Below, piece by piece: positions 1 to 64,000 of a DNA stretch of 64,000 bases. The stretch covers positions 1 to 64,000 of the forward strand of contig JANQEE010000060.1 in assembly GCA_028278525.1 (NCBI GenBank). The letters are read 5' to 3'. The position numbers were made by a program, and so were the translations under genes. Within the stretch, counting starts at the first letter, position 1. Each line of letters opens with the position of its first letter. The stretch comes from Minwuiaceae bacterium. GTDB taxonomy: Bacteria > Pseudomonadota > Alphaproteobacteria > Minwuiales > Minwuiaceae. A model generated the notes under the pieces. That model did not search any database. It was not told the DNA's origin and saw nothing but the letters and a program-made list of their open reading frames with translations.

Positions 1-235
1 CACATCTCGGATCACAGGCCAACGGCATTCTGAAGAAGTGAGTCATTTCAATGCTCTACCGTTTTCACGCAATGCCGCATTCAAAGCACTTAGGGCTCCG
101 CAACATATTGAAATTTCTACACCTTTTGAGATGTGTGAATCCCGTAGCCCGTGGGGAGAGGGTTGTGAAGGCTTGGCGAGGTGTTGAGCCGAGCCTTAGC
201 CGGAGCTGGGTGAGGGGTAGGACTGGCGGCGCTGT
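1..235. other. Left edge without a convincing gene
   Basis: No reading frame here looks like a real gene. Frame 3 reads LGSQANGILKK before a stop at 39-41, which could be the C-terminus of a gene entering from the left, but twelve residues are too few to tell. Near-complementary arms at 168-177 and 188-197 (9 of 10 pairs) form a small hairpin without a T tract. It could end transcription of the minus-strand gene that stops at 236. Confidence 0.3.
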
Positions 236-3169
236 TCAGGCGAGCGCCTGTTCCAGCACGCGGGCGACGTGGATTGCCTCGCGGCGAGCGCCGTCGTGGA
301 TCTGGTGGCGGCAGGAGGTGCCGTCGGCGACCAGGATGGCGTCATCGGCGGCGGCGCGGACGGCGGGCAGCAGGCTGAGTTCGGCCATCTTCATCGACAC
401 GTCGTAATGGGCCGAGTCATAGCCGAAGGAACCGGCCATGCCGCAGCAACTGGATTCGACGGTTTCGACCTTCAGGCCGGGTACGAGGCCGAGCACCTTT
501 TCCACCGCGCCGAGAGCGGCGAAGGCTTTTTGATGGCAGTGGCCGTGTAATAGCGCCTTGCCTGCATCCAAGGGTTTGAGCGGCAGGTTGAGGCGGCCGG
601 CCGTGGCTTCACGGTCGAGGAATTCCTCGAACAGCAGGGCCTGCCCGGCCAGCGCCTTGCTGTCGGCGCCGGGCAGGACCGCCTGCAACTCGTCGCGGAA
701 GGTCAGCAGGCAGGAGGGTTCCAGCCCGATCACCGGCAGGCCGCGTTCCACGAAGGGCTTTAGGGCCGCGACGGTGCGGCGCATCTCGGCGCGGGCTTCC
801 TCGACCAGGCCGCCGGCCAGGAAGGTCCGGCCGCAGCAGAGCGGCCTGCGCTCGCCGGCGGCGGCCGGCAGATGTACGCGGTAGCCTGCAGCCCGCAATA
901 CGTTGAGCGCAGCGCGGGCGTTTTCCGGTTCGAACCAGGTGTTGAAGGTGTCGACCAGGAGCACCACCTCCCCCGCCCCGGCCCCTTCCGCTTCGGCGGC
1001 ACCGCGGAATGCATCGCGGCGGAATTTCGGCAGGCTGCGCCGGGCGCTGAGGCCCAGCAGACGCTCGCTCAACGCGGCCAGTCCGGGAACCGTATCGCGC
1101 AAACCGGTGAGCCACGACAGCGCCGCGGCATAGGGCGCATAGCGCGGCAGGTAGGCGACGAGGCGGTCCTTCATGGTAAGACCGTGCGCCCGCGTGTAGT
1201 GGTGCAGAAATTCGGTCTTCATGCGCGCCATGTCGACACCGGTCGGGCATTCGCGCCTGCAGCCCTTGCAGCCGACGCAGAGGTCCATGGTGTCGCGCAT
1301 TTCGTCGGAAGTGAAGGCGTCCGGGCCGAGCTGGCCGGTGATCGCGAGGCGGAGCGTGTTGGCGCGGCCGCGCGTTACGTGCTGTTCGTCCTGCGTCACG
1401 CGGTATGACGGGCACATGACGCCGGGGTCGGCTTTGCGGCAGGCGCCGTTGTTGTTGCACATCTCCACCGCGCCGGCGAAGCCGCCCCATTCCGACCAGT
1501 CGAGCGCGGTGTCGATTTGCTCGGCGGCATAATCCGGCGGAAAGCGGAACAGCGACCGGTCGTCCATGCGGAACGGCCGGACGATCTTGCCGGGATTGAA
1601 CAGGCCTTCGGGGTCGAATGAGTCCTTCACCCGCTCGAAATTCTCGACCATGCGCCGGCCGAACATCGGCGCGTGGAATTCGGAACGGACGATGCCGTCG
1701 CCATGCTCGCCGGAATGGGAGCCCTTGTATTCGCGGACCATGGCGAAGGCTTCTTCGGCGATGGCGCGCATCGCCTTGGCGCCGGCCTCCTGCTTCAGGT
1801 TCAGGATCGGCCGGACATGCAGGCAGCCGACCGAGGCATGGGCGTACCAGGTGCCGGTGGTGCCGTGCTTTTCGAAGACCCGGGTCAGGCGGTCGGTATA
1901 CTCGGCGAGGTCGTCCAACGGCACGGCGCAATCCTCGACGAAGGAGACCGGCTTGCCGTCGCCCTTCATCGACATGACGATGTTGAGGCCGGCCTTGCGC
2001 ACCTCCCAGACCTGCTTCTGGAAATCGGGGTCGGTCACCTCGACCACGCCGCCGGGCAGACCGAGGTCGGCCATCAGTTCGACCAACCGGCTAAGCAGGC
2101 GATGCTGTTCCGCCGCGTCCTCGCCGGCGAATTCGACCAGCAGCAGGGCGTCGGGCTCGCCGGAAACGAAACGGTCGAGGGTCGGGCGGAAGGCCGGGAT
2201 CTCGCGGGCCAGCTCGATCAGGGTGCGGTCGACAAGTTCGACCGCCGCCGGGCCAAGCTCGACGATGGCCGGGGTCGAGGCCATCGCCTTGTGCAGCGAC
2301 GGGAAATGGCAGACGCCGAGCGTCTTGTGCGGCGGGATCGGCTGCAGATCCAGTTCGATCCTGTTGAAGAAGCCGAGCGTGCCTTCGGAGCCGACCAGAA
2401 GATGGGCCATGTTTCCGCCGAGCGGCGGCACCATGTCGATGTTGTAGCCGCCGACGCGGCGCTGAAGCGCCGGGAAGCGGGCCGCGATCTCGTCGCGTTC
2501 GCGGTCGGCCAGCGCGCTCATGTCCCGTACCAGATCGGCATAGCGGGGATTATTCTCCAGTCCTTCGAGGTTGCCGGAGACTTCGCCGAAACGCGCCACG
2601 CTGCCGTCGGCCAGCAGCGCGTCGATGGCGCGCACGTTATGGACCATGTTGCCGTAGCGGATGGAGCGGGCGCCGCAGGAATTGTTGGCCGTCATGCCGC
2701 CGATGGTGGCGCGGCTGCCGGTGGAAACGTCGACCGGAAAGAACAGGCCGTGGCGTTTCAGGTGGGCGTTGAGGCGGTCCAGGACCAGGCCGGGCTGGAC
2801 GACGGCGCGGCGGGCTTGCGCATCCACCTCCAGCACGTCGCGCATATATTTGCTGGTGTCCAGCACCAGCGACTCGCCCACGGTCTGGCCGCATTGCGAG
2901 GTGCCGCCGCCGCGCGGCAGCACGGGTACGCCGGCGTCGCGCGCGATCTCCACCGCCGCGGCCACGTCGGCCTCGTGCCGCGGCACGACCACGCCGAGCG
3001 GCTCGATCTGGTAGATCGAGGCGTCGGTCGCGTACCGGCCGCGCGAGAAGGCGTCGAACAGGACCTCGCCTTCCAGCGTGTCGCGCAGGCGCCCGGCCAG
3101 CGCGCTGTCGCCGATACGGGACCGGTTGGGCCGGGCATTCGGTGTGAGACGCGGCACGGCCTCGTTCAC
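236..3169 (-). CDS. FAD-binding and 4Fe-4S 2-hydroxyacid dehydrogenase (D-2-hydroxyglutarate/D-lactate dehydrogenase type, YdiJ-like)
   Basis: A 977-residue fusion of an FAD-linked oxidase with an iron-sulfur, CCG-domain half, the layout of YdiJ-type dehydrogenases (about 1,000 residues). The N-terminal part carries the FAD_binding_4 signature (PRGGGTSQ, GGMTANNSCG), then the FAD-oxidase C-terminal domain. Around residue 630 is a ferredoxin motif CVGCKGCRRECP, and near residue 908 the SSCCGMAGSFG motif of CCG domains. It should oxidise a D-2-hydroxyacid and pass electrons to the quinone pool or a carrier. The start is a GTG at 3169 with GAGGTGA just upstream. The open frame runs on to 4624, but that part is antisense to the aminotransferase. 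It is divergent from that gene across 81 bases, which suggests shared control. The exact substrate is unknown. Confidence 0.88.
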   Translation of the reverse strand: MNEAVPRLTPNARPNRSRIGDSALAGRLRDTLEGEVLFDAFSRGRYATDASIYQIEPLGVVVPRHEADVAAAVEIARDAGVPVLPRGGGTSQCGQTVGESLVLDTSKYMRDVLEVDAQARRAVVQPGLVLDRLNAHLKRHGLFFPVDVSTGSRATIGGMTANNSCGARSIRYGNMVHNVRAIDALLADGSVARFGEVSGNLEGLENNPRYADLVRDMSALADRERDEIAARFPALQRRVGGYNIDMVPPLGGNMAHLLVGSEGTLGFFNRIELDLQPIPPHKTLGVCHFPSLHKAMASTPAIVELGPAAVELVDRTLIELAREIPAFRPTLDRFVSGEPDALLLVEFAGEDAAEQHRLLSRLVELMADLGLPGGVVEVTDPDFQKQVWEVRKAGLNIVMSMKGDGKPVSFVEDCAVPLDDLAEYTDRLTRVFEKHGTTGTWYAHASVGCLHVRPILNLKQEAGAKAMRAIAEEAFAMVREYKGSHSGEHGDGIVRSEFHAPMFGRRMVENFERVKDSFDPEGLFNPGKIVRPFRMDDRSLFRFPPDYAAEQIDTALDWSEWGGFAGAVEMCNNNGACRKADPGVMCPSYRVTQDEQHVTRGRANTLRLAITGQLGPDAFTSDEMRDTMDLCVGCKGCRRECPTGVDMARMKTEFLHHYTRAHGLTMKDRLVAYLPRYAPYAAALSWLTGLRDTVPGLAALSERLLGLSARRSLPKFRRDAFRGAAEAEGAGAGEVVLLVDTFNTWFEPENARAALNVLRAAGYRVHLPAAAGERRPLCCGRTFLAGGLVEEARAEMRRTVAALKPFVERGLPVIGLEPSCLLTFRDELQAVLPGADSKALAGQALLFEEFLDREATAGRLNLPLKPLDAGKALLHGHCHQKAFAALGAVEKVLGLVPGLKVETVESSCCGMAGSFGYDSAHYDVSMKMAELSLLPAVRAAADDAILVADGTSCRHQIHDGARREAIHVARVLEQALA

Positions 3170-3250
3170 AGGGTCACCTCGCTGCTTGGGAAACCGCTTG
3201 ACGCCATGATAGGATTCCCCAGGTCGAATACAAGCAAACGGCGGGGCAGG

Positions 3251-4477
3251 GTGCCCGGCCAAGACGGCGGAGACAGCGGTTTGCAAACCCATACAGGACG
3301 GCACTTCCTCCAGATTCCCGGACCGACCAACGTGCCGGACCGGGTGCTGCGCGCGATTTCCTATCCGACCATCGATCACCGCGGGCCGGAATTCCAGGAA
3401 CTGGCCCATACCGTGCTGGCACGCGTGAAGACGGTGGTGAAGACAGAGCAACCGGTGGTGATCTATCCGGCCTCCGGCACCGGCGCCTGGGAAGCGGCCC
3501 TGGTCAACACGCTGTCGCCCGGCGACAGGGTGCTGATGGCGGAAACCGGTCATTTCGCCAGCCTGTGGCGGGAGATGGCGGAACGCCTGGGGCTCGCCGT
3601 CGAGGTCATGCCCGGCGAATGGGGGCACGGCGCGGACCCGGGCGCCATCGGCGCGCGGCTGGCCGAAGACAAGGCCAAAGAGATCAAAGCCGTCTGTATC
3701 GTCCATAACGAGACGTCGACGGGCGTGACCAGCCGTATGGCCGAGATCCGCAAGGCCATCGACGGCGCCGGACATCCGGCTTTGTTCATGGCGGATACGA
3801 TCTCTTCGCTCGCTTCCATCGACTACCGGCAGGACGAGTGGGGTGTCGACGTCACCGTCGCGGGTTCCCAGAAGGGATTGATGCTGCCGCCGGGGCTGAG
3901 CTTCAACGGAGTCAGCGAGAAGGCGCTGGCTGCATCGAAGGCCGCGCGGCTGCCGAAGTCGTTCTGGGGCTGGGAGCCGATGCTGGAAGCCAACCGGAAC
4001 GGCATGTTCCCCTATACGCCGGCGACCAACCTGCTGTTCGGCCTGCGCGAGGCGTTGGTCATGCTGCTGGACGAGGAAGGCCTGGACAACGTGTTCGCCC
4101 GCCACGACCGCCATGCGGAAGCGACACGACAGGCGGTCAATGCCTGGGGGCTGGAGGTGCTGTGCGCCGACCCGCGGGAATATTCCAGTTCGCTGACCGC
4201 AGTGAAGATGCCGGCAGGACACGATGCCGACGCGCTGAGGCGGCTGATCCTGGAGCGGTTCGACATGTCGCTCGGCAACGGCCTGGGCAAGCTGGCGGGC
4301 ACGGTGTTCCGTATCGGGCATCTGGGATCGTTCAACGACGTGACCCTGGCCGGTACGTTGTCCGGGGTGGAGATGGGCCTGAGGCTGGCCGGCGTCCCGA
4401 TCAGCGCCAGCGGGGTCGAGGCGGCGCTGAAAAGCATGGCGTCGGCCGCGCAACCGGCGAAAGCCGCGGCCGAATAG
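3251..4477 (+). CDS. Serine-glyoxylate / alanine-glyoxylate aminotransferase
   Basis: A class V PLP aminotransferase of about 408 residues. It opens with GRHFLQIPGPTNVPDRVLRA, the N-terminal hallmark of serine-glyoxylate aminotransferases, and carries YPASGTGAWEA and the PLP-lysine region VAGSQKGLMLPPG (Lys near residue 206). It should transfer the amino group of serine or alanine to glyoxylate, giving glycine. Next to a divergent 2-hydroxyacid dehydrogenase this points to glycolate/glyoxylate or serine-cycle metabolism. The start is uncertain: GTG 3251 follows a GGGGCAGG stretch, TTG 3281 has GGCGGAG upstream, and ATG 3206 would add residues unlike the family. Confidence 0.88.
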   Translation: MPGQDGGDSGLQTHTGRHFLQIPGPTNVPDRVLRAISYPTIDHRGPEFQELAHTVLARVKTVVKTEQPVVIYPASGTGAWEAALVNTLSPGDRVLMAETGHFASLWREMAERLGLAVEVMPGEWGHGADPGAIGARLAEDKAKEIKAVCIVHNETSTGVTSRMAEIRKAIDGAGHPALFMADTISSLASIDYRQDEWGVDVTVAGSQKGLMLPPGLSFNGVSEKALAASKAARLPKSFWGWEPMLEANRNGMFPYTPATNLLFGLREALVMLLDEEGLDNVFARHDRHAEATRQAVNAWGLEVLCADPREYSSSLTAVKMPAGHDADALRRLILERFDMSLGNGLGKLAGTVFRIGHLGSFNDVTLAGTLSGVEMGLRLAGVPISASGVEAALKSMASAAQPAKAAAE

Positions 4478-4507
4478 GCAACCGCACGTCACAAGAACAG
4501 GGCCGAC

Positions 4508-4527
4508 TGGGAAGAATCCCACTTTTT
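4508..4527 (+). terminator. Weak intrinsic terminator after the aminotransferase gene
   Basis: A short stem TGGGA / TCCCA with an AGAA loop is followed by C and five T residues, 30 bases after the aminotransferase stop. The stem is only 5 bp, so termination may be partial. Confidence 0.4.
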
Positions 4528-4581
4528 GGCATGCCTTGTTGCTGCAAGATCCGCGAGAGCAGGCCATAATCCGACGACGCG

Positions 4582-5475
4582 ATGGGGAAACTGCGGATGC
4601 CGGACAGTAATCGTTCGCTGGCAATCTTGTTTGTCGATATCTCGGACAGCACCGGGCTGTACGAAACCCTGGGCGACGCCGAGGCGCACCGCCTGACCAC
4701 GGAGTGCCTGGAACGGTTGAAGAAGTCGACCGAGTCGCATGGCGGCGACGTCATCAAAACCCTGGGCGACGGCGTGATGAGCACATTCCCCACCGCCGAC
4801 GCCGCAGTGATGGCGGCGACCGGCATGCGCGAAGAGGAAAGCCAGGGCCAGTTGACCATCCGGTCCGGAATCCATGTCGGCCCGGTGATCGAAGACACCG
4901 ACGATGTCTATGGCGATTCCGTCAACGTGGCCGCGCGGCTGAACGCGCTGGCCGAGGCCGACGAGATCGTCCTGAGCGAGGAAGCGGTCGCGACATTGTC
5001 GCCGATGTTACGGATGGGCACTCGGCTGATCGACCGCAACGTTTTGCGCGGCCGGAGCGGTGCGACCAACATCTACGAGATCGCCCCGACGGAAGCCGAC
5101 GCGACGGTAATGTCCAGCGCCATCGTGAACGCCGAGTTGGAAGGCACGTCCCTGGTGCTCGGCTACCGGGGGCAAGAATTCACGATGGACGGCGACGTTC
5201 GGAAGTTCATTATCGGCCGCGATCCGTCGAGCGACGTGGTCGTCGATTTCTCCTATGCCTCGCGCCAGCATGCGACCATCGAACGGCGGCGCAACCGGCT
5301 GTATCTGGTGGATCACAGCCGCAACGGCACCTACCTGGTGCTGCGCGACGAAGAGCCGGTTTTCCTGCGCCGCGAGGCCTCGCCGCTGAGCGGCACGGGG
5401 TCCATCGCGCTCGGCCGTTGGGAGAAGGCGGAACAGGACGACCTGATTTCATTCCGAGAGACAACCGGGGCCTGA
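4582..5475 (+). CDS. Class III adenylate/guanylate cyclase fused to an FHA domain
   Basis: 297 residues. The N-terminal half is a class III nucleotidyl cyclase catalytic domain: metal aspartates in FVDISDSTG and LGDGVM, a lysine in GDVIKTLGDG, and YGDSVNVAARL supplying the base-selecting Asp and the transition-state Arg. The Lys/Asp pair suggests ATP as substrate. The C-terminal part (from about residue 200) is a forkhead-associated phosphothreonine-binding domain with GRDPSSD, SRQH and the SRNGTYL loop. No membrane segment is seen, so the protein should be soluble. FHA output suggests binding to a phosphorylated partner; the only Hanks kinase in the window lies 44 kb away. ATG 4597 has a better ribosome site (GGGG 9 bases upstream) and may be the true start. 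Confidence 0.85.
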   Translation: MGKLRMPDSNRSLAILFVDISDSTGLYETLGDAEAHRLTTECLERLKKSTESHGGDVIKTLGDGVMSTFPTADAAVMAATGMREEESQGQLTIRSGIHVGPVIEDTDDVYGDSVNVAARLNALAEADEIVLSEEAVATLSPMLRMGTRLIDRNVLRGRSGATNIYEIAPTEADATVMSSAIVNAELEGTSLVLGYRGQEFTMDGDVRKFIIGRDPSSDVVVDFSYASRQHATIERRRNRLYLVDHSRNGTYLVLRDEEPVFLRREASPLSGTGSIALGRWEKAEQDDLISFRETTGA

Positions 5476-5476
5476 C

Positions 5477-6589
5477 ATGCCGGATAGCGATTACGTGCCC
5501 GAGCCGGGCGATGCCTGGCAACGGATGGATGCGGCCGACGCCGGGTTCGACGCAGCCCGCCTGGCCGATGCCGTGGACTTCGCGGAGGCCTCGGAAATCG
5601 GCTGGTCGCGGGACTTGAACGAGGTGCTGGCGGGCGGCGAGTTCGAGCCGCCGCCGTGGAACGAGATCCTGGGCCCGGTTGAGCCGCGCGGCCCGACCAA
5701 CGGCCTGCTGCTGAGGCACGGACGCATTGTTGCCGAATGGGGCGAGACGACCCGCGCCGACATGACCTTCAGCGTCGCCAAGAGCTACCTGGCCATCCTG
5801 GCGGGCATCGCCGTCGGCGACGGCCTGATCCGGGACGTTTCCGACCCAGCCGGCGGCTATGCGCTGGACGACGGTTTCGAGTCCGCCCAGAACCGGACGA
5901 TCACCTGGGAACACCTGCTGCAGCAGACCAGCGAATGGGAAGGCGAGCTGTGGAGCAAGCCGGACCTGATCGATCGGAACCGGCAGGTCGGGACCGGGGC
6001 CGACAATTCGCGCAAAGGACATCATCGCGATCTGGCGAAGCCGGGCGATTACTGGGAATACAACGATGTCCGGGTGAACCGACTGAGCCTGAGCCTGATG
6101 CAGGTCTTCCGCCGGCCGCTGCCCGAGGTGCTGGCGGACCGGGTGATGCGGCCGATCAGCGCGTCCGAAGACTGGGCCTGGCACGGCTACCGCAACTCCA
6201 CGGTTGAAATCGACGGACGCGCGATGACGTCGGTGCCCGGCGGGTCGCACTGGGGCGGCGGGCTTTGCATCTCGGCCCAGGATCAGGCGCGGCTCGGCCT
6301 ACTGGTGCTGCGCAGCGGGGTTTGGGGCGAGCAACGAGTCCTGCCGCAGGGCTGGACCGAGCGGATGCTAGCCCCCTGCCCGATCAACCCACAATACGGC
6401 TACCTCTGGTGGCTGAACACGGATCGGCAGCAATATCCGAGCGCCCCAGCGACCAGCTTTGCCGCCGTCGGCGCCGGCGGCAACATCATCTGGATCGATC
6501 CGGCGCACGACATGGTGCTGGTCGCCCGCTGGCTCGACAATGCCAAGACCGATGCGGCTATAGCCGGGTTCCTAGACGCCCTTCTCTAA
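5477..6589 (+). CDS. Beta-lactamase-fold serine hydrolase (class C / esterase family)
   Basis: 370 residues of the beta-lactamase/transpeptidase-like family (COG1680). The catalytic Ser-x-x-Lys is SVAK near residue 99, a tyrosine motif lies in YWEYNDVRVN, and GAGGN replaces the usual KTG/HTG motif. No signal peptide is visible, so it is probably cytoplasmic and more likely an esterase or amide hydrolase than a resistance enzyme. It starts one base after the cyclase-FHA stop, so the two are probably co-transcribed. The natural substrate cannot be deduced. Confidence 0.8.
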   Translation: MPDSDYVPEPGDAWQRMDAADAGFDAARLADAVDFAEASEIGWSRDLNEVLAGGEFEPPPWNEILGPVEPRGPTNGLLLRHGRIVAEWGETTRADMTFSVAKSYLAILAGIAVGDGLIRDVSDPAGGYALDDGFESAQNRTITWEHLLQQTSEWEGELWSKPDLIDRNRQVGTGADNSRKGHHRDLAKPGDYWEYNDVRVNRLSLSLMQVFRRPLPEVLADRVMRPISASEDWAWHGYRNSTVEIDGRAMTSVPGGSHWGGGLCISAQDQARLGLLVLRSGVWGEQRVLPQGWTERMLAPCPINPQYGYLWWLNTDRQQYPSAPATSFAAVGAGGNIIWIDPAHDMVLVARWLDNAKTDAAIAGFLDALL

Positions 6590-6610
6590 CGCTGCTTTTT
6601 TTGGTTCACC

Positions 6611-6695
6611 GGCCTAGCCGGCCCGCTCCCCCGTCCCAACCACCCATGAGGGTACCCTTGGGGTGGTTGGGACGGGGGAGCGGGCCGGCTAGGCC
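6611..6695. repeat. 35-bp perfect inverted repeat (long hairpin) between convergent genes
   Basis: Arms 6611-6645 and 6661-6695 are exact reverse complements over 35 bases. The 15-base loop contains a further AGGGTACCCT palindrome, so the whole 85 bases fold almost end to end. It sits between the stops of two convergent genes and could act as a bidirectional terminator. A stem this long and perfect, with no T tract, could equally be a recently copied miniature repeat. Confidence 0.9.
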
Positions 6696-6709
6696 TGAAA
6701 CGATATCTC

Positions 6710-7009
6710 CTAACGCCCGCCGCCCGGACCGCCGGGATAGGCCCGCGGGAAATTCAGGCCGTCTTCGAGGCAACGCTTGTAGCCTTCGGCCCAGCCTTTC
6801 TTGAAATCCTCCGTCGCGCCCGGCGGAATCGGGAAATAGTCCTTGCCCGGCCAGTTGGCGTCGGCGTAGCCGGACTGGCAGCCGTAGGCATCGCCACTGT
6901 CATAGGTCTGGAAACGATCCGCGGTCGCGCAGGCCGACAAAGCCGCGGTGGCCGTGACGACCGCCAAAACGGTGAGTGGGCGGCGAATTACCGATCTGTT
7001 CGAACGCAT
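6710..7009 (-). CDS. Small outer-membrane-type lipoprotein of unknown function
   Basis: 99 residues. The N-terminus MRSNRSVIRR is followed by a hydrophobic stretch ending in the lipobox LSAC, so the mature protein would be lipid-anchored at Cys. The mature part has two cysteines besides the lipid-anchored one, is rich in Tyr and Gly, and contains FKKGWAEGYKRC, reminiscent of small DUF lipoproteins of alphaproteobacteria. The start at 7009 is chosen for the perfect AGGAGG six bases upstream; the open frame itself extends to 7060. Function unknown. Confidence 0.75.
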   Translation of the reverse strand: MRSNRSVIRRPLTVLAVVTATAALSACATADRFQTYDSGDAYGCQSGYADANWPGKDYFPIPPGATEDFKKGWAEGYKRCLEDGLNFPRAYPGGPGGGR

Positions 7010-7254
7010 CGCATTCCTCCTAAGGCCTTCGTCGCATGGCCGGTTCGCTATCCGAGCCAAATTGGCCCGGCGCGGACATTACTCAATGGCCATCGACGGT
7101 TTTGTAGCGCGCGTCACAGCTTACGTAAGATACCGGCATTCGGATTTGTGGCAGGTCAACAGACCGACACAATTCCGTCATGCGCCGGGATTTGCGCCAA
7201 CGGCGAATTTGGTTAGGCTGCCCCGCCGTAGAGTGGTAGCGAAGGGGTTTAGCG

Positions 7255-7977
7255 TTGGGCGCCGAACGAAAGATCATCGTCGAGCCGCGGTTCCGCGGGC
7301 CGCCGGAATCCGGCAACGGCGGGTACGTTTCCGGCCTGATGGCGCGGCATCTGGTGGGCGGCGAGGACGGCGCGGAGGTAACGCTCAGGCTGCCGATCCC
7401 GCTTGGCCGCGACCTGACGCTGGAGGCCCGCAACGGCACATTGAATCTGACCGAGGGCGACGCGCTGATCGCCGAGGCTTGCGCGAAACCGCTGAATATC
7501 GACGTGCCGGAACCGCCGGATGTTGCCGACGTCGCGCGGGCGAGCGAGCGTGGCGGCAGCTTCGAGGACAGCCCCTACAATAATTGTTTCGTTTGCGGCC
7601 GCCAGCGGGCCGTCGGCAAAGGCCTTCGGGTTTTCGCCGGCGCGATCGACGGCCGGCGGATCGTGGCGGCGCCGTGGATCCCGTACGCCGAACTGGCCGA
7701 CGAAACCGGGCATGTCGATCCAATGTACCACTGGGGCGCGCTGGACTGCCCGGGCGCCGAGGCGCTGTCGCTGGACGAGCGGCGTCCGATCACCACCGGG
7801 CGCATGCATGGCCGCGTCTACCAGCCGGCCGAGGTCGGCGAGACCTGCCGGGTGATCGGCTGGGAAATCGGCCGGGACGGTCGCAAGCTCTATTCGGGCA
7901 CCGCCGTTTTCAAGGAGAACGGCGCCTTGAGCGCGGCGGCGTTGACCACCTGGATCGAGATCAAAACGGCAAGCTGA
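7255..7977 (+). CDS. Hot-dog-fold thioesterase-like protein
   Basis: 240 residues. Features such as GGYVSGLMARHL near the start and the central NNCFVCGRQ motif followed by a second hot-dog-like half are typical of alphaproteobacterial double-hot-dog proteins annotated as thioesterase-like. It may act on acyl-CoA or similar esters, but I see no defining catalytic residue. Initiation appears to be TTG at 7255 with a poor ribosome site (AGGGG about ten bases upstream). It stands alone, facing the convergent MFS gene with six bases between the stops. Confidence 0.65.
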   Translation: MGAERKIIVEPRFRGPPESGNGGYVSGLMARHLVGGEDGAEVTLRLPIPLGRDLTLEARNGTLNLTEGDALIAEACAKPLNIDVPEPPDVADVARASERGGSFEDSPYNNCFVCGRQRAVGKGLRVFAGAIDGRRIVAAPWIPYAELADETGHVDPMYHWGALDCPGAEALSLDERRPITTGRMHGRVYQPAEVGETCRVIGWEIGRDGRKLYSGTAVFKENGALSAAALTTWIEIKTAS

Positions 7978-7983
7978 CGGCGC

Positions 7984-9498
7984 TTATCCGGGCCGGCGAA
8001 CCCGGACGAGCAGGATAAGCGGCAGCACCGCGACGCAGGCCGCCGTATAGAGATAGAACGCGTTGAGGTTGCCGATCATCACCGCCTGACGGCCGATCTC
8101 GCCGCTCAGGGCCGCGAGGCCGGCGGCGTTGCCGGGGTCCCAGATGCCGATCGCCCAGGGGTAGGCCAGCACCTCGTTGAACGGGGTGATGAACTCGGTC
8201 AGCTCCGCATAGGAGATGTTGGCGGTGCGGATGATCATCGTCACCGACACGGAAATGAAGACGCTGGAGCCGAAGTTGCGCAGCAGGTGAAAGACCGCGG
8301 AGGCTTCCGCCAGAAAACGGCTATCCATGGTGGCGAAGGTCGCGACGGTGAGCGGCACCCAGATGAGGCCGACCGCGATGCCCTGCGCCAGACTGGCCAA
8401 ACCGACGTCGAAGGTGGAGACGTTGAGGTCGAAGCCGATCATGAACCAGCCGGACGCCGCCTGCAGCGCAAAGCCGACGATCATGCCGACGCGCGGGTCC
8501 AGCTTGGCGACGAACATGGCCAGGAAGAACCCGAGTACGGCGCCGACGCCGCGCGCCGCCAGCAGCATGCCGATGATCGAATCCGGAAAACCCATCTGCG
8601 CCTGAAGAAGCGGCGGCAGCAACACCATGGGCGTGAAGTTGAGCATGCCGTAGGCGAACACCAGCACCAGGCCGAGCGAATAGTTTCGGTCCAGCAGCAG
8701 GCCGAGGCGCAGAAACGGACGGGCGGTGGTCAGGCTGTGGGCGACGAAGATGTAGAAGGCGACGACGGCACAGGCCGCTTCGAGGACGATTTCCGTCGAA
8801 TCGAACCAGTCCAGGCGCTGGCCCCGGTCGAGCATCAATTGCAGGCTGATCACGGCCGCGGACAGCGCCAGAAAACCCGTCCAGTCCAGCCGAACGTCGG
8901 ACTCGCGGCCGCGGTCGGTCAGGAACACCCGAAGACCGGCGAGGGCGAGCATGCCGAACGGCACGATCATGAAGAACGCCCAGCGCCAATTGTAGAGTTC
9001 GCTTAAGAAACCGCCGAGCGTCGGTCCGATCGCCGGGCCGACCACCACGCCCATGCCGAAGATCGAGGTGGCGGTGCCGTGCAGCCGCTTCGGAAAGGTG
9101 TCGAGGATGATCGCCTGTCCCATCGGCACCAGGGGCGCGCCGAACGCCCCCTGCAGCACGCGATAGACCACCACCGCTCCGAGCGAGCCGGAAACGCCAC
9201 AGCCGATGGTCGCGAGCGTGAAGCCGAGAACGCCGTAGATCATCACGTTGCGGCGGCCGAACTTGGCCGCGAGCCAGCCGGTCATCGGCGTCACCACGGC
9301 GGTGGCGACGATGTTGAAGGTCATCACCCAGGCGATCTGGTCCTGGGTCGCGGACAGGCTGCCCTGCATCTGCGGCAGCAGCACGCTGACGACCATGATC
9401 GTCATGCCGTAGAGGGTCGTCGCCAGAACCACCGAAATCAGGATCATCGACCGCTGAAAGGGGGTCGTTTCGGTGGCAGCGATCGAAACAGTGGTCAT
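7984..9498 (-). CDS. MFS transporter, DHA2 (EmrB/QacA) drug-export family
   Basis: 504 residues, the length of 14-helix DHA2 exporters. Hydrophobic segments cover the whole protein. The TM1 region is followed by DQIAWVMTFNIVATA, loop motif A reads GWLAAKFGRRN, and motif C-like glycines lie in GVVVGPAIGPTLGG. It should export drugs or toxic metabolites by proton antiport in the inner membrane. EmrB proteins usually pair with an EmrA membrane-fusion partner, which is absent here. ATG 9498 is the first start. Confidence 0.88.
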   Translation of the reverse strand: MTTVSIAATETTPFQRSMILISVVLATTLYGMTIMVVSVLLPQMQGSLSATQDQIAWVMTFNIVATAVVTPMTGWLAAKFGRRNVMIYGVLGFTLATIGCGVSGSLGAVVVYRVLQGAFGAPLVPMGQAIILDTFPKRLHGTATSIFGMGVVVGPAIGPTLGGFLSELYNWRWAFFMIVPFGMLALAGLRVFLTDRGRESDVRLDWTGFLALSAAVISLQLMLDRGQRLDWFDSTEIVLEAACAVVAFYIFVAHSLTTARPFLRLGLLLDRNYSLGLVLVFAYGMLNFTPMVLLPPLLQAQMGFPDSIIGMLLAARGVGAVLGFFLAMFVAKLDPRVGMIVGFALQAASGWFMIGFDLNVSTFDVGLASLAQGIAVGLIWVPLTVATFATMDSRFLAEASAVFHLLRNFGSSVFISVSVTMIIRTANISYAELTEFITPFNEVLAYPWAIGIWDPGNAAGLAALSGEIGRQAVMIGNLNAFYLYTAACVAVLPLILLVRVRRPG

Positions 9499-9735
9499 GG
9501 CGAAGGCGAGTACTCGAAATTACGGGGCCGCAACGCTTCAGAATAAATCACCGGCCCGTTCGGGCCAACGCGACGAAACCGGGACGATGCCTCGGAAAAT
9601 GCCGACATTGTCTCCGATTACGGTGCTGGCGTACTATTGCAATGCAGCATCGAAGACGACCAAGCTTCGGCTGAACCGAGTCCGGCGCCAAAGTCCGGGC
9701 CGAATAGAACAACCACTGAACAGGGATCAAGGCAG

Positions 9736-10908
9736 ATGAACCAATCGGAATTTACGCGCCGGCTCTTCATGCAGGGCATGGCCGGCGTCGCGGGCGCGAC
9801 CGCCGCCGGCGGCATCTTCGGCGCCGCGGCGGCGGAGGGCGAGGCTTTACGCTTCTGGGCGCCGGGCATCGCCAAGGTGGCCGCCAAGGATTTCAGCGCC
9901 ATGGCGGCGCAGGCCGGCATCGGGATCAACAACATCGCCAAAAGCGCCCGCGCCGACGAGGCGATCCAGAAGATGGTGGTTGGCGACGGCCAGAAGCTGT
10001 TCGACGCGCTGACCGACAACGGCGGCGGCATGGAAGACGCCATGGCCGAGAACAAGGCTGTGGTGCCGCTGGACACCGCGAAGATCCCGAACTGGGCCAA
10101 CATCCTGCCGGACTACAACGAAGGCGGCGCGGCGGCGGAGACGATCCGTTACGAGGGCAAGGTCTATGCCGTGCCCTACATCTCCAACGCCGATTCGATG
10201 GCCTACAACTACGACGAACTCGGCTTCCACCCGGATAGCTGGGGCGTGATGTTCGATTCCCAGTTCAAGGGACGCGTGGCGCTGCAGAACGACTACGGGC
10301 CGACGCTGACAAACGTGGCGATCTACCTGAAGGAAAGCGGCAAGATCGAGATCGACAATCCGTCGGACATGAATCCGAAAGAGGTCAAGGCGGTCTGCGA
10401 ATTCCTGATCGACCACAAGAAGAAGGGGCAGTTCCGCACTTTCTGGGACGGCTTCCAGAACGGTGTCGACCTGCTGGCGAGCAAGGAAGTGGTGATGTCG
10501 TCCTGCTGGGAGCCGATCCAGCTGGTCGCCCGCAAGAAGGGCGCCAACATCCATTACGGCACCATGAAGGAAGGCCACCAGACCTGGAACAACGTGCTGA
10601 TGTTCACCAAGGGCGGCCGGCAGCGCGGCATGGACGAGGCCTTCTACAAGCTGGCCAACGTCTATTTGTCGCCGTGGTTCGGCGCGCGCACGCTGGCGAC
10701 CTTCGGCTTCGCGCCGCAGATGACCGGCGTCGACGACTACCTGAACGCCAACACCGAGGACTTCGACGAGGCGGCGCGGGAGCGGCTGCTCGACATCCTC
10801 AACCGCAAGCAGCAGCGCTACGCGGTCAAGGGCAATTCGTGGCAGAACGTGTTCCCGACCCATATCCGGGAGTACCTGGATTGGTGGAGCCGGCTGCAAG
10901 CGGCCTGA
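9736..10908 (+). CDS. ABC transporter substrate-binding protein, spermidine/putrescine (PotD) type, Tat-exported
   Basis: 390 residues. The N-terminus EFTRRLFMQGMAGVAG is a twin-arginine signal followed by an Ala/Gly-rich hydrophobic stretch, so export should be folded via Tat. The mature part belongs to extracellular solute-binding family 8 (polyamine, Fe3+, quaternary amines). It is the first gene of a complete importer: two permeases and an ATPase follow on the same strand. The start at 9736 has GGCAG upstream; the frame extends to 9637 without a better signal. The ligand is not evident; the enzymes downstream suggest a methylated or quaternary compound rather than a simple polyamine. Confidence 0.88.
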   Translation: MNQSEFTRRLFMQGMAGVAGATAAGGIFGAAAAEGEALRFWAPGIAKVAAKDFSAMAAQAGIGINNIAKSARADEAIQKMVVGDGQKLFDALTDNGGGMEDAMAENKAVVPLDTAKIPNWANILPDYNEGGAAAETIRYEGKVYAVPYISNADSMAYNYDELGFHPDSWGVMFDSQFKGRVALQNDYGPTLTNVAIYLKESGKIEIDNPSDMNPKEVKAVCEFLIDHKKKGQFRTFWDGFQNGVDLLASKEVVMSSCWEPIQLVARKKGANIHYGTMKEGHQTWNNVLMFTKGGRQRGMDEAFYKLANVYLSPWFGARTLATFGFAPQMTGVDDYLNANTEDFDEAARERLLDILNRKQQRYAVKGNSWQNVFPTHIREYLDWWSRLQAA

Positions 10909-10912
10909 CGGC

Positions 10913-11854
10913 GTGACCGCGGAAACATCGCCCGCCATAGAGCCGCCGGCGGGGCGCGGCCGCGACATCGCGGCCAAGCCCCGCTGGCGGCGCTTCCTTA
11001 CCGGCGAAGACGGGATTCAGAAGGTCGTCTTCTATATCCCGCTGGTCTTCATGACCCTGTTCTTCGCGCTGCCGGTGGCGCTGACCCTGGTTTGGAGCGT
11101 GTTCGAGCGCACCCGGTTCTGGATGGAGCCGGGCTTCACGCTGTTCGCCTACGAGACCTTCTTCACCTCGGCCAGGGCGGAGAATTTCCTGCACGCCATG
11201 ATGCATTCGGCGGGCGCGGTCGTGATCTCGTTCGTGCTCGGCTTTCCCATTGCGGTGTTCGTACGCCGGCGGGTGCCGGAGATCGCCCAGCACCGGGTGA
11301 TCCTGCTGTTCATCCTGCCGTTCATGATCTCCGAACTGATCCGGATCTTCGCGCTGCGTCCGGTGTTGAGCCGGCACGGCCTGCTGAACAGTTTCCTGAT
11401 GGATATCGGCGTGATCTCGGAGCCGATCTCGGCGATCCTGTTCACGCCGCTCGGCGTGGTGATCGGCGAGGTGCTGTCGTTCCTGCCGTTCATGGTGTTC
11501 TCCGGCTTCCTGGCGATGGAAGCGGTGCAGAAATACGTCTTCGAGGTCTGCGACGATCTCGGCGCCGGGACGGTCAGCACCTTCAAGGACATCATCGTGC
11601 CGCTGGCGGCGCCCGGCATCTTCGCCGGCAGCGTGTTCATCTTCGTCAACGGGTTGGGCGTCGGGCTGATCCCGAACATCCTGGGCGGCCCGGGCGCGAC
11701 CAATGCCGGGTCCATCGTGTTCGAATCCATAGTCGCTTTGGACTTCCCGCTCGCCATGGCGGTCAGCGCGATCATGATCGTGACGCTGATGGCGCTGCTC
11801 TATATCGGGCACAGGCTGTTCGACCTGACGCGTATTCTGGAGCCGATAAGCTGA
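10913..11854 (+). CDS. ABC transporter permease, PotB/PotH type
   Basis: 313 residues with about six transmembrane segments, the first at FYIPLVFMTLFFALPVALTL. The EAA coupling loop appears as EVCDDLGAGTVSTFKDIIVP, followed by PGIFAGSVF. This is the first of two inner-membrane subunits that pass the ligand from the 9736 binding protein. It starts with GTG four bases after that gene's stop, so translation is probably coupled. The N-terminal 30 residues are hydrophilic and cytoplasmic. Confidence 0.88.
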   Translation: MTAETSPAIEPPAGRGRDIAAKPRWRRFLTGEDGIQKVVFYIPLVFMTLFFALPVALTLVWSVFERTRFWMEPGFTLFAYETFFTSARAENFLHAMMHSAGAVVISFVLGFPIAVFVRRRVPEIAQHRVILLFILPFMISELIRIFALRPVLSRHGLLNSFLMDIGVISEPISAILFTPLGVVIGEVLSFLPFMVFSGFLAMEAVQKYVFEVCDDLGAGTVSTFKDIIVPLAAPGIFAGSVFIFVNGLGVGLIPNILGGPGATNAGSIVFESIVALDFPLAMAVSAIMIVTLMALLYIGHRLFDLTRILEPIS

Positions 11855-11910
11855 TGGGGGTGGGATACGTGAATTGGACCTGTGGCACCGCACCTTTGCC
11901 CAAAGAAGCC

Positions 11911-12036
11911 CTCGCCCCCTTGAGGGGGAGAGGGTTGGGTGAGGGGGTGATCGGCGTTGATTTGCAAATCCCGACGAGCGTGCCGGGGGATGGACCCCCC
12001 TCACCCTACCCTCTCCCCCCACAAGTGTGGGGAGAT
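11911..12036. repeat. Palindromic intergenic repeat inserted inside the ABC operon
   Basis: The 211 bases between the two permease genes hold a palindromic element. The G-rich arm with GAGAGGGTTGGGTGAGGGG (around 11928-11946) is mirrored by CCCCTCACCCTACCCTCTC (around 11997-12015), with smaller flanking stems CCCCCTTGAGGGGG and CCCCACAAGTGTGGGG. Repeats of this ccctcaccct kind are scattered in many GC-rich proteobacterial genomes. Here it splits an otherwise tight operon and could lower expression of the second permease. Confidence 0.8.
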
Positions 12037-12065
12037 GGAAACAATGGGGCGTCTGGGGGTCTGTC

Positions 12066-12953
12066 ATGATGGACACTTACGCCAATCCCTGGGCCTATCG
12101 CGCGCAGTGGGCGTATCTGCTGATCATCGTCGGCGCGCTGATGGCGCCGGTGTTCTACACGATCTATATCTCGTTCAACGAGCACGGCTTCGGCGCGCAG
12201 ATCTACGACTTCACCTGGGACTGGTACGTGGTGCTGTTCCGGAATCAACAGATCATCGATTCGCTGTCATGGACCGCGTATCTGGGCGCGGCGACCATCC
12301 TGACGGCGGTGCCGATGGGCCTGATCGCCGCCAAGTACTACAAGCGGACGCGGCACAAGGTGGTGTTCGTCACCCTGATGCTGTCGCCGCTGTTCGTGCC
12401 GGCCGACATTCTGGGATCCGCCCTGCTGGTGTACTTCAAGAACCTGAACCGGGCGTTCGAATGGCTGGGCGACAGCCTGGGGGTCACCTGGTTTTACGGC
12501 TGGTTCGAGTTGGGCTTTTTCACCGCGCTGGTCGGGCTGATCCTGTGGACGGTGCCCTACGCCTTCGTCGTCATCCTGATCACGATGTCGCGGTACCGCG
12601 TGCAGCAGACGGAGGCGGCGCGGAGCTGCGGCGCGACCGCCTGGCAAGCGTTCTGGCAGATCGAATTCCCGCAGATCCGGGTCGGCGTGTTCAGCGCCAG
12701 CGCGTTCGTTTTCATCCTGTCGTTCAACGAATACACCCGGACCAGCCTGCTGAAGGGCGGCTTCGACACCTTCACCACGGTGCTGATCTCGCACATGTTC
12801 AATACCGGCATGTCCGGCGATTCCTATGCGATGGGCGGGCTGGTCAGCGTGATTTCCATGGCCGTGATCGGCGCCGTGCTGGTCTATACCCTGGCCAAGG
12901 CGGAGAGGCTGGAGCGCGAGGCGCGCGCCAAGGCCGAACCAGTGGCAGCCTGA
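12066..12953 (+). CDS. ABC transporter permease, PotC/PotI type
   Basis: 295 residues, about six membrane segments (first at WAYLLIIVGALMAPVFYTIY). The EAA loop reads EAARSCGATAWQAFWQIEFP. It is the second permease of the importer that begins at 9736. The start is one of two adjacent ATGs (12066 or 12069) after a GGGGG run. The longer frame back to 12027 lies in the repeat and is ignored. The ATPase gene follows after 21 bases. Confidence 0.88.
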   Translation: MMDTYANPWAYRAQWAYLLIIVGALMAPVFYTIYISFNEHGFGAQIYDFTWDWYVVLFRNQQIIDSLSWTAYLGAATILTAVPMGLIAAKYYKRTRHKVVFVTLMLSPLFVPADILGSALLVYFKNLNRAFEWLGDSLGVTWFYGWFELGFFTALVGLILWTVPYAFVVILITMSRYRVQQTEAARSCGATAWQAFWQIEFPQIRVGVFSASAFVFILSFNEYTRTSLLKGGFDTFTTVLISHMFNTGMSGDSYAMGGLVSVISMAVIGAVLVYTLAKAERLEREARAKAEPVAA

Positions 12954-12974
12954 GATTAAGGAATACCGAAACCC

Positions 12975-14072
12975 GTGAGCCAAAACGCAGACAACGCCGT
13001 CGAGGTTATCGACCTTTCGAAAAACTACGGGCCGGTCGCGGCGCTGAAGGAAGTCAGCTTCTCGATCGAGAGCGGCAAGTATTTCGTGCTGCTGGGACCG
13101 AGCGGCGGCGGCAAGACGACGCTGCTCAGGCTGATCGGGGGTTTTATCAAGCCGAGCGCCGGCACGGTGCTGCTGCACGGGCGGGACGTCACCGACCTGG
13201 CGCCGAACGAGCGGCCGACATCGATGGTGTTCCAAAGCTACGCCCTGTTCCCGCATATGAGCGTCGCCAAGAATGTCGGCTACGGCCTGAAGCTCCGCCG
13301 CATGCGCAAGGCGGAACTGGACGAACGGGTCGAAGAAATGCTGGCGATGGTCGGCCTGGAGGGTTATGGCGCGCGCATGCCGCACGAGTTGTCGGGCGGC
13401 CAACAACAACGGGTGCAGCTTGCCCGGTCCCTGGTGCTGCAATCCGACGTGCTGCTGCTGGACGAGCCGTTGGCGGCGCTGGACGCCAAGCTGCGCAAGG
13501 ATATGTGCCTGGAACTCAAACGCATCCAGGAGAAAGTCGGTATCACCTTTATCCACGTCACCCACAACCAGGAAGAGGCGATGACCGTGGCCGACCGCAT
13601 CGCCATCGTCGCCGGCGGCGAACTGGTCGAGCAAGGCGCGCCGCGCGACGTGTACGAGCGGCCGGTGCGCCGGTTCACCGCCGACTTCATCGGCGAGAAC
13701 AACCTGTTCGACGGCCGGGTTACGAAGACCGGCGGCAACGCGGCGACCGTCGATCTGGATTTCGCCACGGTGCAGGCCTTGAACGGCAACGGGCTGGCCG
13801 CCGGCCAAGCGGTGGCGCTCTCGATCCGCTCTGAACTGCTGGGCCTGTTGACGCCGGCGGACGCGGAGAACGGCGGGCTGCAAACCATTCCCGCGGAATA
13901 TCTGGAAGAGGTTTATCTCGGCCTGACCACATCGCATCTGGTCAGGCTGCCGAACGGGCAGGAGATCATGGTGCGGACCCTGTCGAACGGCGAGGCGGCG
14001 GCAACCTTCGAACCGGGACAGACTGTGACCGTCGGCTGGAAGACCGAGGCGGCCAGGCTGCATCCCGACTGA
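12975..14072 (+). CDS. ABC transporter ATP-binding protein, PotA/FbpC type
   Basis: 365 residues. Walker A is GPSGGGKTT (near residue 41), the signature LSGGQQQR, Walker B VLLLDEPLAALD, and the switch histidine lies in FIHVTHNQEEA. A C-terminal TOBE region follows (about residues 280-365). It powers the 9736-12953 importer. It starts with GTG at 12975; AAGGAA lies 13 bases upstream. Its stop is two bases from the stop of the convergent GntR gene, with no terminator between them. Confidence 0.9.
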   Translation: MSQNADNAVEVIDLSKNYGPVAALKEVSFSIESGKYFVLLGPSGGGKTTLLRLIGGFIKPSAGTVLLHGRDVTDLAPNERPTSMVFQSYALFPHMSVAKNVGYGLKLRRMRKAELDERVEEMLAMVGLEGYGARMPHELSGGQQQRVQLARSLVLQSDVLLLDEPLAALDAKLRKDMCLELKRIQEKVGITFIHVTHNQEEAMTVADRIAIVAGGELVEQGAPRDVYERPVRRFTADFIGENNLFDGRVTKTGGNAATVDLDFATVQALNGNGLAAGQAVALSIRSELLGLLTPADAENGGLQTIPAEYLEEVYLGLTTSHLVRLPNGQEIMVRTLSNGEAAATFEPGQTVTVGWKTEAARLHPD

Positions 14073-14073
14073 G

Positions 14074-14763
14074 TCAGGCGCTGCGGCGGGTGTCGAAATT
14101 CAACGTCGAGCGGGCGAAGGCTTCGAGGTAGTCCATCACCCGGTCCGATGCCGCCGCCGCGGCATCCGGGTCGCCGGAGGCGATGGCCCGCAGACGGTCG
14201 ACATGGACGGCCGCGGCTTCGGTAAGCACGGCATGGTCGCGGTAGTAAGCATGCCAGAAGCGGCGCGACAGCCCATGCAGCAATCCGAGCGCCGCCTCGG
14301 CATACCCGTTGTCGGCGGCTTCGACGGGCAGGCTGTGGAACTCCCTGCCCGCGCGGGTAAACGCCATGCCGTCGTCGGCCGCCGCCGCGGCGATGATCTC
14401 TTCCGCCAGGTCGCGCATGCGCTGCCGCTGGGCCGGACTGGCGCGCCGCGCCGCGTTCCGCGCCACCAGCCGTTCCAACTCGCGGCGGGTTTCCAGAAGC
14501 TTGAGATGGTGGCCCAGATTGATCTCGGTCACGACCACGCCGCGCCGCGGCAGAATGGCGACAAGGCCGTCCCGCTCCAGCCGCTGCAAGGCTTCGCGGA
14601 TCGGCGTGCGGCCGAAGCCGAGCTTCCGCCCCAACACGGCCTCCGACAGGATCGCGCCTGGCGGCAGCGCCTGCGTCACGATCATTTCTTCGAGCCGGCC
14701 ATAGGCCTGCTGACCAAGCGTATCCTGCACCGTTCCAATCCTGACATACGGTTGGGTTGACAA
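14074..14763 (-). CDS. GntR family transcriptional regulator, FadR/FCD subfamily
   Basis: 229 residues. The N-terminal winged helix-turn-helix carries GRTPIREALQRLERDGLV and RRGVVVTE, and the C-terminal helical FCD ligand-binding domain includes EFHSL and the HVDRLRAI helix. FCD proteins usually repress the catabolic genes beside them and are released by a pathway intermediate. It lies between the ABC importer and the divergent PhyH operon, so it probably controls one or both. The start is TTG at 14763, which overlaps a TTGACA box; an internal GTG a few codons later is possible. Confidence 0.88.
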   Translation of the reverse strand: MSTQPYVRIGTVQDTLGQQAYGRLEEMIVTQALPPGAILSEAVLGRKLGFGRTPIREALQRLERDGLVAILPRRGVVVTEINLGHHLKLLETRRELERLVARNAARRASPAQRQRMRDLAEEIIAAAAADDGMAFTRAGREFHSLPVEAADNGYAEAALGLLHGLSRRFWHAYYRDHAVLTEAAAVHVDRLRAIASGDPDAAAAASDRVMDYLEAFARSTLNFDTRRSA

Positions 14764-14788
14764 CTAATATATCAGAAGATCATGATAT
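14757..14788 (+). promoter_or_regulatory. Putative promoter and GntR operator before the PhyH operon
   Basis: A perfect TTGACA (14757-14762) lies 18 bases before CATGAT (14781-14786), a plausible sigma-70 promoter reading toward the PhyH gene. An inverted repeat ATATCA / TGATAT with an 8-base spacer (14769-14788) overlaps the -10 box, the position expected for a repressor site. The local AT-richness contrasts with the coding DNA on both sides. Assignment to the adjacent GntR protein is inference. Confidence 0.5.
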
Positions 14789-14868
14789 TGCCAGGGGCGC
14801 GTTGCGTCGGAGTCCGGCCCCAACCGTGAAACCCGAAGACGCAACGCCCGGCCAACGAGGGAACGACC

Positions 14869-15702
14869 ATGCCGAAGCTGCTGACCGAAGCCGAGATCGA
14901 GCGCTACGACCACGACGGGTTCCACTTTCCGATCCGGGTCATGCCGCGTGAAGAGGCGCTGGCCTACCGGGCCAAGCTGGAGGCTTACGAAGCCGAAACC
15001 GGTGGGCCGATCCAATCCAACATGCGCCACAAGGTGCATCTGCTGTTCGGCTGGGCCAACGAACTGGTGCGGCACCCGAAGATCCTGGACGCGGTGGAGG
15101 ACATCATCGGCCCCAACATCCTGTGCTGGGCAACCAACTTCTTCATCAAGGAAGCGAACGACCCGGGTTTCGTATCGTGGCACCAGGACGCGACCTACTG
15201 GGGCCTGGAACCGGACGACGTGATCACCGCCTGGCTGGCGATGAGCGACGCGCCGGTGGAGAGCGGCGCCATGAAATTCGTGCCCGGCAGTCACAAGTGG
15301 ACGCAGTTGCCACACAAGGACACCTTCCACGAACACAACCTGCTAAGCCGGGGCCAGGAAATCGCAGTCGAGGTCGACGAAAGGGATGGCCAATTCGTAC
15401 CGTTGCAGGCGGGCGAGATTTCGCTGCACCACGTAAAACTGGTGCACGGCTCCGCGCCCAACACGACCGACGACCGGCGGATCGGCCTGGCGATCCGTTA
15501 CATCCCGACCAACGTGCGGCAGATCAACGTGCGCGATTCGGCGATGCTGGTCCGCGGCAGCGATGCCTTCGGCCATTTCGATCCCGAGCCCGACCCGGTC
15601 CACGACCTGGACGAGGCAGCCCTGGCGGCGCACGCCGACGCCATGCAGCGGATGGTGCAGGGCCTTTACAAAGGCACCGACAAGACGGAATTCCGCGCAT
15701 GA
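14869..15702 (+). CDS. Phytanoyl-CoA dioxygenase (PhyH) family Fe(II)/2-oxoglutarate oxygenase
   Basis: 277 residues. The iron facial triad is visible as WHQDATYW (His-x-Asp, near residues 104-106) and the distal His in VHGSAPN, with the 2-oxoglutarate-binding Arg in RRIGLAIRY. That supports a hydroxylase rather than a halogenase, because the Asp is kept. It should hydroxylate a small substrate in the cytoplasm at the cost of O2 and 2-oxoglutarate. It leads an operon with a CitE-like lyase and a DmdA-like protein, so hydroxylation of the imported compound as a first catabolic step is plausible. The substrate is unknown. Confidence 0.88.
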   Translation: MPKLLTEAEIERYDHDGFHFPIRVMPREEALAYRAKLEAYEAETGGPIQSNMRHKVHLLFGWANELVRHPKILDAVEDIIGPNILCWATNFFIKEANDPGFVSWHQDATYWGLEPDDVITAWLAMSDAPVESGAMKFVPGSHKWTQLPHKDTFHEHNLLSRGQEIAVEVDERDGQFVPLQAGEISLHHVKLVHGSAPNTTDDRRIGLAIRYIPTNVRQINVRDSAMLVRGSDAFGHFDPEPDPVHDLDEAALAAHADAMQRMVQGLYKGTDKTEFRA

Positions 15703-16571
15703 CGGCGCCGAGCCTGCAGCCGCGCCGCAGCCTGATCTTCGCACCCGGCAACAAGCCGGAGATGTTCCCGAAAGCACTGGCGACCGGCGCCGACATCGTC
15801 TGTATCGACATGGAGGACGCGATCGCGCCGGCGCACAAAGACGAGGCGCGCGTCAAAACGCTGGCGTTGTTCGAGACGCCGCAGGCCGACGACGGTGTCG
15901 AACGCGTGGTGCGGATCAACTGCCTGCGCACGGCCGACGGCATGCGCGATGCGCTGGCGCTGACCGAGACCAAAACGCCGCCGCCCGCGATCATGCTGCC
16001 GAAGGTCAAGACGGCCGACGAGGTGCGGCTGCTGGACGACATGCTGAGCGACGGGCCTGCATCCGGCGTTCGCTTCCATGTCATCATCGAAAGCAACGAT
16101 GGCCTGAACGCCGCCTATGACATCGCGCAAAGCTGCGGGCGGATCGACGCGCTGCTGTTCGGCGGCGTCGACATGGCGGCGGAACTGAGGGCGGAGACCA
16201 ACTGGGACAGCCTGCTGTATGCCCGCGCCCGGGTGGCGCACGCCGCCGCCGGCGCGGAGATCGACCTGATCGACGTGCCCTATCTGGACCTGAACGACAT
16301 GGACGGCATGGTGCGCGAGGCGAAATCCGCGGCGGCGCTGGGCTTCACCGGCAAAGGCGCGATCCACCCGAAGCAGATCGCCGTATTGAACGAGTGCTTC
16401 AGCCCGTCGGCGGAGGAGATCGAACAGGCGCGCCGCATTATCCGCGCCTTCGAGGAAAGCGATAGCGGGCTGGTGGTGATCGATGGCAAACTGATTGAGA
16501 AGCCGGTGCTCAGGTCGATGTACCGGGTTGTCGCAATCGCCGAGCGGATCGGAGCAACCGCCTCGGCCTGA
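15699..16571 (+). CDS. HpcH/HpaI aldolase / citrate lyase beta-subunit (CitE-like) family protein
   Basis: 290 residues. CitE-family marks include RRSLIFAPGNKPEMF at the start, CIDMEDAI (Mg-binding Glu/Asp), and KGAIHPKQI near the C-terminus. Relatives are malyl-CoA, beta-methylmalyl-CoA and citramalyl-CoA lyases or thioesterases, which cleave or hydrolyse CoA esters. Its ATG overlaps the PhyH stop by four bases (ATGA), so the two are translationally coupled. Within this operon it may release a C2 or C3 unit from a CoA ester, but the substrate is inference only. Confidence 0.85.
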   Translation: MTAPSLQPRRSLIFAPGNKPEMFPKALATGADIVCIDMEDAIAPAHKDEARVKTLALFETPQADDGVERVVRINCLRTADGMRDALALTETKTPPPAIMLPKVKTADEVRLLDDMLSDGPASGVRFHVIIESNDGLNAAYDIAQSCGRIDALLFGGVDMAAELRAETNWDSLLYARARVAHAAAGAEIDLIDVPYLDLNDMDGMVREAKSAAALGFTGKGAIHPKQIAVLNECFSPSAEEIEQARRIIRAFEESDSGLVVIDGKLIEKPVLRSMYRVVAIAERIGATASA

Positions 16572-16586
16572 TCAGGGTCGCGCGCG

Positions 16587-17720
16587 ATGTCGCAGGAGAA
16601 TTCGCCACCGGTCATCGGGTTTTCGCCGCGGGTGCGGAAGTCGCCGTTTTTTGACGCTACGCGGCGATACGGCTGCACCGCCTACACCGTCTACAATCAC
16701 ATGTTCATGCCGACCGCCTACGGCGACCCGGTCGACGACTATTGGCGGCTGGCCAACGACGTGGCGATCTGCGACGTGGCGGTCGAGCGGCAGGTGGAGA
16801 TCGCCGGGCCGGACGCCTTCGACCTGGTACGGATGCTGACGCCGCGCAACCTGGAGACAATGAAAGTCGGGCAGTGCAAGTACGTGCTGCTGACCGACGA
16901 GAACGGCGGCATCGTCAACGACCCGGTGCTGCTGCGGCTGGCCGACGACCGGTTCTGGCTGTCGCTCGCCGACAGCGACGTGCTGCTGTGGGCCAAGGGT
17001 GTCGCGCATGGCAGCGGGATGGATGTCGAGATCGCCGAGCCCGACGTTTCGCCGCTGATGATCCAGGGGCCGAAGGCTGCCGGTCTGGCGCGCGACCTGT
17101 TCGGCGACTGGGTGGACGAGTTGAAGTACTTCTGGTTCCGCGAGGTCGAGTTGGACGGCATGCCGCTGCTGGTCGCCCGGACCGGCTATAGCAGCGAGCG
17201 CGCCTACGAGCTGTATCTCCGCGACGGCCGGTTCGGCGACTGCCTGTGGGAACGGGTGGTCGAGGCCGGACGGCCGTACAATATCGGCCCAGCAACGCCG
17301 TCGCAGATCAGCCGGATCGAAGCCGGCCTGCTGTCCTACGGCGCGGACATGACCCTGAACGAAAACCCGTTCGAACTGGGCCTCGACCGACTGGTCGACC
17401 TGGAGCAGGACGTCGACTTCGTCGGCAAGGCGGCGTTGCGCCGGATCGCCGCAGACGGCGTCAGGCGCCGGATGGCGGGCGTCGAGATCCATGGGCCGGA
17501 ATTGCCGGAGGTGAACGAGGAGCCCTGGCCGGTGGAGAAGGACGGCAGGCCGGTCGGCAAAGTCACTTCCTGCGTGCATTCGCCGCGGCTGGAAAAGAAC
17601 ATCGGCTTCGCGCTGCTGGAAGCGCCGCTGGCCGAACTCGGCACCGAGTTGACCCTGAAAGCCAGCTTCGGCGACGTCGCCATGACGGTCGTACCGATGC
17701 CGTTTTTGAAGTCGGCCTGA
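16587..17720 (+). CDS. DmdA-like aminomethyltransferase (GcvT fold, tetrahydrofolate-dependent demethylase)
   Basis: 377 residues, the length of dimethylsulfoniopropionate demethylase DmdA and the GcvT family. As I recall DmdA, the resemblance runs along the chain: TAYTVYNHM near the start, VERQVEIAG, ENGGIVNDPV, ADSDVLLWAKG, IQGPKA and LLSYGADM. It should move a methyl group from a substrate to tetrahydrofolate. True DmdA acts on DMSP, but many paralogues have other or unknown methyl donors, so I do not assign the substrate. It lies 15 bases after the CitE-like gene in the PhyH operon and fits demethylation of an imported methylated compound. Confidence 0.82.
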   Translation: MSQENSPPVIGFSPRVRKSPFFDATRRYGCTAYTVYNHMFMPTAYGDPVDDYWRLANDVAICDVAVERQVEIAGPDAFDLVRMLTPRNLETMKVGQCKYVLLTDENGGIVNDPVLLRLADDRFWLSLADSDVLLWAKGVAHGSGMDVEIAEPDVSPLMIQGPKAAGLARDLFGDWVDELKYFWFREVELDGMPLLVARTGYSSERAYELYLRDGRFGDCLWERVVEAGRPYNIGPATPSQISRIEAGLLSYGADMTLNENPFELGLDRLVDLEQDVDFVGKAALRRIAADGVRRRMAGVEIHGPELPEVNEEPWPVEKDGRPVGKVTSCVHSPRLEKNIGFALLEAPLAELGTELTLKASFGDVAMTVVPMPFLKSA

Positions 17721-17732
17721 CGTACAAGCATC

Positions 17733-18713
17733 ATGGAACTGCTGCTTTACGAAGACGCTTTCGCGCGGGTGCGGGACCGGTTGAAGGAAATCGCCCCGGC
17801 CATCGAGCCGGTGACGATGCGCGCCGACGGGAGCCTGATGCGTGCCGGGCAGACCATCGCACCCGAAGCAACGCGGCCGGAAATCGTCTGGGCCAGCACC
17901 GACCTGCTGGTCGGCGGACCGACGCGCGAGTTCATGACCTTCTGCCTGAAGTCTGACAGCATACGCTGGCTGCAATCCGGTGCCGCCGGGTTCGACCATC
18001 CGATCTTCGCCAAGCTGGCCGGCAAGGGCATTCGGCTGACCAACAGCAACGCTGCGGCGGTTGCGATTTCGGAATTCGTTCTGGCGAGCGTACTGGATGT
18101 CTTCCAGGAAACGGACAAGCGGCGCGACGACCAGGCGAGAAAATCGTGGGTACGGCGCCCGTTTCGCGAAGTCGCCGGAACGACCTGGCTGATCGTCGGC
18201 ATCGGCAATATCGGCGGCGAAGTGGCGAAGCGCGCTCGAGCGTTCGGCGCCCATGTGATCGGCGTCCGGCGCAACCCGGACGGCACGGAACCCGCCGACG
18301 AAACGACAACGCCGGACAATCTGCCCGGCATACTGCCCCGCGCGGACGTGGTGGTGCTGGCCGCCCCGGCGAACGACGGCACGGCGCATCTGGCCGACGT
18401 GCGTTTCCTAAGGGCGATGAAGCCGGATTCGGTGCTGGTTAATATCGCCCGTGGCGCGCTGATCGACGAGGCCGCGCTGCTTGAAAGTCTGGATTCGGGC
18501 CGGCCCGGGCATGCGATCCTGGACGTTTTCGAAACCGAGCCACTGCCGGAAACCAGCCCGCTATGGGTGCATCCCCGCGTCCATGTCACGCCGCACGGCG
18601 CGGCAATGAGCGACGGGACCAGGGACCGCGGGGACCTTGTATTTCTTGAGAATTTGCGGCGCTACCTAGACGAGGAAGCCTTACAATTTGAAGTGGCATT
18701 GTCTAGTGCATAA
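17733..18713 (+). CDS. D-isomer-specific 2-hydroxyacid dehydrogenase
   Basis: 326 residues. The NAD-binding Rossmann motif is GIGNIGGEVAKRARAFGAHVIG, and the catalytic trio is Arg in NIARGALIDE, Glu in DVFETEPLP and His in VTPHGAA. It reduces a 2-oxoacid or oxidises the D-2-hydroxyacid with NAD(P)H. It begins 12 bases after the DmdA-like gene and closes the four-gene operon, so it probably handles a 2-hydroxy or 2-oxo product such as glyoxylate or hydroxypyruvate. The last codons run into an inverted repeat TGTCTA / TAGACA (18700-18719). Confidence 0.85.
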   Translation: MELLLYEDAFARVRDRLKEIAPAIEPVTMRADGSLMRAGQTIAPEATRPEIVWASTDLLVGGPTREFMTFCLKSDSIRWLQSGAAGFDHPIFAKLAGKGIRLTNSNAAAVAISEFVLASVLDVFQETDKRRDDQARKSWVRRPFREVAGTTWLIVGIGNIGGEVAKRARAFGAHVIGVRRNPDGTEPADETTTPDNLPGILPRADVVVLAAPANDGTAHLADVRFLRAMKPDSVLVNIARGALIDEAALLESLDSGRPGHAILDVFETEPLPETSPLWVHPRVHVTPHGAAMSDGTRDRGDLVFLENLRRYLDEEALQFEVALSSA

Positions 18714-18850
18714 TAGACAGAATATTCAACCGATATATTTATCGGCTTTGCTAGAGCAAAAAAAACTATTTTCAAGCTTTGCTGACCTCTGATCTAATTT
18801 GACTTGGCAGAGGGGAGAACAAGAATAACCTTGCCGCCCTAGTTGATGAG

Positions 18851-18909
18851 TGGAGCAATGCCCGAAGGGATTGGGCCGACGGCGTTCAATCCCTTCGGAC
18901 ATTGCTCCA
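18851..18909. repeat. Inverted repeat upstream of the TRAP operon
   Basis: Arms 18851-18873 and 18887-18909 pair at 22 of 23 positions around a 13-base loop. The 231-base gap is otherwise AT-rich, with a small CCGATA / TATCGG stem after the dehydrogenase. The hairpin sits 36 bases before the dctP start and could terminate the upstream operon, protect the TRAP mRNA, or serve as a regulator site. Confidence 0.8.
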
Positions 18910-18944
18910 TCGGGCCGAGTCAAATCCGAACGGAGGCAAATAAT

Positions 18945-20009
18945 ATGAGACTCATAACAACCGCCCTGGCCGCCCTTGCGCTGCTGGGCAGCGCGATAAG
19001 CGCCCAAGCGCAGGAATATAAATGGCGTATGGGCACGATCGCCGGCGAGACGTCGATCTATGTCGGCCTGATGGCCAAACCCTGGGCCGACCTGGTCGAC
19101 GAACTGACCGAAGGCAAGATGAAGATCGAGGTGTTTCCCGGCGGCGTGCTGGCGCCGATCTTCAAGCTGCATCAGTCGGTCGACGACGGGCTGATCGAAG
19201 TCGCGCACACGGTGCCGGCCTTCCTGGGCACCAAGGACCCGACCAACGCAATGATCGGCAGCTTCCCGACCGGGCTCGGCACCGACTCGTTTTTGAACTG
19301 GCTGTATCAGGGCGGCGGCCTCGATCTGCTGGTGCAGCATCGCCGCGAGACCATGAACATGCATGTGCTGGTGGTCGGCTCCGGCCCGTCGGAGTTCTTC
19401 GCCCACTCGCACAAACCGATCAAATCGGTCGATGACCTGCAGGGCGTGAAGTACCGGACGCTCGGTAACTGGGCGGCCATCGTCAAGGACTCGTTCGGCG
19501 CATCACCGACCGTGGTGCCGGGCTCCGAGCTGTACGGCATGATGGAAAAGAAGGCCATCGACCTGATGGAATACTCCACGCCGAGCGAAAATCAGGCGCT
19601 GGGTTTCCAGGAAGTCGCCCCGTACATCATCTATCCGGGCATCCACGCACCGGCCTACCTGTTCGAAGCGGTAATTCAGAAAGACCGCTGGGACGCCCTG
19701 CCCGACGACATCAAGCGCAAGATGGAGATCGCCGCCAAGATCACCACCTTCGAAAGCATGATGCAGATCACCCAGCGCGACATGGACGCGATGGCGAACC
19801 TGGCCAAAGGCAAGAACGAATGGATCCAACTGGACCAGTCGTTCAAGGACAAGAGCCGCGAAGCGGCCAGGGCCTGGGCGCTCGACCAGGCCAAGCAAGC
19901 CTCGGCCGCCGGCAACGAATGGCCGCAGAAGGTGATCGATTCGATCATCGCCTTTCAGGACCGTTGGCGCGCCCACTCCAGATACATGGTCGTGGACCAC
20001 GTAGACTGA
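18945..20009 (+). CDS. dctP: TRAP transporter solute-binding protein DctP
   Basis: 354 residues. A Sec signal peptide (LITTALAALALLGSAISAQA) is followed by EYKWRMGTIAG, and the body has DctP-family features including DLQGVKYRT and the conserved arginine expected to bind a ligand carboxylate. ATG 18945 is chosen because GGAGG lies eight bases upstream; the frame reaches 18843 through the hairpin. It starts a dctPQM set on the same strand as the PhyH operon, so a carboxylate linked to that pathway is a reasonable guess. The ligand is unknown. Confidence 0.9.
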   Translation: MRLITTALAALALLGSAISAQAQEYKWRMGTIAGETSIYVGLMAKPWADLVDELTEGKMKIEVFPGGVLAPIFKLHQSVDDGLIEVAHTVPAFLGTKDPTNAMIGSFPTGLGTDSFLNWLYQGGGLDLLVQHRRETMNMHVLVVGSGPSEFFAHSHKPIKSVDDLQGVKYRTLGNWAAIVKDSFGASPTVVPGSELYGMMEKKAIDLMEYSTPSENQALGFQEVAPYIIYPGIHAPAYLFEAVIQKDRWDALPDDIKRKMEIAAKITTFESMMQITQRDMDAMANLAKGKNEWIQLDQSFKDKSREAARAWALDQAKQASAAGNEWPQKVIDSIIAFQDRWRAHSRYMVVDHVD

Positions 20010-20048
20010 AGCGGGAACGGTCCGGTTTAAGGACCGATAAGGTGGAGA

Positions 20049-20076
20049 ACGGACCGCGCCGGCCGGCGCGGTCCGT
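20049..20076 (+). repeat. 28-bp perfect palindrome between dctP and dctQ
   Basis: ACGGACCGCGCC and GGCGCGGTCCGT flank a GGCC centre, giving a GC-only stem of 12 to 14 bp. It lies in the 85-base gap after the binding-protein gene. Such hairpins commonly stabilise the upstream mRNA, so that more binding protein than permease is made. Confidence 0.8.
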
Positions 20077-20094
20077 CGGCCGAGGGGGCATTCC

Positions 20095-20643
20095 GTGCGG
20101 GCGGTGCTGACCAAACGACTGATACCGGCGATCGATACGGTCGGCCGCGGACTGGCCTACGTCGCCATGGCCATGATGACGGTCATGATCGCCGTGATGC
20201 TGTACGAGGTGGCCGCCCGCAAACTGTTCTCCGCCCCGACGCTGTGGGCCAACGACATCACCTACATGATCAACGGGTCGCTGTTCCTGATCGGCGCGGC
20301 CTTTACCCTGCGCATGAACGCCCATGTACGGATCGACTTTCTGTCGACCCGGCTGCCGCTGCGCGCGCAGCACGCGGTGAACCTGCTGTTCTATCTCTGC
20401 ATCATTCTGCCCGGCCTCTACATGGTCGGCAGCGCCGCGACGAGCAAGGCGTGGAAAGCCTTCCGGACCGACGAGATCGAGGCGATGAGCGCGTGGGAAC
20501 CGCTGATCTGGCCATTTTTCTCAGGCATCGCGATCGGCCTGGTCGGCCTGTTCATTCAGGTCATCGGCGAGTCCTTAAGGCACGGCATCGGCATCGCCGA
20601 TCCCGCGGCGGTGCGACCGCCGTCGGAAACCGAACAGATCTGA
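20095..20643 (+). CDS. dctQ: TRAP transporter small permease DctQ
   Basis: 182 residues with four predicted membrane helices (first at YVAMAMMTVMIAVMLYEVAA). Family signatures include LWANDITYMINGSLFLIGAA and the charged RMNAHVRIDF loop. It is the small inner-membrane subunit that couples DctP to DctM. It starts with GTG at 20095 after CCGAGGGGG. dctM follows after nine bases. Confidence 0.9.
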   Translation: MRAVLTKRLIPAIDTVGRGLAYVAMAMMTVMIAVMLYEVAARKLFSAPTLWANDITYMINGSLFLIGAAFTLRMNAHVRIDFLSTRLPLRAQHAVNLLFYLCIILPGLYMVGSAATSKAWKAFRTDEIEAMSAWEPLIWPFFSGIAIGLVGLFIQVIGESLRHGIGIADPAAVRPPSETEQI

Positions 20644-20652
20644 GGCGGGGAC

Positions 20653-21975
20653 ATGTCCGGAGAGACCTATGCCGCCCTGATGTTCCCGGCCTTGTTCCTG
20701 CTGGTGTTCCTAGGGATTCCCATCTCGTTCGCCCTGTTCGGCATCGCTTTCCTGTTCGGCATTCCGATCTTCAAGGACTTCATCGGGCTGCAGCTCTACG
20801 GCTCCATCCTGCAAACGGCGACGCAATATCTGCTGTCGGCAGTGCCGCCGTTCGTACTGATGGGCGCGGTGCTGGAACGCTCCGGCATCGCTGAGCGGCT
20901 GTTCAAGGCGATGCAGCTCTGGCTCGGCCGCCTGCCCGGCGGGCTGGCGCTGGCAACCATCAGCATGGCGGCCGTGTTCGCCGCATCCACCGGCATCGTC
21001 GGCGCGGTCGAGGTGGTGATCGGCATCATGACCATCCCGGTAATGCTGAGCTATCACTACAACCGCTCCCTGGTCGCCGGCACGATCTGCGCCGGCGGCT
21101 CGCTCGGCACCATGATCCCGCCGTCGGTGGTGGTGGTGATCTACGCGTCGGTCGCGCAGATGTCGGTCGGCCAGCTTTTCGCCGGCATCCTGCTGCCGGG
21201 CGTGATCATGATCGGCCTGTTCCTCGGCTATATCGTGATCCGCTGCCTGCTGAAGCCTGAAGACGGCCCGCCCGCCGTCTCCAAGGACGACGACACGCCG
21301 CTCGGCCAGAAGCTCTGGGTGACGCTGACCGCCCTGTTGCCGGCGACGGCGCTGATCGTCGCCGTGCTCGGATCGATCATGGTCGGCATCGCCTCGCCGA
21401 CCGAGGCGGCGTCGGTCGGCGCGCTGGGGGCCATCGTGCTGACCATCGCCTACGGCCGCTTCAATACGGAGATGGCGGTCGATACCTTAAAGCGCACGCT
21501 GCTGATCAATTGCATGATCATGATGATCGTGGTTGGCGGCACCATGTTCGCGGCGATCTTTCAGGTGCATGGCGGGCACCGGCTGGTCGGCAATGTCGTC
21601 GATTACCTGGACCTGGCGCCGGCGGCGATGCTGGTGCTGATGCTGTTCATCGTGTTCCTGTCCGGGTTCATCCTGGACTGGGTCTCGGTGGTCCTGATCT
21701 GCCTGCCGATCTTCCTGCCGCTGATCAAGTCGATCGGCGTCGACCCGATCTGGTTCGCCGTGCTGATGATCATCGTCATCCAGACGTCGTACCTGACGCC
21801 GCCGATGGCGCCGTCGATCTTCTACCTGCGCAGCATCGCGCCGCCGGAAATCGGCTACCGCGACATGTATATGGGCGTCGCGCCGTTCGTCGTCTGCCAG
21901 GTCCTGGTGCTGGTTCTGGTGGTGCTGTTCCCGGCTCTGGCCGAATACCTGCCGGCGCAGTTTAGCGCCTTCTGA
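20653..21975 (+). CDS. dctM: TRAP transporter large permease DctM
   Basis: 440 residues, about 12 to 13 membrane helices, the normal DctM length. Typical motifs are FLGIPISFALFGIAFLFG near the start, the serine-rich ASTGIVGAVEVVIG and GGSLGTMIPPSVVVVIYA. It is the sodium-driven translocation subunit of the dctPQM importer. Its ATG has GGCGGGGAC upstream. The operon ends here, 75 bases before the next gene. Confidence 0.92.
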   Translation: MSGETYAALMFPALFLLVFLGIPISFALFGIAFLFGIPIFKDFIGLQLYGSILQTATQYLLSAVPPFVLMGAVLERSGIAERLFKAMQLWLGRLPGGLALATISMAAVFAASTGIVGAVEVVIGIMTIPVMLSYHYNRSLVAGTICAGGSLGTMIPPSVVVVIYASVAQMSVGQLFAGILLPGVIMIGLFLGYIVIRCLLKPEDGPPAVSKDDDTPLGQKLWVTLTALLPATALIVAVLGSIMVGIASPTEAASVGALGAIVLTIAYGRFNTEMAVDTLKRTLLINCMIMMIVVGGTMFAAIFQVHGGHRLVGNVVDYLDLAPAAMLVLMLFIVFLSGFILDWVSVVLICLPIFLPLIKSIGVDPIWFAVLMIIVIQTSYLTPPMAPSIFYLRSIAPPEIGYRDMYMGVAPFVVCQVLVLVLVVLFPALAEYLPAQFSAF

Positions 21976-21989
21976 CCCGCTACATGGGT

Positions 21990-22017
21990 TTGACATGTCA
22001 ATTTATGTGTATATACA
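21990..22017 (+). promoter_or_regulatory. Strong sigma-70-type promoter with palindromic -35
   Basis: TTGACA (21990-21995) and TATACA (22012-22017) are separated by 16 bases. The -35 is half of the perfect palindrome TTGACATGTCAA, and the -10 lies in TGTATATACA, also palindromic, so both could be operator sites. The expected transcript would begin near 22024, with the GGAGGAG ribosome site of the MFS gene close behind. Confidence 0.6.
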
Positions 22018-22050
22018 TTTTCTTTGTACCGTAGGAGGAGGCCGTTGGCC

Positions 22051-23301
22051 GTGACAGACCGGAGTGTTGCCGAGGCCACGGCCAGTCCGCCCGAGCGCGG
22101 CGCCGGGTACGCGCTGTTCGCCGCGACGCCAGCGATGATCGCCTTGCTGACCGCGCTGTCCGCTCTGGGTCAGTTCGCCACCAACATCTATCTGCCGTCG
22201 CTGCCGGCAATTTCCGACGACCTGACCGCAACCCTGCCGCAGGTGCAACTGACCTTGAGCGCGTTCCTGGGCGCGTTCGCCGTGGTGCAACTGCTGTACG
22301 GGCCGGTCTCCGACCGGTTCGGCCGCCGGCCGGTGCTGGTGCTGGGTATCCTGACTTACCTCGCCGGCTGCCTGATCTGCGCCCTGGCGTCGAGCGTGGA
22401 GATGCTGATCGCCGGCCGCGTGATACAGGCGGCCGGCGCGGGCGCCGGCATCGTCGTGGCGCGCGCCGTGGTGCGCGACGTGTTCGACGGCAACGACATG
22501 GCCAAGGTCATGGCCTTGATTACCATCGCATTCGCCCTGGTGCCCGGCCTGACGCCGCTGCTGGGCGGCATCCTGCAGGACACGCTGGGCTGGCGCGCCA
22601 CTTTCTTCGTGACCCTGTTGCTCGGCTGCGTCGTCTTCGCCGCGATGCTGGTCAAACTGCCGGAGACCAACCTGGCGCCGTTGGACCGGCTGGATATCGC
22701 GTCGGCAATAGAGGGTTATGGGACGGTGCTGAGGTCCGCCACGTTCGTGCGCTACGCGCTTTCGAGCGCGTTCGTCCTGGGCGGGCTGTTCGCCTTTTTC
22801 GGCGGGTCGCCCAGCCTGTTCATCGACCACCTGGGCATCTCGGCAACGGAATACGGCATCTATCCGCCCATGGCGGTAACCGGCTTCGTCATCGGCGGCA
22901 TCATCACCCGGCGCCTGGTCGGCCGCATATCGCCCGACAGGGTGGCGGCGGTCGGGCTCTGCCTGCTTGGCGCCGGCGCGGCCACGATGCTGATCCTGCC
23001 GCTGGCGGGCATTCTGCATAAGTACGGGATCACGGCCTCGATGATCCTGTTCGTCACCGGGCTCGGCGTGTTCATGCCGACGGCGATGGCCGCCGCCATC
23101 GGCGCTTTTCCCGAACGGGCCGGCACCGCCGCCGCGATGGCGGGCTTTATGCAGATGGGCGCCGGCGCGCTGTCGACCGTGCTGCTGGGCGCGATGCAGG
23201 GCTGGCTGGGCATTCTGGCCTTTCCCGGCATCATGGCGGCCTTCACCGCCCTGGCCATCCTGCTGTTCGCCGCCATGAGACGGCCGGGAACAACGGATTA
23301 G
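22051..23301 (+). CDS. Bcr/CflA-family MFS drug-resistance transporter
   Basis: 416 residues and 12 predicted helices. ALSALGQFATNIYLPSLPAI and the loop GPVSDRFGRRPVLVLG are classic for the Bcr/CflA branch of DHA1. It should expel drugs or small metabolites by proton antiport. GTG 22051 is preferred because GGAGGAG lies ten bases upstream; TTG 22045 is too close to it. It has its own promoter and follows the TRAP operon. Confidence 0.88.
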   Translation: MTDRSVAEATASPPERGAGYALFAATPAMIALLTALSALGQFATNIYLPSLPAISDDLTATLPQVQLTLSAFLGAFAVVQLLYGPVSDRFGRRPVLVLGILTYLAGCLICALASSVEMLIAGRVIQAAGAGAGIVVARAVVRDVFDGNDMAKVMALITIAFALVPGLTPLLGGILQDTLGWRATFFVTLLLGCVVFAAMLVKLPETNLAPLDRLDIASAIEGYGTVLRSATFVRYALSSAFVLGGLFAFFGGSPSLFIDHLGISATEYGIYPPMAVTGFVIGGIITRRLVGRISPDRVAAVGLCLLGAGAATMLILPLAGILHKYGITASMILFVTGLGVFMPTAMAAAIGAFPERAGTAAAMAGFMQMGAGALSTVLLGAMQGWLGILAFPGIMAAFTALAILLFAAMRRPGTTD

Positions 23302-23392
23302 CAACGGGCGGGAATTGAGAAGGCTACACGCAACTGTCGATTAGCAAATCATTAAGACTAGTCTTTTAGATATAGTTGTCGTTCCGCCGAGA

Positions 23393-26300
23393 ATGACAAC
23401 CAATCGAAACGGCTGTTGCGTGATGACCATCGGTGCCCGGATCTACCTCGTCCTGGGGATTAGTTTCCTTATATCGCTTGCCCTGGCCGCCATCGGCCTG
23501 ACGCGCATGAACGAAATCGGCGAGGAACTGCGCGAGATCGCGCGCGAGGAATTCCCGCTGACCCGGCTGTTCTCGCGGGCCGCGATCGCACAATCCGAGC
23601 AGTTCAGAAACCTGGAGCACGCGGTCAGGCTAACCGCGCTGGACGGCGAAAAGTTCGAGGAGGAGGCGGCGGCGGCCGAGGCGCAGTTCAACATACTGGA
23701 AGGGCAGATTCAGGCCCTCTTGAGGCAGGCGACCAGCCTGCTGGCGGAGCACCTTGGAGAAGCGACCGGCGAAGAAACCGAAGAAATAGAGGAAGTGCTG
23801 TCGCTCTTGCGGGTCGTCGAATCGGTCCACGGCCGGTACCAACGGGTGGCCGGCGACGTGTTGTCGGCTACCCGATCCGGCGACACGGCTGCGCAGCGAT
23901 CTTTGCTGGAGGAACTCCGTCAGTTGGAGCGCGACTTGGATCGGTCGCACCGCAACATGCTGCTGCTGATCGAAAACCACGCCAAGGAAGAAAGCGACAA
24001 GGCCCTGGAAGAGCAGGACGCCGGCGTCACCCAGATGATCGGGTTGTCGAGCGCCGGGTTGCTGCTGGCGATCTTCCTTGGCTTGTTCCTGTTCCGCAGC
24101 ATCAACCGACCGCTGACCAAGCTGACGGCCAGCATGGAATTGCTGTCGCAGGGCAATCTAAACATCCCGATCGACCTCGGCAGCAAAGGCGGCGAGTTCG
24201 GCAGCATGTCGAATGCGCTGGAGGTTTTCCGTAAGGAGATGGCCGGACGCGCCGCGGCCGACGACCGCGCCAAGCAGTTTCTCGATTCGGCGCCCGACGC
24301 CATGGTAGTGGTCGACGAGGCTGGCAAAATCGTGCTGGTCAACGCCCAGGCGGAGCGCCTGTTCGGCTATCCGCGGCGGGAGCTACTTGGTGAAAGCGTG
24401 GAGATATTGGTGCCTGAGCGGTTCCGCGCCGATCACCCGCAGAACCGCGCCCGCTTCCACACCGACCCCAAGGCCCGCCCGGTCGGCAAGGGCGTCGACC
24501 TATATGGGGTCACCAAGTTCGGGCAGGAGATCCCCATCGAACTGAGCCTCAGCCCGATCGAGACCGACGAGGGGCTACTGATAACCGGCGCCATCCGCGA
24601 TATCACCCAGCGTAAGCTGGAGCAGGGTGAACTCTCCCAGTCCAAGCTGGAGTTGGAACAACGGGTCCTGGAACTGGAGGATCTGCAACAGCGCGTGGAA
24701 GAAGAAGCCGCGAAAGCAGTCGGCATGGCCGAGGCATTGCAGGAAGCTGAGGCCCAGTTGTCGGAGGCCGTCGAGAGCATCTCGGAAGGCTTCGCCCTAT
24801 GGGATGTGGACGACCGCCTGATCATGTGCAACGACCGCTACCGCAACATGTATCCGAATCTGGCCGACCTGGCCGAGCCCGGCATTACGTTCGAGCAGTT
24901 CATCCGTGGCGGTTTCGAACGCGGCGTGTTCGACGCCACAGGCATGAACCTGGATGAGTTGGTGGCCGAACGGCTGGAGCGGCATCGCACTTCGGTCAGC
25001 GCCTTCGAGCAGGAGCTTGGCGACGGCCGCTGGGTGCGTGTCGCCAAACGCAAAACAAAAAGCGGCCGTGTCGTCGGCATATTGACCGATGTGTCCGACC
25101 GCAAGGAGTCGGAAGCCACGATCCAACGGCTAGCGATGGAGGATTCGCTGACCGGACTGCCGAACCGCGGCGCATTCCACGAACGTCTGACCGACGCCCT
25201 GGCCCACGCCGAGCGGACGGGCCGCCTGGTCGGTGTCATGCTATTGGACCTGGACCATTTCAAAAACGTGAACGACACACTCGGCCATCAGGCCGGCGAC
25301 GCGCTGCTGACCCAAGTCGCCAAGCGACTTTCCAACTGCGTCCGCAATACGGATACGGTGGCACGACTCGGCGGCGACGAATTCGCGGTCATCGCCACCA
25401 ACACCAAGGAGCCGGACGGCATCACCGTGCTTGCCGACCGCATCACCAAGGCCCTCGGCGAACCGTTCACACTGGACGGCAACGAGGTGCATTCCGGCAC
25501 CAGCATCGGTATTACCATCTTTCCTTTCGACCGCGGCGATACCGACCAGTTGCTGCGCAACGCCGACCTTGCGCTCTACCGCGCCAAGGAGGAAGGGCGC
25601 GGCGCTTATCAGCTCTACGACCAGGAAATGCACACCGAGGTACAGTCGCGCCGGGCGCTGGAAGCCGACCTCAGGCTGGCGATCGAGCGCGAAGAGTTCA
25701 GGCTGGTCTACCAGCCGCAACTTGAGATGCGGACCGGCCGGATCATCGGCGCCGAGGCCCTGATACGCTGGGAGCACCCGGCGCGCGGCAACATCTCGCC
25801 CGGCGAGTTCATCCCCATCGCGGAAACGACGCGCCTGATCATCCCGATCAGCGACTGGGTGCTGCGCACCGCCTGCGCCCAGATGAAGAACTGGCTGGAC
25901 GCCGGACTGCCCGAGTTCTGCGTGTCGGTGAACATCTCGCCGCTGCACTTCAAGCAGCAGAACCTGATCGAGCAGGTGGCCGGCGTGCTCGAGCAGCAGG
26001 ATCTCGACGCCCGGTACCTGGAACTCGAGATCACCGAAGGTATGGCGATGGACGAGCGGATCAACACCGTCGCCGTGCTGAACGGGCTGAAGGACGTCGG
26101 CGTCAGCCTGGCGATCGACGATTTCGGCACCGGGTTCTCGTCGCTGAACCGTCTGAAGGAATTCCCGGTCGACCGGCTGAAGATCGACCAGTCCTTCGTG
26201 CGCGACATCACCACCGACCTGGATGACGCCGCGATCAATTCGGCCGTCATCCGCATCGGCCACAGCCTCAGCATCAAGGTCATCGCCGAGGGCGTGGAGA

Positions 26301-26515
26301 CCCTGGAACAACTGGAATTCCTGGTCGAGCAGGGCTGCGACGAGATGCAGGGTTATTACTTCAGCCGCCCGGTGCCGCCGAAGGACTTCGAGGAATTCGT
26401 GAGCAACCACGACCCGCAAGCCGTGCGCGCGGTCTTCAACAGCAAGATGCGCAAGCAGCGGGCCAAGCCGGGCGCAGCGAAACGGCCGGCGAAGACTCAG
26501 CGAAAGAGTGCTTGA
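23393..26515 (+). CDS. Membrane sensor with HAMP, two PAS domains, GGDEF and EAL
   Basis: 1,040 residues. After TM1 (about 15-38) comes a helical periplasmic sensor, TM2 (about 214-234), HAMP, PAS (about 295-405), a glutamine-rich coiled coil, a second PAS (about 460-580), GGDEF (about residue 660) and EAL (from about 786). GGDEF is intact and preceded by the inhibitory RNTD site five residues away. The EAL half keeps EALIRW, LEITEG and DDFGTGFSS, so both diguanylate cyclase and phosphodiesterase activities are possible. The balance would depend on the sensors. It is monocistronic. ATG 23423 is an alternative start; both are poorly supported by ribosome sites. Confidence 0.9.
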   Translation: MTTNRNGCCVMTIGARIYLVLGISFLISLALAAIGLTRMNEIGEELREIAREEFPLTRLFSRAAIAQSEQFRNLEHAVRLTALDGEKFEEEAAAAEAQFNILEGQIQALLRQATSLLAEHLGEATGEETEEIEEVLSLLRVVESVHGRYQRVAGDVLSATRSGDTAAQRSLLEELRQLERDLDRSHRNMLLLIENHAKEESDKALEEQDAGVTQMIGLSSAGLLLAIFLGLFLFRSINRPLTKLTASMELLSQGNLNIPIDLGSKGGEFGSMSNALEVFRKEMAGRAAADDRAKQFLDSAPDAMVVVDEAGKIVLVNAQAERLFGYPRRELLGESVEILVPERFRADHPQNRARFHTDPKARPVGKGVDLYGVTKFGQEIPIELSLSPIETDEGLLITGAIRDITQRKLEQGELSQSKLELEQRVLELEDLQQRVEEEAAKAVGMAEALQEAEAQLSEAVESISEGFALWDVDDRLIMCNDRYRNMYPNLADLAEPGITFEQFIRGGFERGVFDATGMNLDELVAERLERHRTSVSAFEQELGDGRWVRVAKRKTKSGRVVGILTDVSDRKESEATIQRLAMEDSLTGLPNRGAFHERLTDALAHAERTGRLVGVMLLDLDHFKNVNDTLGHQAGDALLTQVAKRLSNCVRNTDTVARLGGDEFAVIATNTKEPDGITVLADRITKALGEPFTLDGNEVHSGTSIGITIFPFDRGDTDQLLRNADLALYRAKEEGRGAYQLYDQEMHTEVQSRRALEADLRLAIEREEFRLVYQPQLEMRTGRIIGAEALIRWEHPARGNISPGEFIPIAETTRLIIPISDWVLRTACAQMKNWLDAGLPEFCVSVNISPLHFKQQNLIEQVAGVLEQQDLDARYLELEITEGMAMDERINTVAVLNGLKDVGVSLAIDDFGTGFSSLNRLKEFPVDRLKIDQSFVRDITTDLDDAAINSAVIRIGHSLSIKVIAEGVETLEQLEFLVEQGCDEMQGYYFSRPVPPKDFEEFVSNHDPQAVRAVFNSKMRKQRAKPGAAKRPAKTQRKSA

Positions 26516-26550
26516 GGCAATAAAACGGGCCGCGGTCAGGCGGCCAGTAT

Positions 26551-26653
26551 GCTTCGAGACGGACCTAGCGGCCCTCCTCAGCATGAGGGTCGTCTTTGAG
26601 GAAGAACGGAACCTCATCCTGAGGAGCGGCCCGAAGGGCAGCGTCTCGAAGGA
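26551..26653. repeat. Palindromic intergenic repeat, copy 1
   Basis: Ends CTTCGAGAC and GTCTCGAAG are inverted, with inner CCTCAGCATGAGG and CCTCATCCTGAGG half-sites. The same design recurs at 31139 and 37773. It lies in the gap between two convergent genes and contains no gene. Confidence 0.85.
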
Positions 26654-26665
26654 TGGCAGCGAGCG

Positions 26666-28216
26666 TTATACGTCTTCCGAAACTCGTCCGGCGGCGCGCT
26701 CCCTTAACGCACGGCGCGAGATCTTGCCGACCGGGGTAAGCGGCAGCGCGTCGACGAATTCGATTCGGCGCGGTTTCTTGTAGTCGGCGAGACGGTCGCG
26801 GCAGAGCGCCGTGAGGTCCTCCGCGCTTGCCGCGCCGTCCGGATGCAGCACCACGAAGGCGGTGACGATTTCGCCCCATTTTTCGTCCGGCGCACCGACC
26901 ACGGCGGCCTGGGCTACCGCGGGGTGGCCGAGCAGCACGTCCTCCACTTCCTTCGGGTAGACGTTGAAGCCGCCGGTAATCACGATGTCCTTCTTGCGGT
27001 CGGCGAGATAAAGGAAACCGTCCTCGTCCCGGCGCGCCATGTCGCCGGTGCGGACCCAGCCGCCGACCAGGGTTTTCGCCGTCTCCTCCGGCAGGTTCCA
27101 GTAGTAGGCCATGTTGTTGGCCGAACGGACGGCGATTTCGCCGACGTCGCCGGGCGTGACTTCAGCGCCGTCGTCGCCGATGAGCTTCAGCTCCATGGTC
27201 AGCACTTCGCGGCCGATGGAGGCGAGCCTGGGGCCGGCCGAGGTCTCGATTTCCAGATGCTCGTCCGCCTGAAGCATGGTGGTGATCACCGGCGCCTCGC
27301 TCAGGGTATAGACCTGGTTGAAGATATTGCCGAAGCGGGCGATGGCGCGGCGAAGCAATGGCACCGGCATCGGCGCCGAGGCGTAGCAGAAGGTGCGGAG
27401 CGACGAGACGTCGGCACCGCCGTCGTCGGCCTCCAGCAGCATGTGGATCATGGTCGGCACCATGTAGACCCAGGTGATGCGCTGTTCGCTCAGGTCGCGC
27501 CAGACGGCGGAGGGATCGAACGTCTCTCGCAGCACTTGGGTCGCGCCGACCGCGTAATAGGCCGGCCACATGAAGTTGAGGCCATGGCTGAGGTGGCCGA
27601 GCTGCAGGGCCACGTCGCGGTCGGTCAACGCGTTCTCGCGGATCACGTCGAGCACGATGCTGTGGTAGCTCCGCGCCGTGTGGACGATGCCCTTGGGCCG
27701 GCCGGTGGTGCCGCCGGTATAGCGGATCAGTACCGGGTCGTCGTCGCCGTAAGTATGCGGCGGGCCCGGATCGGCGGCGCGGGCCGATACGGTTTCGTCG
27801 AAACTGAGGCAGCCGGCCGGCGCATTACCGACGGCGTAGATCCGCTTCAGGTCGGGGACGTCGGCGCGCCGCGCCTGGACCGCTTCGGCGTAGCTCGCAT
27901 CGCAGACCAGTACCGTCGGCGCGCAATCGGCGAGCGCGTACAGCACCTCTTCGGCGTGGAAGCGGATGTTGAGCGGAACCTTGACCAGGCCCAACCGCAG
28001 GATGGCGCATTCGGCGACGATGAAGGGGATGCCGCTGGGCAGGATGATGGCGACGCGGTCGCCCGGCGTCGCGCCGCTTTCTTTCAGCGCCGCGGCGAAA
28101 CGGCCGGCGCGTGCGGCCAAATCGGCGAAGGTGATCTCGCCGTGGTCGTCGATCAGCGCCGTCTTGTCCGGGTACTTCCAGGCCGGGTAGGAAAAGAACC
28201 GGTCGATAGGGGTCAT
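26666..28216 (-). CDS. AMP-dependent acyl-CoA synthetase/ligase
   Basis: 516 residues of the ANL superfamily. The P-loop is YTGGTTGRPKG, the adenylation core includes NQVYTLSEAP and GWVRTGDMARRDEDGF, and the C-terminal catalytic lysine motif is PLTPVGKISRR. It activates a carboxylic acid to its CoA ester in the cytoplasm. The next gene on the strand upstream, an enoyl-CoA hydratase, overlaps it by four bases, so the two form a fatty- or aromatic-acid degradation pair. Chain specificity is unknown. Confidence 0.9.
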   Translation of the reverse strand: MTPIDRFFSYPAWKYPDKTALIDDHGEITFADLAARAGRFAAALKESGATPGDRVAIILPSGIPFIVAECAILRLGLVKVPLNIRFHAEEVLYALADCAPTVLVCDASYAEAVQARRADVPDLKRIYAVGNAPAGCLSFDETVSARAADPGPPHTYGDDDPVLIRYTGGTTGRPKGIVHTARSYHSIVLDVIRENALTDRDVALQLGHLSHGLNFMWPAYYAVGATQVLRETFDPSAVWRDLSEQRITWVYMVPTMIHMLLEADDGGADVSSLRTFCYASAPMPVPLLRRAIARFGNIFNQVYTLSEAPVITTMLQADEHLEIETSAGPRLASIGREVLTMELKLIGDDGAEVTPGDVGEIAVRSANNMAYYWNLPEETAKTLVGGWVRTGDMARRDEDGFLYLADRKKDIVITGGFNVYPKEVEDVLLGHPAVAQAAVVGAPDEKWGEIVTAFVVLHPDGAASAEDLTALCRDRLADYKKPRRIEFVDALPLTPVGKISRRALRERAAGRVSEDV

Positions 28217-28998
28217 GTCTGGTCGTCGTCGACGGCGCGGCGAGTCTTGGCGAAGAACTGTTCCATGCCGTCCCGCGCCTCGCCGGAATCGCCGGTGAGC
28301 GAGGCAAAGGCGCGTTCGATCCGCATGCCGACTTCCAGCGGCGCCATCATGCCGGTGCGCACCGCCTCCATCGTGTAACGCACCGCCGTGCGGCCGCGCG
28401 CGGCGATGCGGTTGGCCAGACCCAGGGCGTTCGGCATCAACTGGTCGTCCGGCCAGACATGGTTGACCAGGCCGAGCCGGTGGGCCTCCGCCGCGGTGAA
28501 TGTCTCGCCGGTCAACAGGTATTCGTAAGCCGCCCCCAGCGGGATCAGGCGCGGCAGGCGCTGGGTGCCGCCGCCGCCAGGCAGATGATCCAGCGCAATC
28601 TCGGTCTGGCCGAAACGGGCGCTCTCGCTCGCCACGCGAATATGGCAGGCGATAGCAAGCTCAGTGCCGCCGCCGAAAGCCGCGCCGCGCACGGCGGCGA
28701 TCACGGGTTTGAGCGAGCGTTCGATCAGTTCCAGGTTGTCTTGCCAAGCGGCCATCGCGTGATCGGACGAGAGCGGGGTGAAGCCGAGCATCTCGTTCAT
28801 GTCGCCGCCGGCGGAGAAATGCTCGCCCGCGCCGGTGATGACGACGGCGCCGACTTCTTCGTCGCGGGCGGCGGCGCGGATATGATCGCCGAGCCGCCAC
28901 ATCATATCGGTGGTGATGGCGTTGCGCTTTTCCGGACGGTTAATGGTGACGAGGGCAACCGGCCCTTCCCGGCGCAGCAAGACCAGATCGTCGCTCAT
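28213..28998 (-). CDS. Enoyl-CoA hydratase/isomerase family protein
   Basis: 261 residues of the crotonase fold. Oxyanion-hole and catalytic features are FSAGGDMNEM, GGGTELAIAC (first Glu) and FGQTEIALDHLPGGGGTQRL (second Glu), so hydratase activity is credible. ATG 28998 has GGGGAGG upstream; the frame runs on to 29244 antisense to the SDR gene and is not used. It is translationally coupled to the acyl-CoA ligase gene. Confidence 0.9.
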   Translation of the reverse strand: MSDDLVLLRREGPVALVTINRPEKRNAITTDMMWRLGDHIRAAARDEEVGAVVITGAGEHFSAGGDMNEMLGFTPLSSDHAMAAWQDNLELIERSLKPVIAAVRGAAFGGGTELAIACHIRVASESARFGQTEIALDHLPGGGGTQRLPRLIPLGAAYEYLLTGETFTAAEAHRLGLVNHVWPDDQLMPNALGLANRIAARGRTAVRYTMEAVRTGMMAPLEVGMRIERAFASLTGDSGEARDGMEQFFAKTRRAVDDDQT

Positions 28999-29086
28999 CG
29001 CACCCTCCCCTAACGCAACGGCAAAAGCGTAGCCGTGCGCCGAAGCGCGTTCAACACTACACTCCGAATGAAGATGGGGAGGGAAT

Positions 29087-29836
29087 ATGTCGCTGAAAGA
29101 GTTTGAGATCGCGCTGGTGACCGGCGCGTCGCGCGGGATCGGCGCGGAGACGGTGCGGCAACTGGTGGCGCGCGGGCTGGCCGTGCATGCGGTGGCGCGC
29201 ACGCCGGGCAGCCTGGACGAGCTGGCCGCGGAGGCCGGCTGCACGCCGCACTACCTGGACGTGGCGGACGCCGCGGCGGTGACGGCGGCGTTCGGCGGCC
29301 TGGCAATCGACGTGCTGGTCAACAACGCCGCCGCGCCGGGCGGCGCCGGGCCGGTGTTCGAGCAGACGCCCGAAGCGGTCGACAACCTCAACGCCGCCAA
29401 CATCGCCGGGCCGATCAACTGCCTGCGCGCGGCGGTGCCGGGGATGCGAGAGCGGAACCGCGGCCATATCGTCAATCTCGGCTCGGTGGCCGGGCTCTAC
29501 GCATCGCCGGGTATGCCGGCCTATGCGGCGACCAAAGCGGCGATCCACAGCCTGAGCCAGACGCTGCGGCTGGACCTGTATGGAACGGGTATCAGGGTGA
29601 CGGAGATCAGCCCGGGCCGGGTCGAGACGGGCATCCATCTCCGCCTGGCCGGCGGCGACCCGGCGGAAGCGGCCAAGGCGTTCTACGAGGGCTACGACTG
29701 CCTTCTGCCCGAAGACATCGCCGCCGCGATCCTGTTCTCCCTCGACGCACCGGCCCGGATGGACGTGACCTTGATGGAGATCCTGCCGACACGACAGGTC
29801 TATGGCGGGGCGAGTTTCCACAAGGCGGACGCATGA
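29087..29836 (+). CDS. Short-chain dehydrogenase/reductase (SDR)
   Basis: 249 residues. The cofactor motif is TGASRGIG, the structural NNAA follows, and the catalytic Ser and Tyr-x-x-x-Lys appear in NLGSVAG and YAATKAA. It is a classical SDR, NAD(P)-dependent, cytoplasmic. Its start has GGGAGG upstream. Its stop overlaps the ATG of the following DAO oxidase, so the pair is one operon. This context suggests processing of an amine or amino alcohol; the substrate is not known. Confidence 0.9.
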   Translation: MSLKEFEIALVTGASRGIGAETVRQLVARGLAVHAVARTPGSLDELAAEAGCTPHYLDVADAAAVTAAFGGLAIDVLVNNAAAPGGAGPVFEQTPEAVDNLNAANIAGPINCLRAAVPGMRERNRGHIVNLGSVAGLYASPGMPAYAATKAAIHSLSQTLRLDLYGTGIRVTEISPGRVETGIHLRLAGGDPAEAAKAFYEGYDCLLPEDIAAAILFSLDAPARMDVTLMEILPTRQVYGGASFHKADA

Positions 29837-31119
29837 TGGCACGCGATACGTTTGCGGACTCGTTGTGGGCGGCGACGGCTCCGCCAGCGCCCGACCTTTC
29901 AGCGCTCGCAGACGCCATTGAGGTAGAGGTCGCCGTCGTCGGCGCCGGCTATACCGGGCTGTCGACGGCGTTGCATCTGGCGCGGGCCGGGCGCAGCGTC
30001 GCGGTGATCGAGGCGGCCGAGATCGGCCACGGCGGATCGGGCCGCAACAACGGCCAGGTGATCCCGCATTACACCGTGCATACGCCCGAAGACGTGGCCC
30101 AGCGCCTGGGGCCGGAACTGGGCGAACGCCTGAACAGGCTGATCGCGGACTCCGCGGCCTACGCGTTCGACCTGATCCGCGCGGAGGCGATCGACTGCGA
30201 CGCGGTGCAGCAGGGCTGGGTGCAACCAGCGCATTCGGAAGGCCGCGTGGCACGCGCCCGCCTGCTGGCCGAGCAATGGGCGGCGCGCGGCGCGGCGGTC
30301 GACTTCCTCGACCGCAAGCGGACCGCCGACATGCTGGGCACGGACGCCTATTTCGGCGCCTGGGCCGCGCCGACCGGCGGCCATATCCAGCCGCTCGCCT
30401 TCGCGCGCGGGCTGGCGCGGGCGGCGATCCGGGCTGGCGCAAAGGTTTTCGTCCGCTCGCCCGTCGCCGATATCGCCGCACAGGGCGACCGCTGGCGCCT
30501 TACAGCCGGCGCCGGGTCGGTGACCGCCGACCAGGTGGTGCTGGCGACCAACGCCTATTCCGACGCGCTGTGGCCGGGGCTCGCCCGGAGCTTCGTGCCG
30601 GTCCGCGTCTATCAGATCGCGACGGCGCCGCTCGGCGACAATCTCCGCGGCAGCATCCTGCCCGGCAATCAGGCGATGTCGGACAGCCGGGCGCAGCTCC
30701 GCTTCTTCCGCTACGACCGCGACGGGCGGCTGGTGACCGGCGGCGGCTACGCGCTCTGGCAGAACGCGGCGACGCGGGCGCGGCGCGCCGCCGCCGACCT
30801 GTTACGCGAAACCTATCCCCAGGCCGGCGAGCCGGCGTTCGAATATTACTGGGACGGCATGCTGGCAATGACGCCGGAGCGCCTGCCGAGGCTGCACCGG
30901 CTCGCGCCCGGGGTGATCGCAGCGCTCGGCTATTCGGGACGCGGCGTCGCGCTCTCGGTCTCGATGGGGCGGGTGGCGGCGGACTGGCTGGGCGGCGCCG
31001 ACGCAGCCGACCTGCCGATCCCGGTGACGGAGATGGCGGCGATGCCGGGTCACGCGGTGGCGAAGCTGGTAGCGCGCGCGATGATTCCGGTTGCCGGCTG
31101 GCGCGACGCTAGAGGGTGA
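29833..31119 (+). CDS. FAD-dependent DAO-family oxidoreductase (PuuB-like)
   Basis: 428 residues. The dinucleotide-binding motif is VVGAGYTGLSTALHLA, followed by GHGGSGRNNGQVIP, the pattern of gamma-glutamylputrescine oxidase PuuB and related amine oxidases. The C-terminal FAD-binding glycines lie in ALGYSGRGVALS. It probably oxidises a secondary or primary amine, giving aldehyde and H2O2. It is coupled to the preceding SDR (ATGA overlap), which could act on the product. ATG 29836 is an alternative start. Confidence 0.85.
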   Translation: MMARDTFADSLWAATAPPAPDLSALADAIEVEVAVVGAGYTGLSTALHLARAGRSVAVIEAAEIGHGGSGRNNGQVIPHYTVHTPEDVAQRLGPELGERLNRLIADSAAYAFDLIRAEAIDCDAVQQGWVQPAHSEGRVARARLLAEQWAARGAAVDFLDRKRTADMLGTDAYFGAWAAPTGGHIQPLAFARGLARAAIRAGAKVFVRSPVADIAAQGDRWRLTAGAGSVTADQVVLATNAYSDALWPGLARSFVPVRVYQIATAPLGDNLRGSILPGNQAMSDSRAQLRFFRYDRDGRLVTGGGYALWQNAATRARRAAADLLRETYPQAGEPAFEYYWDGMLAMTPERLPRLHRLAPGVIAALGYSGRGVALSVSMGRVAADWLGGADAADLPIPVTEMAAMPGHAVAKLVARAMIPVAGWRDARG

Positions 31120-31138
31120 GGACGGAGCGGGTTGCCAC

Positions 31139-31232
31139 CCTTCGAGACGGCCTTCGGCCTCCTCAGGGTGAGGTTTTGTTTGTGTGAAAGAAGAGCCTCA
31201 TGCTGAGGAGGCCGAAGGCCGTCTCGAAGCAC
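31139..31232. repeat. Palindromic intergenic repeat, copy 2
   Basis: Arms TTCGAGACGGCCTTCGGCCT and the reverse complement ending GTCTCGAA flank a short AT-richer centre, with CCTCAGGGTGAGG and CCTCATGCTGAGG half-sites. It lies between the stops of convergent genes, like the other copies. Confidence 0.85.
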
Positions 31233-31255
31233 CCCGCCGTCAGAGCGACAGACTG

Positions 31256-32524
<1,269 letters not shown>

Positions 32525-32659
32525 GGCGGCGGCTCCAGGGTCGGTGGCAGGATCGATTCGCGCCCGCTACGTCACCATAACCCGGCCTGAATCGCCAGTC
32601 CGGATCGACGACACCGCTACCGGCTTAAGGCGGATTATGCTATCCATCGACCCGGAAAG

Positions 32660-32736
32660 CGCCCGTAGCTCAGCCGGATAGAGCACAGGATTCCTAATCC
32701 TGGGGTCGCAGGTTCGAATCCTGCCGGGCGCGCCAC
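32660..32736 (+). tRNA. tRNA-Arg (anticodon CCU)
   Basis: 77 bases folding as a complete cloverleaf. The acceptor GCGCCCG pairs with CGGGCGC, the D-arm is GCTC/GAGC, the anticodon stem CAGGA/TCCTG encloses loop TTCCTAA (anticodon CCT), and the T-arm GCAGG/CCTGC encloses TTCGAAT. CCA is encoded. It reads AGG codons. The AT-richer island begins directly after its 3' end, a usual integration position. Confidence 0.97.
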
Positions 32737-32894
32737 AAAAAGTTTGCGGTCCACGACTCAGCATTGAAGAGCAGCTTTAGAGCACTAACCGACTCAGCTG
32801 AGTACACTAAGACTATGCCCAACAGTGCTGTGAATGGCAGGCTTTGGCGGTGGCGTAAATCCATTGACCGTTTATCTCCAAGAAAGACAATTGT

Positions 32895-35315
32895 TTGGCA
32901 CGCGTAGACGGCTCCATAAATCTTCGCCCGACTCGCATCGGGTTCCTCGTCCGCCCGGCTGATACTGCCTCGATTAGCCGCATTATGCGATGGTGCGCTT
33001 GCCTTTGGGGCGGCCGGTTTAACCCCATCATTCCGGTTGGCAGGTATCCGAAATGCTGGCGTGAAAAGCATGTAGCTTTTCGCAGACCCGACCGAGAGGT
33101 CGCGCGTGATTATATGCAATTCTTCGAACCCGATGTCGTCGTCGAAAGTGAACCGGGCTTGGCCACCTCGATTGGCTATGCCGCTTTAGACGAAGACCAC
33201 GTTGAACGTCAGTTGCTTAGCCTAGACGCACTCTTCTCAAGCGAAGGCGAGTCACGACCAAAATTTCATTTTGGCTTGTCTGTACGTGACGCGTATGAGG
33301 ACATTTATCGAACTCAGCGACAATTCGTTCTCCGGGACGCACCTCCCGCTATGATTTTCAACGAGACAAAGTTTTCTCCAATAGTCGAAGCCGTGTTCGG
33401 CGCTTTCCCGACAGAAGAACGTGCTCAAGTGTTCCGTGAAACTTTCGTCGATGTGTTCCGGCCTGAAAAGGCCGATCTCACCGTCGAGCATTGGTTCAAG
33501 TATTTTAGTGATGGTGCAATCAGCCCATTTGTGCCTACCAATCACAAAATAGAGGTCGATCCGCGAGGACTCCGTGAGCTCTCATTCTTTATCTTCGATC
33601 ATACCAAGCCTGCGGACCTCATTGATTACTGGAACAAGCGTCTGTTCGAAGCGCATGTTTATCCCGTTCCTGTCTGTTGGTTGGAAGATATCGCTCCAAC
33701 CATGGCTGACATGATCAAGCGCAACCACAGACCGATCCCGAACAATCCCTCTGGCACAAAATTCCATGGCGTCTTGTATTTTGGCCGTAGTCTCAAGAAA
33801 GAGACGGTGACCGAACTGACTCGCAAATACCTTTCCGATTGCCCTGACGATGCATTTTACATGGGCCGTGTGTGGCACCCAATTGTATCCACTAATCATC
33901 GTGGTCCGACCTGTGAACGCCATGCCGTCAATGTCGACAGCGCAACGTTCGACGCAGAAATCACAGAGGGGAGAGCGGTCCGATTCAACACGCTAGCGCC
34001 AGACTTCGCCCATCGGTACGGCGGAGGTCTTTATCAGTGGGCAAATGTCGTCAATCTGCGTAGCTTTAGCGGGGACCCATGGGCGCTCACCTATCCGTCA
34101 AATCTTGAAGACCGCTCTACACCGCGCCTATTCCGAAACCCGTGGCAACGGCCTGTTGTGACACGGGAAGGATGGGTACTCGGGCAGCAATATAAGGGAT
34201 CGCAAGAGTGGATTGAACTATCGGATGGACCCAGCGCGATTGCCGAATGGTTAAAGCGAAAAGACATCAAGGCTGAGCTTTCGAGCGCAGGAAGGATTGC
34301 CAAGCAGATGCTGGAAAGTCTCGGGAGTCTATGGGCCACCCACGTAATCGCGCATCGCGAGATCATAAGCCTACTGAACAGCATGGCTGCTCAGGAGATC
34401 GTAAGAGGTGCGGCTGATGAAGCTACTCGGCGGCAGTTTGAAGGGCGAACAGTTCTAGCAGGACGTTGGAAATCCTTAGTCAAGCGTCTGCCGCGGTTGA
34501 AACTCGACGATTTTATCAAGTTGAGTATTCTTAAGCTTGGCCTCGGTGTTGACTGCCCGAACTGCACCCACAGCAATTGGTACGGCTTAAATGACGTAGA
34601 TTACGAGGTAACCTGCGAACGTTGCCTGAAAGCTTTTCAGTTTCCCCAGGGCAACACCAGCGCTCGCTGGAAGTACAGAGTAACCGGCCCTTTTAGTGTT
34701 CCCAATTTTTCTGGGGGTGCTTACGCCGTCGCACTCACCCTACATGTTTTCTACATGAGAATTCTGGGTAGCAGCGATACGGAGATGACTTATGCCACTG
34801 GCTTAAATTTGGCGCACAAAGACTTCGAGAAGGAAATCGATTTCGCTTTTTGGTACAGCAGGCGACCGATCACTGGTCAGCGCTCCGAACCACGCTTTGT
34901 ATTTGGCGAAGCTAAGAGTTTCGCTGAAGAGGCTATCACCGATGACGAGATCGAAGCTTTAAAGAAGGTATCTAGAGTTTTGCCAGGAGCAATCGTCGTC
35001 GTTTCTGTGATGAAGATGGCGTTCAGCAAGAATGAGAAGGCGCGCCTTGCTGAACTAACAAAGTGGGGTTGGGAGAGGGTCGATGGCCGGCACCGCGCTC
35101 AGGTGCTGCTGCTAACCGGGGTAGAATTGTTTGCGGATTTCACTGTTAGGGCGGCTTGGGACGATGCCGGTGAACCATACTCAAAAGATACAGACTATTC
35201 GATTTTCAATGATCTTGATGAGTTTGCGCGGGCTACACAGAAAATCCACCTAGGCCTCGACTACGACGACGAGATCAAAAAGAAAAGAAAGCCTGCAAAC
35301 AAAAAAAGACGATAA
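32895..35315 (+). CDS. Unrecognised 806-residue protein with zinc ribbon and probable PD-(D/E)XK nuclease domain
   Basis: I do not recognise a named family. Visible parts are an N-terminal segment with the motif LWGGRFNPIIP (about residues 37-47), a long middle region, a zinc ribbon with CPNC (about 554) and CERC (about 574), then EIDFAFW (about 647) followed by VFGEAKSF (about 670). The last two match the Asp and Glu-x-Lys of PD-(D/E)XK nucleases, and the hydrophobic strand GAIVVVSVM follows as in that fold. The tail is KKKRKPANKKRR. Base composition is clearly more AT-rich than its neighbours, and it lies 158 bases after tRNA-Arg, so it was probably acquired. A palindrome ACTCAGCTGAGT (32792-32803) lies upstream. 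Start is TTG 32895 by default and uncertain. A single-gene defence function is inference. Confidence 0.75.
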   Translation: MARVDGSINLRPTRIGFLVRPADTASISRIMRWCACLWGGRFNPIIPVGRYPKCWREKHVAFRRPDREVARDYMQFFEPDVVVESEPGLATSIGYAALDEDHVERQLLSLDALFSSEGESRPKFHFGLSVRDAYEDIYRTQRQFVLRDAPPAMIFNETKFSPIVEAVFGAFPTEERAQVFRETFVDVFRPEKADLTVEHWFKYFSDGAISPFVPTNHKIEVDPRGLRELSFFIFDHTKPADLIDYWNKRLFEAHVYPVPVCWLEDIAPTMADMIKRNHRPIPNNPSGTKFHGVLYFGRSLKKETVTELTRKYLSDCPDDAFYMGRVWHPIVSTNHRGPTCERHAVNVDSATFDAEITEGRAVRFNTLAPDFAHRYGGGLYQWANVVNLRSFSGDPWALTYPSNLEDRSTPRLFRNPWQRPVVTREGWVLGQQYKGSQEWIELSDGPSAIAEWLKRKDIKAELSSAGRIAKQMLESLGSLWATHVIAHREIISLLNSMAAQEIVRGAADEATRRQFEGRTVLAGRWKSLVKRLPRLKLDDFIKLSILKLGLGVDCPNCTHSNWYGLNDVDYEVTCERCLKAFQFPQGNTSARWKYRVTGPFSVPNFSGGAYAVALTLHVFYMRILGSSDTEMTYATGLNLAHKDFEKEIDFAFWYSRRPITGQRSEPRFVFGEAKSFAEEAITDDEIEALKKVSRVLPGAIVVVSVMKMAFSKNEKARLAELTKWGWERVDGRHRAQVLLLTGVELFADFTVRAAWDDAGEPYSKDTDYSIFNDLDEFARATQKIHLGLDYDDEIKKKRKPANKKRR

Positions 35316-35513
35316 TCAATCAGACAAGCAACAATCTCATAATAATATTCAACAGAATTATCTATAATATATTGGCTAAGCATTTTTTAAACCTGATGGC
35401 AGAACGCTTGAGTTGCGACGTCACTCATTCCATTTACCTTGTTCAAAATTAATGCATAGTGAGTGCTGACATCAGCCAAGTATTGGGGCTGCAGAGTTCT
35501 ACTCGCCTGACCG
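35316..35513. other. AT-rich gap inside the tRNA-Arg island
   Basis: 198 bases between convergent genes, far more AT-rich than the rest of the window. It has TATAAT-like and TAATATATTGG strings but no clear promoter, terminator or open frame. It may be remnant DNA from the insertion. Confidence 0.5.
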
Positions 35514-36126
35514 TCAGGCCTTGGCGCTTTTGGTAGCAAGTTCGTGCCAACGCTCCAACGGCGGATGGGCGTTCATCAACTGCGGCTCCCATTCAAGAAA
35601 CCTCACATACCAAGCCATCAAGCCATCCCAATCGGACAATTTCCCCGGCGGAATGAGTGCCCAGCCCAGTTCTTCGAGTGTCCAATGCGCCTTGGCGCTG
35701 TTCCGCACCATGGATGTCGTAACGATGTTTTCGTCATGGTCGGCACCGCCGCGGGATACCGGAATTACGTGGTCGTGGGTTGGATGCAGTTTCCAGTGGA
35801 TCATGTGGCATTGATCCGTTCGCCAATTCGGGTGGTAGGGTAAAGTCCGACGGTAGAAGGACACTAAGCAGACGGAGGACGCCGGGATAGACTAGCCGCT
35901 CGCCGCTGTAGCGGTCGACGAAGCCGTCGCGCATCCAAAGCTGCAGCAACTCCGATGGCGATCTTTTGCGCGGAGTCTTTTTGACGGGAGCGAACGGCCA
36001 TCGCGCTTTGGCAAGCGCACTGGCGCGATCGGCGCTGCCGTTCGCAACGAGTTCGCAGATTTCCTCGACAAGAGCGGTGTAATTCTCGTGGATCATGCTG
36101 AAGTCCGTACAGTCTGTACGATACAT
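35514..36126 (-). pseudogene. HNH endonuclease gene with a one-base frameshift
   Basis: Two overlapping minus-strand frames together make one HNH protein. The N-terminal frame (from ATG 36126 or 36096) reads to VLRLLSVLLPSDF; the C-terminal frame resumes with PYHPNW and carries the HNH core DHVIPVSRGGADHDENIVTT and NSAKAHWTLEELGW. Removing the T at 35841 (an A in the coding strand) joins DF directly to PYHPNW, as expected for this family. So this is a one-base insertion, real or a sequencing error. The intact product would be a nuclease of about 190 residues. It lies in the AT-richer tRNA-Arg island. The downstream piece alone could start at 35864, but it lacks the N-terminal half. Confidence 0.75.
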
Positions 36127-36222
36127 CGTACGAACTTGTGTTTTCGGACGATAGATCAGGATTCCATGCCCACTGTCTCGCTGCGGCCGAGGCGGTCGCG
36201 GGCGCGACGGCATCGACCATGG

Positions 36223-36924
36223 CTAAAGCGTCCGCGAGTGGCGGTGGAAGCTTGGGATGATGGCGCCGCTTTGCGCCATGTAGACATCGTAGGCGTCGCC
36301 GAAGCGCTTTTTCATCATCGCTTCCTCGCGCGGGATGCGGATGAGGCACATTGCCGCAAAGGCCGGGATGACGAGGAAGCCGGCGATCCAGTTCTGGATC
36401 AGCAGCGGCTGAGCGATGGCGCCGAGCCATATGGCCGCGTACATGGGATGGCGCATATGCGCGTAGACGCCGCCGGTCACGAGCGTGTGGTCTTCGCGCA
36501 GTTCCAGGCCGGGGCTCCAGTTGCGTCCGAGATCCGCGTGCGCGCGCCAGAACAGCCAGAGATACGGGAGCTGTAGCAAAGCGCCGACCGCGGCCGCCCA
36601 GTCGGGCAGATGGTAGTCCGCGAAGGTAAAGACGCGGCCCGCGAGATGAAGCATGGGCAGCAGCATCATGGCGAGGAACATCGCCGCGAGCAGCCATTGC
36701 TCGACGGCGCCGCTGCGGCTCTCGGCGATTTTGTTCTTACGGTTTCGCGCGCTGTACGGCACCCGAATGACGAATGTCATTGCGAAGGCGACAAACCAGA
36801 CACGCTCGGCCCAGCTGCTGGCGTCCCAATTCAGTGCGGCGGCGACCACAAGAACCAGTCCCGCCAACGTAAGGACGACCGAAAGCAGGCTGGAGATCAG
36901 CGGCTTTTTGCTTTCCTGCTGCAT
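36223..36924 (-). CDS. Isoprenylcysteine methyltransferase-like (phospholipid methyltransferase family) membrane protein
   Basis: 233 residues. Several membrane helices (about 10-30, 45-60, 78-98, 108-125, 165-190) precede or enclose the motif GGVYAHMRHPMYAAIW, the S-adenosylmethionine-binding signature of the ICMT/PEMT family. Bacterial relatives methylate membrane lipids or small molecules, mostly uncharacterised. The gene starts at ATG 36924, 22 bases from a Fur-box-like sequence, so it may be induced by iron limitation. It stands alone. Confidence 0.8.
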   Translation of the reverse strand: MQQESKKPLISSLLSVVLTLAGLVLVVAAALNWDASSWAERVWFVAFAMTFVIRVPYSARNRKNKIAESRSGAVEQWLLAAMFLAMMLLPMLHLAGRVFTFADYHLPDWAAAVGALLQLPYLWLFWRAHADLGRNWSPGLELREDHTLVTGGVYAHMRHPMYAAIWLGAIAQPLLIQNWIAGFLVIPAFAAMCLIRIPREEAMMKKRFGDAYDVYMAQSGAIIPSFHRHSRTL

Positions 36925-36946
36925 CGCGATCCGTCAAAGTCTTATT

Positions 36947-36965
36947 AATAATAATTCTCATTATT
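36947..36965 (-). promoter_or_regulatory. Fur-box-like operator
   Basis: Read on the minus strand, the 19 bases AATAATGAGAATTATTATT match the classical Fur consensus GATAATGATAATCATTATC at 15 positions by eye. They sit just before the methyltransferase gene in an AT-rich patch. Some alphaproteobacterial Fur/Mur proteins use other sites, so the match is suggestive only. Confidence 0.55.
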
Positions 36966-37067
36966 AGTATAGAGACGATCCCGTTGGATGGAAAGTGGAA
37001 ATCGCCCCATTGACGACGCCGGCGTCGCGGCGCACGGACCGGTTAAAATACGGGACGCAGCACCCGA

Positions 37068-37349
37068 TCAGTAGAAGCCGGTCCGGCCGCGTCGATCCGC
37101 GGGATGCGATGCAATGCTCGCAATCTCGCTTCGGGACATGCCGATATCCTTCAGCGCGGCATCGTTCAATGCCGACAGGTCGCGCATCGTGCGCTCCCTC
37201 AGCCGCCGCTCTCGGCCACGCGCGGCCCACCGCGTCAGACTTCCGGCAAGGTCATGGAAGACCGATAGGAAACCATATAGAAAATGCACGCCGAGCCGAT
37301 TGGACGGTGGGACGCCAACCGGTCGGCCGAAGCCGGTTCGCATGGACAT
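37068..37349 (-). CDS. DUF1127 (YjiS-like) domain protein
   Basis: 93 residues. The C-terminal half, RDLSALNDAALKDIGMSRSEIASIA, is the DUF1127 signature: a short amphipathic, arginine-rich helical protein common in alphaproteobacteria. Relatives with an Arg-rich helix are implicated in RNA binding and in phosphate and carbon metabolism. ATG 37349 has GGAG eight bases upstream. It faces away from the small membrane peptide gene across a shared 274-base gap. Confidence 0.82.
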   Translation of the reverse strand: MSMRTGFGRPVGVPPSNRLGVHFLYGFLSVFHDLAGSLTRWAARGRERRLRERTMRDLSALNDAALKDIGMSRSEIASIASHPADRRGRTGFY

Positions 37350-37534
37350 GGCGGTTCTCCGCTGAAATATCAGTGTCTCCAGGCCACGTATGTCGGCTGG
37401 GTTTCAGGACCGTTTCCGGCATCCGCCTATTCGGTTTCATTTGTTTCAGCCCCGGATAGGCGCAGAAACCGTGCCAGAAGGCATGCGCCGGGGGTATGGC
37501 TGGGCCGCCCAGTTTCGGCGGCTCCGGGGGTTAT

Positions 37535-37549
37535 TGTTGCAGTGCAACA
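37535..37549. promoter_or_regulatory. 15-bp palindrome TGTTGCA-G-TGCAACA
   Basis: A perfect 7-bp inverted repeat around one central base lies 75 bases before the 27-residue peptide gene, followed by CCTATATGC, a possible -10. It resembles TGC-rich sites bound by alphaproteobacterial PhaR-type regulators, but this is from memory and untested. Confidence 0.45.
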
Positions 37550-37623
37550 TCCTATATGCAGGGCAGTTTCAGCCCGGCCCGCCGGCTTGCCCCGGCGGCC
37601 TTAAGCCTTGAGGATGCTAGACA

Positions 37624-37707
37624 ATGAGTACTTTCTGGTTCGGGTCGGTTTTTGCGGTCGTCGCTCTGCTGGCCAACCTGCCCTACCTGACCAACCTGCC
37701 GTTCTGA
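37624..37707 (+). CDS. 27-residue hydrophobic membrane peptide
   Basis: A very short gene: MSTFWFGSVFAVVALLANLP then YLTNLPF. About 16 residues (FWFGSVFAVVALLANL) would span the membrane. Support comes from GAGGA nine bases before the ATG, an upstream palindrome, and a strong hairpin 13 bases after the stop, so the unit looks like a complete small transcription unit. I do not recognise its family; small peptides of this kind often join membrane complexes. Conservation is unknown. Confidence 0.6.
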   Translation: MSTFWFGSVFAVVALLANLPYLTNLPF

Positions 37708-37719
37708 CGACCTTACCCA

Positions 37720-37750
37720 GGCGGATCGGGCCGATTTGGCCCGGTCCGCC
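37720..37750 (+). terminator. Hairpin after the small membrane peptide
   Basis: A 13-bp stem, GGCGGATCGGGCC with GGCCCGGTCCGCC (one G-U pair), has a 5-base loop. No T tract follows, so it may stabilise the message or terminate inefficiently. Confidence 0.6.
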
Positions 37751-37772
37751 CGGATAGGACTGAGCCTTTGGC

Positions 37773-37877
37773 CATCCTTCGAGACGGTCCTTCTGACCTC
37801 CCCAGGATGAGGTTACAGTAAATTCAATAGGTTAGCCTCATGCTGAGGAGGCGCGTAGCGCCGTCTCGAAGCATCCC
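37773..37877. repeat. Palindromic intergenic repeat, copy 3
   Basis: It has the same plan as the copies at 26551 and 31139: ATCCTTCGAGACGG at the left end and CCGTCTCGAAGCAT at the right, with CCTCATGCTGAGG inside. The inner loop differs, as expected for diverged members of one repeat family. Confidence 0.85.
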
Positions 37878-37905
37878 TCCGCGAGATCACAGCCGGTTCT
37901 ACAGC

Positions 37906-38718
37906 CTACTGACCGCCGAACCGCGGCGCGCGCTTGTTGAGAAACGCGTCCACGCCTTCCCGGAAATCGTCCGTGTTGCCGCAGGCGGCGATGGCCCGGC
38001 GCTCGTGCTCCATCTGCGTCTCGAGGCTGCTTTCGGCGCTTAAGGCCAGCAGTTTCTTCGCCTCGGCCAGGGCGCCGGTCGGGCCGGCCGCCAGCTTCGA
38101 CGCATAGGCCTTGGCTTTGTCCAAAAAGCCGTCCGCCGGCAGCAGGTCGGTCACCAGGCCGAGGTCGCGCGCCTCCGCGGCGGTCAGCGCCCGGTTGGAA
38201 CAGATCAGCTCGTAGGCCCGGCGCATGCCGACCAGGCGCGGCAGATAGAAGGTGGAGCTGCCGTCGGGCGCCAGCGCGATGCCGGTATAGGCCATGGTGA
38301 AGCGCGCGGTTTCGGCGGCCAGCACCAGGTCGCCGGCGATGGCGAGGCTGAAACCGGCGCCCGCCGCCGGGCCGTTCACGGCGGTGACCACCGGCTTCGG
38401 CATCCGGGCCATGGTGGAAATGGCGGCATGCAGGCGGACCGTGAGCTGCTTCAGGAAGCGGCCGGCGTTGCCGTCCGCGTCCGACCGGTCCTTCATCTGC
38501 CGGATATCGCCGCCGGCGCAGAAGGCCGCGCCGCGGCCGGAGATCAATACGGCCCTGACGCCCGGATTCTCGTCGCATTCGATCAGCGCGTCGAGCAGAT
38601 CGTCGCCGAGGTCCATGTTCAGGGCGTTGTAGGCGTCCGGCCGGTTGAGCATGAGAACGGCCAGGCCGTCCGAAATTTCCATTTCGACGGCCTTGTCGCC
38701 GCTATCTTTTTGGGTCAT
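37906..38718 (-). CDS. Enoyl-CoA hydratase/isomerase family protein (PaaG-like)
   Basis: 270 residues of the crotonase fold. The oxyanion-hole motif is FCAGGDIRQM, and the active-site segment AGFSLAIAGDL with ALAPDGSSTFYLPRLVG lacks the paired catalytic glutamates of true hydratases and matches the Asp-containing PaaG/isomerase type. It probably isomerises an enoyl-CoA. Its ATG overlaps the stop of the acyl-CoA dehydrogenase by four bases, so the two are coupled. Confidence 0.88.
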   Translation of the reverse strand: MTQKDSGDKAVEMEISDGLAVLMLNRPDAYNALNMDLGDDLLDALIECDENPGVRAVLISGRGAAFCAGGDIRQMKDRSDADGNAGRFLKQLTVRLHAAISTMARMPKPVVTAVNGPAAGAGFSLAIAGDLVLAAETARFTMAYTGIALAPDGSSTFYLPRLVGMRRAYELICSNRALTAAEARDLGLVTDLLPADGFLDKAKAYASKLAAGPTGALAEAKKLLALSAESSLETQMEHERRAIAACGNTDDFREGVDAFLNKRAPRFGGQ

Positions 38719-39908
38719 CGATTACCTCCGAGAATGCCCGGCTTTGGGTCGTTGGCGCGCCGCGCCTCGCGCAGCAGATCGCGGGCGACGATGTGGCGCA
38801 TGATTTCCGAGGTGCCTTCGAGAATGCGGATCGCGCGGACCTCGCGCCAGATCCGCTCGACGGGAACGTCCTTGCGGTAACCGGCGCCGCCGAATACCTG
38901 CATCGTACGATCGGCCACGCGAGAGACCATCTCCGACGCGATCAGCTTGGCCATCGCGGCGACCCGAGGCCTGGAGTCCGGTTCGCGGTCGTAGCGCCAG
39001 GCCGCTTCATGGCAAACCAGCCGGGCCGCATGCAGATCCGCCGCCATGTCCGCCAGCATCCATTGCAGGCCCTGGTTATCGGCCAACGGACGACCGAATT
39101 GGTGCCGGGCGACGGCATGTTCGGTCGCCATGTCGACCAGGCGCTCGGCCGCGCCGACACTGTAGGCGGCCCAGTTAATACGCCCGGCATCCAGGCAGCG
39201 CATGGCGATTTCGAAGCCCTCGCCTTCCTCGCCCAGGCGGTGGCCGACGGGAACCCGGCAATCGTCGAACACGACCTCGGCATGCAGCGAGCCCTGGCCG
39301 CCGGCCATGCGGAAGACCTCGCCGATCCGAAGCCCGGACGTGCCCTGTTCGACGACGAACGCCGAAATAGGCTTGCGGTCGCCGTGAGAGCCGGTTGCCG
39401 CGAACACGGTGAACAACCCGGCGATCGGCGCATTTGTGATGTAGCGCTTGCATCCGTTGAGGACGTAGTGATCGCCGTCGCGAACCGCCGTGGTCTGCAA
39501 GGCGGCGGCGTCCGACCCGGCCGCTTCCTCCGTCAACGCGTAGCATCCGATGACGCGGCCGCTGGCGAGATCCGGCAGCCAGCGGTCGCGTTGCGCCGCC
39601 GTACCGGCCAACTCGATACCCTTCGAGGCGATATGCACGTTCATGCTGTAGGTATAGAAATAGGCGATATGGGCCTTCGCCATCTCCTGGATAACCAGGC
39701 AATTGCCGAGCATGTCGAGGCCGAGGCCGCCATAGGCCTTGGGCGTGTGGGTGCCGAACAGCCCCATCTCCCGGATCGCCCGGAGCGCCGGTTCGGGGAT
39801 GTGCCCGGTTTCCTCGATAGACGCGTCGTGCGGCTGCAGGGTCTCCGCCACCAGCCGACGAACCGCGCCCTTCAGTTCAATCAGATCATCGGATATCGTA
39901 AAATCCAC
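38715..39908 (-). CDS. Acyl-CoA dehydrogenase
   Basis: 397 residues. Family motifs are CYALTEEAAGSDAAALQTTA (FAD/substrate region), the substrate-binding FAVAS-like stretch AFVVEQG, and AIRILEGTSEIMRHIVARD near the C-terminus, where the Glu is the usual catalytic base position. It makes the 2,3-double bond of an acyl-CoA and passes electrons to ETF. It heads a two-gene operon with the PaaG-like enzyme. The 185 bases before it, shared with the divergent lyase gene, show no clear operator. Confidence 0.92.
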   Translation of the reverse strand: MDFTISDDLIELKGAVRRLVAETLQPHDASIEETGHIPEPALRAIREMGLFGTHTPKAYGGLGLDMLGNCLVIQEMAKAHIAYFYTYSMNVHIASKGIELAGTAAQRDRWLPDLASGRVIGCYALTEEAAGSDAAALQTTAVRDGDHYVLNGCKRYITNAPIAGLFTVFAATGSHGDRKPISAFVVEQGTSGLRIGEVFRMAGGQGSLHAEVVFDDCRVPVGHRLGEEGEGFEIAMRCLDAGRINWAAYSVGAAERLVDMATEHAVARHQFGRPLADNQGLQWMLADMAADLHAARLVCHEAAWRYDREPDSRPRVAAMAKLIASEMVSRVADRTMQVFGGAGYRKDVPVERIWREVRAIRILEGTSEIMRHIVARDLLREARRANDPKPGILGGNR

Positions 39909-40093
39909 GGACCTGCTCCTTTAATCCGTCGCGTTTGACCGACGCCAGCCCCATTCAAAAGGCTATTCGCCGCCCGGACGATGTAAAATCGAAAGCGCCG
40001 ATAATGCGTATCGACCAGTTCTATGGTCAGCATTGCCTGTTCCAACAGCGGTTTGGCGACCTAGAATAGGTGTCCCAGGCAATGGAGCGCGGA

Positions 40094-40945
40094 ATGTCGT
40101 TGAAGACCAAACTGAAACCGGGTGCGCTGCTGGTCGCGCCGGGCGTGTTCGATATGATCTCGGCGCTCTCCGCCGACCGGTTCGGGTTCGATGCCCTGTA
40201 TATGACCGGGTTCGGCGCCGTCGCCTCCCATCTCGGGCTGCCGGACGCCGGCCTCGCCTCCTACACCGAGATGGTGTCGCGGGTGGCGCAGATCGCCGGG
40301 GGCACCAAGACGCCGCTGATTGCCGACGGCGATACCGGCTTCGGCGGTTTGCTGAACGTGGAGCGTACGGTCAAAGGCTATGAAACGGCCGGTGCGGTCG
40401 CCATTCAGTTGGAGGACCAGGAGTTCCCGAAGAAATGCGGGCACACCCTGGGCCGGCGCGTCGTGCCGGTCGAGGACATGGTCAACAAGATCAAGGTCGC
40501 GCGGGATGCGCGGGACTCGGCGGACTTCCTGATCATCGCGCGAACCGATTCGCGGACCGGCTACGGCCTGGACGAAGCGCTGAAGCGGGCCGACGCCTTC
40601 GCCAAGGCCGGCACCGACGTGCTGTTCGTTGAAAGCCCGGAATCGGAAGAGGAAATGGCCAAGGTCTGTTCCAGTTTCGACCTGCCGTGCCTGGCCAACA
40701 TGGTCGAGGGCGGCCGCACGCCAGTGCTGTCCAGGGAACGGCTGATCGAAATCGGCTACCAGATCGCGATCTTCCCGGGCACCGGGTTCCTGGCCATGGC
40801 GGCGGCGCTGGACTCCGTCTACGGCACGCTGAAGGAAACCGGCTCCAGCGTCGAGGCGACGGCGCCGCTTTATCCGTTCGAGGAAATGACCAGACTGATG
40901 GGTTTCGAAAAGGTCTGGGACTTCGAGAAGACCTACGCCGAGTAG
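40094..40945 (+). CDS. Isocitrate lyase/PEP mutase family enzyme
   Basis: 283 residues, the size of 2-methylisocitrate lyase and oxaloacetate decarboxylase-type members. The superfamily core is APGVFDMISA, Mg-binding DGDTGFGG, and the catalytic loop KKCGH with its Cys. The Cys loop favours a carbon-carbon lyase over a phosphonate mutase. It cleaves a 2-hydroxy-dicarboxylic acid or similar. ATG 40094 is chosen for GGAG six bases upstream; GTG 40070 is possible. Its end overlaps the convergent YqeC gene by 13 bases. Confidence 0.86.
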   Translation: MSLKTKLKPGALLVAPGVFDMISALSADRFGFDALYMTGFGAVASHLGLPDAGLASYTEMVSRVAQIAGGTKTPLIADGDTGFGGLLNVERTVKGYETAGAVAIQLEDQEFPKKCGHTLGRRVVPVEDMVNKIKVARDARDSADFLIIARTDSRTGYGLDEALKRADAFAKAGTDVLFVESPESEEEMAKVCSSFDLPCLANMVEGGRTPVLSRERLIEIGYQIAIFPGTGFLAMAAALDSVYGTLKETGSSVEATAPLYPFEEMTRLMGFEKVWDFEKTYAE

Positions 40946-41691
40946 ACCACGTCGATCACCGGCTCGTCCGCCGTCATCGACGCCAGCACGACGCGGTCGA
41001 ACCGGTCGGTCAAGGACAACGCTTCCCGCGCCGCCTGCCGCGCCAGTTCGGCAGTGGCGGCATCGTCGACCATGTTGATTATCGGCACGACGGTGGCGTC
41101 GCCCACCCGGTGCAAGGCACCACGATCCGAGGTGAGCAGGCGCGCGATGTGGGTCGGCGTTACCGGCTCACCCTGCCGGGCGCCGGTGACTTCCTCGATC
41201 CGCTCGACCCGGTGAGCGAGCTTGTCGGTCAGCGGCCGGCCGACGATCCTGGCCGAGACGACGGGCAGCACGGTCGTGACGCCCGGCGGCAAGGCCGGCT
41301 CGTCCGGCTGCGGCGCCTTCATGAAGCGCATGCGCGCGCCGTCGGCCTTGACCAGGGTGACGTCGAATTGCGCGCCACGGTGCAGCGGCGCGATGGCCGC
41401 GGGTTCCAACCCGGCGAGACGCCCGGCCTTGACCGACGGTTCGGCGAACACGACGACGCGGTGCTTTTCGGCGCGCTGAGGAACCAGGGCGGCGAGCGTT
41501 TCCGCCGGTCCGATAACGGTTTCCGCGCCCACGTCGTCCGGCACCGGCGTCATGGGCACGGTCGCAGTCAAGCCAACCCGGCCCGGATGGGCCCGCGCTA
41601 TCCGGTGCAGCGTGGTCTTCTTGCCGCCGGCGCCGACGGCACAGACAATCCCGCTTCGCGCGGCCAGGATATCGATCAGGCTGTCGCTCAT
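40933..41691 (-). CDS. yqeC: YqeC family selenium-dependent hydroxylase accessory protein
   Basis: 252 residues. The nucleotide-binding loop GAGGKKTTLHRIA near residue 21 and the overall pattern (FAEPSVKAGRL, LVKADGARMRFMKAP) match YqeC, a putative accessory protein for selenium- or molybdenum-dependent hydroxylases. No xanthine-dehydrogenase, selD or other selenium gene lies nearby, so its partner must be elsewhere. It follows the PA2778-type gene with a four-base overlap. Confidence 0.8.
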   Translation of the reverse strand: MSDSLIDILAARSGIVCAVGAGGKKTTLHRIARAHPGRVGLTATVPMTPVPDDVGAETVIGPAETLAALVPQRAEKHRVVVFAEPSVKAGRLAGLEPAAIAPLHRGAQFDVTLVKADGARMRFMKAPQPDEPALPPGVTTVLPVVSARIVGRPLTDKLAHRVERIEEVTGARQGEPVTPTHIARLLTSDRGALHRVGDATVVPIINMVDDAATAELARQAAREALSLTDRFDRVVLASMTADEPVIDVVYSA

Positions 41692-42626
41692 TGGCCGGTT
41701 TCGATCGTCCGCAACGTGGTGCGGTAAGTCTCGATATCGCGGCCGCCGATTTCAACAGCGCGGCGCGCGGCAACGACCGCTTCGGCTCTAAGGCCCCGTT
41801 CCGCCAGCACGTGCGCCAGATTGTTCCAGCCGGCCGCCTGCATCGGATGCTTCTCCGTCACGTCGCGGAACGACGCCTCCGCCGCCGCCAGGTCGCCGGC
41901 GCCATAGTAAGCGTTGCCGAGCCCCATGCCGGCCGCGTAGCTAGCCGGCCACCGCCCCAAGGTCGCGACATAGGCGGCAGCGGCGTCTTCATGACGACCG
42001 ACTCGCTCCAGCCCGGCGGCCGCCTGCACGACCGCGGCGGCATCCGCGCGCGCAGGCAGGCTGTCCGGCGGCAGCACGACCAGGGCCCAGTAATCGCCGC
42101 GCCGCCAGGTGTTCTCGAAGGTGTCGAGCGAGGTAACCCGCCGCTCCTCCAGGCCCGAATGCAGCACGATCTCGCGCGCTTGCAAATCGTAGCCGATCGC
42201 CACGGCGAAGTGCCATTGCGGGTACCAGTCCAACGCCAGGTTCTGGAACACCAGCACCGGATTGCCGGCGGCGAGTTCGGCCAGCAGGTCGGCCAGGTTG
42301 GTCACCGGCACCGCCAGACGACCGTTGCGCCGGGCCGCGCCGAGCATATCGGTGCGAAGCGTGCCTTCCCGTTCCGGGCTGTAGACCTGCGGCACCATGT
42401 CTTCCTGGGTCACGGGCAGACCGGACCAGGCCAGGACCATGGCGAGCGCAGCCGGCCCGCAATAGTACAGTTCCTGCGGGAAGAAGGGCACGGACGTCAG
42501 TTCGGCCCGCACCGGCAGCGCGCCGGGATCGCGCACCAGCCGTTCGGCCTGCGGCGTGGCGCAGGCGGCAAGCGCCAGCAGAAGCAGCGCCGTTACGGCC
42601 GGGCCGAGTTTCCCGCGGAACCGAAT
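41688..42626 (-). CDS. PA2778-family cysteine peptidase lipoprotein with C39-like and TPR domains
   Basis: About 312 residues if translation begins at ATT 42626. The first standard start, GTG 42536, would drop an in-frame lipoprotein signal KLGPAVTALLLLALAAC whose lipobox Cys suits this family. The peptidase half has FFPQELYYCGPAALAMVL (catalytic Cys) and WHFAVAIGYD (His), as in C39-like enzymes; the C-terminal half is tetratricopeptide-like. No ATG, GTG or TTG lies between the upstream gene's stop and the signal peptide, so an unusual start or a sequence error is needed. It is paired with the PA2779-type gene, as in other genomes. The natural role is unclear. Confidence 0.72.
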   Translation of the reverse strand: MRFRGKLGPAVTALLLLALAACATPQAERLVRDPGALPVRAELTSVPFFPQELYYCGPAALAMVLAWSGLPVTQEDMVPQVYSPEREGTLRTDMLGAARRNGRLAVPVTNLADLLAELAAGNPVLVFQNLALDWYPQWHFAVAIGYDLQAREIVLHSGLEERRVTSLDTFENTWRRGDYWALVVLPPDSLPARADAAAVVQAAAGLERVGRHEDAAAAYVATLGRWPASYAAGMGLGNAYYGAGDLAAAEASFRDVTEKHPMQAAGWNNLAHVLAERGLRAEAVVAARRAVEIGGRDIETYRTTLRTIETGQ

Positions 42627-42635
42627 GGCGGCAGC

Positions 42636-43046
42636 CTAGCGGTTGATGAAGGTGAAGATGTCGGTGAGGCCGAGGATATCCGTGATCAGCAGGACCACGA
42701 AGACGACGGCGCCGACAATGATGATCGTGCTGGCAACGCCCTCGCCCGCCGGCAGGCTGTCAAGCTGGCCGACGATCCGGCTCACCTCGGCATCGGACAG
42801 GGCCGCGGCGCGCGCCGCGGCTTCGTCCGGATCGACGCCCAAGACCTGCATCTGCTCGCGCACGTCCTCGCGCGCCAGGAACTGCATGACCCGTTGCCGG
42901 TCGTCCTGCACCATGGGCGACTGCTCAATCACCCGGTCGGTGCTGACCAAAGCGGCGTGCGCGACCGGCAGCGGCAGGGAAGCCATCGCCATAACCGCGG
43001 CCAGGGGAAGTGCTATCACCTTGCACAATTGCCGGAATGCAATCAT
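42636..43046 (-). CDS. PA2779-family protein
   Basis: 136 residues. A signal peptide (VIALPLAAVMAMASLPLPVAHA) precedes a helical part with QVLGVDPDEAAARAAALSDAEV, and a C-terminal membrane segment IIIVGAVVFVVLLI ends in LGLTDIFTFINR. This matches PA2779, always found with the PA2778 peptidase. Start 43046 has GGAGG seven bases upstream. It is the first gene of a run with the peptidase and YqeC. Confidence 0.82.
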   Translation of the reverse strand: MIAFRQLCKVIALPLAAVMAMASLPLPVAHAALVSTDRVIEQSPMVQDDRQRVMQFLAREDVREQMQVLGVDPDEAAARAAALSDAEVSRIVGQLDSLPAGEGVASTIIIVGAVVFVVLLITDILGLTDIFTFINR

Positions 43047-43162
43047 CGGCCATCCTCCGAGCGTTCTTGTCAAAAGAATGCCGCGTGTAACGGGCCGCGG
43101 CGCGGCGGAGTTTAAAGACCCGTCCGGCCTATTTCAACGAAAGGGAGCGTGGCAAAGCCGCG

Positions 43163-44263
43163 TCAAACCGGCACGACCCGGTCGGTTTCCAGGTCGATCA
43201 GGTGCATGTGGTCCATCTCGGCGGTCAGCCGGATCGGCTGGCCCGGCCGCCTCGCCCCATAGGGATCGCCGCGGGCCGCGAATTCGTGGCCGTTCAGCGA
43301 AAAGAAGATCAGCGCTTCCGCCCCCGTCGGTTCGACCACATCCACCGTTACCTCAAATGTTTGCGAGGTCGGGCGCGATGGCTCGTTCTCCGTCAGGTGT
43401 TCGGCGCGCATGCCAAGCTCAACCGGTTTATCCAGGTACGGCCGGTAGGCCTGCTGGCGCTGTTCGGGGACGGCGAGTTGCACGCCGTCGGCGAGAGACA
43501 GGGCAAGGCCGCCATTCGCCTCGACCAGACGGCAGGGCATGAAGTTCATTTTCGGCGAGCCGATGAAGCCGGCGACAAACTTGCTGGTCGGCTTCAGGTA
43601 CAGCGACATCGGATCGCCGATTTGCGCGATCTCCCCGCCGTTCATCACCACGATACGGTCGGCGAGGGTCATCGCCTCGATCTGATCGTGGGTCACGTAG
43701 ATCACGGTCGTCTTCAACGTCTGGTGCAGTTTCTTGATCTCGACCCGCATCTGCGCGCGCAGCGCCGCGTCCAGGTTACTGAGCGGTTCGTCGAACAGGA
43801 AAGCGCGCGGGTCGCGCACGATCGCCCGGCCCATCGCGACCCGCTGACGCTGGCCGCCGGACAGCTCGCGCGGCTTGCGGCCGAGCAGTTCCGTTATGTT
43901 CAAGAGCTCGGCGGCGCGTTTGACGGCGCGGTCGATATCCGGCTTCGGCATGCCTTTCAGCTTCAGGCCGAAAGCCATGTTCTTGGCGACGGTCATATGC
44001 GGGTACAAAGCGTAGCTCTGGAAAACCATCGCGATGTCGCGGGCTTTCGGCGGCAGCTTGGTCACGTCCTGGTCGTCGAACCGGATATGGCCGCCCGTGG
44101 TTTCCTCCAGCCCGGCGATCATCCGCAAGGTCGTCGTCTTGCCGCAGCCGGACGGCCCGACCAGCACGACGAACTCGCCGTCGCGGATCTCCAGGTTGGT
44201 GTCGCGCACGGCTTCCACGTCGCCGAAGCGCTTCGACACATTCTGCAGGACCACTTTCGACAT
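43163..44263 (-). CDS. ABC transporter ATP-binding protein, MalK/UgpC type
   Basis: 366 residues, the usual length for sugar-importer ATPases with a C-terminal TOBE/MalK regulatory part. Walker [10 protein letters not shown], signature LSGGQRQR, Walker [13 protein letters not shown] and the switch His in [11 protein letters not shown] are all intact. It serves the permeases and binding protein on the same strand (44282-47492). Confidence 0.92.
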
Positions 44264-44281
44264 ATCCGCTACTCCAGACGT

Positions 44282-45124
44282 TCAACCCTTGACCGCGCCG
44301 GCGCCCCAGCCGGCGACCAGATACCGCTGCACGACGATAAAGAAAATCAGGGCCGGCAGGGTGATCACCACGCCGCCGGCGAGGATCATGCCCCAGTCGA
44401 TCACGGTGGCGTTGACCAGGTCGTTGATGCCGACCGGCAGCGTTTTCAATTCGTCGGACGAAATCAGAACCCGGGTAAAGATGTAGTCGTTCCAGGCGAC
44501 GATGAAGGCGAAGATCGACACCGCGATCACACCCGGCAACGCCATCGGCACGATCACGTAGAGAACCGCCTGGGGCCGCGACGCCCCGTCGGTCATCGCC
44601 GCCTCCTCCAACTCCAGCGGGATCGACTGGAAGAACGAGCGCAACAGCCACATGCTGAACGGCAGCGAGAATGTCGTGTAAGCCAGGATCAGACCGAAAT
44701 GGCTGTTCGCCAAACCGTAGCCGCGCATCAGGATGAAGAACGGCACGATGATCATGATCGGCGCGAACATGTAGGTGAACAGCATGGTGGTGGCGATCCC
44801 CTCCCGCCCGCGGAAGCGGAACCGGGTGATGCCATAGCCGGCGAGGGTCGCCACGAACACGCTGAACAACGTGGAGGTGCCGGCGACGAAGATGCTGTTG
44901 CGGAAATAGGTCAGGAAGTTGGTCTGTTCGAACAAGCGGACGTAGTGGTCGAAATGCGGCGCCGAGGTGAAGATCGTCGGCGTCGCCGTGATGATCTCCG
45001 CGTCCGGCTTCAAGGTCGTCATGAACATCCAGAGCAGGGGAAAACCGCAGAGCGCGAGCAGCAGGGCGGCCATCCCATAGACGGCCGACACCGCCGCGAA
45101 CTTGTGACGCACGACGCCGTCCAT
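44282..45124 (-). CDS. Sugar ABC transporter permease, MalG/UgpE type
   Basis: 280 residues, about six helices (first at YGMAALLLALCGFPLLWMFM). The coupling loop is LEEAAMTDGASRPQAVLYVIVPMALPG. The open frame extends to 45982, but that is antisense-like extension; the real ATG at 45124 overlaps the stop of the preceding permease (ATGA). It is the second membrane subunit of the importer. Confidence 0.9.
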   Translation of the reverse strand: MDGVVRHKFAAVSAVYGMAALLLALCGFPLLWMFMTTLKPDAEIITATPTIFTSAPHFDHYVRLFEQTNFLTYFRNSIFVAGTSTLFSVFVATLAGYGITRFRFRGREGIATTMLFTYMFAPIMIIVPFFILMRGYGLANSHFGLILAYTTFSLPFSMWLLRSFFQSIPLELEEAAMTDGASRPQAVLYVIVPMALPGVIAVSIFAFIVAWNDYIFTRVLISSDELKTLPVGINDLVNATVIDWGMILAGGVVITLPALIFFIVVQRYLVAGWGAGAVKG

Positions 45125-46059
45125 CACAGATTCTCCTCGCGCCGGAACAGCTTGAAATAGATGTAGGCGAAGCCGGCGAGCAGCATGAACATGATCACCG
45201 ACAAGGCGGCGCCGGCGCCGACCTGGAGCTGATTGAACGTGACCACGAAAGTGTAGATCGGCAGGGTTCGGACGAAATAGCCGAGCCCGCTGGCGCCGGT
45301 CAGCAGCCAGATCACGTCGAACTTGGTGAACATGAAGATGAACCGCAGCAGCACGATGACGAACAGCACGCTGGAGATCTGCGGCAGGGTTACATGGATG
45401 AAGCGCCGGAAGACGCCGGCGCCGTCGACCTTGGCCGCCGCGTAGAGTTCGGGGTCGATGGTCTGCAGCCGCGCCAGGGTGCCGATGACGACGAAGGGAA
45501 AGAAGGTCCAGGTGCTGATCAGGATGACCGTGAGCATGACATGCTCCGGCTCCATCCAGAGGAAGGCGTCGCGGTCCAGCCCGAGGAAGTCGAGCGCATA
45601 GGGGAAGAACCCGTAGGCGTCGTTGAACAGCCAGCGGAACAGTATGACGACGACGACCGTCGGCACCATGTAGGGAAACAGCGTGACGCCGCGGATGAAG
45701 GTTCGCCCGACGAACGTCTGGTTCAGCAGCAGGGCCGCCGAGACCCCGACGATCAGTTGCAGGCCGACGCTGCCGAAGGCGTAGATCGCGCCCAGTTCGA
45801 TGGAGCGCCAGAAATCCTCCGAGTTGGTGAACAGATCGATGTAGTTCTCGAAACCGATGAAGGTCTCGATCGGCAGGAAGGCATGCTTGCTGTGAAAGCT
45901 GAGCCAGAACGAATAGGCGACCGGGTACAGGATCAGGCCGAGCACCAGCAGGATCGCCGGCGCCAGCAGCACATAACCCCAATATTGTTCGGGGATGCGC
46001 CGGCCCCGCGCCGGCAAGGGCGCCCGTTCCCGGGTCTGAGGCACGGCCGTGGTGCTCAT
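45124..46059 (-). CDS. Sugar ABC transporter permease, MalF/UgpA type
   Basis: 311 residues, about six helices (first at YVLLAPAILLVLGLILYPVAY). The coupling loop reads LYAAAKVDGAGVFRRFIHVTLP. It is the first permease of the importer and lies 104 bases after the binding-protein gene, with a strong hairpin between them. Confidence 0.9.
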   Translation of the reverse strand: MSTTAVPQTRERAPLPARGRRIPEQYWGYVLLAPAILLVLGLILYPVAYSFWLSFHSKHAFLPIETFIGFENYIDLFTNSEDFWRSIELGAIYAFGSVGLQLIVGVSAALLLNQTFVGRTFIRGVTLFPYMVPTVVVVILFRWLFNDAYGFFPYALDFLGLDRDAFLWMEPEHVMLTVILISTWTFFPFVVIGTLARLQTIDPELYAAAKVDGAGVFRRFIHVTLPQISSVLFVIVLLRFIFMFTKFDVIWLLTGASGLGYFVRTLPIYTFVVTFNQLQVGAGAALSVIMFMLLAGFAYIYFKLFRREENL

Positions 46060-46097
46060 CGCGTCTTCAGCCCTCTAAAGAATTGACGGAATGACGG

Positions 46098-46127
46098 CCG
46101 GCCCCCGCGCGGGAAGGCGGGGGCCGG
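46098..46127 (-). repeat. GC-rich hairpin between binding-protein and permease genes
   Basis: Arms CCGGCCCCCGC (46098-46108) and GCGGGGGCCGG (46117-46127) make an 11-bp perfect stem with an 8-base loop. It resembles the dctP-dctQ hairpin in placement and may slow readthrough or protect the binding-protein message. Confidence 0.8.
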
Positions 46128-46163
46128 TTGTCCGCCGGAGCATCTAGAACGGGCTCCGGTCGA

Positions 46164-47492
46164 TCACCACTTCTTGTAACCGAGCTGCGTGATCAGCTTT
46201 TCGGCCCGGTCCTGGGCTCGCTGCGCCGCGTCCTTCGGAGCTTTGTCGCGCCGCAATACGTCCGTCACCATGTCGATCAGGATGCCGGACGTCGCGACTT
46301 CCTGAATGAACGGCAGTTGCAGATCGTCCCATTCCGTCATCATCAGCGGCTTGGGATCGTGATTGGCGATCACGTTCTCCTGCGCGTCGACCCAGAACGC
46401 CCATTTCTCCAAGTACGGGTGGCTTTGATATTCGGCCGACTGCCGGACCGATTTGCGGATCGGGAAAAAGTGGGTCGGCACGGTGTGGATGTACTTGGTG
46501 TAATTGTCCGTCCGATAGAAGAACTTGAGGAACTCCTTCGCCTCCTCCGGATGCTTGGCGTCCTTGAACAGCATCCACGGCTCGCAATCCAACTGGGTCA
46601 CGAACTTGCTCCCGGACGGGCCGACCGGTTTGGCTGGGTGAACGCCGAAATTGCCGGCCTCGACCACTTCCGCCGCGTACTTCTCGAATTCGTAGGCGCC
46701 GCGGCCCCAACCGAGGATCTCGGACGCATTGCCGGTCGCCAAATTGGCGAAGGTGTCGGCGTAAGTATGGCTAAGCCAGCCTTTCGGCAGGCAGCATTCG
46801 TCCAGTTCCTTCCAGAACTCCAGCATCTCCAACACCGGCTTTTCGGTGAAGGTCGGCCGGCCATTTTCGTCGAACAGGCGGCCGCCATTGGAGCCGGTCC
46901 ACATGTAGACCTCTTCGTTGAGGAAGAAACCCGGCCCGGCGAGCGACAGGCCGGCACGACCTTGCGCGGACAGCTTCTTCAGATTGTCGAGCCACTCGTC
47001 CCACGTCTTCGGCGGCTCTTCCGAGATGCCGGCTTCCTTGTAGTAGTCCTTGCGATAGACGATCAGGTCGGTGCCGATGGCGTGGGCCAGGCCCCAATAG
47101 TGGCCGTCGTGGTAGTTGAGCTTTTTGACGACGTCGTAGATGTCGTCCTCGCCGATCGACTCGACCACCTCGTCCAGCGGCTGCAACAGGCCTTTAGCCG
47201 ACAGCGACCGTTCCACATACGCCTGGCCGTGCGACAGGTCCGGTGGCGCGCCCGCCGCCAGCGCGGCCTGCAACTTGGTGTCCAAATCGCCCCAGGGAAT
47301 CGGCTCCTGGGAGATTTTGACGCCCGGATTGGCCGCTTCGAATTCCGCGATGATCTCCTTCATCACCGCCACGGTCCGGGGATTCGGTTCCGTATGCCAG
47401 ATGGTGACGACTTTTTCGGCGCTTGCCGTGGCCGCAAATCCGGCGATGGACACGGCCGCCAACGCGCCGGTAAGCATGCTTCTGAAGTACAT
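46164..47492 (-). CDS. Sugar ABC transporter substrate-binding protein (family 1, UgpB-like)
   Basis: 442 residues. The signal peptide (MLTGALAAVSIAGFAATASA) is followed by the family-1 pattern EKVVTIWHTEPN, FEAANPGVKISQ and APPDLSHGQAYVE. It is a periplasmic receptor for a sugar or glycerol-phosphate-like ligand. Start 47492 has GGGAGG five bases upstream; the frame goes on to 47510. It is first in the SBP, permease, permease, ATPase order. Confidence 0.9.
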   Translation of the reverse strand: MYFRSMLTGALAAVSIAGFAATASAEKVVTIWHTEPNPRTVAVMKEIIAEFEAANPGVKISQEPIPWGDLDTKLQAALAAGAPPDLSHGQAYVERSLSAKGLLQPLDEVVESIGEDDIYDVVKKLNYHDGHYWGLAHAIGTDLIVYRKDYYKEAGISEEPPKTWDEWLDNLKKLSAQGRAGLSLAGPGFFLNEEVYMWTGSNGGRLFDENGRPTFTEKPVLEMLEFWKELDECCLPKGWLSHTYADTFANLATGNASEILGWGRGAYEFEKYAAEVVEAGNFGVHPAKPVGPSGSKFVTQLDCEPWMLFKDAKHPEEAKEFLKFFYRTDNYTKYIHTVPTHFFPIRKSVRQSAEYQSHPYLEKWAFWVDAQENVIANHDPKPLMMTEWDDLQLPFIQEVATSGILIDMVTDVLRRDKAPKDAAQRAQDRAEKLITQLGYKKW

Positions 47493-47869
47493 TGCTACCT
47501 CCCTTGGCATCTCGGTGCCTTCGTTATTTTTCGGCTGTGAATAGCCCTTTCGATTGCTTCCTTCCGGCCGGCGGGAAACATCGATGGAACGGCATGGCGC
47601 GACACCAGTCGCAGCCGACGCGGGCTCGGTTCCGTTGATACGCTAACTGTAAAACTATTGTGCGGCCCAGACTCGCCGCCGAATTTGGTACTCGATCGAC
47701 GCTACGAAAACCTTACGGAACATTCGCGTCAGCACGACGCTTCAACCGTTCACGCCACCGTCTTCCAATCGATTCCGACGTACCGGAAGCACAAGGATGC
47801 AGAATAGCCGCTACCAATGCAACACGGAGAGCACGAATGCACGGCTGTCGGTTTGCCGGTCCCGCCGGC
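47493..47869. other. Intergenic region between the sugar importer and folB
   Basis: 377 bases upstream of the binding-protein gene and downstream of folB, both on the minus strand. It contains a moderately AT-rich patch around 47640-47665 that could hold the importer promoter, but I see no clear -35/-10 pair, repeat or gene. Confidence 0.4.
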
Positions 47870-48223
47870 TCAGCGGCGGCGGATCATCTCCACGCCAACG
47901 CTGTCGGCCTCGGCGAACGGTTCCAGTTTGTCCAACCGAACTCTGGCCTCGACGACCCGTTCGTCGGCGAGGCACATATCGGCGATCCGGTCGGCCAGCG
48001 TCTCCGCCAGGTTTATGTGTCCGGCTCCGATAATCGATTTCACGCCGTCGACCAAGTGGTCGTAGGAGACGACCTGGACGATAGCGTCCGACCCGTCGCC
48101 GCGCGTCACTTCGAGTTCCAGATTGATCCGCACCGGCTGCGGCCCGTTCTGCTCGTGCGGATGGATGCCGATGGAGCAGGGGAGCACCAGATCGCGCAAA
48201 AAAAGCCTGTAGGTCTTCGACAA
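47870..48223 (-). CDS. folB: Dihydroneopterin aldolase FolB
   Basis: 117 residues, the normal FolB length. The catalytic and substrate residues lie in IGIHPHEQNGPQPVRINLEL (start of the fold), SYDHLVDGVK and the ETLADRIA helix. It makes 6-hydroxymethyl-dihydropterin in folate synthesis. It stands apart from other folate genes; folate is the methyl acceptor of DmdA/GcvT enzymes, but this location gives no evidence of a link. Confidence 0.88.
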   Translation of the reverse strand: MSKTYRLFLRDLVLPCSIGIHPHEQNGPQPVRINLELEVTRGDGSDAIVQVVSYDHLVDGVKSIIGAGHINLAETLADRIADMCLADERVVEARVRLDKLEPFAEADSVGVEMIRRR

Positions 48224-48268
48224 GACGGCGATACCCGAGTTGCGACGGTCGTCAGCGGCTGTATAGGG

Positions 48269-48321
48269 TAATCCGGCCCGCCGACACCATAGCTATTCAG
48301 CCTTATTTTCGCCGGATTACG
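48269..48321. repeat. Spaced inverted repeat in the folB / kinase gap
   Basis: GTAATCCGGC (48269-48278) and GCCGGATTAC (48312-48321) are perfect inverted 10-mers with a 33-base spacer. They lie between the divergent folB and kinase genes and may be a regulator site or a repeat remnant. The rest of the 285-base gap shows no gene. Confidence 0.6.
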
Positions 48322-48508
48322 ACGTCGGCCGACACCGCGCAAATGCCATATCGGCCGCAAACCCAACGACACAAGGAGTCGGCGCGAATCCTGCCGACGA
48401 TCTCAACCTTCGAACGCGTCGCAATAAGGGAAGTTTTAGGCTATCAGTCCGCCATATGGGCAGGTAGGGAAAAAACCACTATGGTAGCGACCGCTGGCGA
48501 ATCGGCCC

Positions 48509-50176
48509 ATGGATCCGCCGCAGGCGAGCAGAGTTGTCAGTTTCTTCTTCGGCGCAAGCCCGCGACCAATGATTGAGCAAGTCGGCAGATACAAAATCCT
48601 GGAGAAAATCGGCGAAGGCGCGGCCGCCGAGCTTTTCAAGGCCTATGATCCAAGCATCGACCGGACCCTGGCGTTCAAGATCCTGCGCAAGGAACGGTGC
48701 CTGGACGAGGAATACGTAAACCGCTTCCTGCGCGAGGCGAAAGCCGCCGGCGTCGTCACCCATCCCAACATCGTCACCGTCTACGATGTCGGCCGGGTGG
48801 AGGACCGCCCCTATATCATCATGGAGCTGGTCGACGGCATCCCGCTGGACCAGATTCTGAAAGACGATGAGAAACCCAGCCTGAAGCAGTCGATCACGAT
48901 CGGGATCCAGCTTGCCAAGGCACTGAACTACGCGCACGACACTGGCATCGTGCACCGGGATATCAAGCCCAGCAACGTATTGATGCTGCGCGACGGCGAT
49001 ACCGTCAAGATCACGGATTTCGGGATCGCCCATATCGACGAGACCGACGCCACCCAGCACACGCAGATGGGCGCGGTACTGGGCACGCCGCTTTACATGT
49101 CGCCGGAACAGGTGGCGGGCGGCAAGGTGGACGGCCGCTCCGACCTCTATTCGGTCGGCGTGGTGCTGTATCAGTTGCTGACCGGGCAGCGGCCCTATTC
49201 CGGCAACACCATGGCCACGCTGCTGTACCAGATCACCAAGGAAGAGCCGCCGCCGATCGAGCAGGCGGCCCCGGACGTGCCGGTCGGCCTTCGGCATATC
49301 GTGTCCAAGCTGCTGTCGAAGCAGCCCGAGAAACGGTTTCAGACCGGCGCCGAACTGGCCAAGGCATTGACGCGCGAGCTTCGGTCGCTGGAAGAGCTGG
49401 AAGCGGAGACCAACCGCCCCGGCTATGTGCCGATCCGCCTGAAATGGACCCTGATGATGGCCGGATTGGTCGCCGTCACCATGGCGGTCAGCATTTTCCT
49501 GATCTACCAGAAACAGTCCCAGGTGCTGACCCGCTATGCGATCGATTCCGGCGCGTCGCTGGCCCGCTTCATCGCCTCCGAAAGCGCCGAGCTTGTCCTG
49601 ATTCAGGATTGGGTCGCCATCGAGTTGTTCGTCAACGAGGCCAGCAAACAGGACACCTTTACCTACCTCTATGTGCTGGATCACGAGAACACAGTGCGCG
49701 GCGCGACCGACCCAAGCATGGTGGGCAAGCCGTTCTCCGGAATCGAGGAAGGCGAGTTGTTGTCCGAGACCGAGGGTTTGCGGACAACCATGGTCCGGCT
49801 GCCGAACGGCGCAAAGGCGTTGGACTTCGATACCGCGATCACCTATCAGGACACCGGCATCGGACGCCTGAGGCTTGGCCTCTCGCAAACCGCCGCCCAG
49901 GGCGTGATCGATACGACCCTGATGCTGCTGATCGCCCTGGCGCTGGTCACCATCAGCGCGGTTGCGATCATTTTCTATGTCATCACAAAGTTCCTGTCCC
50001 GGCCGTTGCGGACACTGCGCCTGTCGATGGGCGAAGTGGCAAGCGGCAATCTGGATTGCCGTATCTCCGAACAGCGCAACGACGAACTTGGCGACCTGTT
50101 CGGCGCCTTCAACAAAATGGCCGCTGCTTTGGAGCATTCCGAGAGTGACAAGAGAGATCCTGCTAAGGACGGCTAA
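48509..50176 (+). CDS. Membrane Hanks-type serine/threonine kinase with sensor domain and C-terminal HAMP
   Basis: 555 residues. The kinase domain (about 28-290) has the glycine loop KIGEGAAAELFKAYD, Lys in LAFKILRKE, HRDIKPSN, DFG and SPEQ. Next come TM1 (310-332), a periplasmic segment of about 135 residues, TM2 (469-492) and HAMP (to about 545). So the catalytic domain precedes the sensor and the chain ends at HAMP, which has no output domain behind it. It probably phosphorylates proteins on Ser/Thr in response to an outside signal. A PP2C phosphatase lies 3 kb downstream. ATG 48569 is an alternative start that keeps the whole kinase domain. Confidence 0.88.
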   Translation: MDPPQASRVVSFFFGASPRPMIEQVGRYKILEKIGEGAAAELFKAYDPSIDRTLAFKILRKERCLDEEYVNRFLREAKAAGVVTHPNIVTVYDVGRVEDRPYIIMELVDGIPLDQILKDDEKPSLKQSITIGIQLAKALNYAHDTGIVHRDIKPSNVLMLRDGDTVKITDFGIAHIDETDATQHTQMGAVLGTPLYMSPEQVAGGKVDGRSDLYSVGVVLYQLLTGQRPYSGNTMATLLYQITKEEPPPIEQAAPDVPVGLRHIVSKLLSKQPEKRFQTGAELAKALTRELRSLEELEAETNRPGYVPIRLKWTLMMAGLVAVTMAVSIFLIYQKQSQVLTRYAIDSGASLARFIASESAELVLIQDWVAIELFVNEASKQDTFTYLYVLDHENTVRGATDPSMVGKPFSGIEEGELLSETEGLRTTMVRLPNGAKALDFDTAITYQDTGIGRLRLGLSQTAAQGVIDTTLMLLIALALVTISAVAIIFYVITKFLSRPLRTLRLSMGEVASGNLDCRISEQRNDELGDLFGAFNKMAAALEHSESDKRDPAKDG

Positions 50177-51170
50177 GGTCGGCCTGGCCGGCCTGTTCGC
50201 CGTGCTGGTCGCCTGGGGCTGCACGCCGATGCGGCAAGGGCCGGGCGGCAGCGCCTATGTCAAAGCACAGAGCAGCGACTTCCTGGTCGTGGTCGCCGGG
50301 CGCAACGATACGCTGCGTTCGCTGGCCGCGACATTCCTGGGCAATCCCGCCGACGCGTGGGTCATCGGACAATTCAACGATATCAAGACGGTACGCGCCG
50401 GACAGGAAGTCGTGATCCCCAGAACGCCGACCAATCCGGCCGCCGTGTTCGGCAACGGCTACCAGACCGTGCCGATCCTGTCCTATCACCGGTTCGGACC
50501 CGGCAAGCGAAGCCGCGACCGTCTGGAACTGTCGGCGGAAAGCTTCGAGGCGCAAATGGCCTACCTGAAGCGCAACGGCTTCCACGTCGTCGGCCTGGAC
50601 GATTTCGCGGATTTCATCGAGGGCAGACGGTCGCTGCCGCGAAAGTCGGTGGTGCTGACAGTCGATGACGGCTACCGCTCAGCCTATTCCGTCGCCTATC
50701 CGATCCTTAAGAAATATGGCTTCCGCGCCACCTTGTTCGTCTATACCGACTTCGTCGGAACCGGCGCAGGGCTTACCTGGGCGCAGATGAAGGAGATGGT
50801 CGCGTCCGGCCTGATCGACATTCAGCCGCACTCCAAAAGCCATTCGAACATGGCGCGTCAGCGCAACGAAGAGAGCCCGAACGCCTATCAGGAGCGGGTG
50901 TTGCGCGAACTGCGGGCGCCGGCGTCGCTGATCAAGCGGCGGCTTGGCGTAAAGGCCCATACGTTCGCTTACCCGTACGGCGCGGTGAACGAAGGGGTCG
51001 CCGACGCGGCCGCACGCGAGGGCTACCGCCTGGCGGTAACCGTCACCCGCGGCGGCAACCCGACATTTACACATCCTTATATGGTCCGCCGCACAATGAT
51101 CTACGGCGACGACAGCATCGACGTTTTCGCCAAACGACTGAAGACTTTCCAACCAATGCGGCTGCCATGA
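50145..51170 (+). CDS. Polysaccharide deacetylase lipoprotein with LysM-like domain
   Basis: 341 residues. A hydrophobic signal ends near VAWGC, a slightly atypical lipobox. Residues about 40-95 look like a LysM domain (FLVVVAGRNDTLRSLAATF, VRAGQEVVIP), which binds peptidoglycan. The deacetylase has ILSYHRFG, the catalytic LTVDDGYRSAYS (TFDDG-type) and QPHSKSHSNM with the metal histidines. It should remove acetyl groups from an envelope glycan. GTG 50145 overlaps the kinase by 32 bases. The longer frame from 49962 is inside the kinase and discounted. Confidence 0.85.
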   Translation: MTREILLRTAKVGLAGLFAVLVAWGCTPMRQGPGGSAYVKAQSSDFLVVVAGRNDTLRSLAATFLGNPADAWVIGQFNDIKTVRAGQEVVIPRTPTNPAAVFGNGYQTVPILSYHRFGPGKRSRDRLELSAESFEAQMAYLKRNGFHVVGLDDFADFIEGRRSLPRKSVVLTVDDGYRSAYSVAYPILKKYGFRATLFVYTDFVGTGAGLTWAQMKEMVASGLIDIQPHSKSHSNMARQRNEESPNAYQERVLRELRAPASLIKRRLGVKAHTFAYPYGAVNEGVADAAAREGYRLAVTVTRGGNPTFTHPYMVRRTMIYGDDSIDVFAKRLKTFQPMRLP

Positions 51171-51640
51171 CGTCCAGACTGGTTCGAACGATTTCGGTCT
51201 CCGCGCTGTGCCTTCTGCCGATGGCTTGCATGCAGACCGGGCCGGTGCCCGTGCCAGCGCCGCGCCAAACCGCCAGCGCGGCAACGACTTTCGACCAGCG
51301 CAAGGCGTTCGCCATACGCCTGGAGAAACAGGGCCGGCTGGCGGAAGCGCGACTGCAATGGCAGGTGCTGAAAACCGTCTATGGCCGCAACCCGGAGATC
51401 GACCGACGCCTGAAGGCGGTCGAGGCGGCAATACGCCAACAGGCCGAGAAGCACGCGGCGGCCGGCGAAAAAGCGATGAAAAAGGGCCAGACGAAACTGG
51501 CGCGGAAGGAGTTTCTGGCGACTCTTTCGCTCAACCCATCGCACAAGGTCGCGAAGCAGCGCTTGCGCGAGATCGAGGGCAAACGTGTTCTCGGGTCGAA
51601 ACAGAACCGGCTGATGATGCTGCCGACCAGCACCAATTAA
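51167..51640 (+). CDS. Small tetratricopeptide-like lipoprotein
   Basis: 157 residues. The signal peptide SVSALCLLPMAC ends in a lipobox Cys. The mature part, with repeated Leu/Ala helical units (LAEARLQWQVLKTVYG, LARKEFLATLSLNP), is TPR-like. It overlaps the deacetylase stop by four bases (ATGA), so it is co-translated with it. It may scaffold an envelope complex with the LysM proteins nearby. Confidence 0.75.
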   Translation: MTSRLVRTISVSALCLLPMACMQTGPVPVPAPRQTASAATTFDQRKAFAIRLEKQGRLAEARLQWQVLKTVYGRNPEIDRRLKAVEAAIRQQAEKHAAAGEKAMKKGQTKLARKEFLATLSLNPSHKVAKQRLREIEGKRVLGSKQNRLMMLPTSTN

Positions 51641-51684
51641 AGACGGTAAGCCGCCAAGCCGGTCGGTTTACCGGAAACCGACGC

Positions 51685-52944
51685 TTATTCCGAACTCTTC
51701 AGCGTTCTCAGACGCTCTTTCAACTCCAACGCCTTGGCCCGGCCGACACTCGCCGGATTGTAGTTGGGGTCGATCTCCAGAACCCGGTCCCAGATCGCAA
51801 TCGCCTTATCCAGTTCCTGCTTCTGGTAGGCGAGCAGCGCATCCCGATGAAACGTTTGCGCGATATCCGGGGTCAGGCTGACCAGGCGCCGTTTGGCATC
51901 CTGATGCTCCGGCTCCAGCTGCAGGGTCTTGGTGAAAGCGGTGTAGGCATCGACCTGGCGGCCCTCGGCGAGCGCATCGATACCGGCCCGATAGCTTTGT
52001 TCGGCCGCCATCGCACGATCCAACTTGCGGAGTTTCTGCGCAACGGTCTGATCCGCCGGCGCCAGGAACACCGCGCGGCGCAGCGCCCCCTGGGCCTCGC
52101 GCACCTGTCCGCTGGCTTTCAACTGATCCGCGTAGCTGGCGTAGTTCAGAGCCGCGATCCGTTTGATCTTCGGGTCTTCCGAGAATTCCAGCAGGCCTTC
52201 TTCCAGCACGTTGATCGCGTCGGCGTAGCGGCCCGCCGCGGTCAGTCTGTCGGCATCGGTATAGAGGTCGCTTAGCCGCTTTTCCTGGATGCGCTCCGCC
52301 GACGCGGCGGCGGTTTCCGCGATCACCGCACTGTCTCCGGAGGGATTGACGGCGGGCGGCGGCACGGCCTGCTTCGCAGCGGACTCGGGCGATGCCTTCT
52401 CAGCCTCTTCTTCCTTCGTGGGCGCCGCCGTCGGCTCCGATTTAGGCGGCGCGAGCGCCGCGCTCGGCTGAACGCCGGGAACCTTGATGGTTTGGCCGAC
52501 TTTCACCTGGCCCGGTTTGTCGAGACCGTTGTACCGGGCAAGGATGTAGAAGCTGAGCCGGTCGCCCAGGTAGTCACGCGCCACGATCGAGAGAGAGTCG
52601 CCCGGTTTCAGGGTGTAGTCGAAGTTCGTTTTACCGAAATGCGCAAGAGGATCCGCGTCGATCTGCCACAACAGGTGATCGGCGACGCGGCTTTTCGAGA
52701 CCGCCAGTTTGTAGGCCTCCAATTCGACGCGGGCATGCTCGGCTTCACCCTGCTCAAGCAGCGATATCGCCTTGCGCAGACGTTCCCTCGGCGTCAGCCC
52801 TTCCTCGGCCACGAAGGCCGGCACGGCCGCTTCCGCGCTGCCCTGCGTTCCATTGCCAAGCCCCTCATCACCGGTGCTGGTTTGACAAGCCGCAACGGAC
52901 AGCGAAACCAGGCCGACGAGCAGCCCTAACGCACATCGATTCAT
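51685..52944 (-). CDS. LysM and TPR domain lipoprotein
   Basis: 419 residues. The signal LVGLVSLSVAAC gives a lipobox Cys. A LysM domain lies near residues 107-155 (YTLKPGDSLSIVARDYLG, VKVGQTIKVPG), followed by a Pro/Glu/Ala linker and several TPR units in the C-terminal half. It should attach to peptidoglycan and hold a protein complex. Start 52944 leaves out the longer frame to 53022, which has no signal. It converges on the deacetylase/TPR genes, 44 bases apart. Confidence 0.82.
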   Translation of the reverse strand: MNRCALGLLVGLVSLSVAACQTSTGDEGLGNGTQGSAEAAVPAFVAEEGLTPRERLRKAISLLEQGEAEHARVELEAYKLAVSKSRVADHLLWQIDADPLAHFGKTNFDYTLKPGDSLSIVARDYLGDRLSFYILARYNGLDKPGQVKVGQTIKVPGVQPSAALAPPKSEPTAAPTKEEEAEKASPESAAKQAVPPPAVNPSGDSAVIAETAAASAERIQEKRLSDLYTDADRLTAAGRYADAINVLEEGLLEFSEDPKIKRIAALNYASYADQLKASGQVREAQGALRRAVFLAPADQTVAQKLRKLDRAMAAEQSYRAGIDALAEGRQVDAYTAFTKTLQLEPEHQDAKRRLVSLTPDIAQTFHRDALLAYQKQELDKAIAIWDRVLEIDPNYNPASVGRAKALELKERLRTLKSSE

Positions 52945-53222
52945 TCCGCGAACCACTCCCGTCGAAACGGTTAGCCCCTGGACTTCGCATAAGCGCCATC
53001 GGGCACAAACCCGACAGACCATCGCGCGCCTCCGCCGGTCGCTGCAACATCAGCCGGAAGAGGTCGGATCCCCCGTCAATTGGCCAGTTTTCGACCGATC
53101 GAAACAGCAGTAAACCCCGCGCGACTTTATAGCAGCACGGCCCAATTTGGCAATCTGGATACCGCCGTTCATATCCGGCCGAACCGGGTCTAGCGACGGG
53201 TAAAAATACCCGGTCAATTCGC

Positions 53223-53954
53223 TCAATCGACCGCCCGGAAACGTACCAGCCCAACCGTCACGTTGTCGCGCGCCTGACATTCGAGAGCCAGGTTCAGCAG
53301 TTCCGCCGCGATATGGGCGCAATCTCCGTCGCCTTCGCCGAGCAAGTCGCCGATTTCCGCCTCGGGAACGGCGTCGTTCAGACCGTCGCTGCACAACAGA
53401 ATAAGGTCGCCATCACGAAGCGGCTCCGCACGGGTCTCCAATCGCAGATCGTCGTCAGCGCCGACCGCCCGTGTGACCACATGCGCCAACGGGTGGTCTT
53501 TCGCCTGCTCGCGCGCCAGAACGCCCTTCGAAATCAGTTCCTCGACCTGACTGTGGTCGCGGGTCAACTGCCGCAACGAACCGTCCCTATGGAGGTAGAT
53601 TCGGCTGTCGCCGGCCCACACGCAAATCCCGTTCGCCCCATCCAGCAGGAACAGCGCCACGGTGGCGCCGATCGTCTGGTTGCGGTACCGCTGCACGGAT
53701 AGATCGCGAAGCGCCCGATTGGTCTCGGCGAGCCGTTCGGAAACCTGATCAACGACGGGCGCGCCGGACGATAGTGTCGACAGACTGTCCACGACCATCT
53801 GGCTGGCAATATCGCCGCCTTCATGGCCGCCCATACCGTCAGCGACACCCCACAAGCCGACATCAGAGGCATCGAGGTAGGAGTCTTCGTTGACGGTGCG
53901 GACGGCGCCGGGATGCGAGATGAATGCCGCCGACCCCACGAAGTGGCCACTCAT
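53223..53954 (-). CDS. PP2C-family serine/threonine phosphatase
   Basis: 243 residues. Metal-binding motifs are VNEDSYL, GVADGMGGHEGG, CSDGLND and ARDNVTVGLV, all intact. It lacks a membrane segment, so it is a cytosolic Mn/Mg-dependent phosphatase. It is the natural partner of the Hanks kinase at 48509 and the FHA-bearing cyclase. It sits on the same strand as the LysM/TPR gene, 278 bases upstream of that gene's start. Confidence 0.9.
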   Translation of the reverse strand: MSGHFVGSAAFISHPGAVRTVNEDSYLDASDVGLWGVADGMGGHEGGDIASQMVVDSLSTLSSGAPVVDQVSERLAETNRALRDLSVQRYRNQTIGATVALFLLDGANGICVWAGDSRIYLHRDGSLRQLTRDHSQVEELISKGVLAREQAKDHPLAHVVTRAVGADDDLRLETRAEPLRDGDLILLCSDGLNDAVPEAEIGDLLGEGDGDCAHIAAELLNLALECQARDNVTVGLVRFRAVD

Positions 53955-54099
53955 ACGTCCGGATCCGCCATCGAGCGATCACCCACATCCGTTCCCCGCG
54001 GCGCGGCCGATCGTGCGATGACTAGCGTCGGGCTGGCGCCTGTTCCGCCGTCATATTATCACCATTTCGGTCGCGAACTACCGCTAACCGATTGATCGA

Positions 54100-54798
54100 T
54101 CACCGATTGACCGTCGCGGCATCCTGTCCAAAGAGGATTTTCTTGGCGTCCTCGGTGACCGTCGGCTGCGTGTTGATTTCCTTCGCCCGGTCGTATGCCC
54201 TGACGGTCGCCGGCCGTGCCGCGATGACATCGTACCAGCGCTTCAGGTTGGGGAAGTCGTCCAGGTTTTGCTTTTGCCGTTCATGCGGCACGATCCACGG
54301 GTAACAGGCCATGTCCGCAATGGAGTAGTCGCCGGCGACGAACTCGCGATCCGCCAGGCGTTTGTCGAGCACGCCATAAAGCCGCGCGGTCTCGTTGACG
54401 TAGCGGTCCATGGCGTAGGGAATCTTTTCCGGCGCGTAGGTCACGAAGTGATGGTTCTGTCCCGCCATCGGCCCGAGCCCGCCCATTTGCCAGAACAGCC
54501 ATTGCATCACCTCCGCGCGGCCGGCCAAGTCGGCGGGGATGAATTGGCCGGTCTTTTCCGCGAGATACTGCAACATGGCGCCGGATTCGAATATCGAGAT
54601 GGGCGCGTTGCCTTCAGCCGGCTCGTGGTCGACCATTGCCGGGATACGGTTGTTCGGCGCGATCTTCAGGAACGACGGTTCGAACTGCGCGCCGGTCGAG
54701 ATGTTGACCGGGATGATCTTATAGTCGAGGTCCGTCTCCTCGAGAAACATGGTCACTTTGTGACCGTTGGGCGTGGTCCAGTAATACAGATCGATCAT
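54100..54798 (-). CDS. Glutathione S-transferase, Ure2p/YfcG-like
   Basis: 232 residues. The thioredoxin half carries YYWTTPNGHKVTMFLEE and the cis-Pro region NNRIPAMVDHEP with ESGAMLQYLAEK; the C-terminal helical half follows (FVAGDYSIADMACYPW). It conjugates or reduces with glutathione in the cytoplasm. ATG 54798 has GGAGAT upstream. It follows the second GST by 20 bases; both probably answer to the TetR gene. Confidence 0.88.
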   Translation of the reverse strand: MIDLYYWTTPNGHKVTMFLEETDLDYKIIPVNISTGAQFEPSFLKIAPNNRIPAMVDHEPAEGNAPISIFESGAMLQYLAEKTGQFIPADLAGRAEVMQWLFWQMGGLGPMAGQNHHFVTYAPEKIPYAMDRYVNETARLYGVLDKRLADREFVAGDYSIADMACYPWIVPHERQKQNLDDFPNLKRWYDVIAARPATVRAYDRAKEINTQPTVTEDAKKILFGQDAATVNR

Positions 54799-54818
54799 GT
54801 GAGGTATCTCCAAATCGC

Positions 54819-55508
54819 TCAGTAGTAGGCCGGCGAACGGCGTGCGGCGCCGTCGTACAGGTCCAGCACACGGCCGAACCATGCCGACACGGGATCGTCG
54901 TCAGCCAGGATCCTGAAATCGCTGATCGAGCGCGCCCATTGGAACGGCGCGAACGCCACGTAATCCGCATAGGTCGGCCGGTCGCCGCCCAGGAACGCCT
55001 GCTGCGAGACCGTGGCGCGCAACGGTGTGAGGCTTTTGCGGACGCTGTCCAGCCGATCCTCGCGGCCCGCCTGCACTTCCTCCAGCGCCCGGCCGAAGAG
55101 TTTTTCACGGCTGGCGCGGAAATAGGCCTGGTCCGACGGAACCAGATTGTCGTGGATGTCGGCGACGACCATGCCGACGACGCCCGGGTTGACCACCGTC
55201 TGCGTCCAGTTCTGAACGAACGCCGCAAGGCCGCGGCCGACGGGCCCATCGAACAACGAAGGCCGGTCCGCGTAGGTTTCTTCCAGGTAATCGGCGATCG
55301 CCAAGCTGTCGGTCACGACCTTGTCGCCGTCTTCGATGGTCGGGATCGTCTTGCGGTCGCCGTCGCAGATGCTCTTGATTTCCTCGAACCGCGTCGGCCG
55401 CGCCTCATGCTCGAGCCCCTTGTGGAGCAACGCCATGCGGGTACGCCAGCAATTCGGGCTGAAACGGCGGTCGTCGGCACCAACCAGATCGTACATCACT
55501 ATCGTCAT
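54819..55508 (-). CDS. Glutathione S-transferase family protein (LigE/etherase-like branch)
   Basis: 229 residues. The N-terminal motif RRFSPNCWRTRMALLHKGL and KTIPTIEDGDKVVTDSLAIA resemble the branch that includes beta-etherases LigE/LigF, though no aromatic-ether genes lie here. It is the first gene of the two-GST operon, directly behind a perfect palindromic operator. Substrate unknown. Confidence 0.85.
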   Translation of the reverse strand: MTIVMYDLVGADDRRFSPNCWRTRMALLHKGLEHEARPTRFEEIKSICDGDRKTIPTIEDGDKVVTDSLAIADYLEETYADRPSLFDGPVGRGLAAFVQNWTQTVVNPGVVGMVVADIHDNLVPSDQAYFRASREKLFGRALEEVQAGREDRLDSVRKSLTPLRATVSQQAFLGGDRPTYADYVAFAPFQWARSISDFRILADDDPVSAWFGRVLDLYDGAARRSPAYY

Positions 55509-55569
55509 CGGTCTCTCGCTCTCCGCTGTTAGGGAAGGGTTATCAATTGAAGTAGGAACGTGAGGAAGG

Positions 55570-55598
55570 TTTTGTACTGATCAGTACAAAATAGTCAA
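55570..55598 (-). promoter_or_regulatory. GST operon promoter with 22-bp perfect palindromic operator
   Basis: TTTTGTACTGATCAGTACAAAA (55570-55591) is an exact palindrome. Reading the minus strand, TTGACT (55593-55598) and TACAAA (55571-55576) form a -35/-10 pair with 16 bases between, so the operator lies over the spacer and -10. It is 62 bases before the GST gene and just behind the TetR gene. Repression by that TetR protein is inference from position and form. Confidence 0.8.
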
Positions 55599-55603
55599 AA
55601 AAA

Positions 55604-56185
55604 TTACCGCAGACACCGGAGCGCGACGCGGACCACGTCTTCCAGCACGTCTCTGTCGGGGTTTGCCTTACCGATCAACCGAAGGCCCTGCACGGTGCTG
55701 GTCAGAAACCTGGCGAGCGCGTCCACATCGCCGGCAATGGACGTATCGCCGGCGGCCATGGCCCGCGCCAGGCCTTCACGGAACGCCCGCTCAACCTGGG
55801 CAAAGCTCTGTTTCACCCGGGCCGATGCGACCGGGTCGCGGGGCGCCAGTTCCGCCGCGCAATTGCCCATCAGGCACCCCCGCCGACCGGGCCCGGCAAC
55901 CATATCGTCGACGAATCCATTCAAAATGGCGGCCACGGAGTGACGGACGGGGCGCGGTTTGATCAATTCCCGTGTGATCATGTTGAACGCGCGCTGGTCG
56001 TAACGGTCGAGCGCCGCGATAAGCAGATCGTGCTTGCTGCCGAAGGTTCGATAGAAACTTGACCGTCCGATGCCCATGGTCTCGCACAGGTCGTCGAGCG
56101 ATGTGGCTTCGAAACCCCGCGCCCAAAAGGCCTCCATCGCCCGTTCAAGCGCCTGAGCCTTATCGAACTGAATGGGCCGTCCCAC
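55604..56185 (-). CDS. TetR family transcriptional regulator
   Basis: 193 residues. The N-terminal HTH carries ALERAMEAFWARGFEATSLDDLCETMGIGRSSFYRTF-like family features (recognition helix near residues 35-55). The C-terminal part has GCLMGNCAAELAP, common in AcrR-type repressors of stress and detoxification genes. GTG 56185 has GGAGGA just upstream; the frame extends to 56230. It very likely represses the GST operon behind the palindrome at 55570, and may respond to an electrophile. Confidence 0.88.
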   Translation of the reverse strand: MGRPIQFDKAQALERAMEAFWARGFEATSLDDLCETMGIGRSSFYRTFGSKHDLLIAALDRYDQRAFNMITRELIKPRPVRHSVAAILNGFVDDMVAGPGRRGCLMGNCAAELAPRDPVASARVKQSFAQVERAFREGLARAMAAGDTSIAGDVDALARFLTSTVQGLRLIGKANPDRDVLEDVVRVALRCLR

Positions 56186-56316
56186 TATTCCTCCACATCC
56201 TTGCGGTCCTGCACAGCGCGATGCGCGCACCGCTGCAGCCGTAACTTATGAGAATAGTGGGTTTTCGCGCCGAAGCGAATCGGTAATCGCCTGGTAGGCC
56301 GGCCTGAACAGGGCGG

Positions 56317-57462
56317 TCAGATCAGGCTGCCGCGGCCTGTTGCGTCGTCCATGACGGTTGCCAGGGAGTGATTTTGCAAAGCGGCTTTCAGCCGCTGCGC
56401 CGCCCAGAGGATCTGCACCTCCGAATCCGCGCTGATCACCATGGTCGGCCGTGAACCGGTCGTCCTGATCTCGACCGGCAGGCCGATCAACGTCGACAAT
56501 TCCTGTTCCAGCGAGCTTGCCGATTCGACGAGCGCGGGCAGTTGCGGCCCCTGCCCACCTGCGGGCATCTCCTCCGGACCGGGCACCGGCTGCAAAATAC
56601 CGATTGGCGGCGAGGACGGAGGCGCCGGGCGGCGTCCGCTTGCCTGCTTTCCTTCGGTAACGAGTTTTTCGGTATCGCGGACAGTCAATTGCTGCGTCAC
56701 GAGCGAATGCGCCAGTTCCGTCGGCTTTTCGGCGGTGAGCAGCGCCCGAGCGTGCCCGACCGAAAGCTTGCCGGACTCCAGCATCTCCTTGACCTCGTCG
56801 GGCAACGCCAGCAGCCTGATCCCGTTCGTCACGTAGCTGCGGCTCTTGCCGATCAGGGTCGCGACGTCCTGATGGGTCCGGCCGAACTTCTCGATCAGCG
56901 TGCGGTTGGCTTCCGCCTCTTCGATGACCGTTAGGTCCTTGCGCTGTAAGTTCTCGACCAACGCAATTTCCAGCGCTTCGCACTCGCCGACCTGTTCCAT
57001 GACCAGGGCCGGCACCTGCTCCACTTCCGCCAAAGACGCCGCCAACCAGCGGCGATAGCCCGCGATCAATTCGAAATTGTCGTTAGCGCTGCGGCGCACC
57101 AGAATCGGCTGCAGCATGCCGCGGTCGCGAATGGACCGGCCAAGCGACTGCAACTCCTCCAGGTCCAACCGTTTTCGCGCCGTCGCCGGCGCGGGCTGAA
57201 CCTGCGCTGTCGGGATGTAACTGATACTTGCGCCGTCTTCGCCGGATGCGGCGCGGCCTTTTCGAGCCCCTCTTGCAAGCCAGGGAAGTTTCCTGCGTGG
57301 CGATTCGGAACTGGCCGCCGCCTCCATCGATTCCGCTTCGATGCTGGCTTGCCATTCTTCCTCGCTGAAGATCGCGTCAACCGGCGCGTTTTCGATGCCG
57401 AATTCCTCTTTATCGCCGGGTCTTGGGGTAGCAGGGTTCGTTTTGGGGCGGGATTCAGACAT
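56317..57462 (-). CDS. Orphan ParB/Spo0J-like protein
   Basis: 381 residues. An N-terminal variable region leads to the ParB core: LEELQSLGRSIRDRGMLQPI, AGYRRWLAA, ENLQRKDLTVIEEA, and the HTH-like IGKSRSYVTNGIRLLALPDEV. In chromosomal ParB the CTP-binding motif is GERR-x-R; here it is GYRR-W. A C-terminal extension (Pro-rich linker, then about 75 residues) follows. There is no ParA beside it, so this is probably a second-copy nucleoid- or plasmid-type ParB, not the main partition protein. Function unknown. Confidence 0.82.
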   Translation of the reverse strand: MSESRPKTNPATPRPGDKEEFGIENAPVDAIFSEEEWQASIEAESMEAAASSESPRRKLPWLARGARKGRAASGEDGASISYIPTAQVQPAPATARKRLDLEELQSLGRSIRDRGMLQPILVRRSANDNFELIAGYRRWLAASLAEVEQVPALVMEQVGECEALEIALVENLQRKDLTVIEEAEANRTLIEKFGRTHQDVATLIGKSRSYVTNGIRLLALPDEVKEMLESGKLSVGHARALLTAEKPTELAHSLVTQQLTVRDTEKLVTEGKQASGRRPAPPSSPPIGILQPVPGPEEMPAGGQGPQLPALVESASSLEQELSTLIGLPVEIRTTGSRPTMVISADSEVQILWAAQRLKAALQNHSLATVMDDATGRGSLI

Positions 57463-57953
57463 CGCTATCCTTCTTCGAGCCGTCCCTTGTGGTCCGATTC
57501 AAAGCAGCCTGAAAAAGGTGCTTGGATTTATGCATGATTCTCGGCCAGACTAGGACCAGTGGTCGAATCCGGTTGTCCCGTCATTAACCGGTCCGTTCAC
57601 AAACATACTATCGGTACCGCCAGCCGGAGATTGTTAGAGAACAAGCCAATCAAATATCGGAATTCCCTGATCGGCGTCCAAGTTCGCGCAGTTCGACTTT
57701 CAGCACCGGGGATAACGATACCATCGGTATTCGCCCATAACAATGATATATTGTGTATAAAGCGCTTTCGGCCCCAGCATGTTGTGTTAGTTGTTGTTTG
57801 TAGTGGTTCTCGATCTAGACAAACCGTATGACTGGGCGCAAACAAACCGATGGAAAAAGCCAAGGGCCTCGAACGGCGTCGAAAAACGACCGTGGTGCGG
57901 AATGTGCACCGGACAGGGGCGCACCGGACAGGGGTCGACAAGGGGATGGCGGC
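57463..57953. other. Region between the ParB-like and NucS-like genes
   Basis: 491 bases before the divergent genes. It includes an AT-rich stretch around 57735-57830, likely holding promoters, and a tandem duplication of GCACCGGACAGGGG (57906-57919 and 57921-57934). The duplication lies in a frame that would start at 57828 and read APDRGAPDRG, a repeat-coded extension of the next protein that I judge doubtful. Confidence 0.5.
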
Positions 57954-58694
57954 ATGAATGACCAAACTCAGCGCAAGGTGATTGCGTTGTTCGACGAGGG
58001 TAAGCTGCCGCAGCAGATCGCCGACGACCTGGACATTTCGATGCATTCCGTGATCGATGCGCTTAAGCGCCGTCTGCGGTTGGTCGACGATGAGGTGCAC
58101 GAGTACGCGGAACGAGAACAATCCAAGGAAGCCGCCATGGAAATGCTGAAAGGGCGGCTCAGAGTCGTCGATGAAGAGCAGACAGAGGCACGCGACCGGT
58201 CAACGCCGGCGACACTCGAAGGAACGGTCGAGCATGTGCCGTCGTCCGAAGAGTTTCTGTCCGATACATCGCCACTGGACGAGACGCCCTGGTCCGGCGA
58301 GCAGCGCGAGTCCGGGCTGCGCCTTTCCATGACTTCGGAAGTGGAAGCCGGCGTACTGCAGATGTGCCGCGCGAACCTGGCCAGCCTGGAACCCGGCCTG
58401 GTCGCGGTTGGCGGCGAACCCGGTCTTCAGACCAGCTTCGGCAAGCCGGATATCCTGGCGAAGGACCGGTACGGTGCGCCGGTGATCATTCAGTTCATGA
58501 TGGACGATGCGACGCCCGAGGCGATCACGCGGATCCTCGGGCTTATCGCGTCGGTTCAGGAACGCGGCCAACAGCCGGTGCGCGGCATTCTGGTCGCACG
58601 CGGATTCCCGGAGATGGTGCGCTACGCCGCGCGCGCCGTTCCCAACGTGGAACTGAAGACCTATCGCACGTCGATTTCGTTCAGCGACGCATAG
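57954..58694 (+). CDS. HTH protein with a NucS/EndoMS-like domain lacking catalytic residues
   Basis: 246 residues from ATG 57954 (GGGG nine bases upstream); ATG 57828 would add 42 low-complexity residues. Residues about 5-35 (FDEGKLPQQIADDLDIS) form an HTH. The unit LKRRLRLVDDE recurs as LKGRLRVVDEE. The last 110 residues follow the DUF91/NucS pattern: LEPGLVAVGGE, GKPDILAKD, VIIQFM, VRGILVARGF. The expected Glu-x-Lys of the active site is Gln-x-Met, so nuclease activity is doubtful; DNA binding may remain. It diverges from the ParB-like gene. Confidence 0.72.
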   Translation: MNDQTQRKVIALFDEGKLPQQIADDLDISMHSVIDALKRRLRLVDDEVHEYAEREQSKEAAMEMLKGRLRVVDEEQTEARDRSTPATLEGTVEHVPSSEEFLSDTSPLDETPWSGEQRESGLRLSMTSEVEAGVLQMCRANLASLEPGLVAVGGEPGLQTSFGKPDILAKDRYGAPVIIQFMMDDATPEAITRILGLIASVQERGQQPVRGILVARGFPEMVRYAARAVPNVELKTYRTSISFSDA

Positions 58695-58722
58695 TCGCTT
58701 CGTTGCCGCGGCTCAGCCGCGG

Positions 58723-59655
58723 TCAGGCGGACTGCGCCCCGTAATATAACGTTACCGCGTGCTTCGCTTCCGCGAAGAACAGCCAGCGTTCGACCAACGC
58801 CCCGCCGGTCGCCGCAAGCGCGGCGACCAGCGCGATACCGCCCGCCGCCCTGCCTTCCAGCAAGAGCGACAGCAGCAGCAGGACGGCCGGCGCGGCGAAA
58901 CCGACCGCCAGCGCGATGCGGCGCAGTTTTTCGGCATGCTTGCGCGCGACGCGGTAGCCCATCTCCCGCATCAGATAGTTTTCTTCCGTGTGCGGCGGGT
59001 CCAGCAGGCGTACGGGCCCCGGTAGGCCGGTCGCCGTCGCCGCCGTGCTGCCGCCCCGGTCGTTGTCGATGCTGCGCCAGTAGCCGAGCTTGATCGCCGC
59101 GGTAATCGCCAGAGCGGCGAGCGAGAGCCAGGCGAACAGCGGATTGCCGAATCCGAACAATCCGGCCAGCGCCGTCAGCCACACGACACCGGTCATGGCC
59201 GCGAAGCCGAGATAGACCGGCACCACGGATTTGTTGTGCCATTGGCGAACCGGCTTCAGCGAAGCGTAGATCATTCCCGTGCAATAGACGGTCACCGCTG
59301 CACCCACGGCGCTGAGCAGGCCGAGAAGCCCGTTCGCCTGTTCGAAAAACACCCATCCGATACCGAACAGGCCGGCAGGCAGATAGGTCGCGACCGCGGC
59401 CACCCCTTCGCGCGACAGCCAGGACGAGCGCCATTGCGAGAAGGCGCGCCAGGCGCGTTCGGGATGGCCGAGGTGGAACGTCGACGAGAGCAGGCCGACA
59501 GTGATCAAGGCGAGCGCCAGGCCGAGACCGACCAGCCCAAACCAGCGATCCGCCGGCAGCATGCCGAGCGCGACAAAGATGCCGAGCCACGCCAGCAGCC
59601 CGTAGCCGGCGCCCGACGCCGTCGTAAAGAAGATGACCGAGAAAGCTGGATGCAT
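58723..59655 (-). CDS. soeC: Membrane anchor subunit (DmsC/NrfD-like) of a sulfite dehydrogenase, SoeC
   Basis: 310 residues, about eight membrane helices, typical DmsC fold (HPAFSVIFFTTASGAGYGLL at the start, STFHLGHPERAW). It passes electrons from the iron-sulfur subunit to quinone in the inner membrane. Gene order A-B-C on the minus strand, with 12 bases to soeB, matches SoeABC. The assignment rests on the companion catalytic subunit. Confidence 0.8.
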   Translation of the reverse strand: MHPAFSVIFFTTASGAGYGLLAWLGIFVALGMLPADRWFGLVGLGLALALITVGLLSSTFHLGHPERAWRAFSQWRSSWLSREGVAAVATYLPAGLFGIGWVFFEQANGLLGLLSAVGAAVTVYCTGMIYASLKPVRQWHNKSVVPVYLGFAAMTGVVWLTALAGLFGFGNPLFAWLSLAALAITAAIKLGYWRSIDNDRGGSTAATATGLPGPVRLLDPPHTEENYLMREMGYRVARKHAEKLRRIALAVGFAAPAVLLLLSLLLEGRAAGGIALVAALAATGGALVERWLFFAEAKHAVTLYYGAQSA

Positions 59656-59667
59656 GCGGGGCGGTCT

Positions 59668-60408
59668 CTAACGCGACAACATCCGGTCGACCCAACCGAG
59701 AAAACCGCCGGCCTCTGCTACCGGCGTCAACGCCGCCGCCGCGCCGGTATCGCCCGCTTCCGTGCGACGCGGGCGCGGCGGCAGGTATTTGTTGGTCGGC
59801 TGGTAGCCCTGTTCGGGCATCAGGTCGTAGCCGCCACGGTCCGCCACCATGCGAGAGACGTCGGAGTCCGGATCGCCCAGATCGCCGAAATGCCGGGCCG
59901 AGACCGGGCAGGTGGCGACACAGGCTGGCACGCGATCCACCTCTTCCAGGTTTTCGTTATAGATCCGGTCGATGCAGAGCGTGCATTTCTTCATCACGCC
60001 GGCATCGTGATCGTACTCCCGCGCGCCATAGGGGCAGGCCCACGAACAGAGTTTGCAGCCGATGCAAAGATCCTCGTCGACCAGGACGATGCCGTCCTCG
60101 GCGCGTTTGTAGGACGCGCCGGTCGGGCAGACGGTGACACAGGCAGGCGTCTCGCAATGCAGGCAGGATTTCGGGAAATGCACGGTCCGGCTGTTCGCCC
60201 CTTCGCCGGACTCGTAGGCGTGGATACGGTTGAGCCAAACGCCGCTGGTTCCTGAACCGTAAGGATTCTCATCGGTGAGTGGAGCAGGATAGCCGCCGGT
60301 GTTCCACTCCTTGCAATTGACCGCGCAGGCGTGACAGCCGACGCAGATATCCAGGTCGATTACCAAACCGAGACGTTTGGCGCCAGGGCTCTCCGGAAGA
60401 CTGGTCAT
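59668..60408 (-). CDS. soeB: Iron-sulfur subunit (DmsB-like) of a sulfite dehydrogenase, SoeB
   Basis: 246 residues with four cysteine clusters: CVGCHACAVNCKEW, CLHCETPACVTVCPTGA, CIGCKLCSWACPYGA, and CTLCIDR with CVATCP. That makes four [4Fe-4S] clusters as in DmsB. It lacks a Tat signal and is cytoplasmic. ATG 60408 overlaps the stop of the catalytic subunit by four bases. It relays electrons to the membrane anchor. Confidence 0.86.
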   Translation of the reverse strand: MTSLPESPGAKRLGLVIDLDICVGCHACAVNCKEWNTGGYPAPLTDENPYGSGTSGVWLNRIHAYESGEGANSRTVHFPKSCLHCETPACVTVCPTGASYKRAEDGIVLVDEDLCIGCKLCSWACPYGAREYDHDAGVMKKCTLCIDRIYNENLEEVDRVPACVATCPVSARHFGDLGDPDSDVSRMVADRGGYDLMPEQGYQPTNKYLPPRPRRTEAGDTGAAAALTPVAEAGGFLGWVDRMLSR

Positions 60409-63290
60409 GCCTTTGTCCCCCGGTTTCGGAAACCGGCACCGTAACGCAACATCGACGGCCGCTTCGCCATGCCCGGCGGCAGCGGCAACGCGTCGAATTG
60501 CGGTTCGGAGACCGCCGTCTCGTCCGGCAACGCCTTCTCCATGCGCACCCTGAGGTCGTACCATGCCGCCTGTCCGGTCACCGGGTCGGCATTCGCGTAT
60601 CGATAGCCGTTGTCGCGCTCGGGCAGCAGGTCGTCGATCAGGTGATTGAGCAGGAAGCCGCGCTTCGCTTCGGGCGCGTCGCCGGCCAGGTTCCAGGCGC
60701 CGGCGCGTTTGCCGATCGCGTTCCAGGTCCAGACGGTGCTGCCATTGACCCCTTCCATCAGCCGGACCTGCGCCTTGATGCGGCCATGCCGGCTGATCAG
60801 CCAGACCCAGTCTTCCTCACCGATATCCAGCCTGGCCGCCGCGGCGCGCGGCACATACAGCCGGTTTGCGCCGTGGATCTGGCGCAGCCAGGCATTTTGC
60901 GAGCCCCAGGAGTGGTACATCGCCATCGGCCGCTGGGTGATCGCATGCAGCGGGTAATCGTTATCGTCGGTTTCCAGATCCTCGAACGGCGGATACCAGA
61001 TCGGCAACGGATCGAAATAGGTCTCGACGCGGGCGCGATGGATTTCCGGCGGCTGGACCGGACCGTGCCCGCGGGCCGCCTGCCGAAACTTCTGCAGCGG
61101 CTCGCTGTAAAGCTGCAGGACGACCGGCCTGGCGTCATCGATGAAACCCATCGACGCGGCATAATCCAGATAATCCTTGTTGGCATGCTTGAAGTAGCGC
61201 TGGTTCGGCGCGAGTTCGTCGCGCCAGAAGCATTGGTTTTCGATGTAACGGTCCAACTGGCCGGGGTTTGGCGCGCCGCTGCCGTGCGAGCCGCCGTTGT
61301 CGCCGCGCCAGCCGGCCAGCGTGCCGATGCCGGGCTTGCGCTCGTGATTGACCAGATAGTCCGGATAGCCGCCGGGATACTTCGCGCTGCCGTCTTCGTT
61401 GGTCAGGCCCGGCAGGCCGAGGCGTGCGCCCAAATCGATCAGCACGTCCTGGAAGGGCCGGACATCGCGGTCCGGCCTGATCACCGGCTGGCGGATGGAA
61501 TCCGCCGCCCCGTCGGCGTCGCAGATCGGCCGGTCGAGCAGCGAAATGCAGTCCCAGCGTTCCAGATAGGTGGTGTCGGGCAGGATCAGGTCGGCATAGG
61601 CGACCATCTCTGAATAATAGGCGTCCGAATAGATGATGCGCGGGATCTTGTAAGAGCCGTCTTCATGCTTGTCGGTCAGCATGTCGATGGTGCCGGCAGA
61701 ATTCATCGCGGAATTCCAGCTCATGTTCGCCATGAACATGAACAGGGTATCGATCGGGTACGGATCGCCCTTCCAGGCATTGGCGATGACCGAATGCATC
61801 ATGCCGTGCGCCGCCATCGGCGCGTCCCAGGAGAACGCCTTGTCGATGCGGATCGGCGAACCGTCTTCCTCGACCAGCAGGTCTTCCGGCCCCTGGGTGA
61901 AGCCAAGCGGCGGCCCGGGCATCGGCTTGTTCGGGCCAACCTCTCCCACCCTGCCGGCCGGTTTCGGGCCCGGCGGCGCGGGCCTCGGGAACGGCGGCTT
62001 GTAACGGAACCCGCCGGGCACGTCGATGCTGCCGAGGAGAACCTGCAGCAGATGCAGCGCGCGGCAGGTATGGAAGCCGTTCGAATGCGCGGAGATGCCG
62101 CGCATGGCATGCATGGCAACCGGGCGGCCGATCATCCGTTCGTGCCTGCGGCCGGCCCAATCGGTCCACGGCACCTCCAGCACCACTTCCTCCGAGAAGG
62201 CGGCATGCGCCAGTTCCGCCGCGATGCGCCGGATCGTCGCCGCCGGAATGCCGGTCCGCTCCGCCACTTCGTCGGGATCGTAGCGGCCGTCGAGGTAGCG
62301 TTCGGCCAGCAACTGGAACACGGGTATGGCGGTGCGGCCGTCGGCCAGCGTGAACTCGCCTTTCAGCGCCGGCGTGACGTCGGCTTCCAGCGCGTTGCGC
62401 GGCGCTTCCGCCGTGCGGTCCCAGCAGAGCGGATTGCCGTCGCCGTCGCGGGCGAACAGGCCGTCCTCGGCGCCGCCCGGGTCGCGCAGCACCAGCCACG
62501 GCGCGTTGGTGTAGCGAACCAGATATTCCAAATCGACCTTGCCGGCCTTGAGCAGTTCGTGCACCAGCGACAGGGCGAACAAGCCGTCGCTGCCGGGATT
62601 GATGCCGAGCCATTCGTCGGCGATCGCCGAGTAGCCGGTTTTGACCGGGTTGATCGAGACGAACTTCGCGCCGCGCCGTTTCAGGGTGCCGAGGCCTATC
62701 TTGATCGGATTGGAATCGTGGTCTTCGGCAACGCCGAACATCATGAAGTAACGGGTATGCTCCCAATCCGGCTCGCCGAACTCCCAGAACGAACCGCCGA
62801 TGGTGTAAATCCCGCCCGCCGCCATATTGACGGAACAGAAGCCGCCGTGCGCCGCGTAGTTCGGGGTACCGAACTGGCTGGCCCACCAGCCGGTCAGCGC
62901 CTGACTCTGGTCGCGGCCCGTAAAGAAGGCGAGCTTGCGCGGGTCCGTTTCGCGGATGTTACGCAGCCAGCCGGCCGCGACGTCCAACGCCTCGTCCCAC
63001 TCGATCTCTTCGAATTCGCCGGCGCCGCGCTCGCCGACCCGGCGGAGCGGCTTCGACAGCTTGGCGGGCGAGTTCTGCTGCATGATGCCCGCCGAACCCT
63101 TGGCGCAGAGCACCCCGCGGTTGATCGGATGGTCGCGGTTGCCTTCGATGTAGCGGATCTGCCCATCCAGCATATGTACTTTGATGCCGCACCGGCAGGC
63201 GCACATATAGCAGGTCGTGTATTTGACCTCGTCCGCCACCTGTGGCGAGGTTTCGACGTGCCGATCCAGTGTCCGCTCCGGCTGAGGCAT
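60405..63290 (-). CDS. soeA: Molybdopterin catalytic subunit of cytoplasmic sulfite dehydrogenase, SoeA-like
   Basis: 961 residues. CYMCACRCGIKVHMLDG and LCAKGSAG hold the N-terminal [4Fe-4S] cysteines. There is no Tat signal, which fits the cytoplasmic, quinone-linked SoeA and not the exported DmsA. The sequence FFTGRDQSQALTGWWASQFG and NYAAHGGFCSVNMAAGG matches what I remember of Roseobacter SoeA. It would oxidise sulfite to sulfate. ATG 63290 is used; the frame extends to 63413 without support. Thiosulfate/polysulfide reductase relatives cannot be excluded without a tree. Confidence 0.8.
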   Translation of the reverse strand: MPQPERTLDRHVETSPQVADEVKYTTCYMCACRCGIKVHMLDGQIRYIEGNRDHPINRGVLCAKGSAGIMQQNSPAKLSKPLRRVGERGAGEFEEIEWDEALDVAAGWLRNIRETDPRKLAFFTGRDQSQALTGWWASQFGTPNYAAHGGFCSVNMAAGGIYTIGGSFWEFGEPDWEHTRYFMMFGVAEDHDSNPIKIGLGTLKRRGAKFVSINPVKTGYSAIADEWLGINPGSDGLFALSLVHELLKAGKVDLEYLVRYTNAPWLVLRDPGGAEDGLFARDGDGNPLCWDRTAEAPRNALEADVTPALKGEFTLADGRTAIPVFQLLAERYLDGRYDPDEVAERTGIPAATIRRIAAELAHAAFSEEVVLEVPWTDWAGRRHERMIGRPVAMHAMRGISAHSNGFHTCRALHLLQVLLGSIDVPGGFRYKPPFPRPAPPGPKPAGRVGEVGPNKPMPGPPLGFTQGPEDLLVEEDGSPIRIDKAFSWDAPMAAHGMMHSVIANAWKGDPYPIDTLFMFMANMSWNSAMNSAGTIDMLTDKHEDGSYKIPRIIYSDAYYSEMVAYADLILPDTTYLERWDCISLLDRPICDADGAADSIRQPVIRPDRDVRPFQDVLIDLGARLGLPGLTNEDGSAKYPGGYPDYLVNHERKPGIGTLAGWRGDNGGSHGSGAPNPGQLDRYIENQCFWRDELAPNQRYFKHANKDYLDYAASMGFIDDARPVVLQLYSEPLQKFRQAARGHGPVQPPEIHRARVETYFDPLPIWYPPFEDLETDDNDYPLHAITQRPMAMYHSWGSQNAWLRQIHGANRLYVPRAAAARLDIGEEDWVWLISRHGRIKAQVRLMEGVNGSTVWTWNAIGKRAGAWNLAGDAPEAKRGFLLNHLIDDLLPERDNGYRYANADPVTGQAAWYDLRVRMEKALPDETAVSEPQFDALPLPPGMAKRPSMLRYGAGFRNRGTKA

Positions 63291-63426
63291 AAGCGCTACC
63301 GCCACCCTGTTTTTGGTTGGCGGGAGATTACCGGAACCGGCGTGCCCGGGAAACCGAAACACGGCCCTTCCGGCTTTCATGACTGCACAGTAAGGTTCGC
63401 AAAATAACAACATTGGGGGACCAAGG

Positions 63427-64000
63427 ATGGCCGAAACGTACGACGCCGTCGTAATCGGGTCCGGTGTGGTCGGCGCGTCGACGGCGTTTCATCTGGCCAG
63501 GCTGGGCGGCCTGAAAGTCTGCATCGTCGAACGCGGGCAGATTTGCTCCGGCGGCACGGCGAAGTCCTGCGCCATCGTCCGGTCCCACTATTCGGTGCCG
63601 TCCAACACCGCACTGACACTGAAGAGTATCGAGATCTTCCGCAACTTCGCCGACTATCTGGAGGATCGGGAAGCGGAATCCGGCTTCGTCAATTCCGGCT
63701 ATCTGATCCTGGCGCCGGAAGGCGACATGGCCGACAAACTGCGCGACAATCTGGACATGCAGGCCGGCGTCGGCGCCGAGACCTTCCCGGTCGACAGACA
63801 GGACGCCTTACAACACCATCCGCTGCTCAATCTCGACGATATCGTCACCATCGGTTACGAACCCAATTCGGGTTACGCCGATCCGTACCTGACCACCGCC
63901 AGCTTCCTGAAAGCCGCGCGGGCGAAGGGCGTCACCGTCAAGACCGACTGCCCGGTGGCCGCGATCACCCATGCGAACGGCAAGGTAACCGGCGTACAGA
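63427..64000 (+). CDS. FAD-dependent DAO-family oxidoreductase, cut by the window edge
   Basis: 191 residues are visible, with no stop. The FAD-binding motif VVIGSGVVGASTAFHLARLG is followed by VERGQICSGGTAKSCAIVRSHY, typical of sarcosine oxidase beta/dimethylglycine-dehydrogenase-like oxidases. ATG 63427 has GGGGGA eight bases upstream. It diverges from soeA across 136 bases. It probably demethylates or oxidises a secondary amine; the rest lies beyond the window. Confidence 0.85.
   Translation, partial: MAETYDAVVIGSGVVGASTAFHLARLGGLKVCIVERGQICSGGTAKSCAIVRSHYSVPSNTALTLKSIEIFRNFADYLEDREAESGFVNSGYLILAPEGDMADKLRDNLDMQAGVGAETFPVDRQDALQHHPLLNLDDIVTIGYEPNSGYADPYLTTASFLKAARAKGVTVKTDCPVAAITHANGKVTGVQ

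Follow-up and report, generated by a model that had tools for sequence, protein, structure and literature searches.

A closely packed operon with a DmdA-like methyltransferase in a Minwuiaceae bacterium, a possible scavenging system for a methylated or 2-hydroxy-acid substrate

Two importers flank four enzyme genes in the DNA of a Minwuiaceae bacterium, raising the question of whether these enzymes form one catabolic route for a methylated compound, as a preliminary description had proposed. Our preferred answer, to which we give a probability of about 0.4, is a tentative one: a locally assembled scavenging operon, controlled by a GntR/FCD regulator and fed by a TRAP importer, whose four enzymes would act on a methylated or 2-hydroxy-acid substrate.

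Gene content, packing and importers

All twelve genes reported earlier were found in their places in the window (the whole 64,000-nt stretch analysed). Ten were searched against Pfam and NCBIfam and all matched the expected families, while DctQ and DctM were assigned by reading of their ORFs and homology to TRAP loci (Table 1). The PhyH and CitE-like genes overlap by 4 bases, followed by gaps of 15 bases before the DmdA-like gene and 12 bases before the dehydrogenase gene, implying a single transcript for the four genes. The proposed four-gene coupled operon was thus borne out, with tight spacing and real enzymes whose active-site residues are intact. The GC content of the twelve genes (61.5–68.7%, versus 63.8% for the window) gives no sign of a recent foreign insert.

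Table 1. Features of the locus, with positions in the window
Feature	Position	Strand	Evidence
ABC solute-binding protein, SBP_bac_8, nearest YdcS/PotD-like	9736..10908	+	Pfam/NCBIfam; probably separate operon
ABC permease, BPD_transp_1, PotB/PotH-like	10913..11854	+	Pfam/NCBIfam
ABC permease, BPD_transp_1, PotC/PotI/PhnU2-like	12066..12953	+	Pfam/NCBIfam
ABC ATPase, ABC_tran+TOBE_2, PotA-like	12975..14072	+	Pfam/NCBIfam
GntR regulator with FCD domain, divergent from PhyH	14074..14763	-	Pfam/NCBIfam
Divergent promoter region, promoter-like sites on both strands	14764..14868	.	Dyad at 14769–14788
PhyH-type Fe(II)/2-oxoglutarate dioxygenase	14869..15702	+	Pfam PhyH, 109.5 bits
CitE-like CoA-ester enzyme, HpcH_HpaI	15699..16571	+	Pfam, 140.4 bits
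DmdA-like tetrahydrofolate-dependent methyltransferase, GCV_T+GCV_T_C	16587..17720	+	Pfam, 145.1 and 58.7 bits
D-2-hydroxyacid dehydrogenase, 2-Hacid_dh_C	17733..18713	+	Pfam, 166.1 bits
Long hairpin between dehydrogenase and DctP genes; belongs to a dispersed repeat	18852..18908	.	
TRAP binding protein DctP, lactate/2-oxoacid (LakP/TakP) type	~18945..20009	+	Pfam DctP, 120.3 bits
TRAP small permease DctQ	20095..20643	+	ORF; homology to TRAP loci
TRAP large permease DctM	20653..21975	+	ORF; homology to TRAP loci

The intergenic region between the GntR and PhyH genes contains a dyad at 14769–14788, a possible GntR operator. The ABC genes are convergent with the GntR gene and so lie outside the divergent GntR unit, and a 211-base gap separates the two ABC permease genes. 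The longest word common to the region upstream of the ABC operon and the GntR–PhyH intergene is a 9-mer. The idea that one GntR operator serves the three transcription units was considered and rejected, the shared words amounting to one 9-mer and one 8-mer. The ABC ATPase scores below the NCBIfam cut-off for PotA (344.2 versus 482 bits), as does the binding protein for YdcS (60.5 versus 725 bits) and PotD (25.9 versus 582 bits), and the latter may be described as weakly polyamine/YdcS-like. Gene orientation, upstream words and family matches yielded no evidence tying the ABC importer to the four enzymes, of which it is probably a neighbour rather than a part, and the earlier idea that two importers serve one pathway was not supported.

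The TRAP genes begin 231 bases past the dehydrogenase gene, downstream of the long hairpin, with their own spacing and promoter-like site. The best solved match of DctP is 2zzv (E 1.9e-35), which we take to be TTHA0766; 2hzk (E 1.4e-30), presumably TakP, a binder of 2-oxoacids, and 7ug8, which binds ketoacids, are within the first ten, and 7e9y in the match list is named lactate-binding TTHA0766. The Arg and Asn of the aligned DctP motifs are kept relative to 2zzv and 4pe3. A TRAP importer after the operon was thus confirmed, while its identity was revised: judged by its best solved relatives, DctP is predicted to be of the lactate/2-oxoacid type.

Families and active sites of the four enzymes

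The PhyH-type protein has the complete iron triad (H105-x-D107, H193) and the 2-oxoglutarate Arg (R204), and these HxD, H and R residues are kept in all 29 relatives compared. Halogenases carry Gly or Ala where the hydroxylase iron triad has Asp. The solved relative 6zyk aligns over nearly the full length (E 4.8e-53).

The CitE-like protein was examined in an alignment of the window protein, 31 relatives and the solved controls 3qll and CLYBL. Its lid residue is Glu267, and Glu is also found in 31 of 31 relatives; Asp occupies the position in both solved controls and in two malyl-CoA lyases compared. The Mg ligands and Arg are kept in 34 of 34 rows. The best solved relative is 3qll (E 1.7e-49), which we take to be RipC, and RipC is also the best NCBIfam model (NF038242), scoring 245.5 bits where the cut-off is 375. 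Identity as citrate lyase or RipC was ruled out by the lid residue together with this cut-off. According to PMC3832036, a lid Glu marks only the R. sphaeroides malyl-CoA thioesterase group. The protein, earlier called a CitE-like lyase, is on the basis of Glu267 more likely a thioesterase of the malyl-CoA type. Such an enzyme needs a CoA ester, though no CoA ligase or CoA-transferase is present in the operon.

The dehydrogenase matches 2-hydroxyacid and glyoxylate reductases, and an Arg-Arg pair after the second strand of its Rossmann fold suggests the use of NADP(H).

The remaining enzyme raises the possibility of an ordinary DMSP demethylase that feeds the folate pool, with the other three genes merely sharing its promoter. 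The DmdA-like protein has full-length domains, is 39% identical to both P. ubique DmdA (3tfh, E 9.2e-90) and P. inhibens DSM 17395 DmdA, and passes the NCBIfam DMSP demethylase model NF009133 with 411.5 bits against a cut-off of 410; the margin is just 1.5 bits, however, and P. inhibens DmdA scores 600.3. The reported DMSP contact of DmdA is W171 (PMC7487153), which a constant shift of 26 residues equates with W197 of 3tfh; the window protein carries Tyr201 there, while 77 of 102 alignment rows have Trp. P. inhibens DmdA also has Tyr here, and a strain lacking this DmdA no longer shows the DMSP response under standard conditions (PMC12366255). The Trp-to-Tyr exchange is therefore not diagnostic, and was dropped as proof of a new substrate.

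In the DmdA tree, the window protein joins those of loci L255 and L256 (support 97/91), within a partly unresolved surrounding backbone; a quick tree placed 3tfh and P. inhibens DmdA away from this group. It falls outside the neighbouring branch of 44 rows, the one with methanethiol-releasing operons, where 13 loci contain genes of the MMPA-CoA ligase-like, enoyl-CoA hydratase-like, OsmC or methanethiol-oxidase type; such genes also occur near DmdA on plasmids. In favour of DMSP demethylation, the genome containing the window also has a gene of the methanethiol-oxidase family and one resembling DmdB at 55%. Against it, no DmdD relative was detected in that genome at E<=1e-30, in a search run without a positive control, and the operon contains no other DMSP gene. 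We consider this explanation unlikely. The family assignment of the preliminary description, DmdA/GcvT-like, stands, with its identity corrected by the placement outside the methanethiol-operon branch.

Gene neighbourhoods in other genomes

The whole gene set was absent from all other neighbourhoods examined: 36 for PhyH, 20 for CitE, 20 for the dehydrogenase and 72 for DmdA. Regions were taken from 36 of the 96 genomes with a PhyH match, 20 of the 37 with CitE and 19 of the 23 with a dehydrogenase match (own genome included in the totals); for DmdA, 40 regions from a class search were joined by named loci, and both the tree and the count of 72 leave out six of 38 named loci, at 23–28% identity. 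Five loci with no anchor gene in the ORF listing (L115, L134, L135, L228 and L230) were covered by tblastn. At E<=1e-85, a CitE relative was detected in none of the other 397 genomes drawn from across the phylum. Likewise, no paper on this gene set was found in a literature search by titles and abstracts, with most subscription journals outside its coverage.

These results bear on a second alternative, in which four separate scavenging enzymes with their own substrates were joined by chance in one lineage and form no single pathway. Across the class, as sampled, none of the four keeps the same partners. The sister genome G003 is assembled as one contig, and its PhyH, CitE and DmdA homologues lie at three separate sites with more than 0.5 Mb between them. 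Elsewhere, CitE and PhyH homologues stand among unrelated genes, the PhyH relatives adjoining many kinds of genes and transporters. On the other hand, the packing that implies one transcript argues against chance assembly, as do two partial arrangements that each recur once in another genome. CitE lies directly before DmdA, in the same order, in locus L208, where a TRAP operon is found about 11–12 kb from the pair; in locus L103, PhyH adjoins TRAP genes together with a GntR regulator of the same kind, 46% identical to that of the window. Chance assembly is, in our judgement, somewhat unlikely.

L103 is one of 5 of 36 PhyH loci with TRAP genes beside PhyH, compared with 0 of 40 CitE and dehydrogenase loci (Fisher p 0.02). 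This link is weak evidence, since 6 of 40 DmdA loci likewise have a TRAP gene (DctM, E<=1e-15) no more than about 10 kb away. The DmdA-like proteins of the window and of L208, both linked to CitE, have Tyr at the contact position yet fall on different branches.

The neighbourhood thus proved largely not conserved, an outcome that the preliminary description had named as refuting its proposal. For the proposed catabolic pathway, the four-gene operon, the demethylase family and the single recurrences of CitE–DmdA and GntR–PhyH–TRAP speak in its favour, and the absence of the whole set elsewhere speaks against it.

Candidate routes and comparison with known systems

In the scavenging operon that we prefer, the TRAP system would import a small 2-hydroxy or 2-oxo monocarboxylate, or a close relative methylated on S, N or O. 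PhyH would hydroxylate a substrate carbon using O2 and 2-oxoglutarate, the DmdA-like protein would transfer a methyl group to tetrahydrofolate, and the NADP-type dehydrogenase would interconvert a 2-hydroxyacid and a 2-oxoacid. The CitE-like enzyme would hydrolyse, or less likely cleave, a CoA ester such as malyl-CoA. The genes, their spacing, the preserved catalytic residues and the family placements are observed; that the four enzymes share a substrate and work in one route, in what order and under which control, is what we infer. Against this reading stand the lack of a second genome with the set, the missing CoA ligase or CoA-transferase, the separate spacing and promoter-like site of the TRAP genes, and the unrelated surroundings of CitE and PhyH homologues elsewhere.

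Two more specific schemes were weighed. In the least probable reading considered, 4-dimethylsulfonio-2-hydroxybutyrate would be demethylated, oxidised by the dehydrogenase to the 2-oxoacid and transaminated to methionine, with chemistry as in the DMSP biosynthesis pathway. The dehydrogenase gene directly after the demethylase-like gene and a TRAP binding protein of the 2-hydroxy/2-oxoacid type would fit, but PhyH and the CitE-like enzyme are left without a role and the operon contains no aminotransferase. Also very unlikely is a route that would release glyoxylate from a methylated carboxymethyl compound, for example dimethylsulfonioacetate. Here the DmdA-like protein would move one methyl group to tetrahydrofolate, and PhyH would hydroxylate the carboxylate-adjacent carbon, yielding a product that breaks down to glyoxylate plus methanethiol (alternatively an amine or alcohol). 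The dehydrogenase would reduce glyoxylate to glycolate, and malyl-CoA derived from glyoxylate would be hydrolysed by the CitE-like thioesterase. PMC7221440 reports that R. pomeroyi releases methanethiol from dimethylsulfonioacetate, which DmdA does not accept, and that bacteria use methylated compounds other than DMSP without known enzymes. The glyoxylate route, if true, would make this operon a candidate for that missing dimethylsulfonioacetate route.

If the four enzymes do form a single route, bacteria would have a further means of obtaining carbon and one-carbon units from methylated compounds besides DMSP. Even without one, DmdA-type annotations extend past DMSP operons, and the Trp criterion proposed for true DmdA is not safe.

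Compared with known systems, the window PhyH belongs to the same family as 6zyk, presumably ThoJ of thioholgamide biosynthesis, but has a catabolic setting in which no peptide-biosynthesis genes were seen. The identity of DctP to the LakP/TakP-type binding proteins (2zzv, 2hzk) is only about 30%. RipC, the C–C lyase of itaconate degradation, has a lid Asp in place of Glu267, and its partners RipA (CoA-transferase) and RipB (hydratase) are absent from the window operon. Also absent are DmdB, C and D of the DMSP demethylation operon, whose reference locus L296 has AMP-binding, acyl-CoA dehydrogenase and dmdD genes. With the DMSP demethylase DmdA (3tfh; P. inhibens) the window protein shares full-length GCV_T and GCV_T_C domains, and with the (3S)-malyl-CoA thioesterase group the CitE-like protein shares the Glu-for-Asp exchange in the lid, the Mg ligands and the Arg.

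Layout of the operon

All twelve genes of the preliminary description were found, in a genome of 5.95 Mb (71 contigs), and belong to the families claimed, DctQ and DctM by homology only. Those relatives of its proteins that carry a name, on plasmids and contigs, come mostly from Alphaproteobacteria, the class to which the genome would belong. The operon is real, tightly packed and made up of known enzyme families: its four genes share one strand, with one 4-base overlap followed by gaps of 15 and 12 bases. The GntR/FCD gene is divergent from PhyH, and promoter-like sites on both strands lie within or reach into the 105 bases between them, along with a dyad. The ABC genes are oriented towards GntR, the last stopping just short of its end. 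The TRAP genes begin 231 bases downstream of the dehydrogenase, after a spacer that folds into a strong hairpin (-57.1 kcal/mol, z -5.63). 22-mers resembling its arms occur at six further genome sites (3 mismatches), and a reversed control pattern gave none; the hairpin is one copy of a dispersed palindromic repeat. The 211-base gap between two ABC permease genes, containing a GC-rich hairpin, is perhaps another inserted repeat; all Rfam matches in it fell under gathering scores. MFS efflux pumps stand on both sides of the region.

Coordinates of features in the window and in compared loci
Feature	Position	Strand
EmrB-type MFS pump	7984-9498	-
ABC importer	9736-14072	+
Permease gap	11855-12065	
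GC-rich hairpin	11916-12026	
GntR/FCD	14074-14763	-
Dyad	14769	
PhyH	14869-15702	+
CitE-like	15699-16571	+
DmdA-like	16587-17720	+
2-Hydroxyacid dehydrogenase	17733-18713	+
Inverted repeat, 22-base arms GGAGCAATGYCCGAAGGGATTG	18852-18908	
DctP	18945-20009	+
DctQ	20095-20643	+
DctM	20653-21975	+
Bcr/CflA-type MFS pump	22024-23301	+
Catabolic island (G315)	L208:8209-18585	
DmdA-like region, Lichenihabitans plasmid	L295:5615-10182	
DmdA, P. inhibens	L296:3989-5095	

Neighbourhoods of the relatives

The full set, and this combination of enzymes, was absent from all regions compared (36 PhyH, 20 CitE, 20 dehydrogenase and 72 DmdA, the last 32 named and 40 unnamed). Partial sets occur. At one CitE locus, L208, a 60% identical CitE-like gene has a 44% DmdA-like gene directly 3', with neighbours encoding a Rieske oxygenase, a PanB-like protein, two sugar-acid-type dehydratases, a CoA-transferase and an acyl-CoA dehydrogenase; a TRAP operon lies about 11-12 kb away. 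The L208 catabolic island is all on one strand, its oxygenase VanA-type and its dehydratases altronate/galactarate and IlvD-type. At one dehydrogenase locus, PhyH adjoins the dehydrogenase (41-45% identity). PhyH adjoins TRAP genes in 5/36 loci (L101, L103, L121, L126, L127), and L103 also has a GntR gene at 46% identity; among the loci around CitE and the dehydrogenase the count is 0/40 (Fisher p 0.02). The DmdA loci qualify this association, since 6/40 of them match DctM at a distance of up to about 10 kb. No further CitE relatives at E<=1e-85 appeared in a phylum-wide draw of 398 genomes, and plasmid relatives of CitE, DmdA and PhyH sit in separate records. A mosaic of unrelated reactions is a doubtful rival reading.

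The DmdA-like protein

The full-length DmdA-like protein shares 39% identity with 3tfh, the solved DmdA of P. ubique, and scores 411.5 bits on the NCBIfam DMSP demethylase model (cut-off 410); proven DmdA from Phaeobacter inhibens DSM 17395 scores 600.3, and three nearer relatives fall under the cut-off (359 to 383). Relatives at E<=1e-85 occur in 45/359 genomes of the class, own genome counted (best 59%). In a maximum-likelihood phylogeny of 102 rows with a partly unresolved backbone, the protein clusters with L255 and L256 (97/91) and falls outside a branch of 44 rows. L255, its nearest kin, adjoins a further GntR/FCD gene and a gene for a putative 2OG-Fe(II) oxygenase from another family. 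At least one of AMP-binding ligase, enoyl-CoA hydratase, OsmC and methanethiol-oxidase-type SBP56 accompanies 13/44 loci of that branch (marker identity of about 50% or more; L037 and L039, the source of the markers, are counted in, and many contigs are short), and two named plasmids share the order DmdA-like, OsmC, enoyl-CoA hydratase, acyl-CoA synthetase; this nearest well-populated branch therefore looks like methanethiol-releasing demethylation. On the Lichenihabitans plasmid, a 52-54% relative has a methylenetetrahydrofolate reductase gene on one side and purU/folD on the other, a setting consistent with folate as methyl acceptor. That plasmid is conjugative and the region, which also holds two ABC importers, is a possible mobile one-carbon module.

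W171 is reported as key for DMSP (excerpt of PMC7487153). We mapped it to W197 of 3tfh because E178 and Y180 of that excerpt are numbered 26 lower than their 3tfh counterparts, E204 and Y206. The window protein has Tyr201 there, and the 102 rows have Trp (77), Tyr (15) or Phe (10). The genetically proven P. inhibens DmdA carries Tyr where the published criterion expects Trp, and its deletion abolished the DMSP response under standard conditions (excerpt of PMC12366255); the residue is therefore no discriminator of DMSP from other substrates. Elsewhere the genome encodes a methanethiol-oxidase family protein (C35) and a 55% DmdB-like protein (C57), their genes adjoining neither each other nor the window; a DmdD search without positive control gave no relative at E<=1e-30. 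An ordinary DMSP demethylase with bystander genes is an unlikely rival reading.

Substrate and comparison with known enzymes

Iron and 2-oxoglutarate residues are intact in PhyH and 29/29 relatives. The dehydrogenase belongs to the 2-hydroxyacid family as described, with Arg, Glu and His motif positions present. Arg-Arg follows the NAD(P)-binding glycines, and an NADP-dependent dehydrogenase is among the solved relatives, as are glyoxylate reductases; it may thus work as a reductase and not in the oxidation of a 2-hydroxyacid first proposed. The TRAP binding protein best matches lactate- and 2-oxoacid-binding proteins. We favour, at a probability of roughly 0.4, scavenging of a small methylated or hydroxylated monocarboxylate. 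Genes and packing stand as first described, a single pathway is still a hypothesis, and three identifications (CitE-like, TRAP binding protein, DmdA-like) need correcting.

The boldest reading fitting the data, and a very improbable one, would be a glyoxylate-yielding route for dimethylsulfonioacetate-like compounds, with the DmdA-like protein transferring methyl and PhyH hydroxylating carbon; the likeness of the dehydrogenase to glyoxylate reductases, and of the CitE-like protein to malyl-CoA thioesterase, would also fit. In the excerpt of PMC7221440, R. pomeroyi yields methanethiol from dimethylsulfonioacetate, DmdA does not recognise the compound, and its proposed breakdown combines demethylation and C2 attack by unknown enzymes.

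All 34 CitE rows retain the Mg ligands, Arg and the Glu-Asp pair. The closest solved relative of the CitE-like protein is 3qll, labelled citrate lyase, which we take to be RipC. The catalytic lid aspartate is conserved across the CitE superfamily, except for glutamate in the R. sphaeroides malyl-CoA thioesterase group (excerpt of PMC3832036). Whereas 3qll, CLYBL and two aligned malyl-CoA lyases carry aspartate, the window protein and 31/31 relatives share the glutamate of that group, which points by inference to a thioesterase of this kind in place of the lyase first proposed.

Follow-up and report, generated by a model that had tools for sequence, protein, structure and literature searches.

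An 806-residue protein behind tRNA-Arg in a Minwuiaceae genome: a candidate sensor-effector nuclease from an unnamed family that moves horizontally

What does a single large gene of foreign composition do directly behind a tRNA gene in an alphaproteobacterial genome? The question is raised by the window analysed here, a stretch of 64,000 nucleotides of contig JANQEE010000060.1 from a Minwuiaceae bacterium, for which a sequence-only reading had proposed a single-gene nuclease defence system on an island at tRNA-Arg. The nuclease idea holds in the sequence as well as in the structural model, and what points to defence is the genomic context of the relatives. Overall, the gene is a good candidate for a bacterial immune protein, and an anti-phage or anti-plasmid role is, we infer, the most likely one for the family.

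A gene of foreign composition at tRNA-Arg

The 806-codon reading frame is real and open throughout from its TTG start, 160 bp past the end of the tRNA (Table 1); the range originally given for it, 32660-35315, also spans the tRNA. The motif AAGAAAG lies 8 nt upstream of the start, and the starts of homologues align within a few residues of this TTG. A scan for promoters and terminators stayed at chance level. The 6 Mb genome carries the gene only once, and the window copy is solitary, without a close co-directional neighbour. It is compositionally foreign, given that the GC content of the gene block is about 51% as against 60-73% across most of the window, and that its GC3 of 0.54 contrasts with those of four nearby genes encoding an antiporter (0.94), an oxidoreductase (0.88), an ICMT-type methyltransferase (0.82) and an enoyl-CoA hydratase (0.89).

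Of the proposed island at the tRNA, the adjacency and the foreign composition stand, whereas neither an att repeat nor an integrase was found. Insertion of the gene at tRNA-Arg is thus plausible and not proven: a repeat of the tRNA-Arg 3' end, considered as an att site, had to be rejected within the window, as had terminal repeats, and the interval from 30 to 38.5 kb showed no integrase ORF. A comparison with empty sites was equally abandoned, the antiporter homologues of relatives lying there without an adjoining tRNA and leaving no clean empty site. Elsewhere in the family, three copies have a tRNA no more than 300 bp away, against 0.28 expected under an assumed density of one tRNA per 80 kb (P ~0.003).

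Two further frames of the vicinity deserve mention. A minus-strand ORF at 32694-33119, overlapping the tRNA and the start of the gene, looks spurious. Downstream, at 35514-36213 on the minus strand, the overlapping frames 35734-36213 and 35514-35864, with low GC3 values of 0.60-0.67, each seem to be part of one HNH nuclease-like gene, the split of which suggests a frameshift or a sequencing error near 35845.

Table 1. Coordinates, in the window, of the gene, its tRNA neighbour and the parts of the predicted protein
Feature	Residues	Position	Strand	Remarks
tRNA-Arg (anticodon CCT)		32659..32735	+	ARAGORN; upstream neighbour of the gene, candidate insertion landmark
806-aa protein of an unnamed family		32895..35315	+	sensor candidate (Rossmann-like) at the N-terminus, then zinc ribbon and PD-(D/E)XK-like nuclease
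N-terminal region	1-330	32895..33884	+	AlphaFold strands and helices alternate (Rossmann-like); proposed sensor/ligand-binding part
LWGGRFNPIIP motif	37-47	33003..33035	+	within the N-terminal signature RPxRxGFLVRPxD...CLWGGxxNPIIP
Zinc ribbon (CxxC-16-CxxC)	C554-C557 + C574-C577	34554..34625	+	four Cys in 38/38 covering members
PD-(D/E)XK-like nuclease core	605-750	34707..35144	+	AlphaFold elements
Catalytic candidate, strand 2	E647-x-D649	34833..34841	+	invariant 38/38
Catalytic candidate, strand 3 (GEAKS)	E672-x-K674 (E672-A-K674)	34908..34916	+	invariant 38/38

Protein anatomy and the predicted nuclease fold

The three elements on which the sequence-only reading had been built, namely the N-terminal LWGG motif, the CxxC...CxxC ribbon and an Asp...Glu-x-Lys pair, are all present and conserved. 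Residues W38, G39 and G40 are kept in 39 of 40 aligned members, the remaining one being gapped, and the N-terminal region also carries an invariant W246-N247 within a DLIDYWN motif. Among the 38 members reaching the C-terminus, the cysteines and catalytic candidates of Table 1 are invariant together with G671 and E744, a conservation that, with the dN/dS values given below, goes beyond chance. An internal duplication of the N-terminal half (GFLVRP...NPIIP versus FIFD...PVP), plausible by eye, was rejected at an hhalign probability of 1.6%.

The AlphaFold model, obtained from a 40-row alignment (pLDDT 85.6, pTM 0.85), arranges residues 609-705 as alpha-beta-beta-beta-alpha-beta, with a helix at 609-622, strands at 628-641, 644-657 and 667-674, a helix at 683-695 and a strand at 700-705; E647 and D649 fall on the second strand and E672 and K674 on the third, and a separate model of residues 531-806 gives the same core. 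The predicted structure therefore has the order of the PD-(D/E)XK core fold, with its acidic strand 2 and the (D/E)xK of strand 3, and does not refute the nuclease proposal. In a Foldseek search with the whole model, Cdn1 ranked first, at a probability of 0.99 and an E-value of 3.2e-4; Card1 and MspJI were listed too. With the C-terminal model, Cdn1 had the highest probability among the matches listed (0.85) at an E-value of only 0.077 and a TM-score of 0.33, and the nuclease must hence be considered divergent; no high-TM-score match to a solved structure was among the Foldseek matches. The N-terminal half gave weak matches to Cdn1/Card1, MurI (glutamate racemase) and MurG.

In profile-profile comparison (hhalign), the best match of the nuclease part is Mrr_cat, at 20% probability and with the catalytic residues in register, a score reached by none of 150 column-shuffled Mrr profiles. 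Card1 and SduA were rejected as profile matches, their scores lying within the shuffle range (reached by 5 and 2 of 150 shuffles, respectively). As a yardstick, SduA against Mrr, from the same superfamily, scores 3.7%, and Card1 against Mrr 93%. Taken together, sequence and prediction lend good support to a nuclease, and the protein very probably ends in a domain that cuts DNA or RNA.

The family libraries, dating from 2023 (PADLOC) to 2026, hold no name for this protein. Searches of Pfam, NCBIfam, the PDB and the known defence models of PADLOC-DB 2.0.0 gave no match for it, and PHROGs gave a single meaningless one (E 0.67); a profile of 40 members found nothing in the PDB. Scanned singly against Pfam and PADLOC, the 40 members gave scattered weak matches only, those in PADLOC being one to PDC-M33C (5e-4) and one to BrxD (0.0075), and three distant relatives that were tried have no model in Pfam or PADLOC.

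The closest known designs include those of the type III CRISPR accessory nucleases Card1, Can2 and Cdn1 (CARF plus PD-(D/E)XK, PF09002), which likewise join a Rossmann-like N-terminus to a C-terminal PD-(D/E)XK domain. The N-terminus of the window protein, Rossmann-like by model, falls within the alignment with Cdn1, the cyclic-oligoadenylate-binding nuclease that is the top structural match, and E647 and D649 stand as far apart as the catalytic E276/D278 in Can2 (PMC7969007). However, the window protein is twice as long, with an extra middle region and the zinc ribbon; no PF09002 match occurs in 40 members, and hhalign gives a probability of 1%. Neither sequence HMMs nor profile comparison link its N-terminus to CARF or any known sensor, and no cas gene was recognised by eye in the neighbour listings of the relatives, where the PADLOC scan of neighbours comprised the best 25 of 309 families. 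Mrr-type restriction endonucleases (PF04471) provide the best profile match described above, although no member of the 40 matches PF04471, the similarity being below Pfam detection, and the N-terminal half is different and much larger. The protein would work like the CARF nucleases or the Mrr enzymes, and it cannot be filed under either because a PF09002 or PF04471 match is lacking.

Two other systems share parts of this design. The REase protein associated with pPIWI-RE carries a zinc ribbon directly before its REase-fold domain (Burroughs et al., 2013; PMC3702460), and the order of ribbon and nuclease, the patchy distribution and the prediction of a defence role are all alike; in contrast, no DinG helicase or pPIWI-RE was recognised by eye beside the relatives, no partner is conserved across loci, no Pfam match is found, and the conserved N-terminal half is not described in that work. 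Shedu SduA (PF14082) is a single-gene PD-(D/E)XK defence protein as proposed here, yet there is no PF14082 HMM match. DefensePredictor has validated 13 systems with PD-(D/E)XK domains (PMC13092281), and the family, unnamed in libraries up to 2026, may sit in such a newer set under another name.

Spread and genomic neighbourhoods of the family

About 45 relatives were found in at least ten phyla, a pattern scan with one genome per species yielding 40 loci. They come from Alpha-, Beta- and Gammaproteobacteria, Dadabacteria, Planctomycetota, Acidobacteria and Poribacteria, and further from Nitrospirota, Myxococcota, Actinobacteria, Verrucomicrobiota and Mariprofundaceae, with overall identities of 17-56% (38 relatives reaching the C-terminal region). 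Subfamily A, of about 800 aa, holds the window protein, and subfamily B, of about 770 aa, shows the motif as WGGRFNP. A third, more distant ring (G290, G284, G175) still has the RPxR start and the ribbon, along with most of the acidic/Lys set; the lysine position is altered in the G290 frame, and the G175 frame runs off its contig past the ribbon. Distant relatives keep both halves of the protein. Fusion of the N-terminal domain to other effectors was looked for and not found among viral contigs or in the genome sample, and a split gene in G179 sits on two contigs and says nothing about domain separation.

The family is rare, occurring in 4 of 398 genomes of a phylum sample, the window's own included, and in 1 of 385 of a class sample, that one being the window's own, which amounts to about 1% or less of the genomes in both. 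Its tree mixes phyla with strong support, the pattern that horizontal transfer would produce; Phycisphaerae, for example, stand next to Rhizobiales, Acidobacteria group with Rhodoplanes, and Nitrospirota fall together with Nitrosomonas and a gammaproteobacterium. The dN/dS of 0.05-0.21 between closer relatives indicates purifying selection. Judged from its sequences, the family is horizontally mobile, sporadic and under purifying selection. With tblastn, a Photobacterium plasmid yielded a full-length relative (29.6% identity) and a Bradyrhizobium plasmid a distant one. A phage origin was rejected, there being no match in annotated phages, no structural match in BFVD and one contig only (L048) with a relative in IMG/VR; the L048 protein is 90% identical to that of the Photobacterium plasmid, and the contig may be a plasmid and not a phage.

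The relatives are mobile and sporadic, and many lie beside known defence genes, an outcome that does not refute the defence proposal. By raw count, 12 of about 37 loci have defence-type neighbours, including type I restriction-modification (RM), SIR2, HEPN, HNH effectors, Abi and DUF4365; the gene calls around the loci come from a simple ORF picker, and several of the names were assigned by eye. Three Poribacteria copies (L032, L034, L042) each lie in a type I RM locus, where hsdM is found upstream, hsdS starts 5-13 bp after the family gene and the R-subunit gene lies downstream. HsdM is also near the copy in L013, together with SIR2- and HerA-like genes recognised by eye; SIR2 recurs in L009, a DUF3427-HNH gene is found in L035, and DUF4365 in L017 and L045 (locus assignment by eye). 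In L022 an HNH effector gene (8879-9907) whose N-domain is that of CBASS effectors lies 91 bp upstream, a HEPN Ymh gene (1116-2195) overlaps the start of the family gene by 4 bp in L031, and an AbiU2 HEPN gene (9034-9876) is directly upstream in L028. The Bradyrhizobium plasmid copy comes after PrlF-YhaV, an Abi gene and a pair of ATPase and S8 peptidase.

Signs of mobility are found as well: integrases adjoin the G284 relative and the copies in L011, L012, L025 and L041, and three tyrosine recombinases precede the relative on a Burkholderia plasmid. Housekeeping genes surround the copies in L014, L016, L020, L027 and L029, where no defence gene was recognised. In about half of the loci or more, the family gene is without a close co-directional gene of at least 80 aa; since the window copy is among them, the gene can plausibly act alone.

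Proposed role and rival explanations

The reading that we favour, with little better than an even chance, is that of a single-chain sensor-effector nuclease from a horizontally mobile family that would cleave nucleic acid when triggered by infection. The nuclease fold is predicted, and its activation, substrate and defence outcome would, we infer, be as follows. The N-terminal Rossmann-like half, with its LWGG...NPIIP and DLIDYWN motifs, would recognise a sign of infection, whether a small ligand, some nucleic acid or a different product of the phage; this signal would release or position the C-terminal nuclease, and the zinc ribbon and PD-(D/E)XK domain would then cut the nucleic acid of the invader or, in an abortive response, that of the cell itself.

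The main rival, which we regard as unlikely albeit worth serious weight, is direct restriction of the type IV kind (Mrr/McrA-like), in which the N-terminal half would read foreign or modified DNA and the C-terminal domain cut it, with neither second messenger nor suicide. The Mrr_cat match unequalled by shuffled profiles, the lack of a methylase gene linked to the window copy and to most others, and the DUF3427-HNH and type I RM neighbours are all in keeping with it; however, no SRA, YTH or McrA SBD reader domain was detected in any member, the Rossmann-like N-terminus is unlike known readers, and the three HsdM/S-linked copies belong to operons that do bear a methylase. A distinctly improbable explanation is that the protein serves other defence systems as an accessory subunit (that of type I RM in Poribacteria, of HEPN, HNH or STAND operons elsewhere) and is active only with its partner. 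The close spacing to HsdS, the HEPN overlap in L031, the nearby HNH effector in L022, a shared 441-aa gene 19 bp upstream in L011 and L012, and a 1226-aa gene ending 10 bp upstream of the G290 relative would fit such a role, but the partners vary by locus, and the many solitary copies, the window's included, argue against it.

Very improbable in our view is a function in the maintenance or integration of mobile elements, such as that of a TnsA-like or homing nuclease. It finds an echo in the tyrosine recombinases that adjoin L041, G284 and the Burkholderia plasmid copies, and in the proximity to tRNA genes; against this, most copies have no adjoining recombinase, the recombinases differ, and the window is without terminal repeats. 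That the protein is not a nuclease at all or serves a housekeeping task would agree with the modest structural matches and the position of some copies between core genes, but is barely credible given the invariant catalytic-type set, the patchy distribution and the foreign composition.

Returning to the sensor-effector nuclease, a bolder version of it, offered tentatively, takes the LWGG...NPIIP/DLIDYWN half as a new class of infection sensor, Rossmann-like and analogous to CARF, mounted on an Mrr-like nuclease, which would stand alone and, in many phyla, would also be built into operons of the type I RM, HEPN, HNH and STAND kinds. If the protein is an immune nuclease, the family would add a system widespread over at least ten phyla that model-based surveys miss, and its sensor half, having no known relative, may read an unknown infection signal. 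Solitary copies such as that of the window make the family testable with one gene.

Several neighbouring genes are of interest in their own right. Together with the family gene, the upstream HNH gene of L022, HEPN Ymh gene of L031 and AbiU2 gene of L028 could form two-gene modules. The unannotated 441-aa protein (L011:8648-9973), with a PKGGPDGGRDLQ motif and REase-like by eye, accompanies the Roseobacteraceae copies (L011, L012, L004, L009), its frame being split into three ORFs in L004 and L012. The 1226-aa gene of G290 (L145:2530-8817) has a restriction-enzyme-like N-terminus by eye and could form a STAND-nuclease pair with the distant family member. Finally, on a conjugative plasmid of Burkholderia glumae (L148:4104-14490), three consecutive tyrosine recombinases and a small ORF are followed by the distant relative, which is apparently a cargo gene borne by the recombinases.
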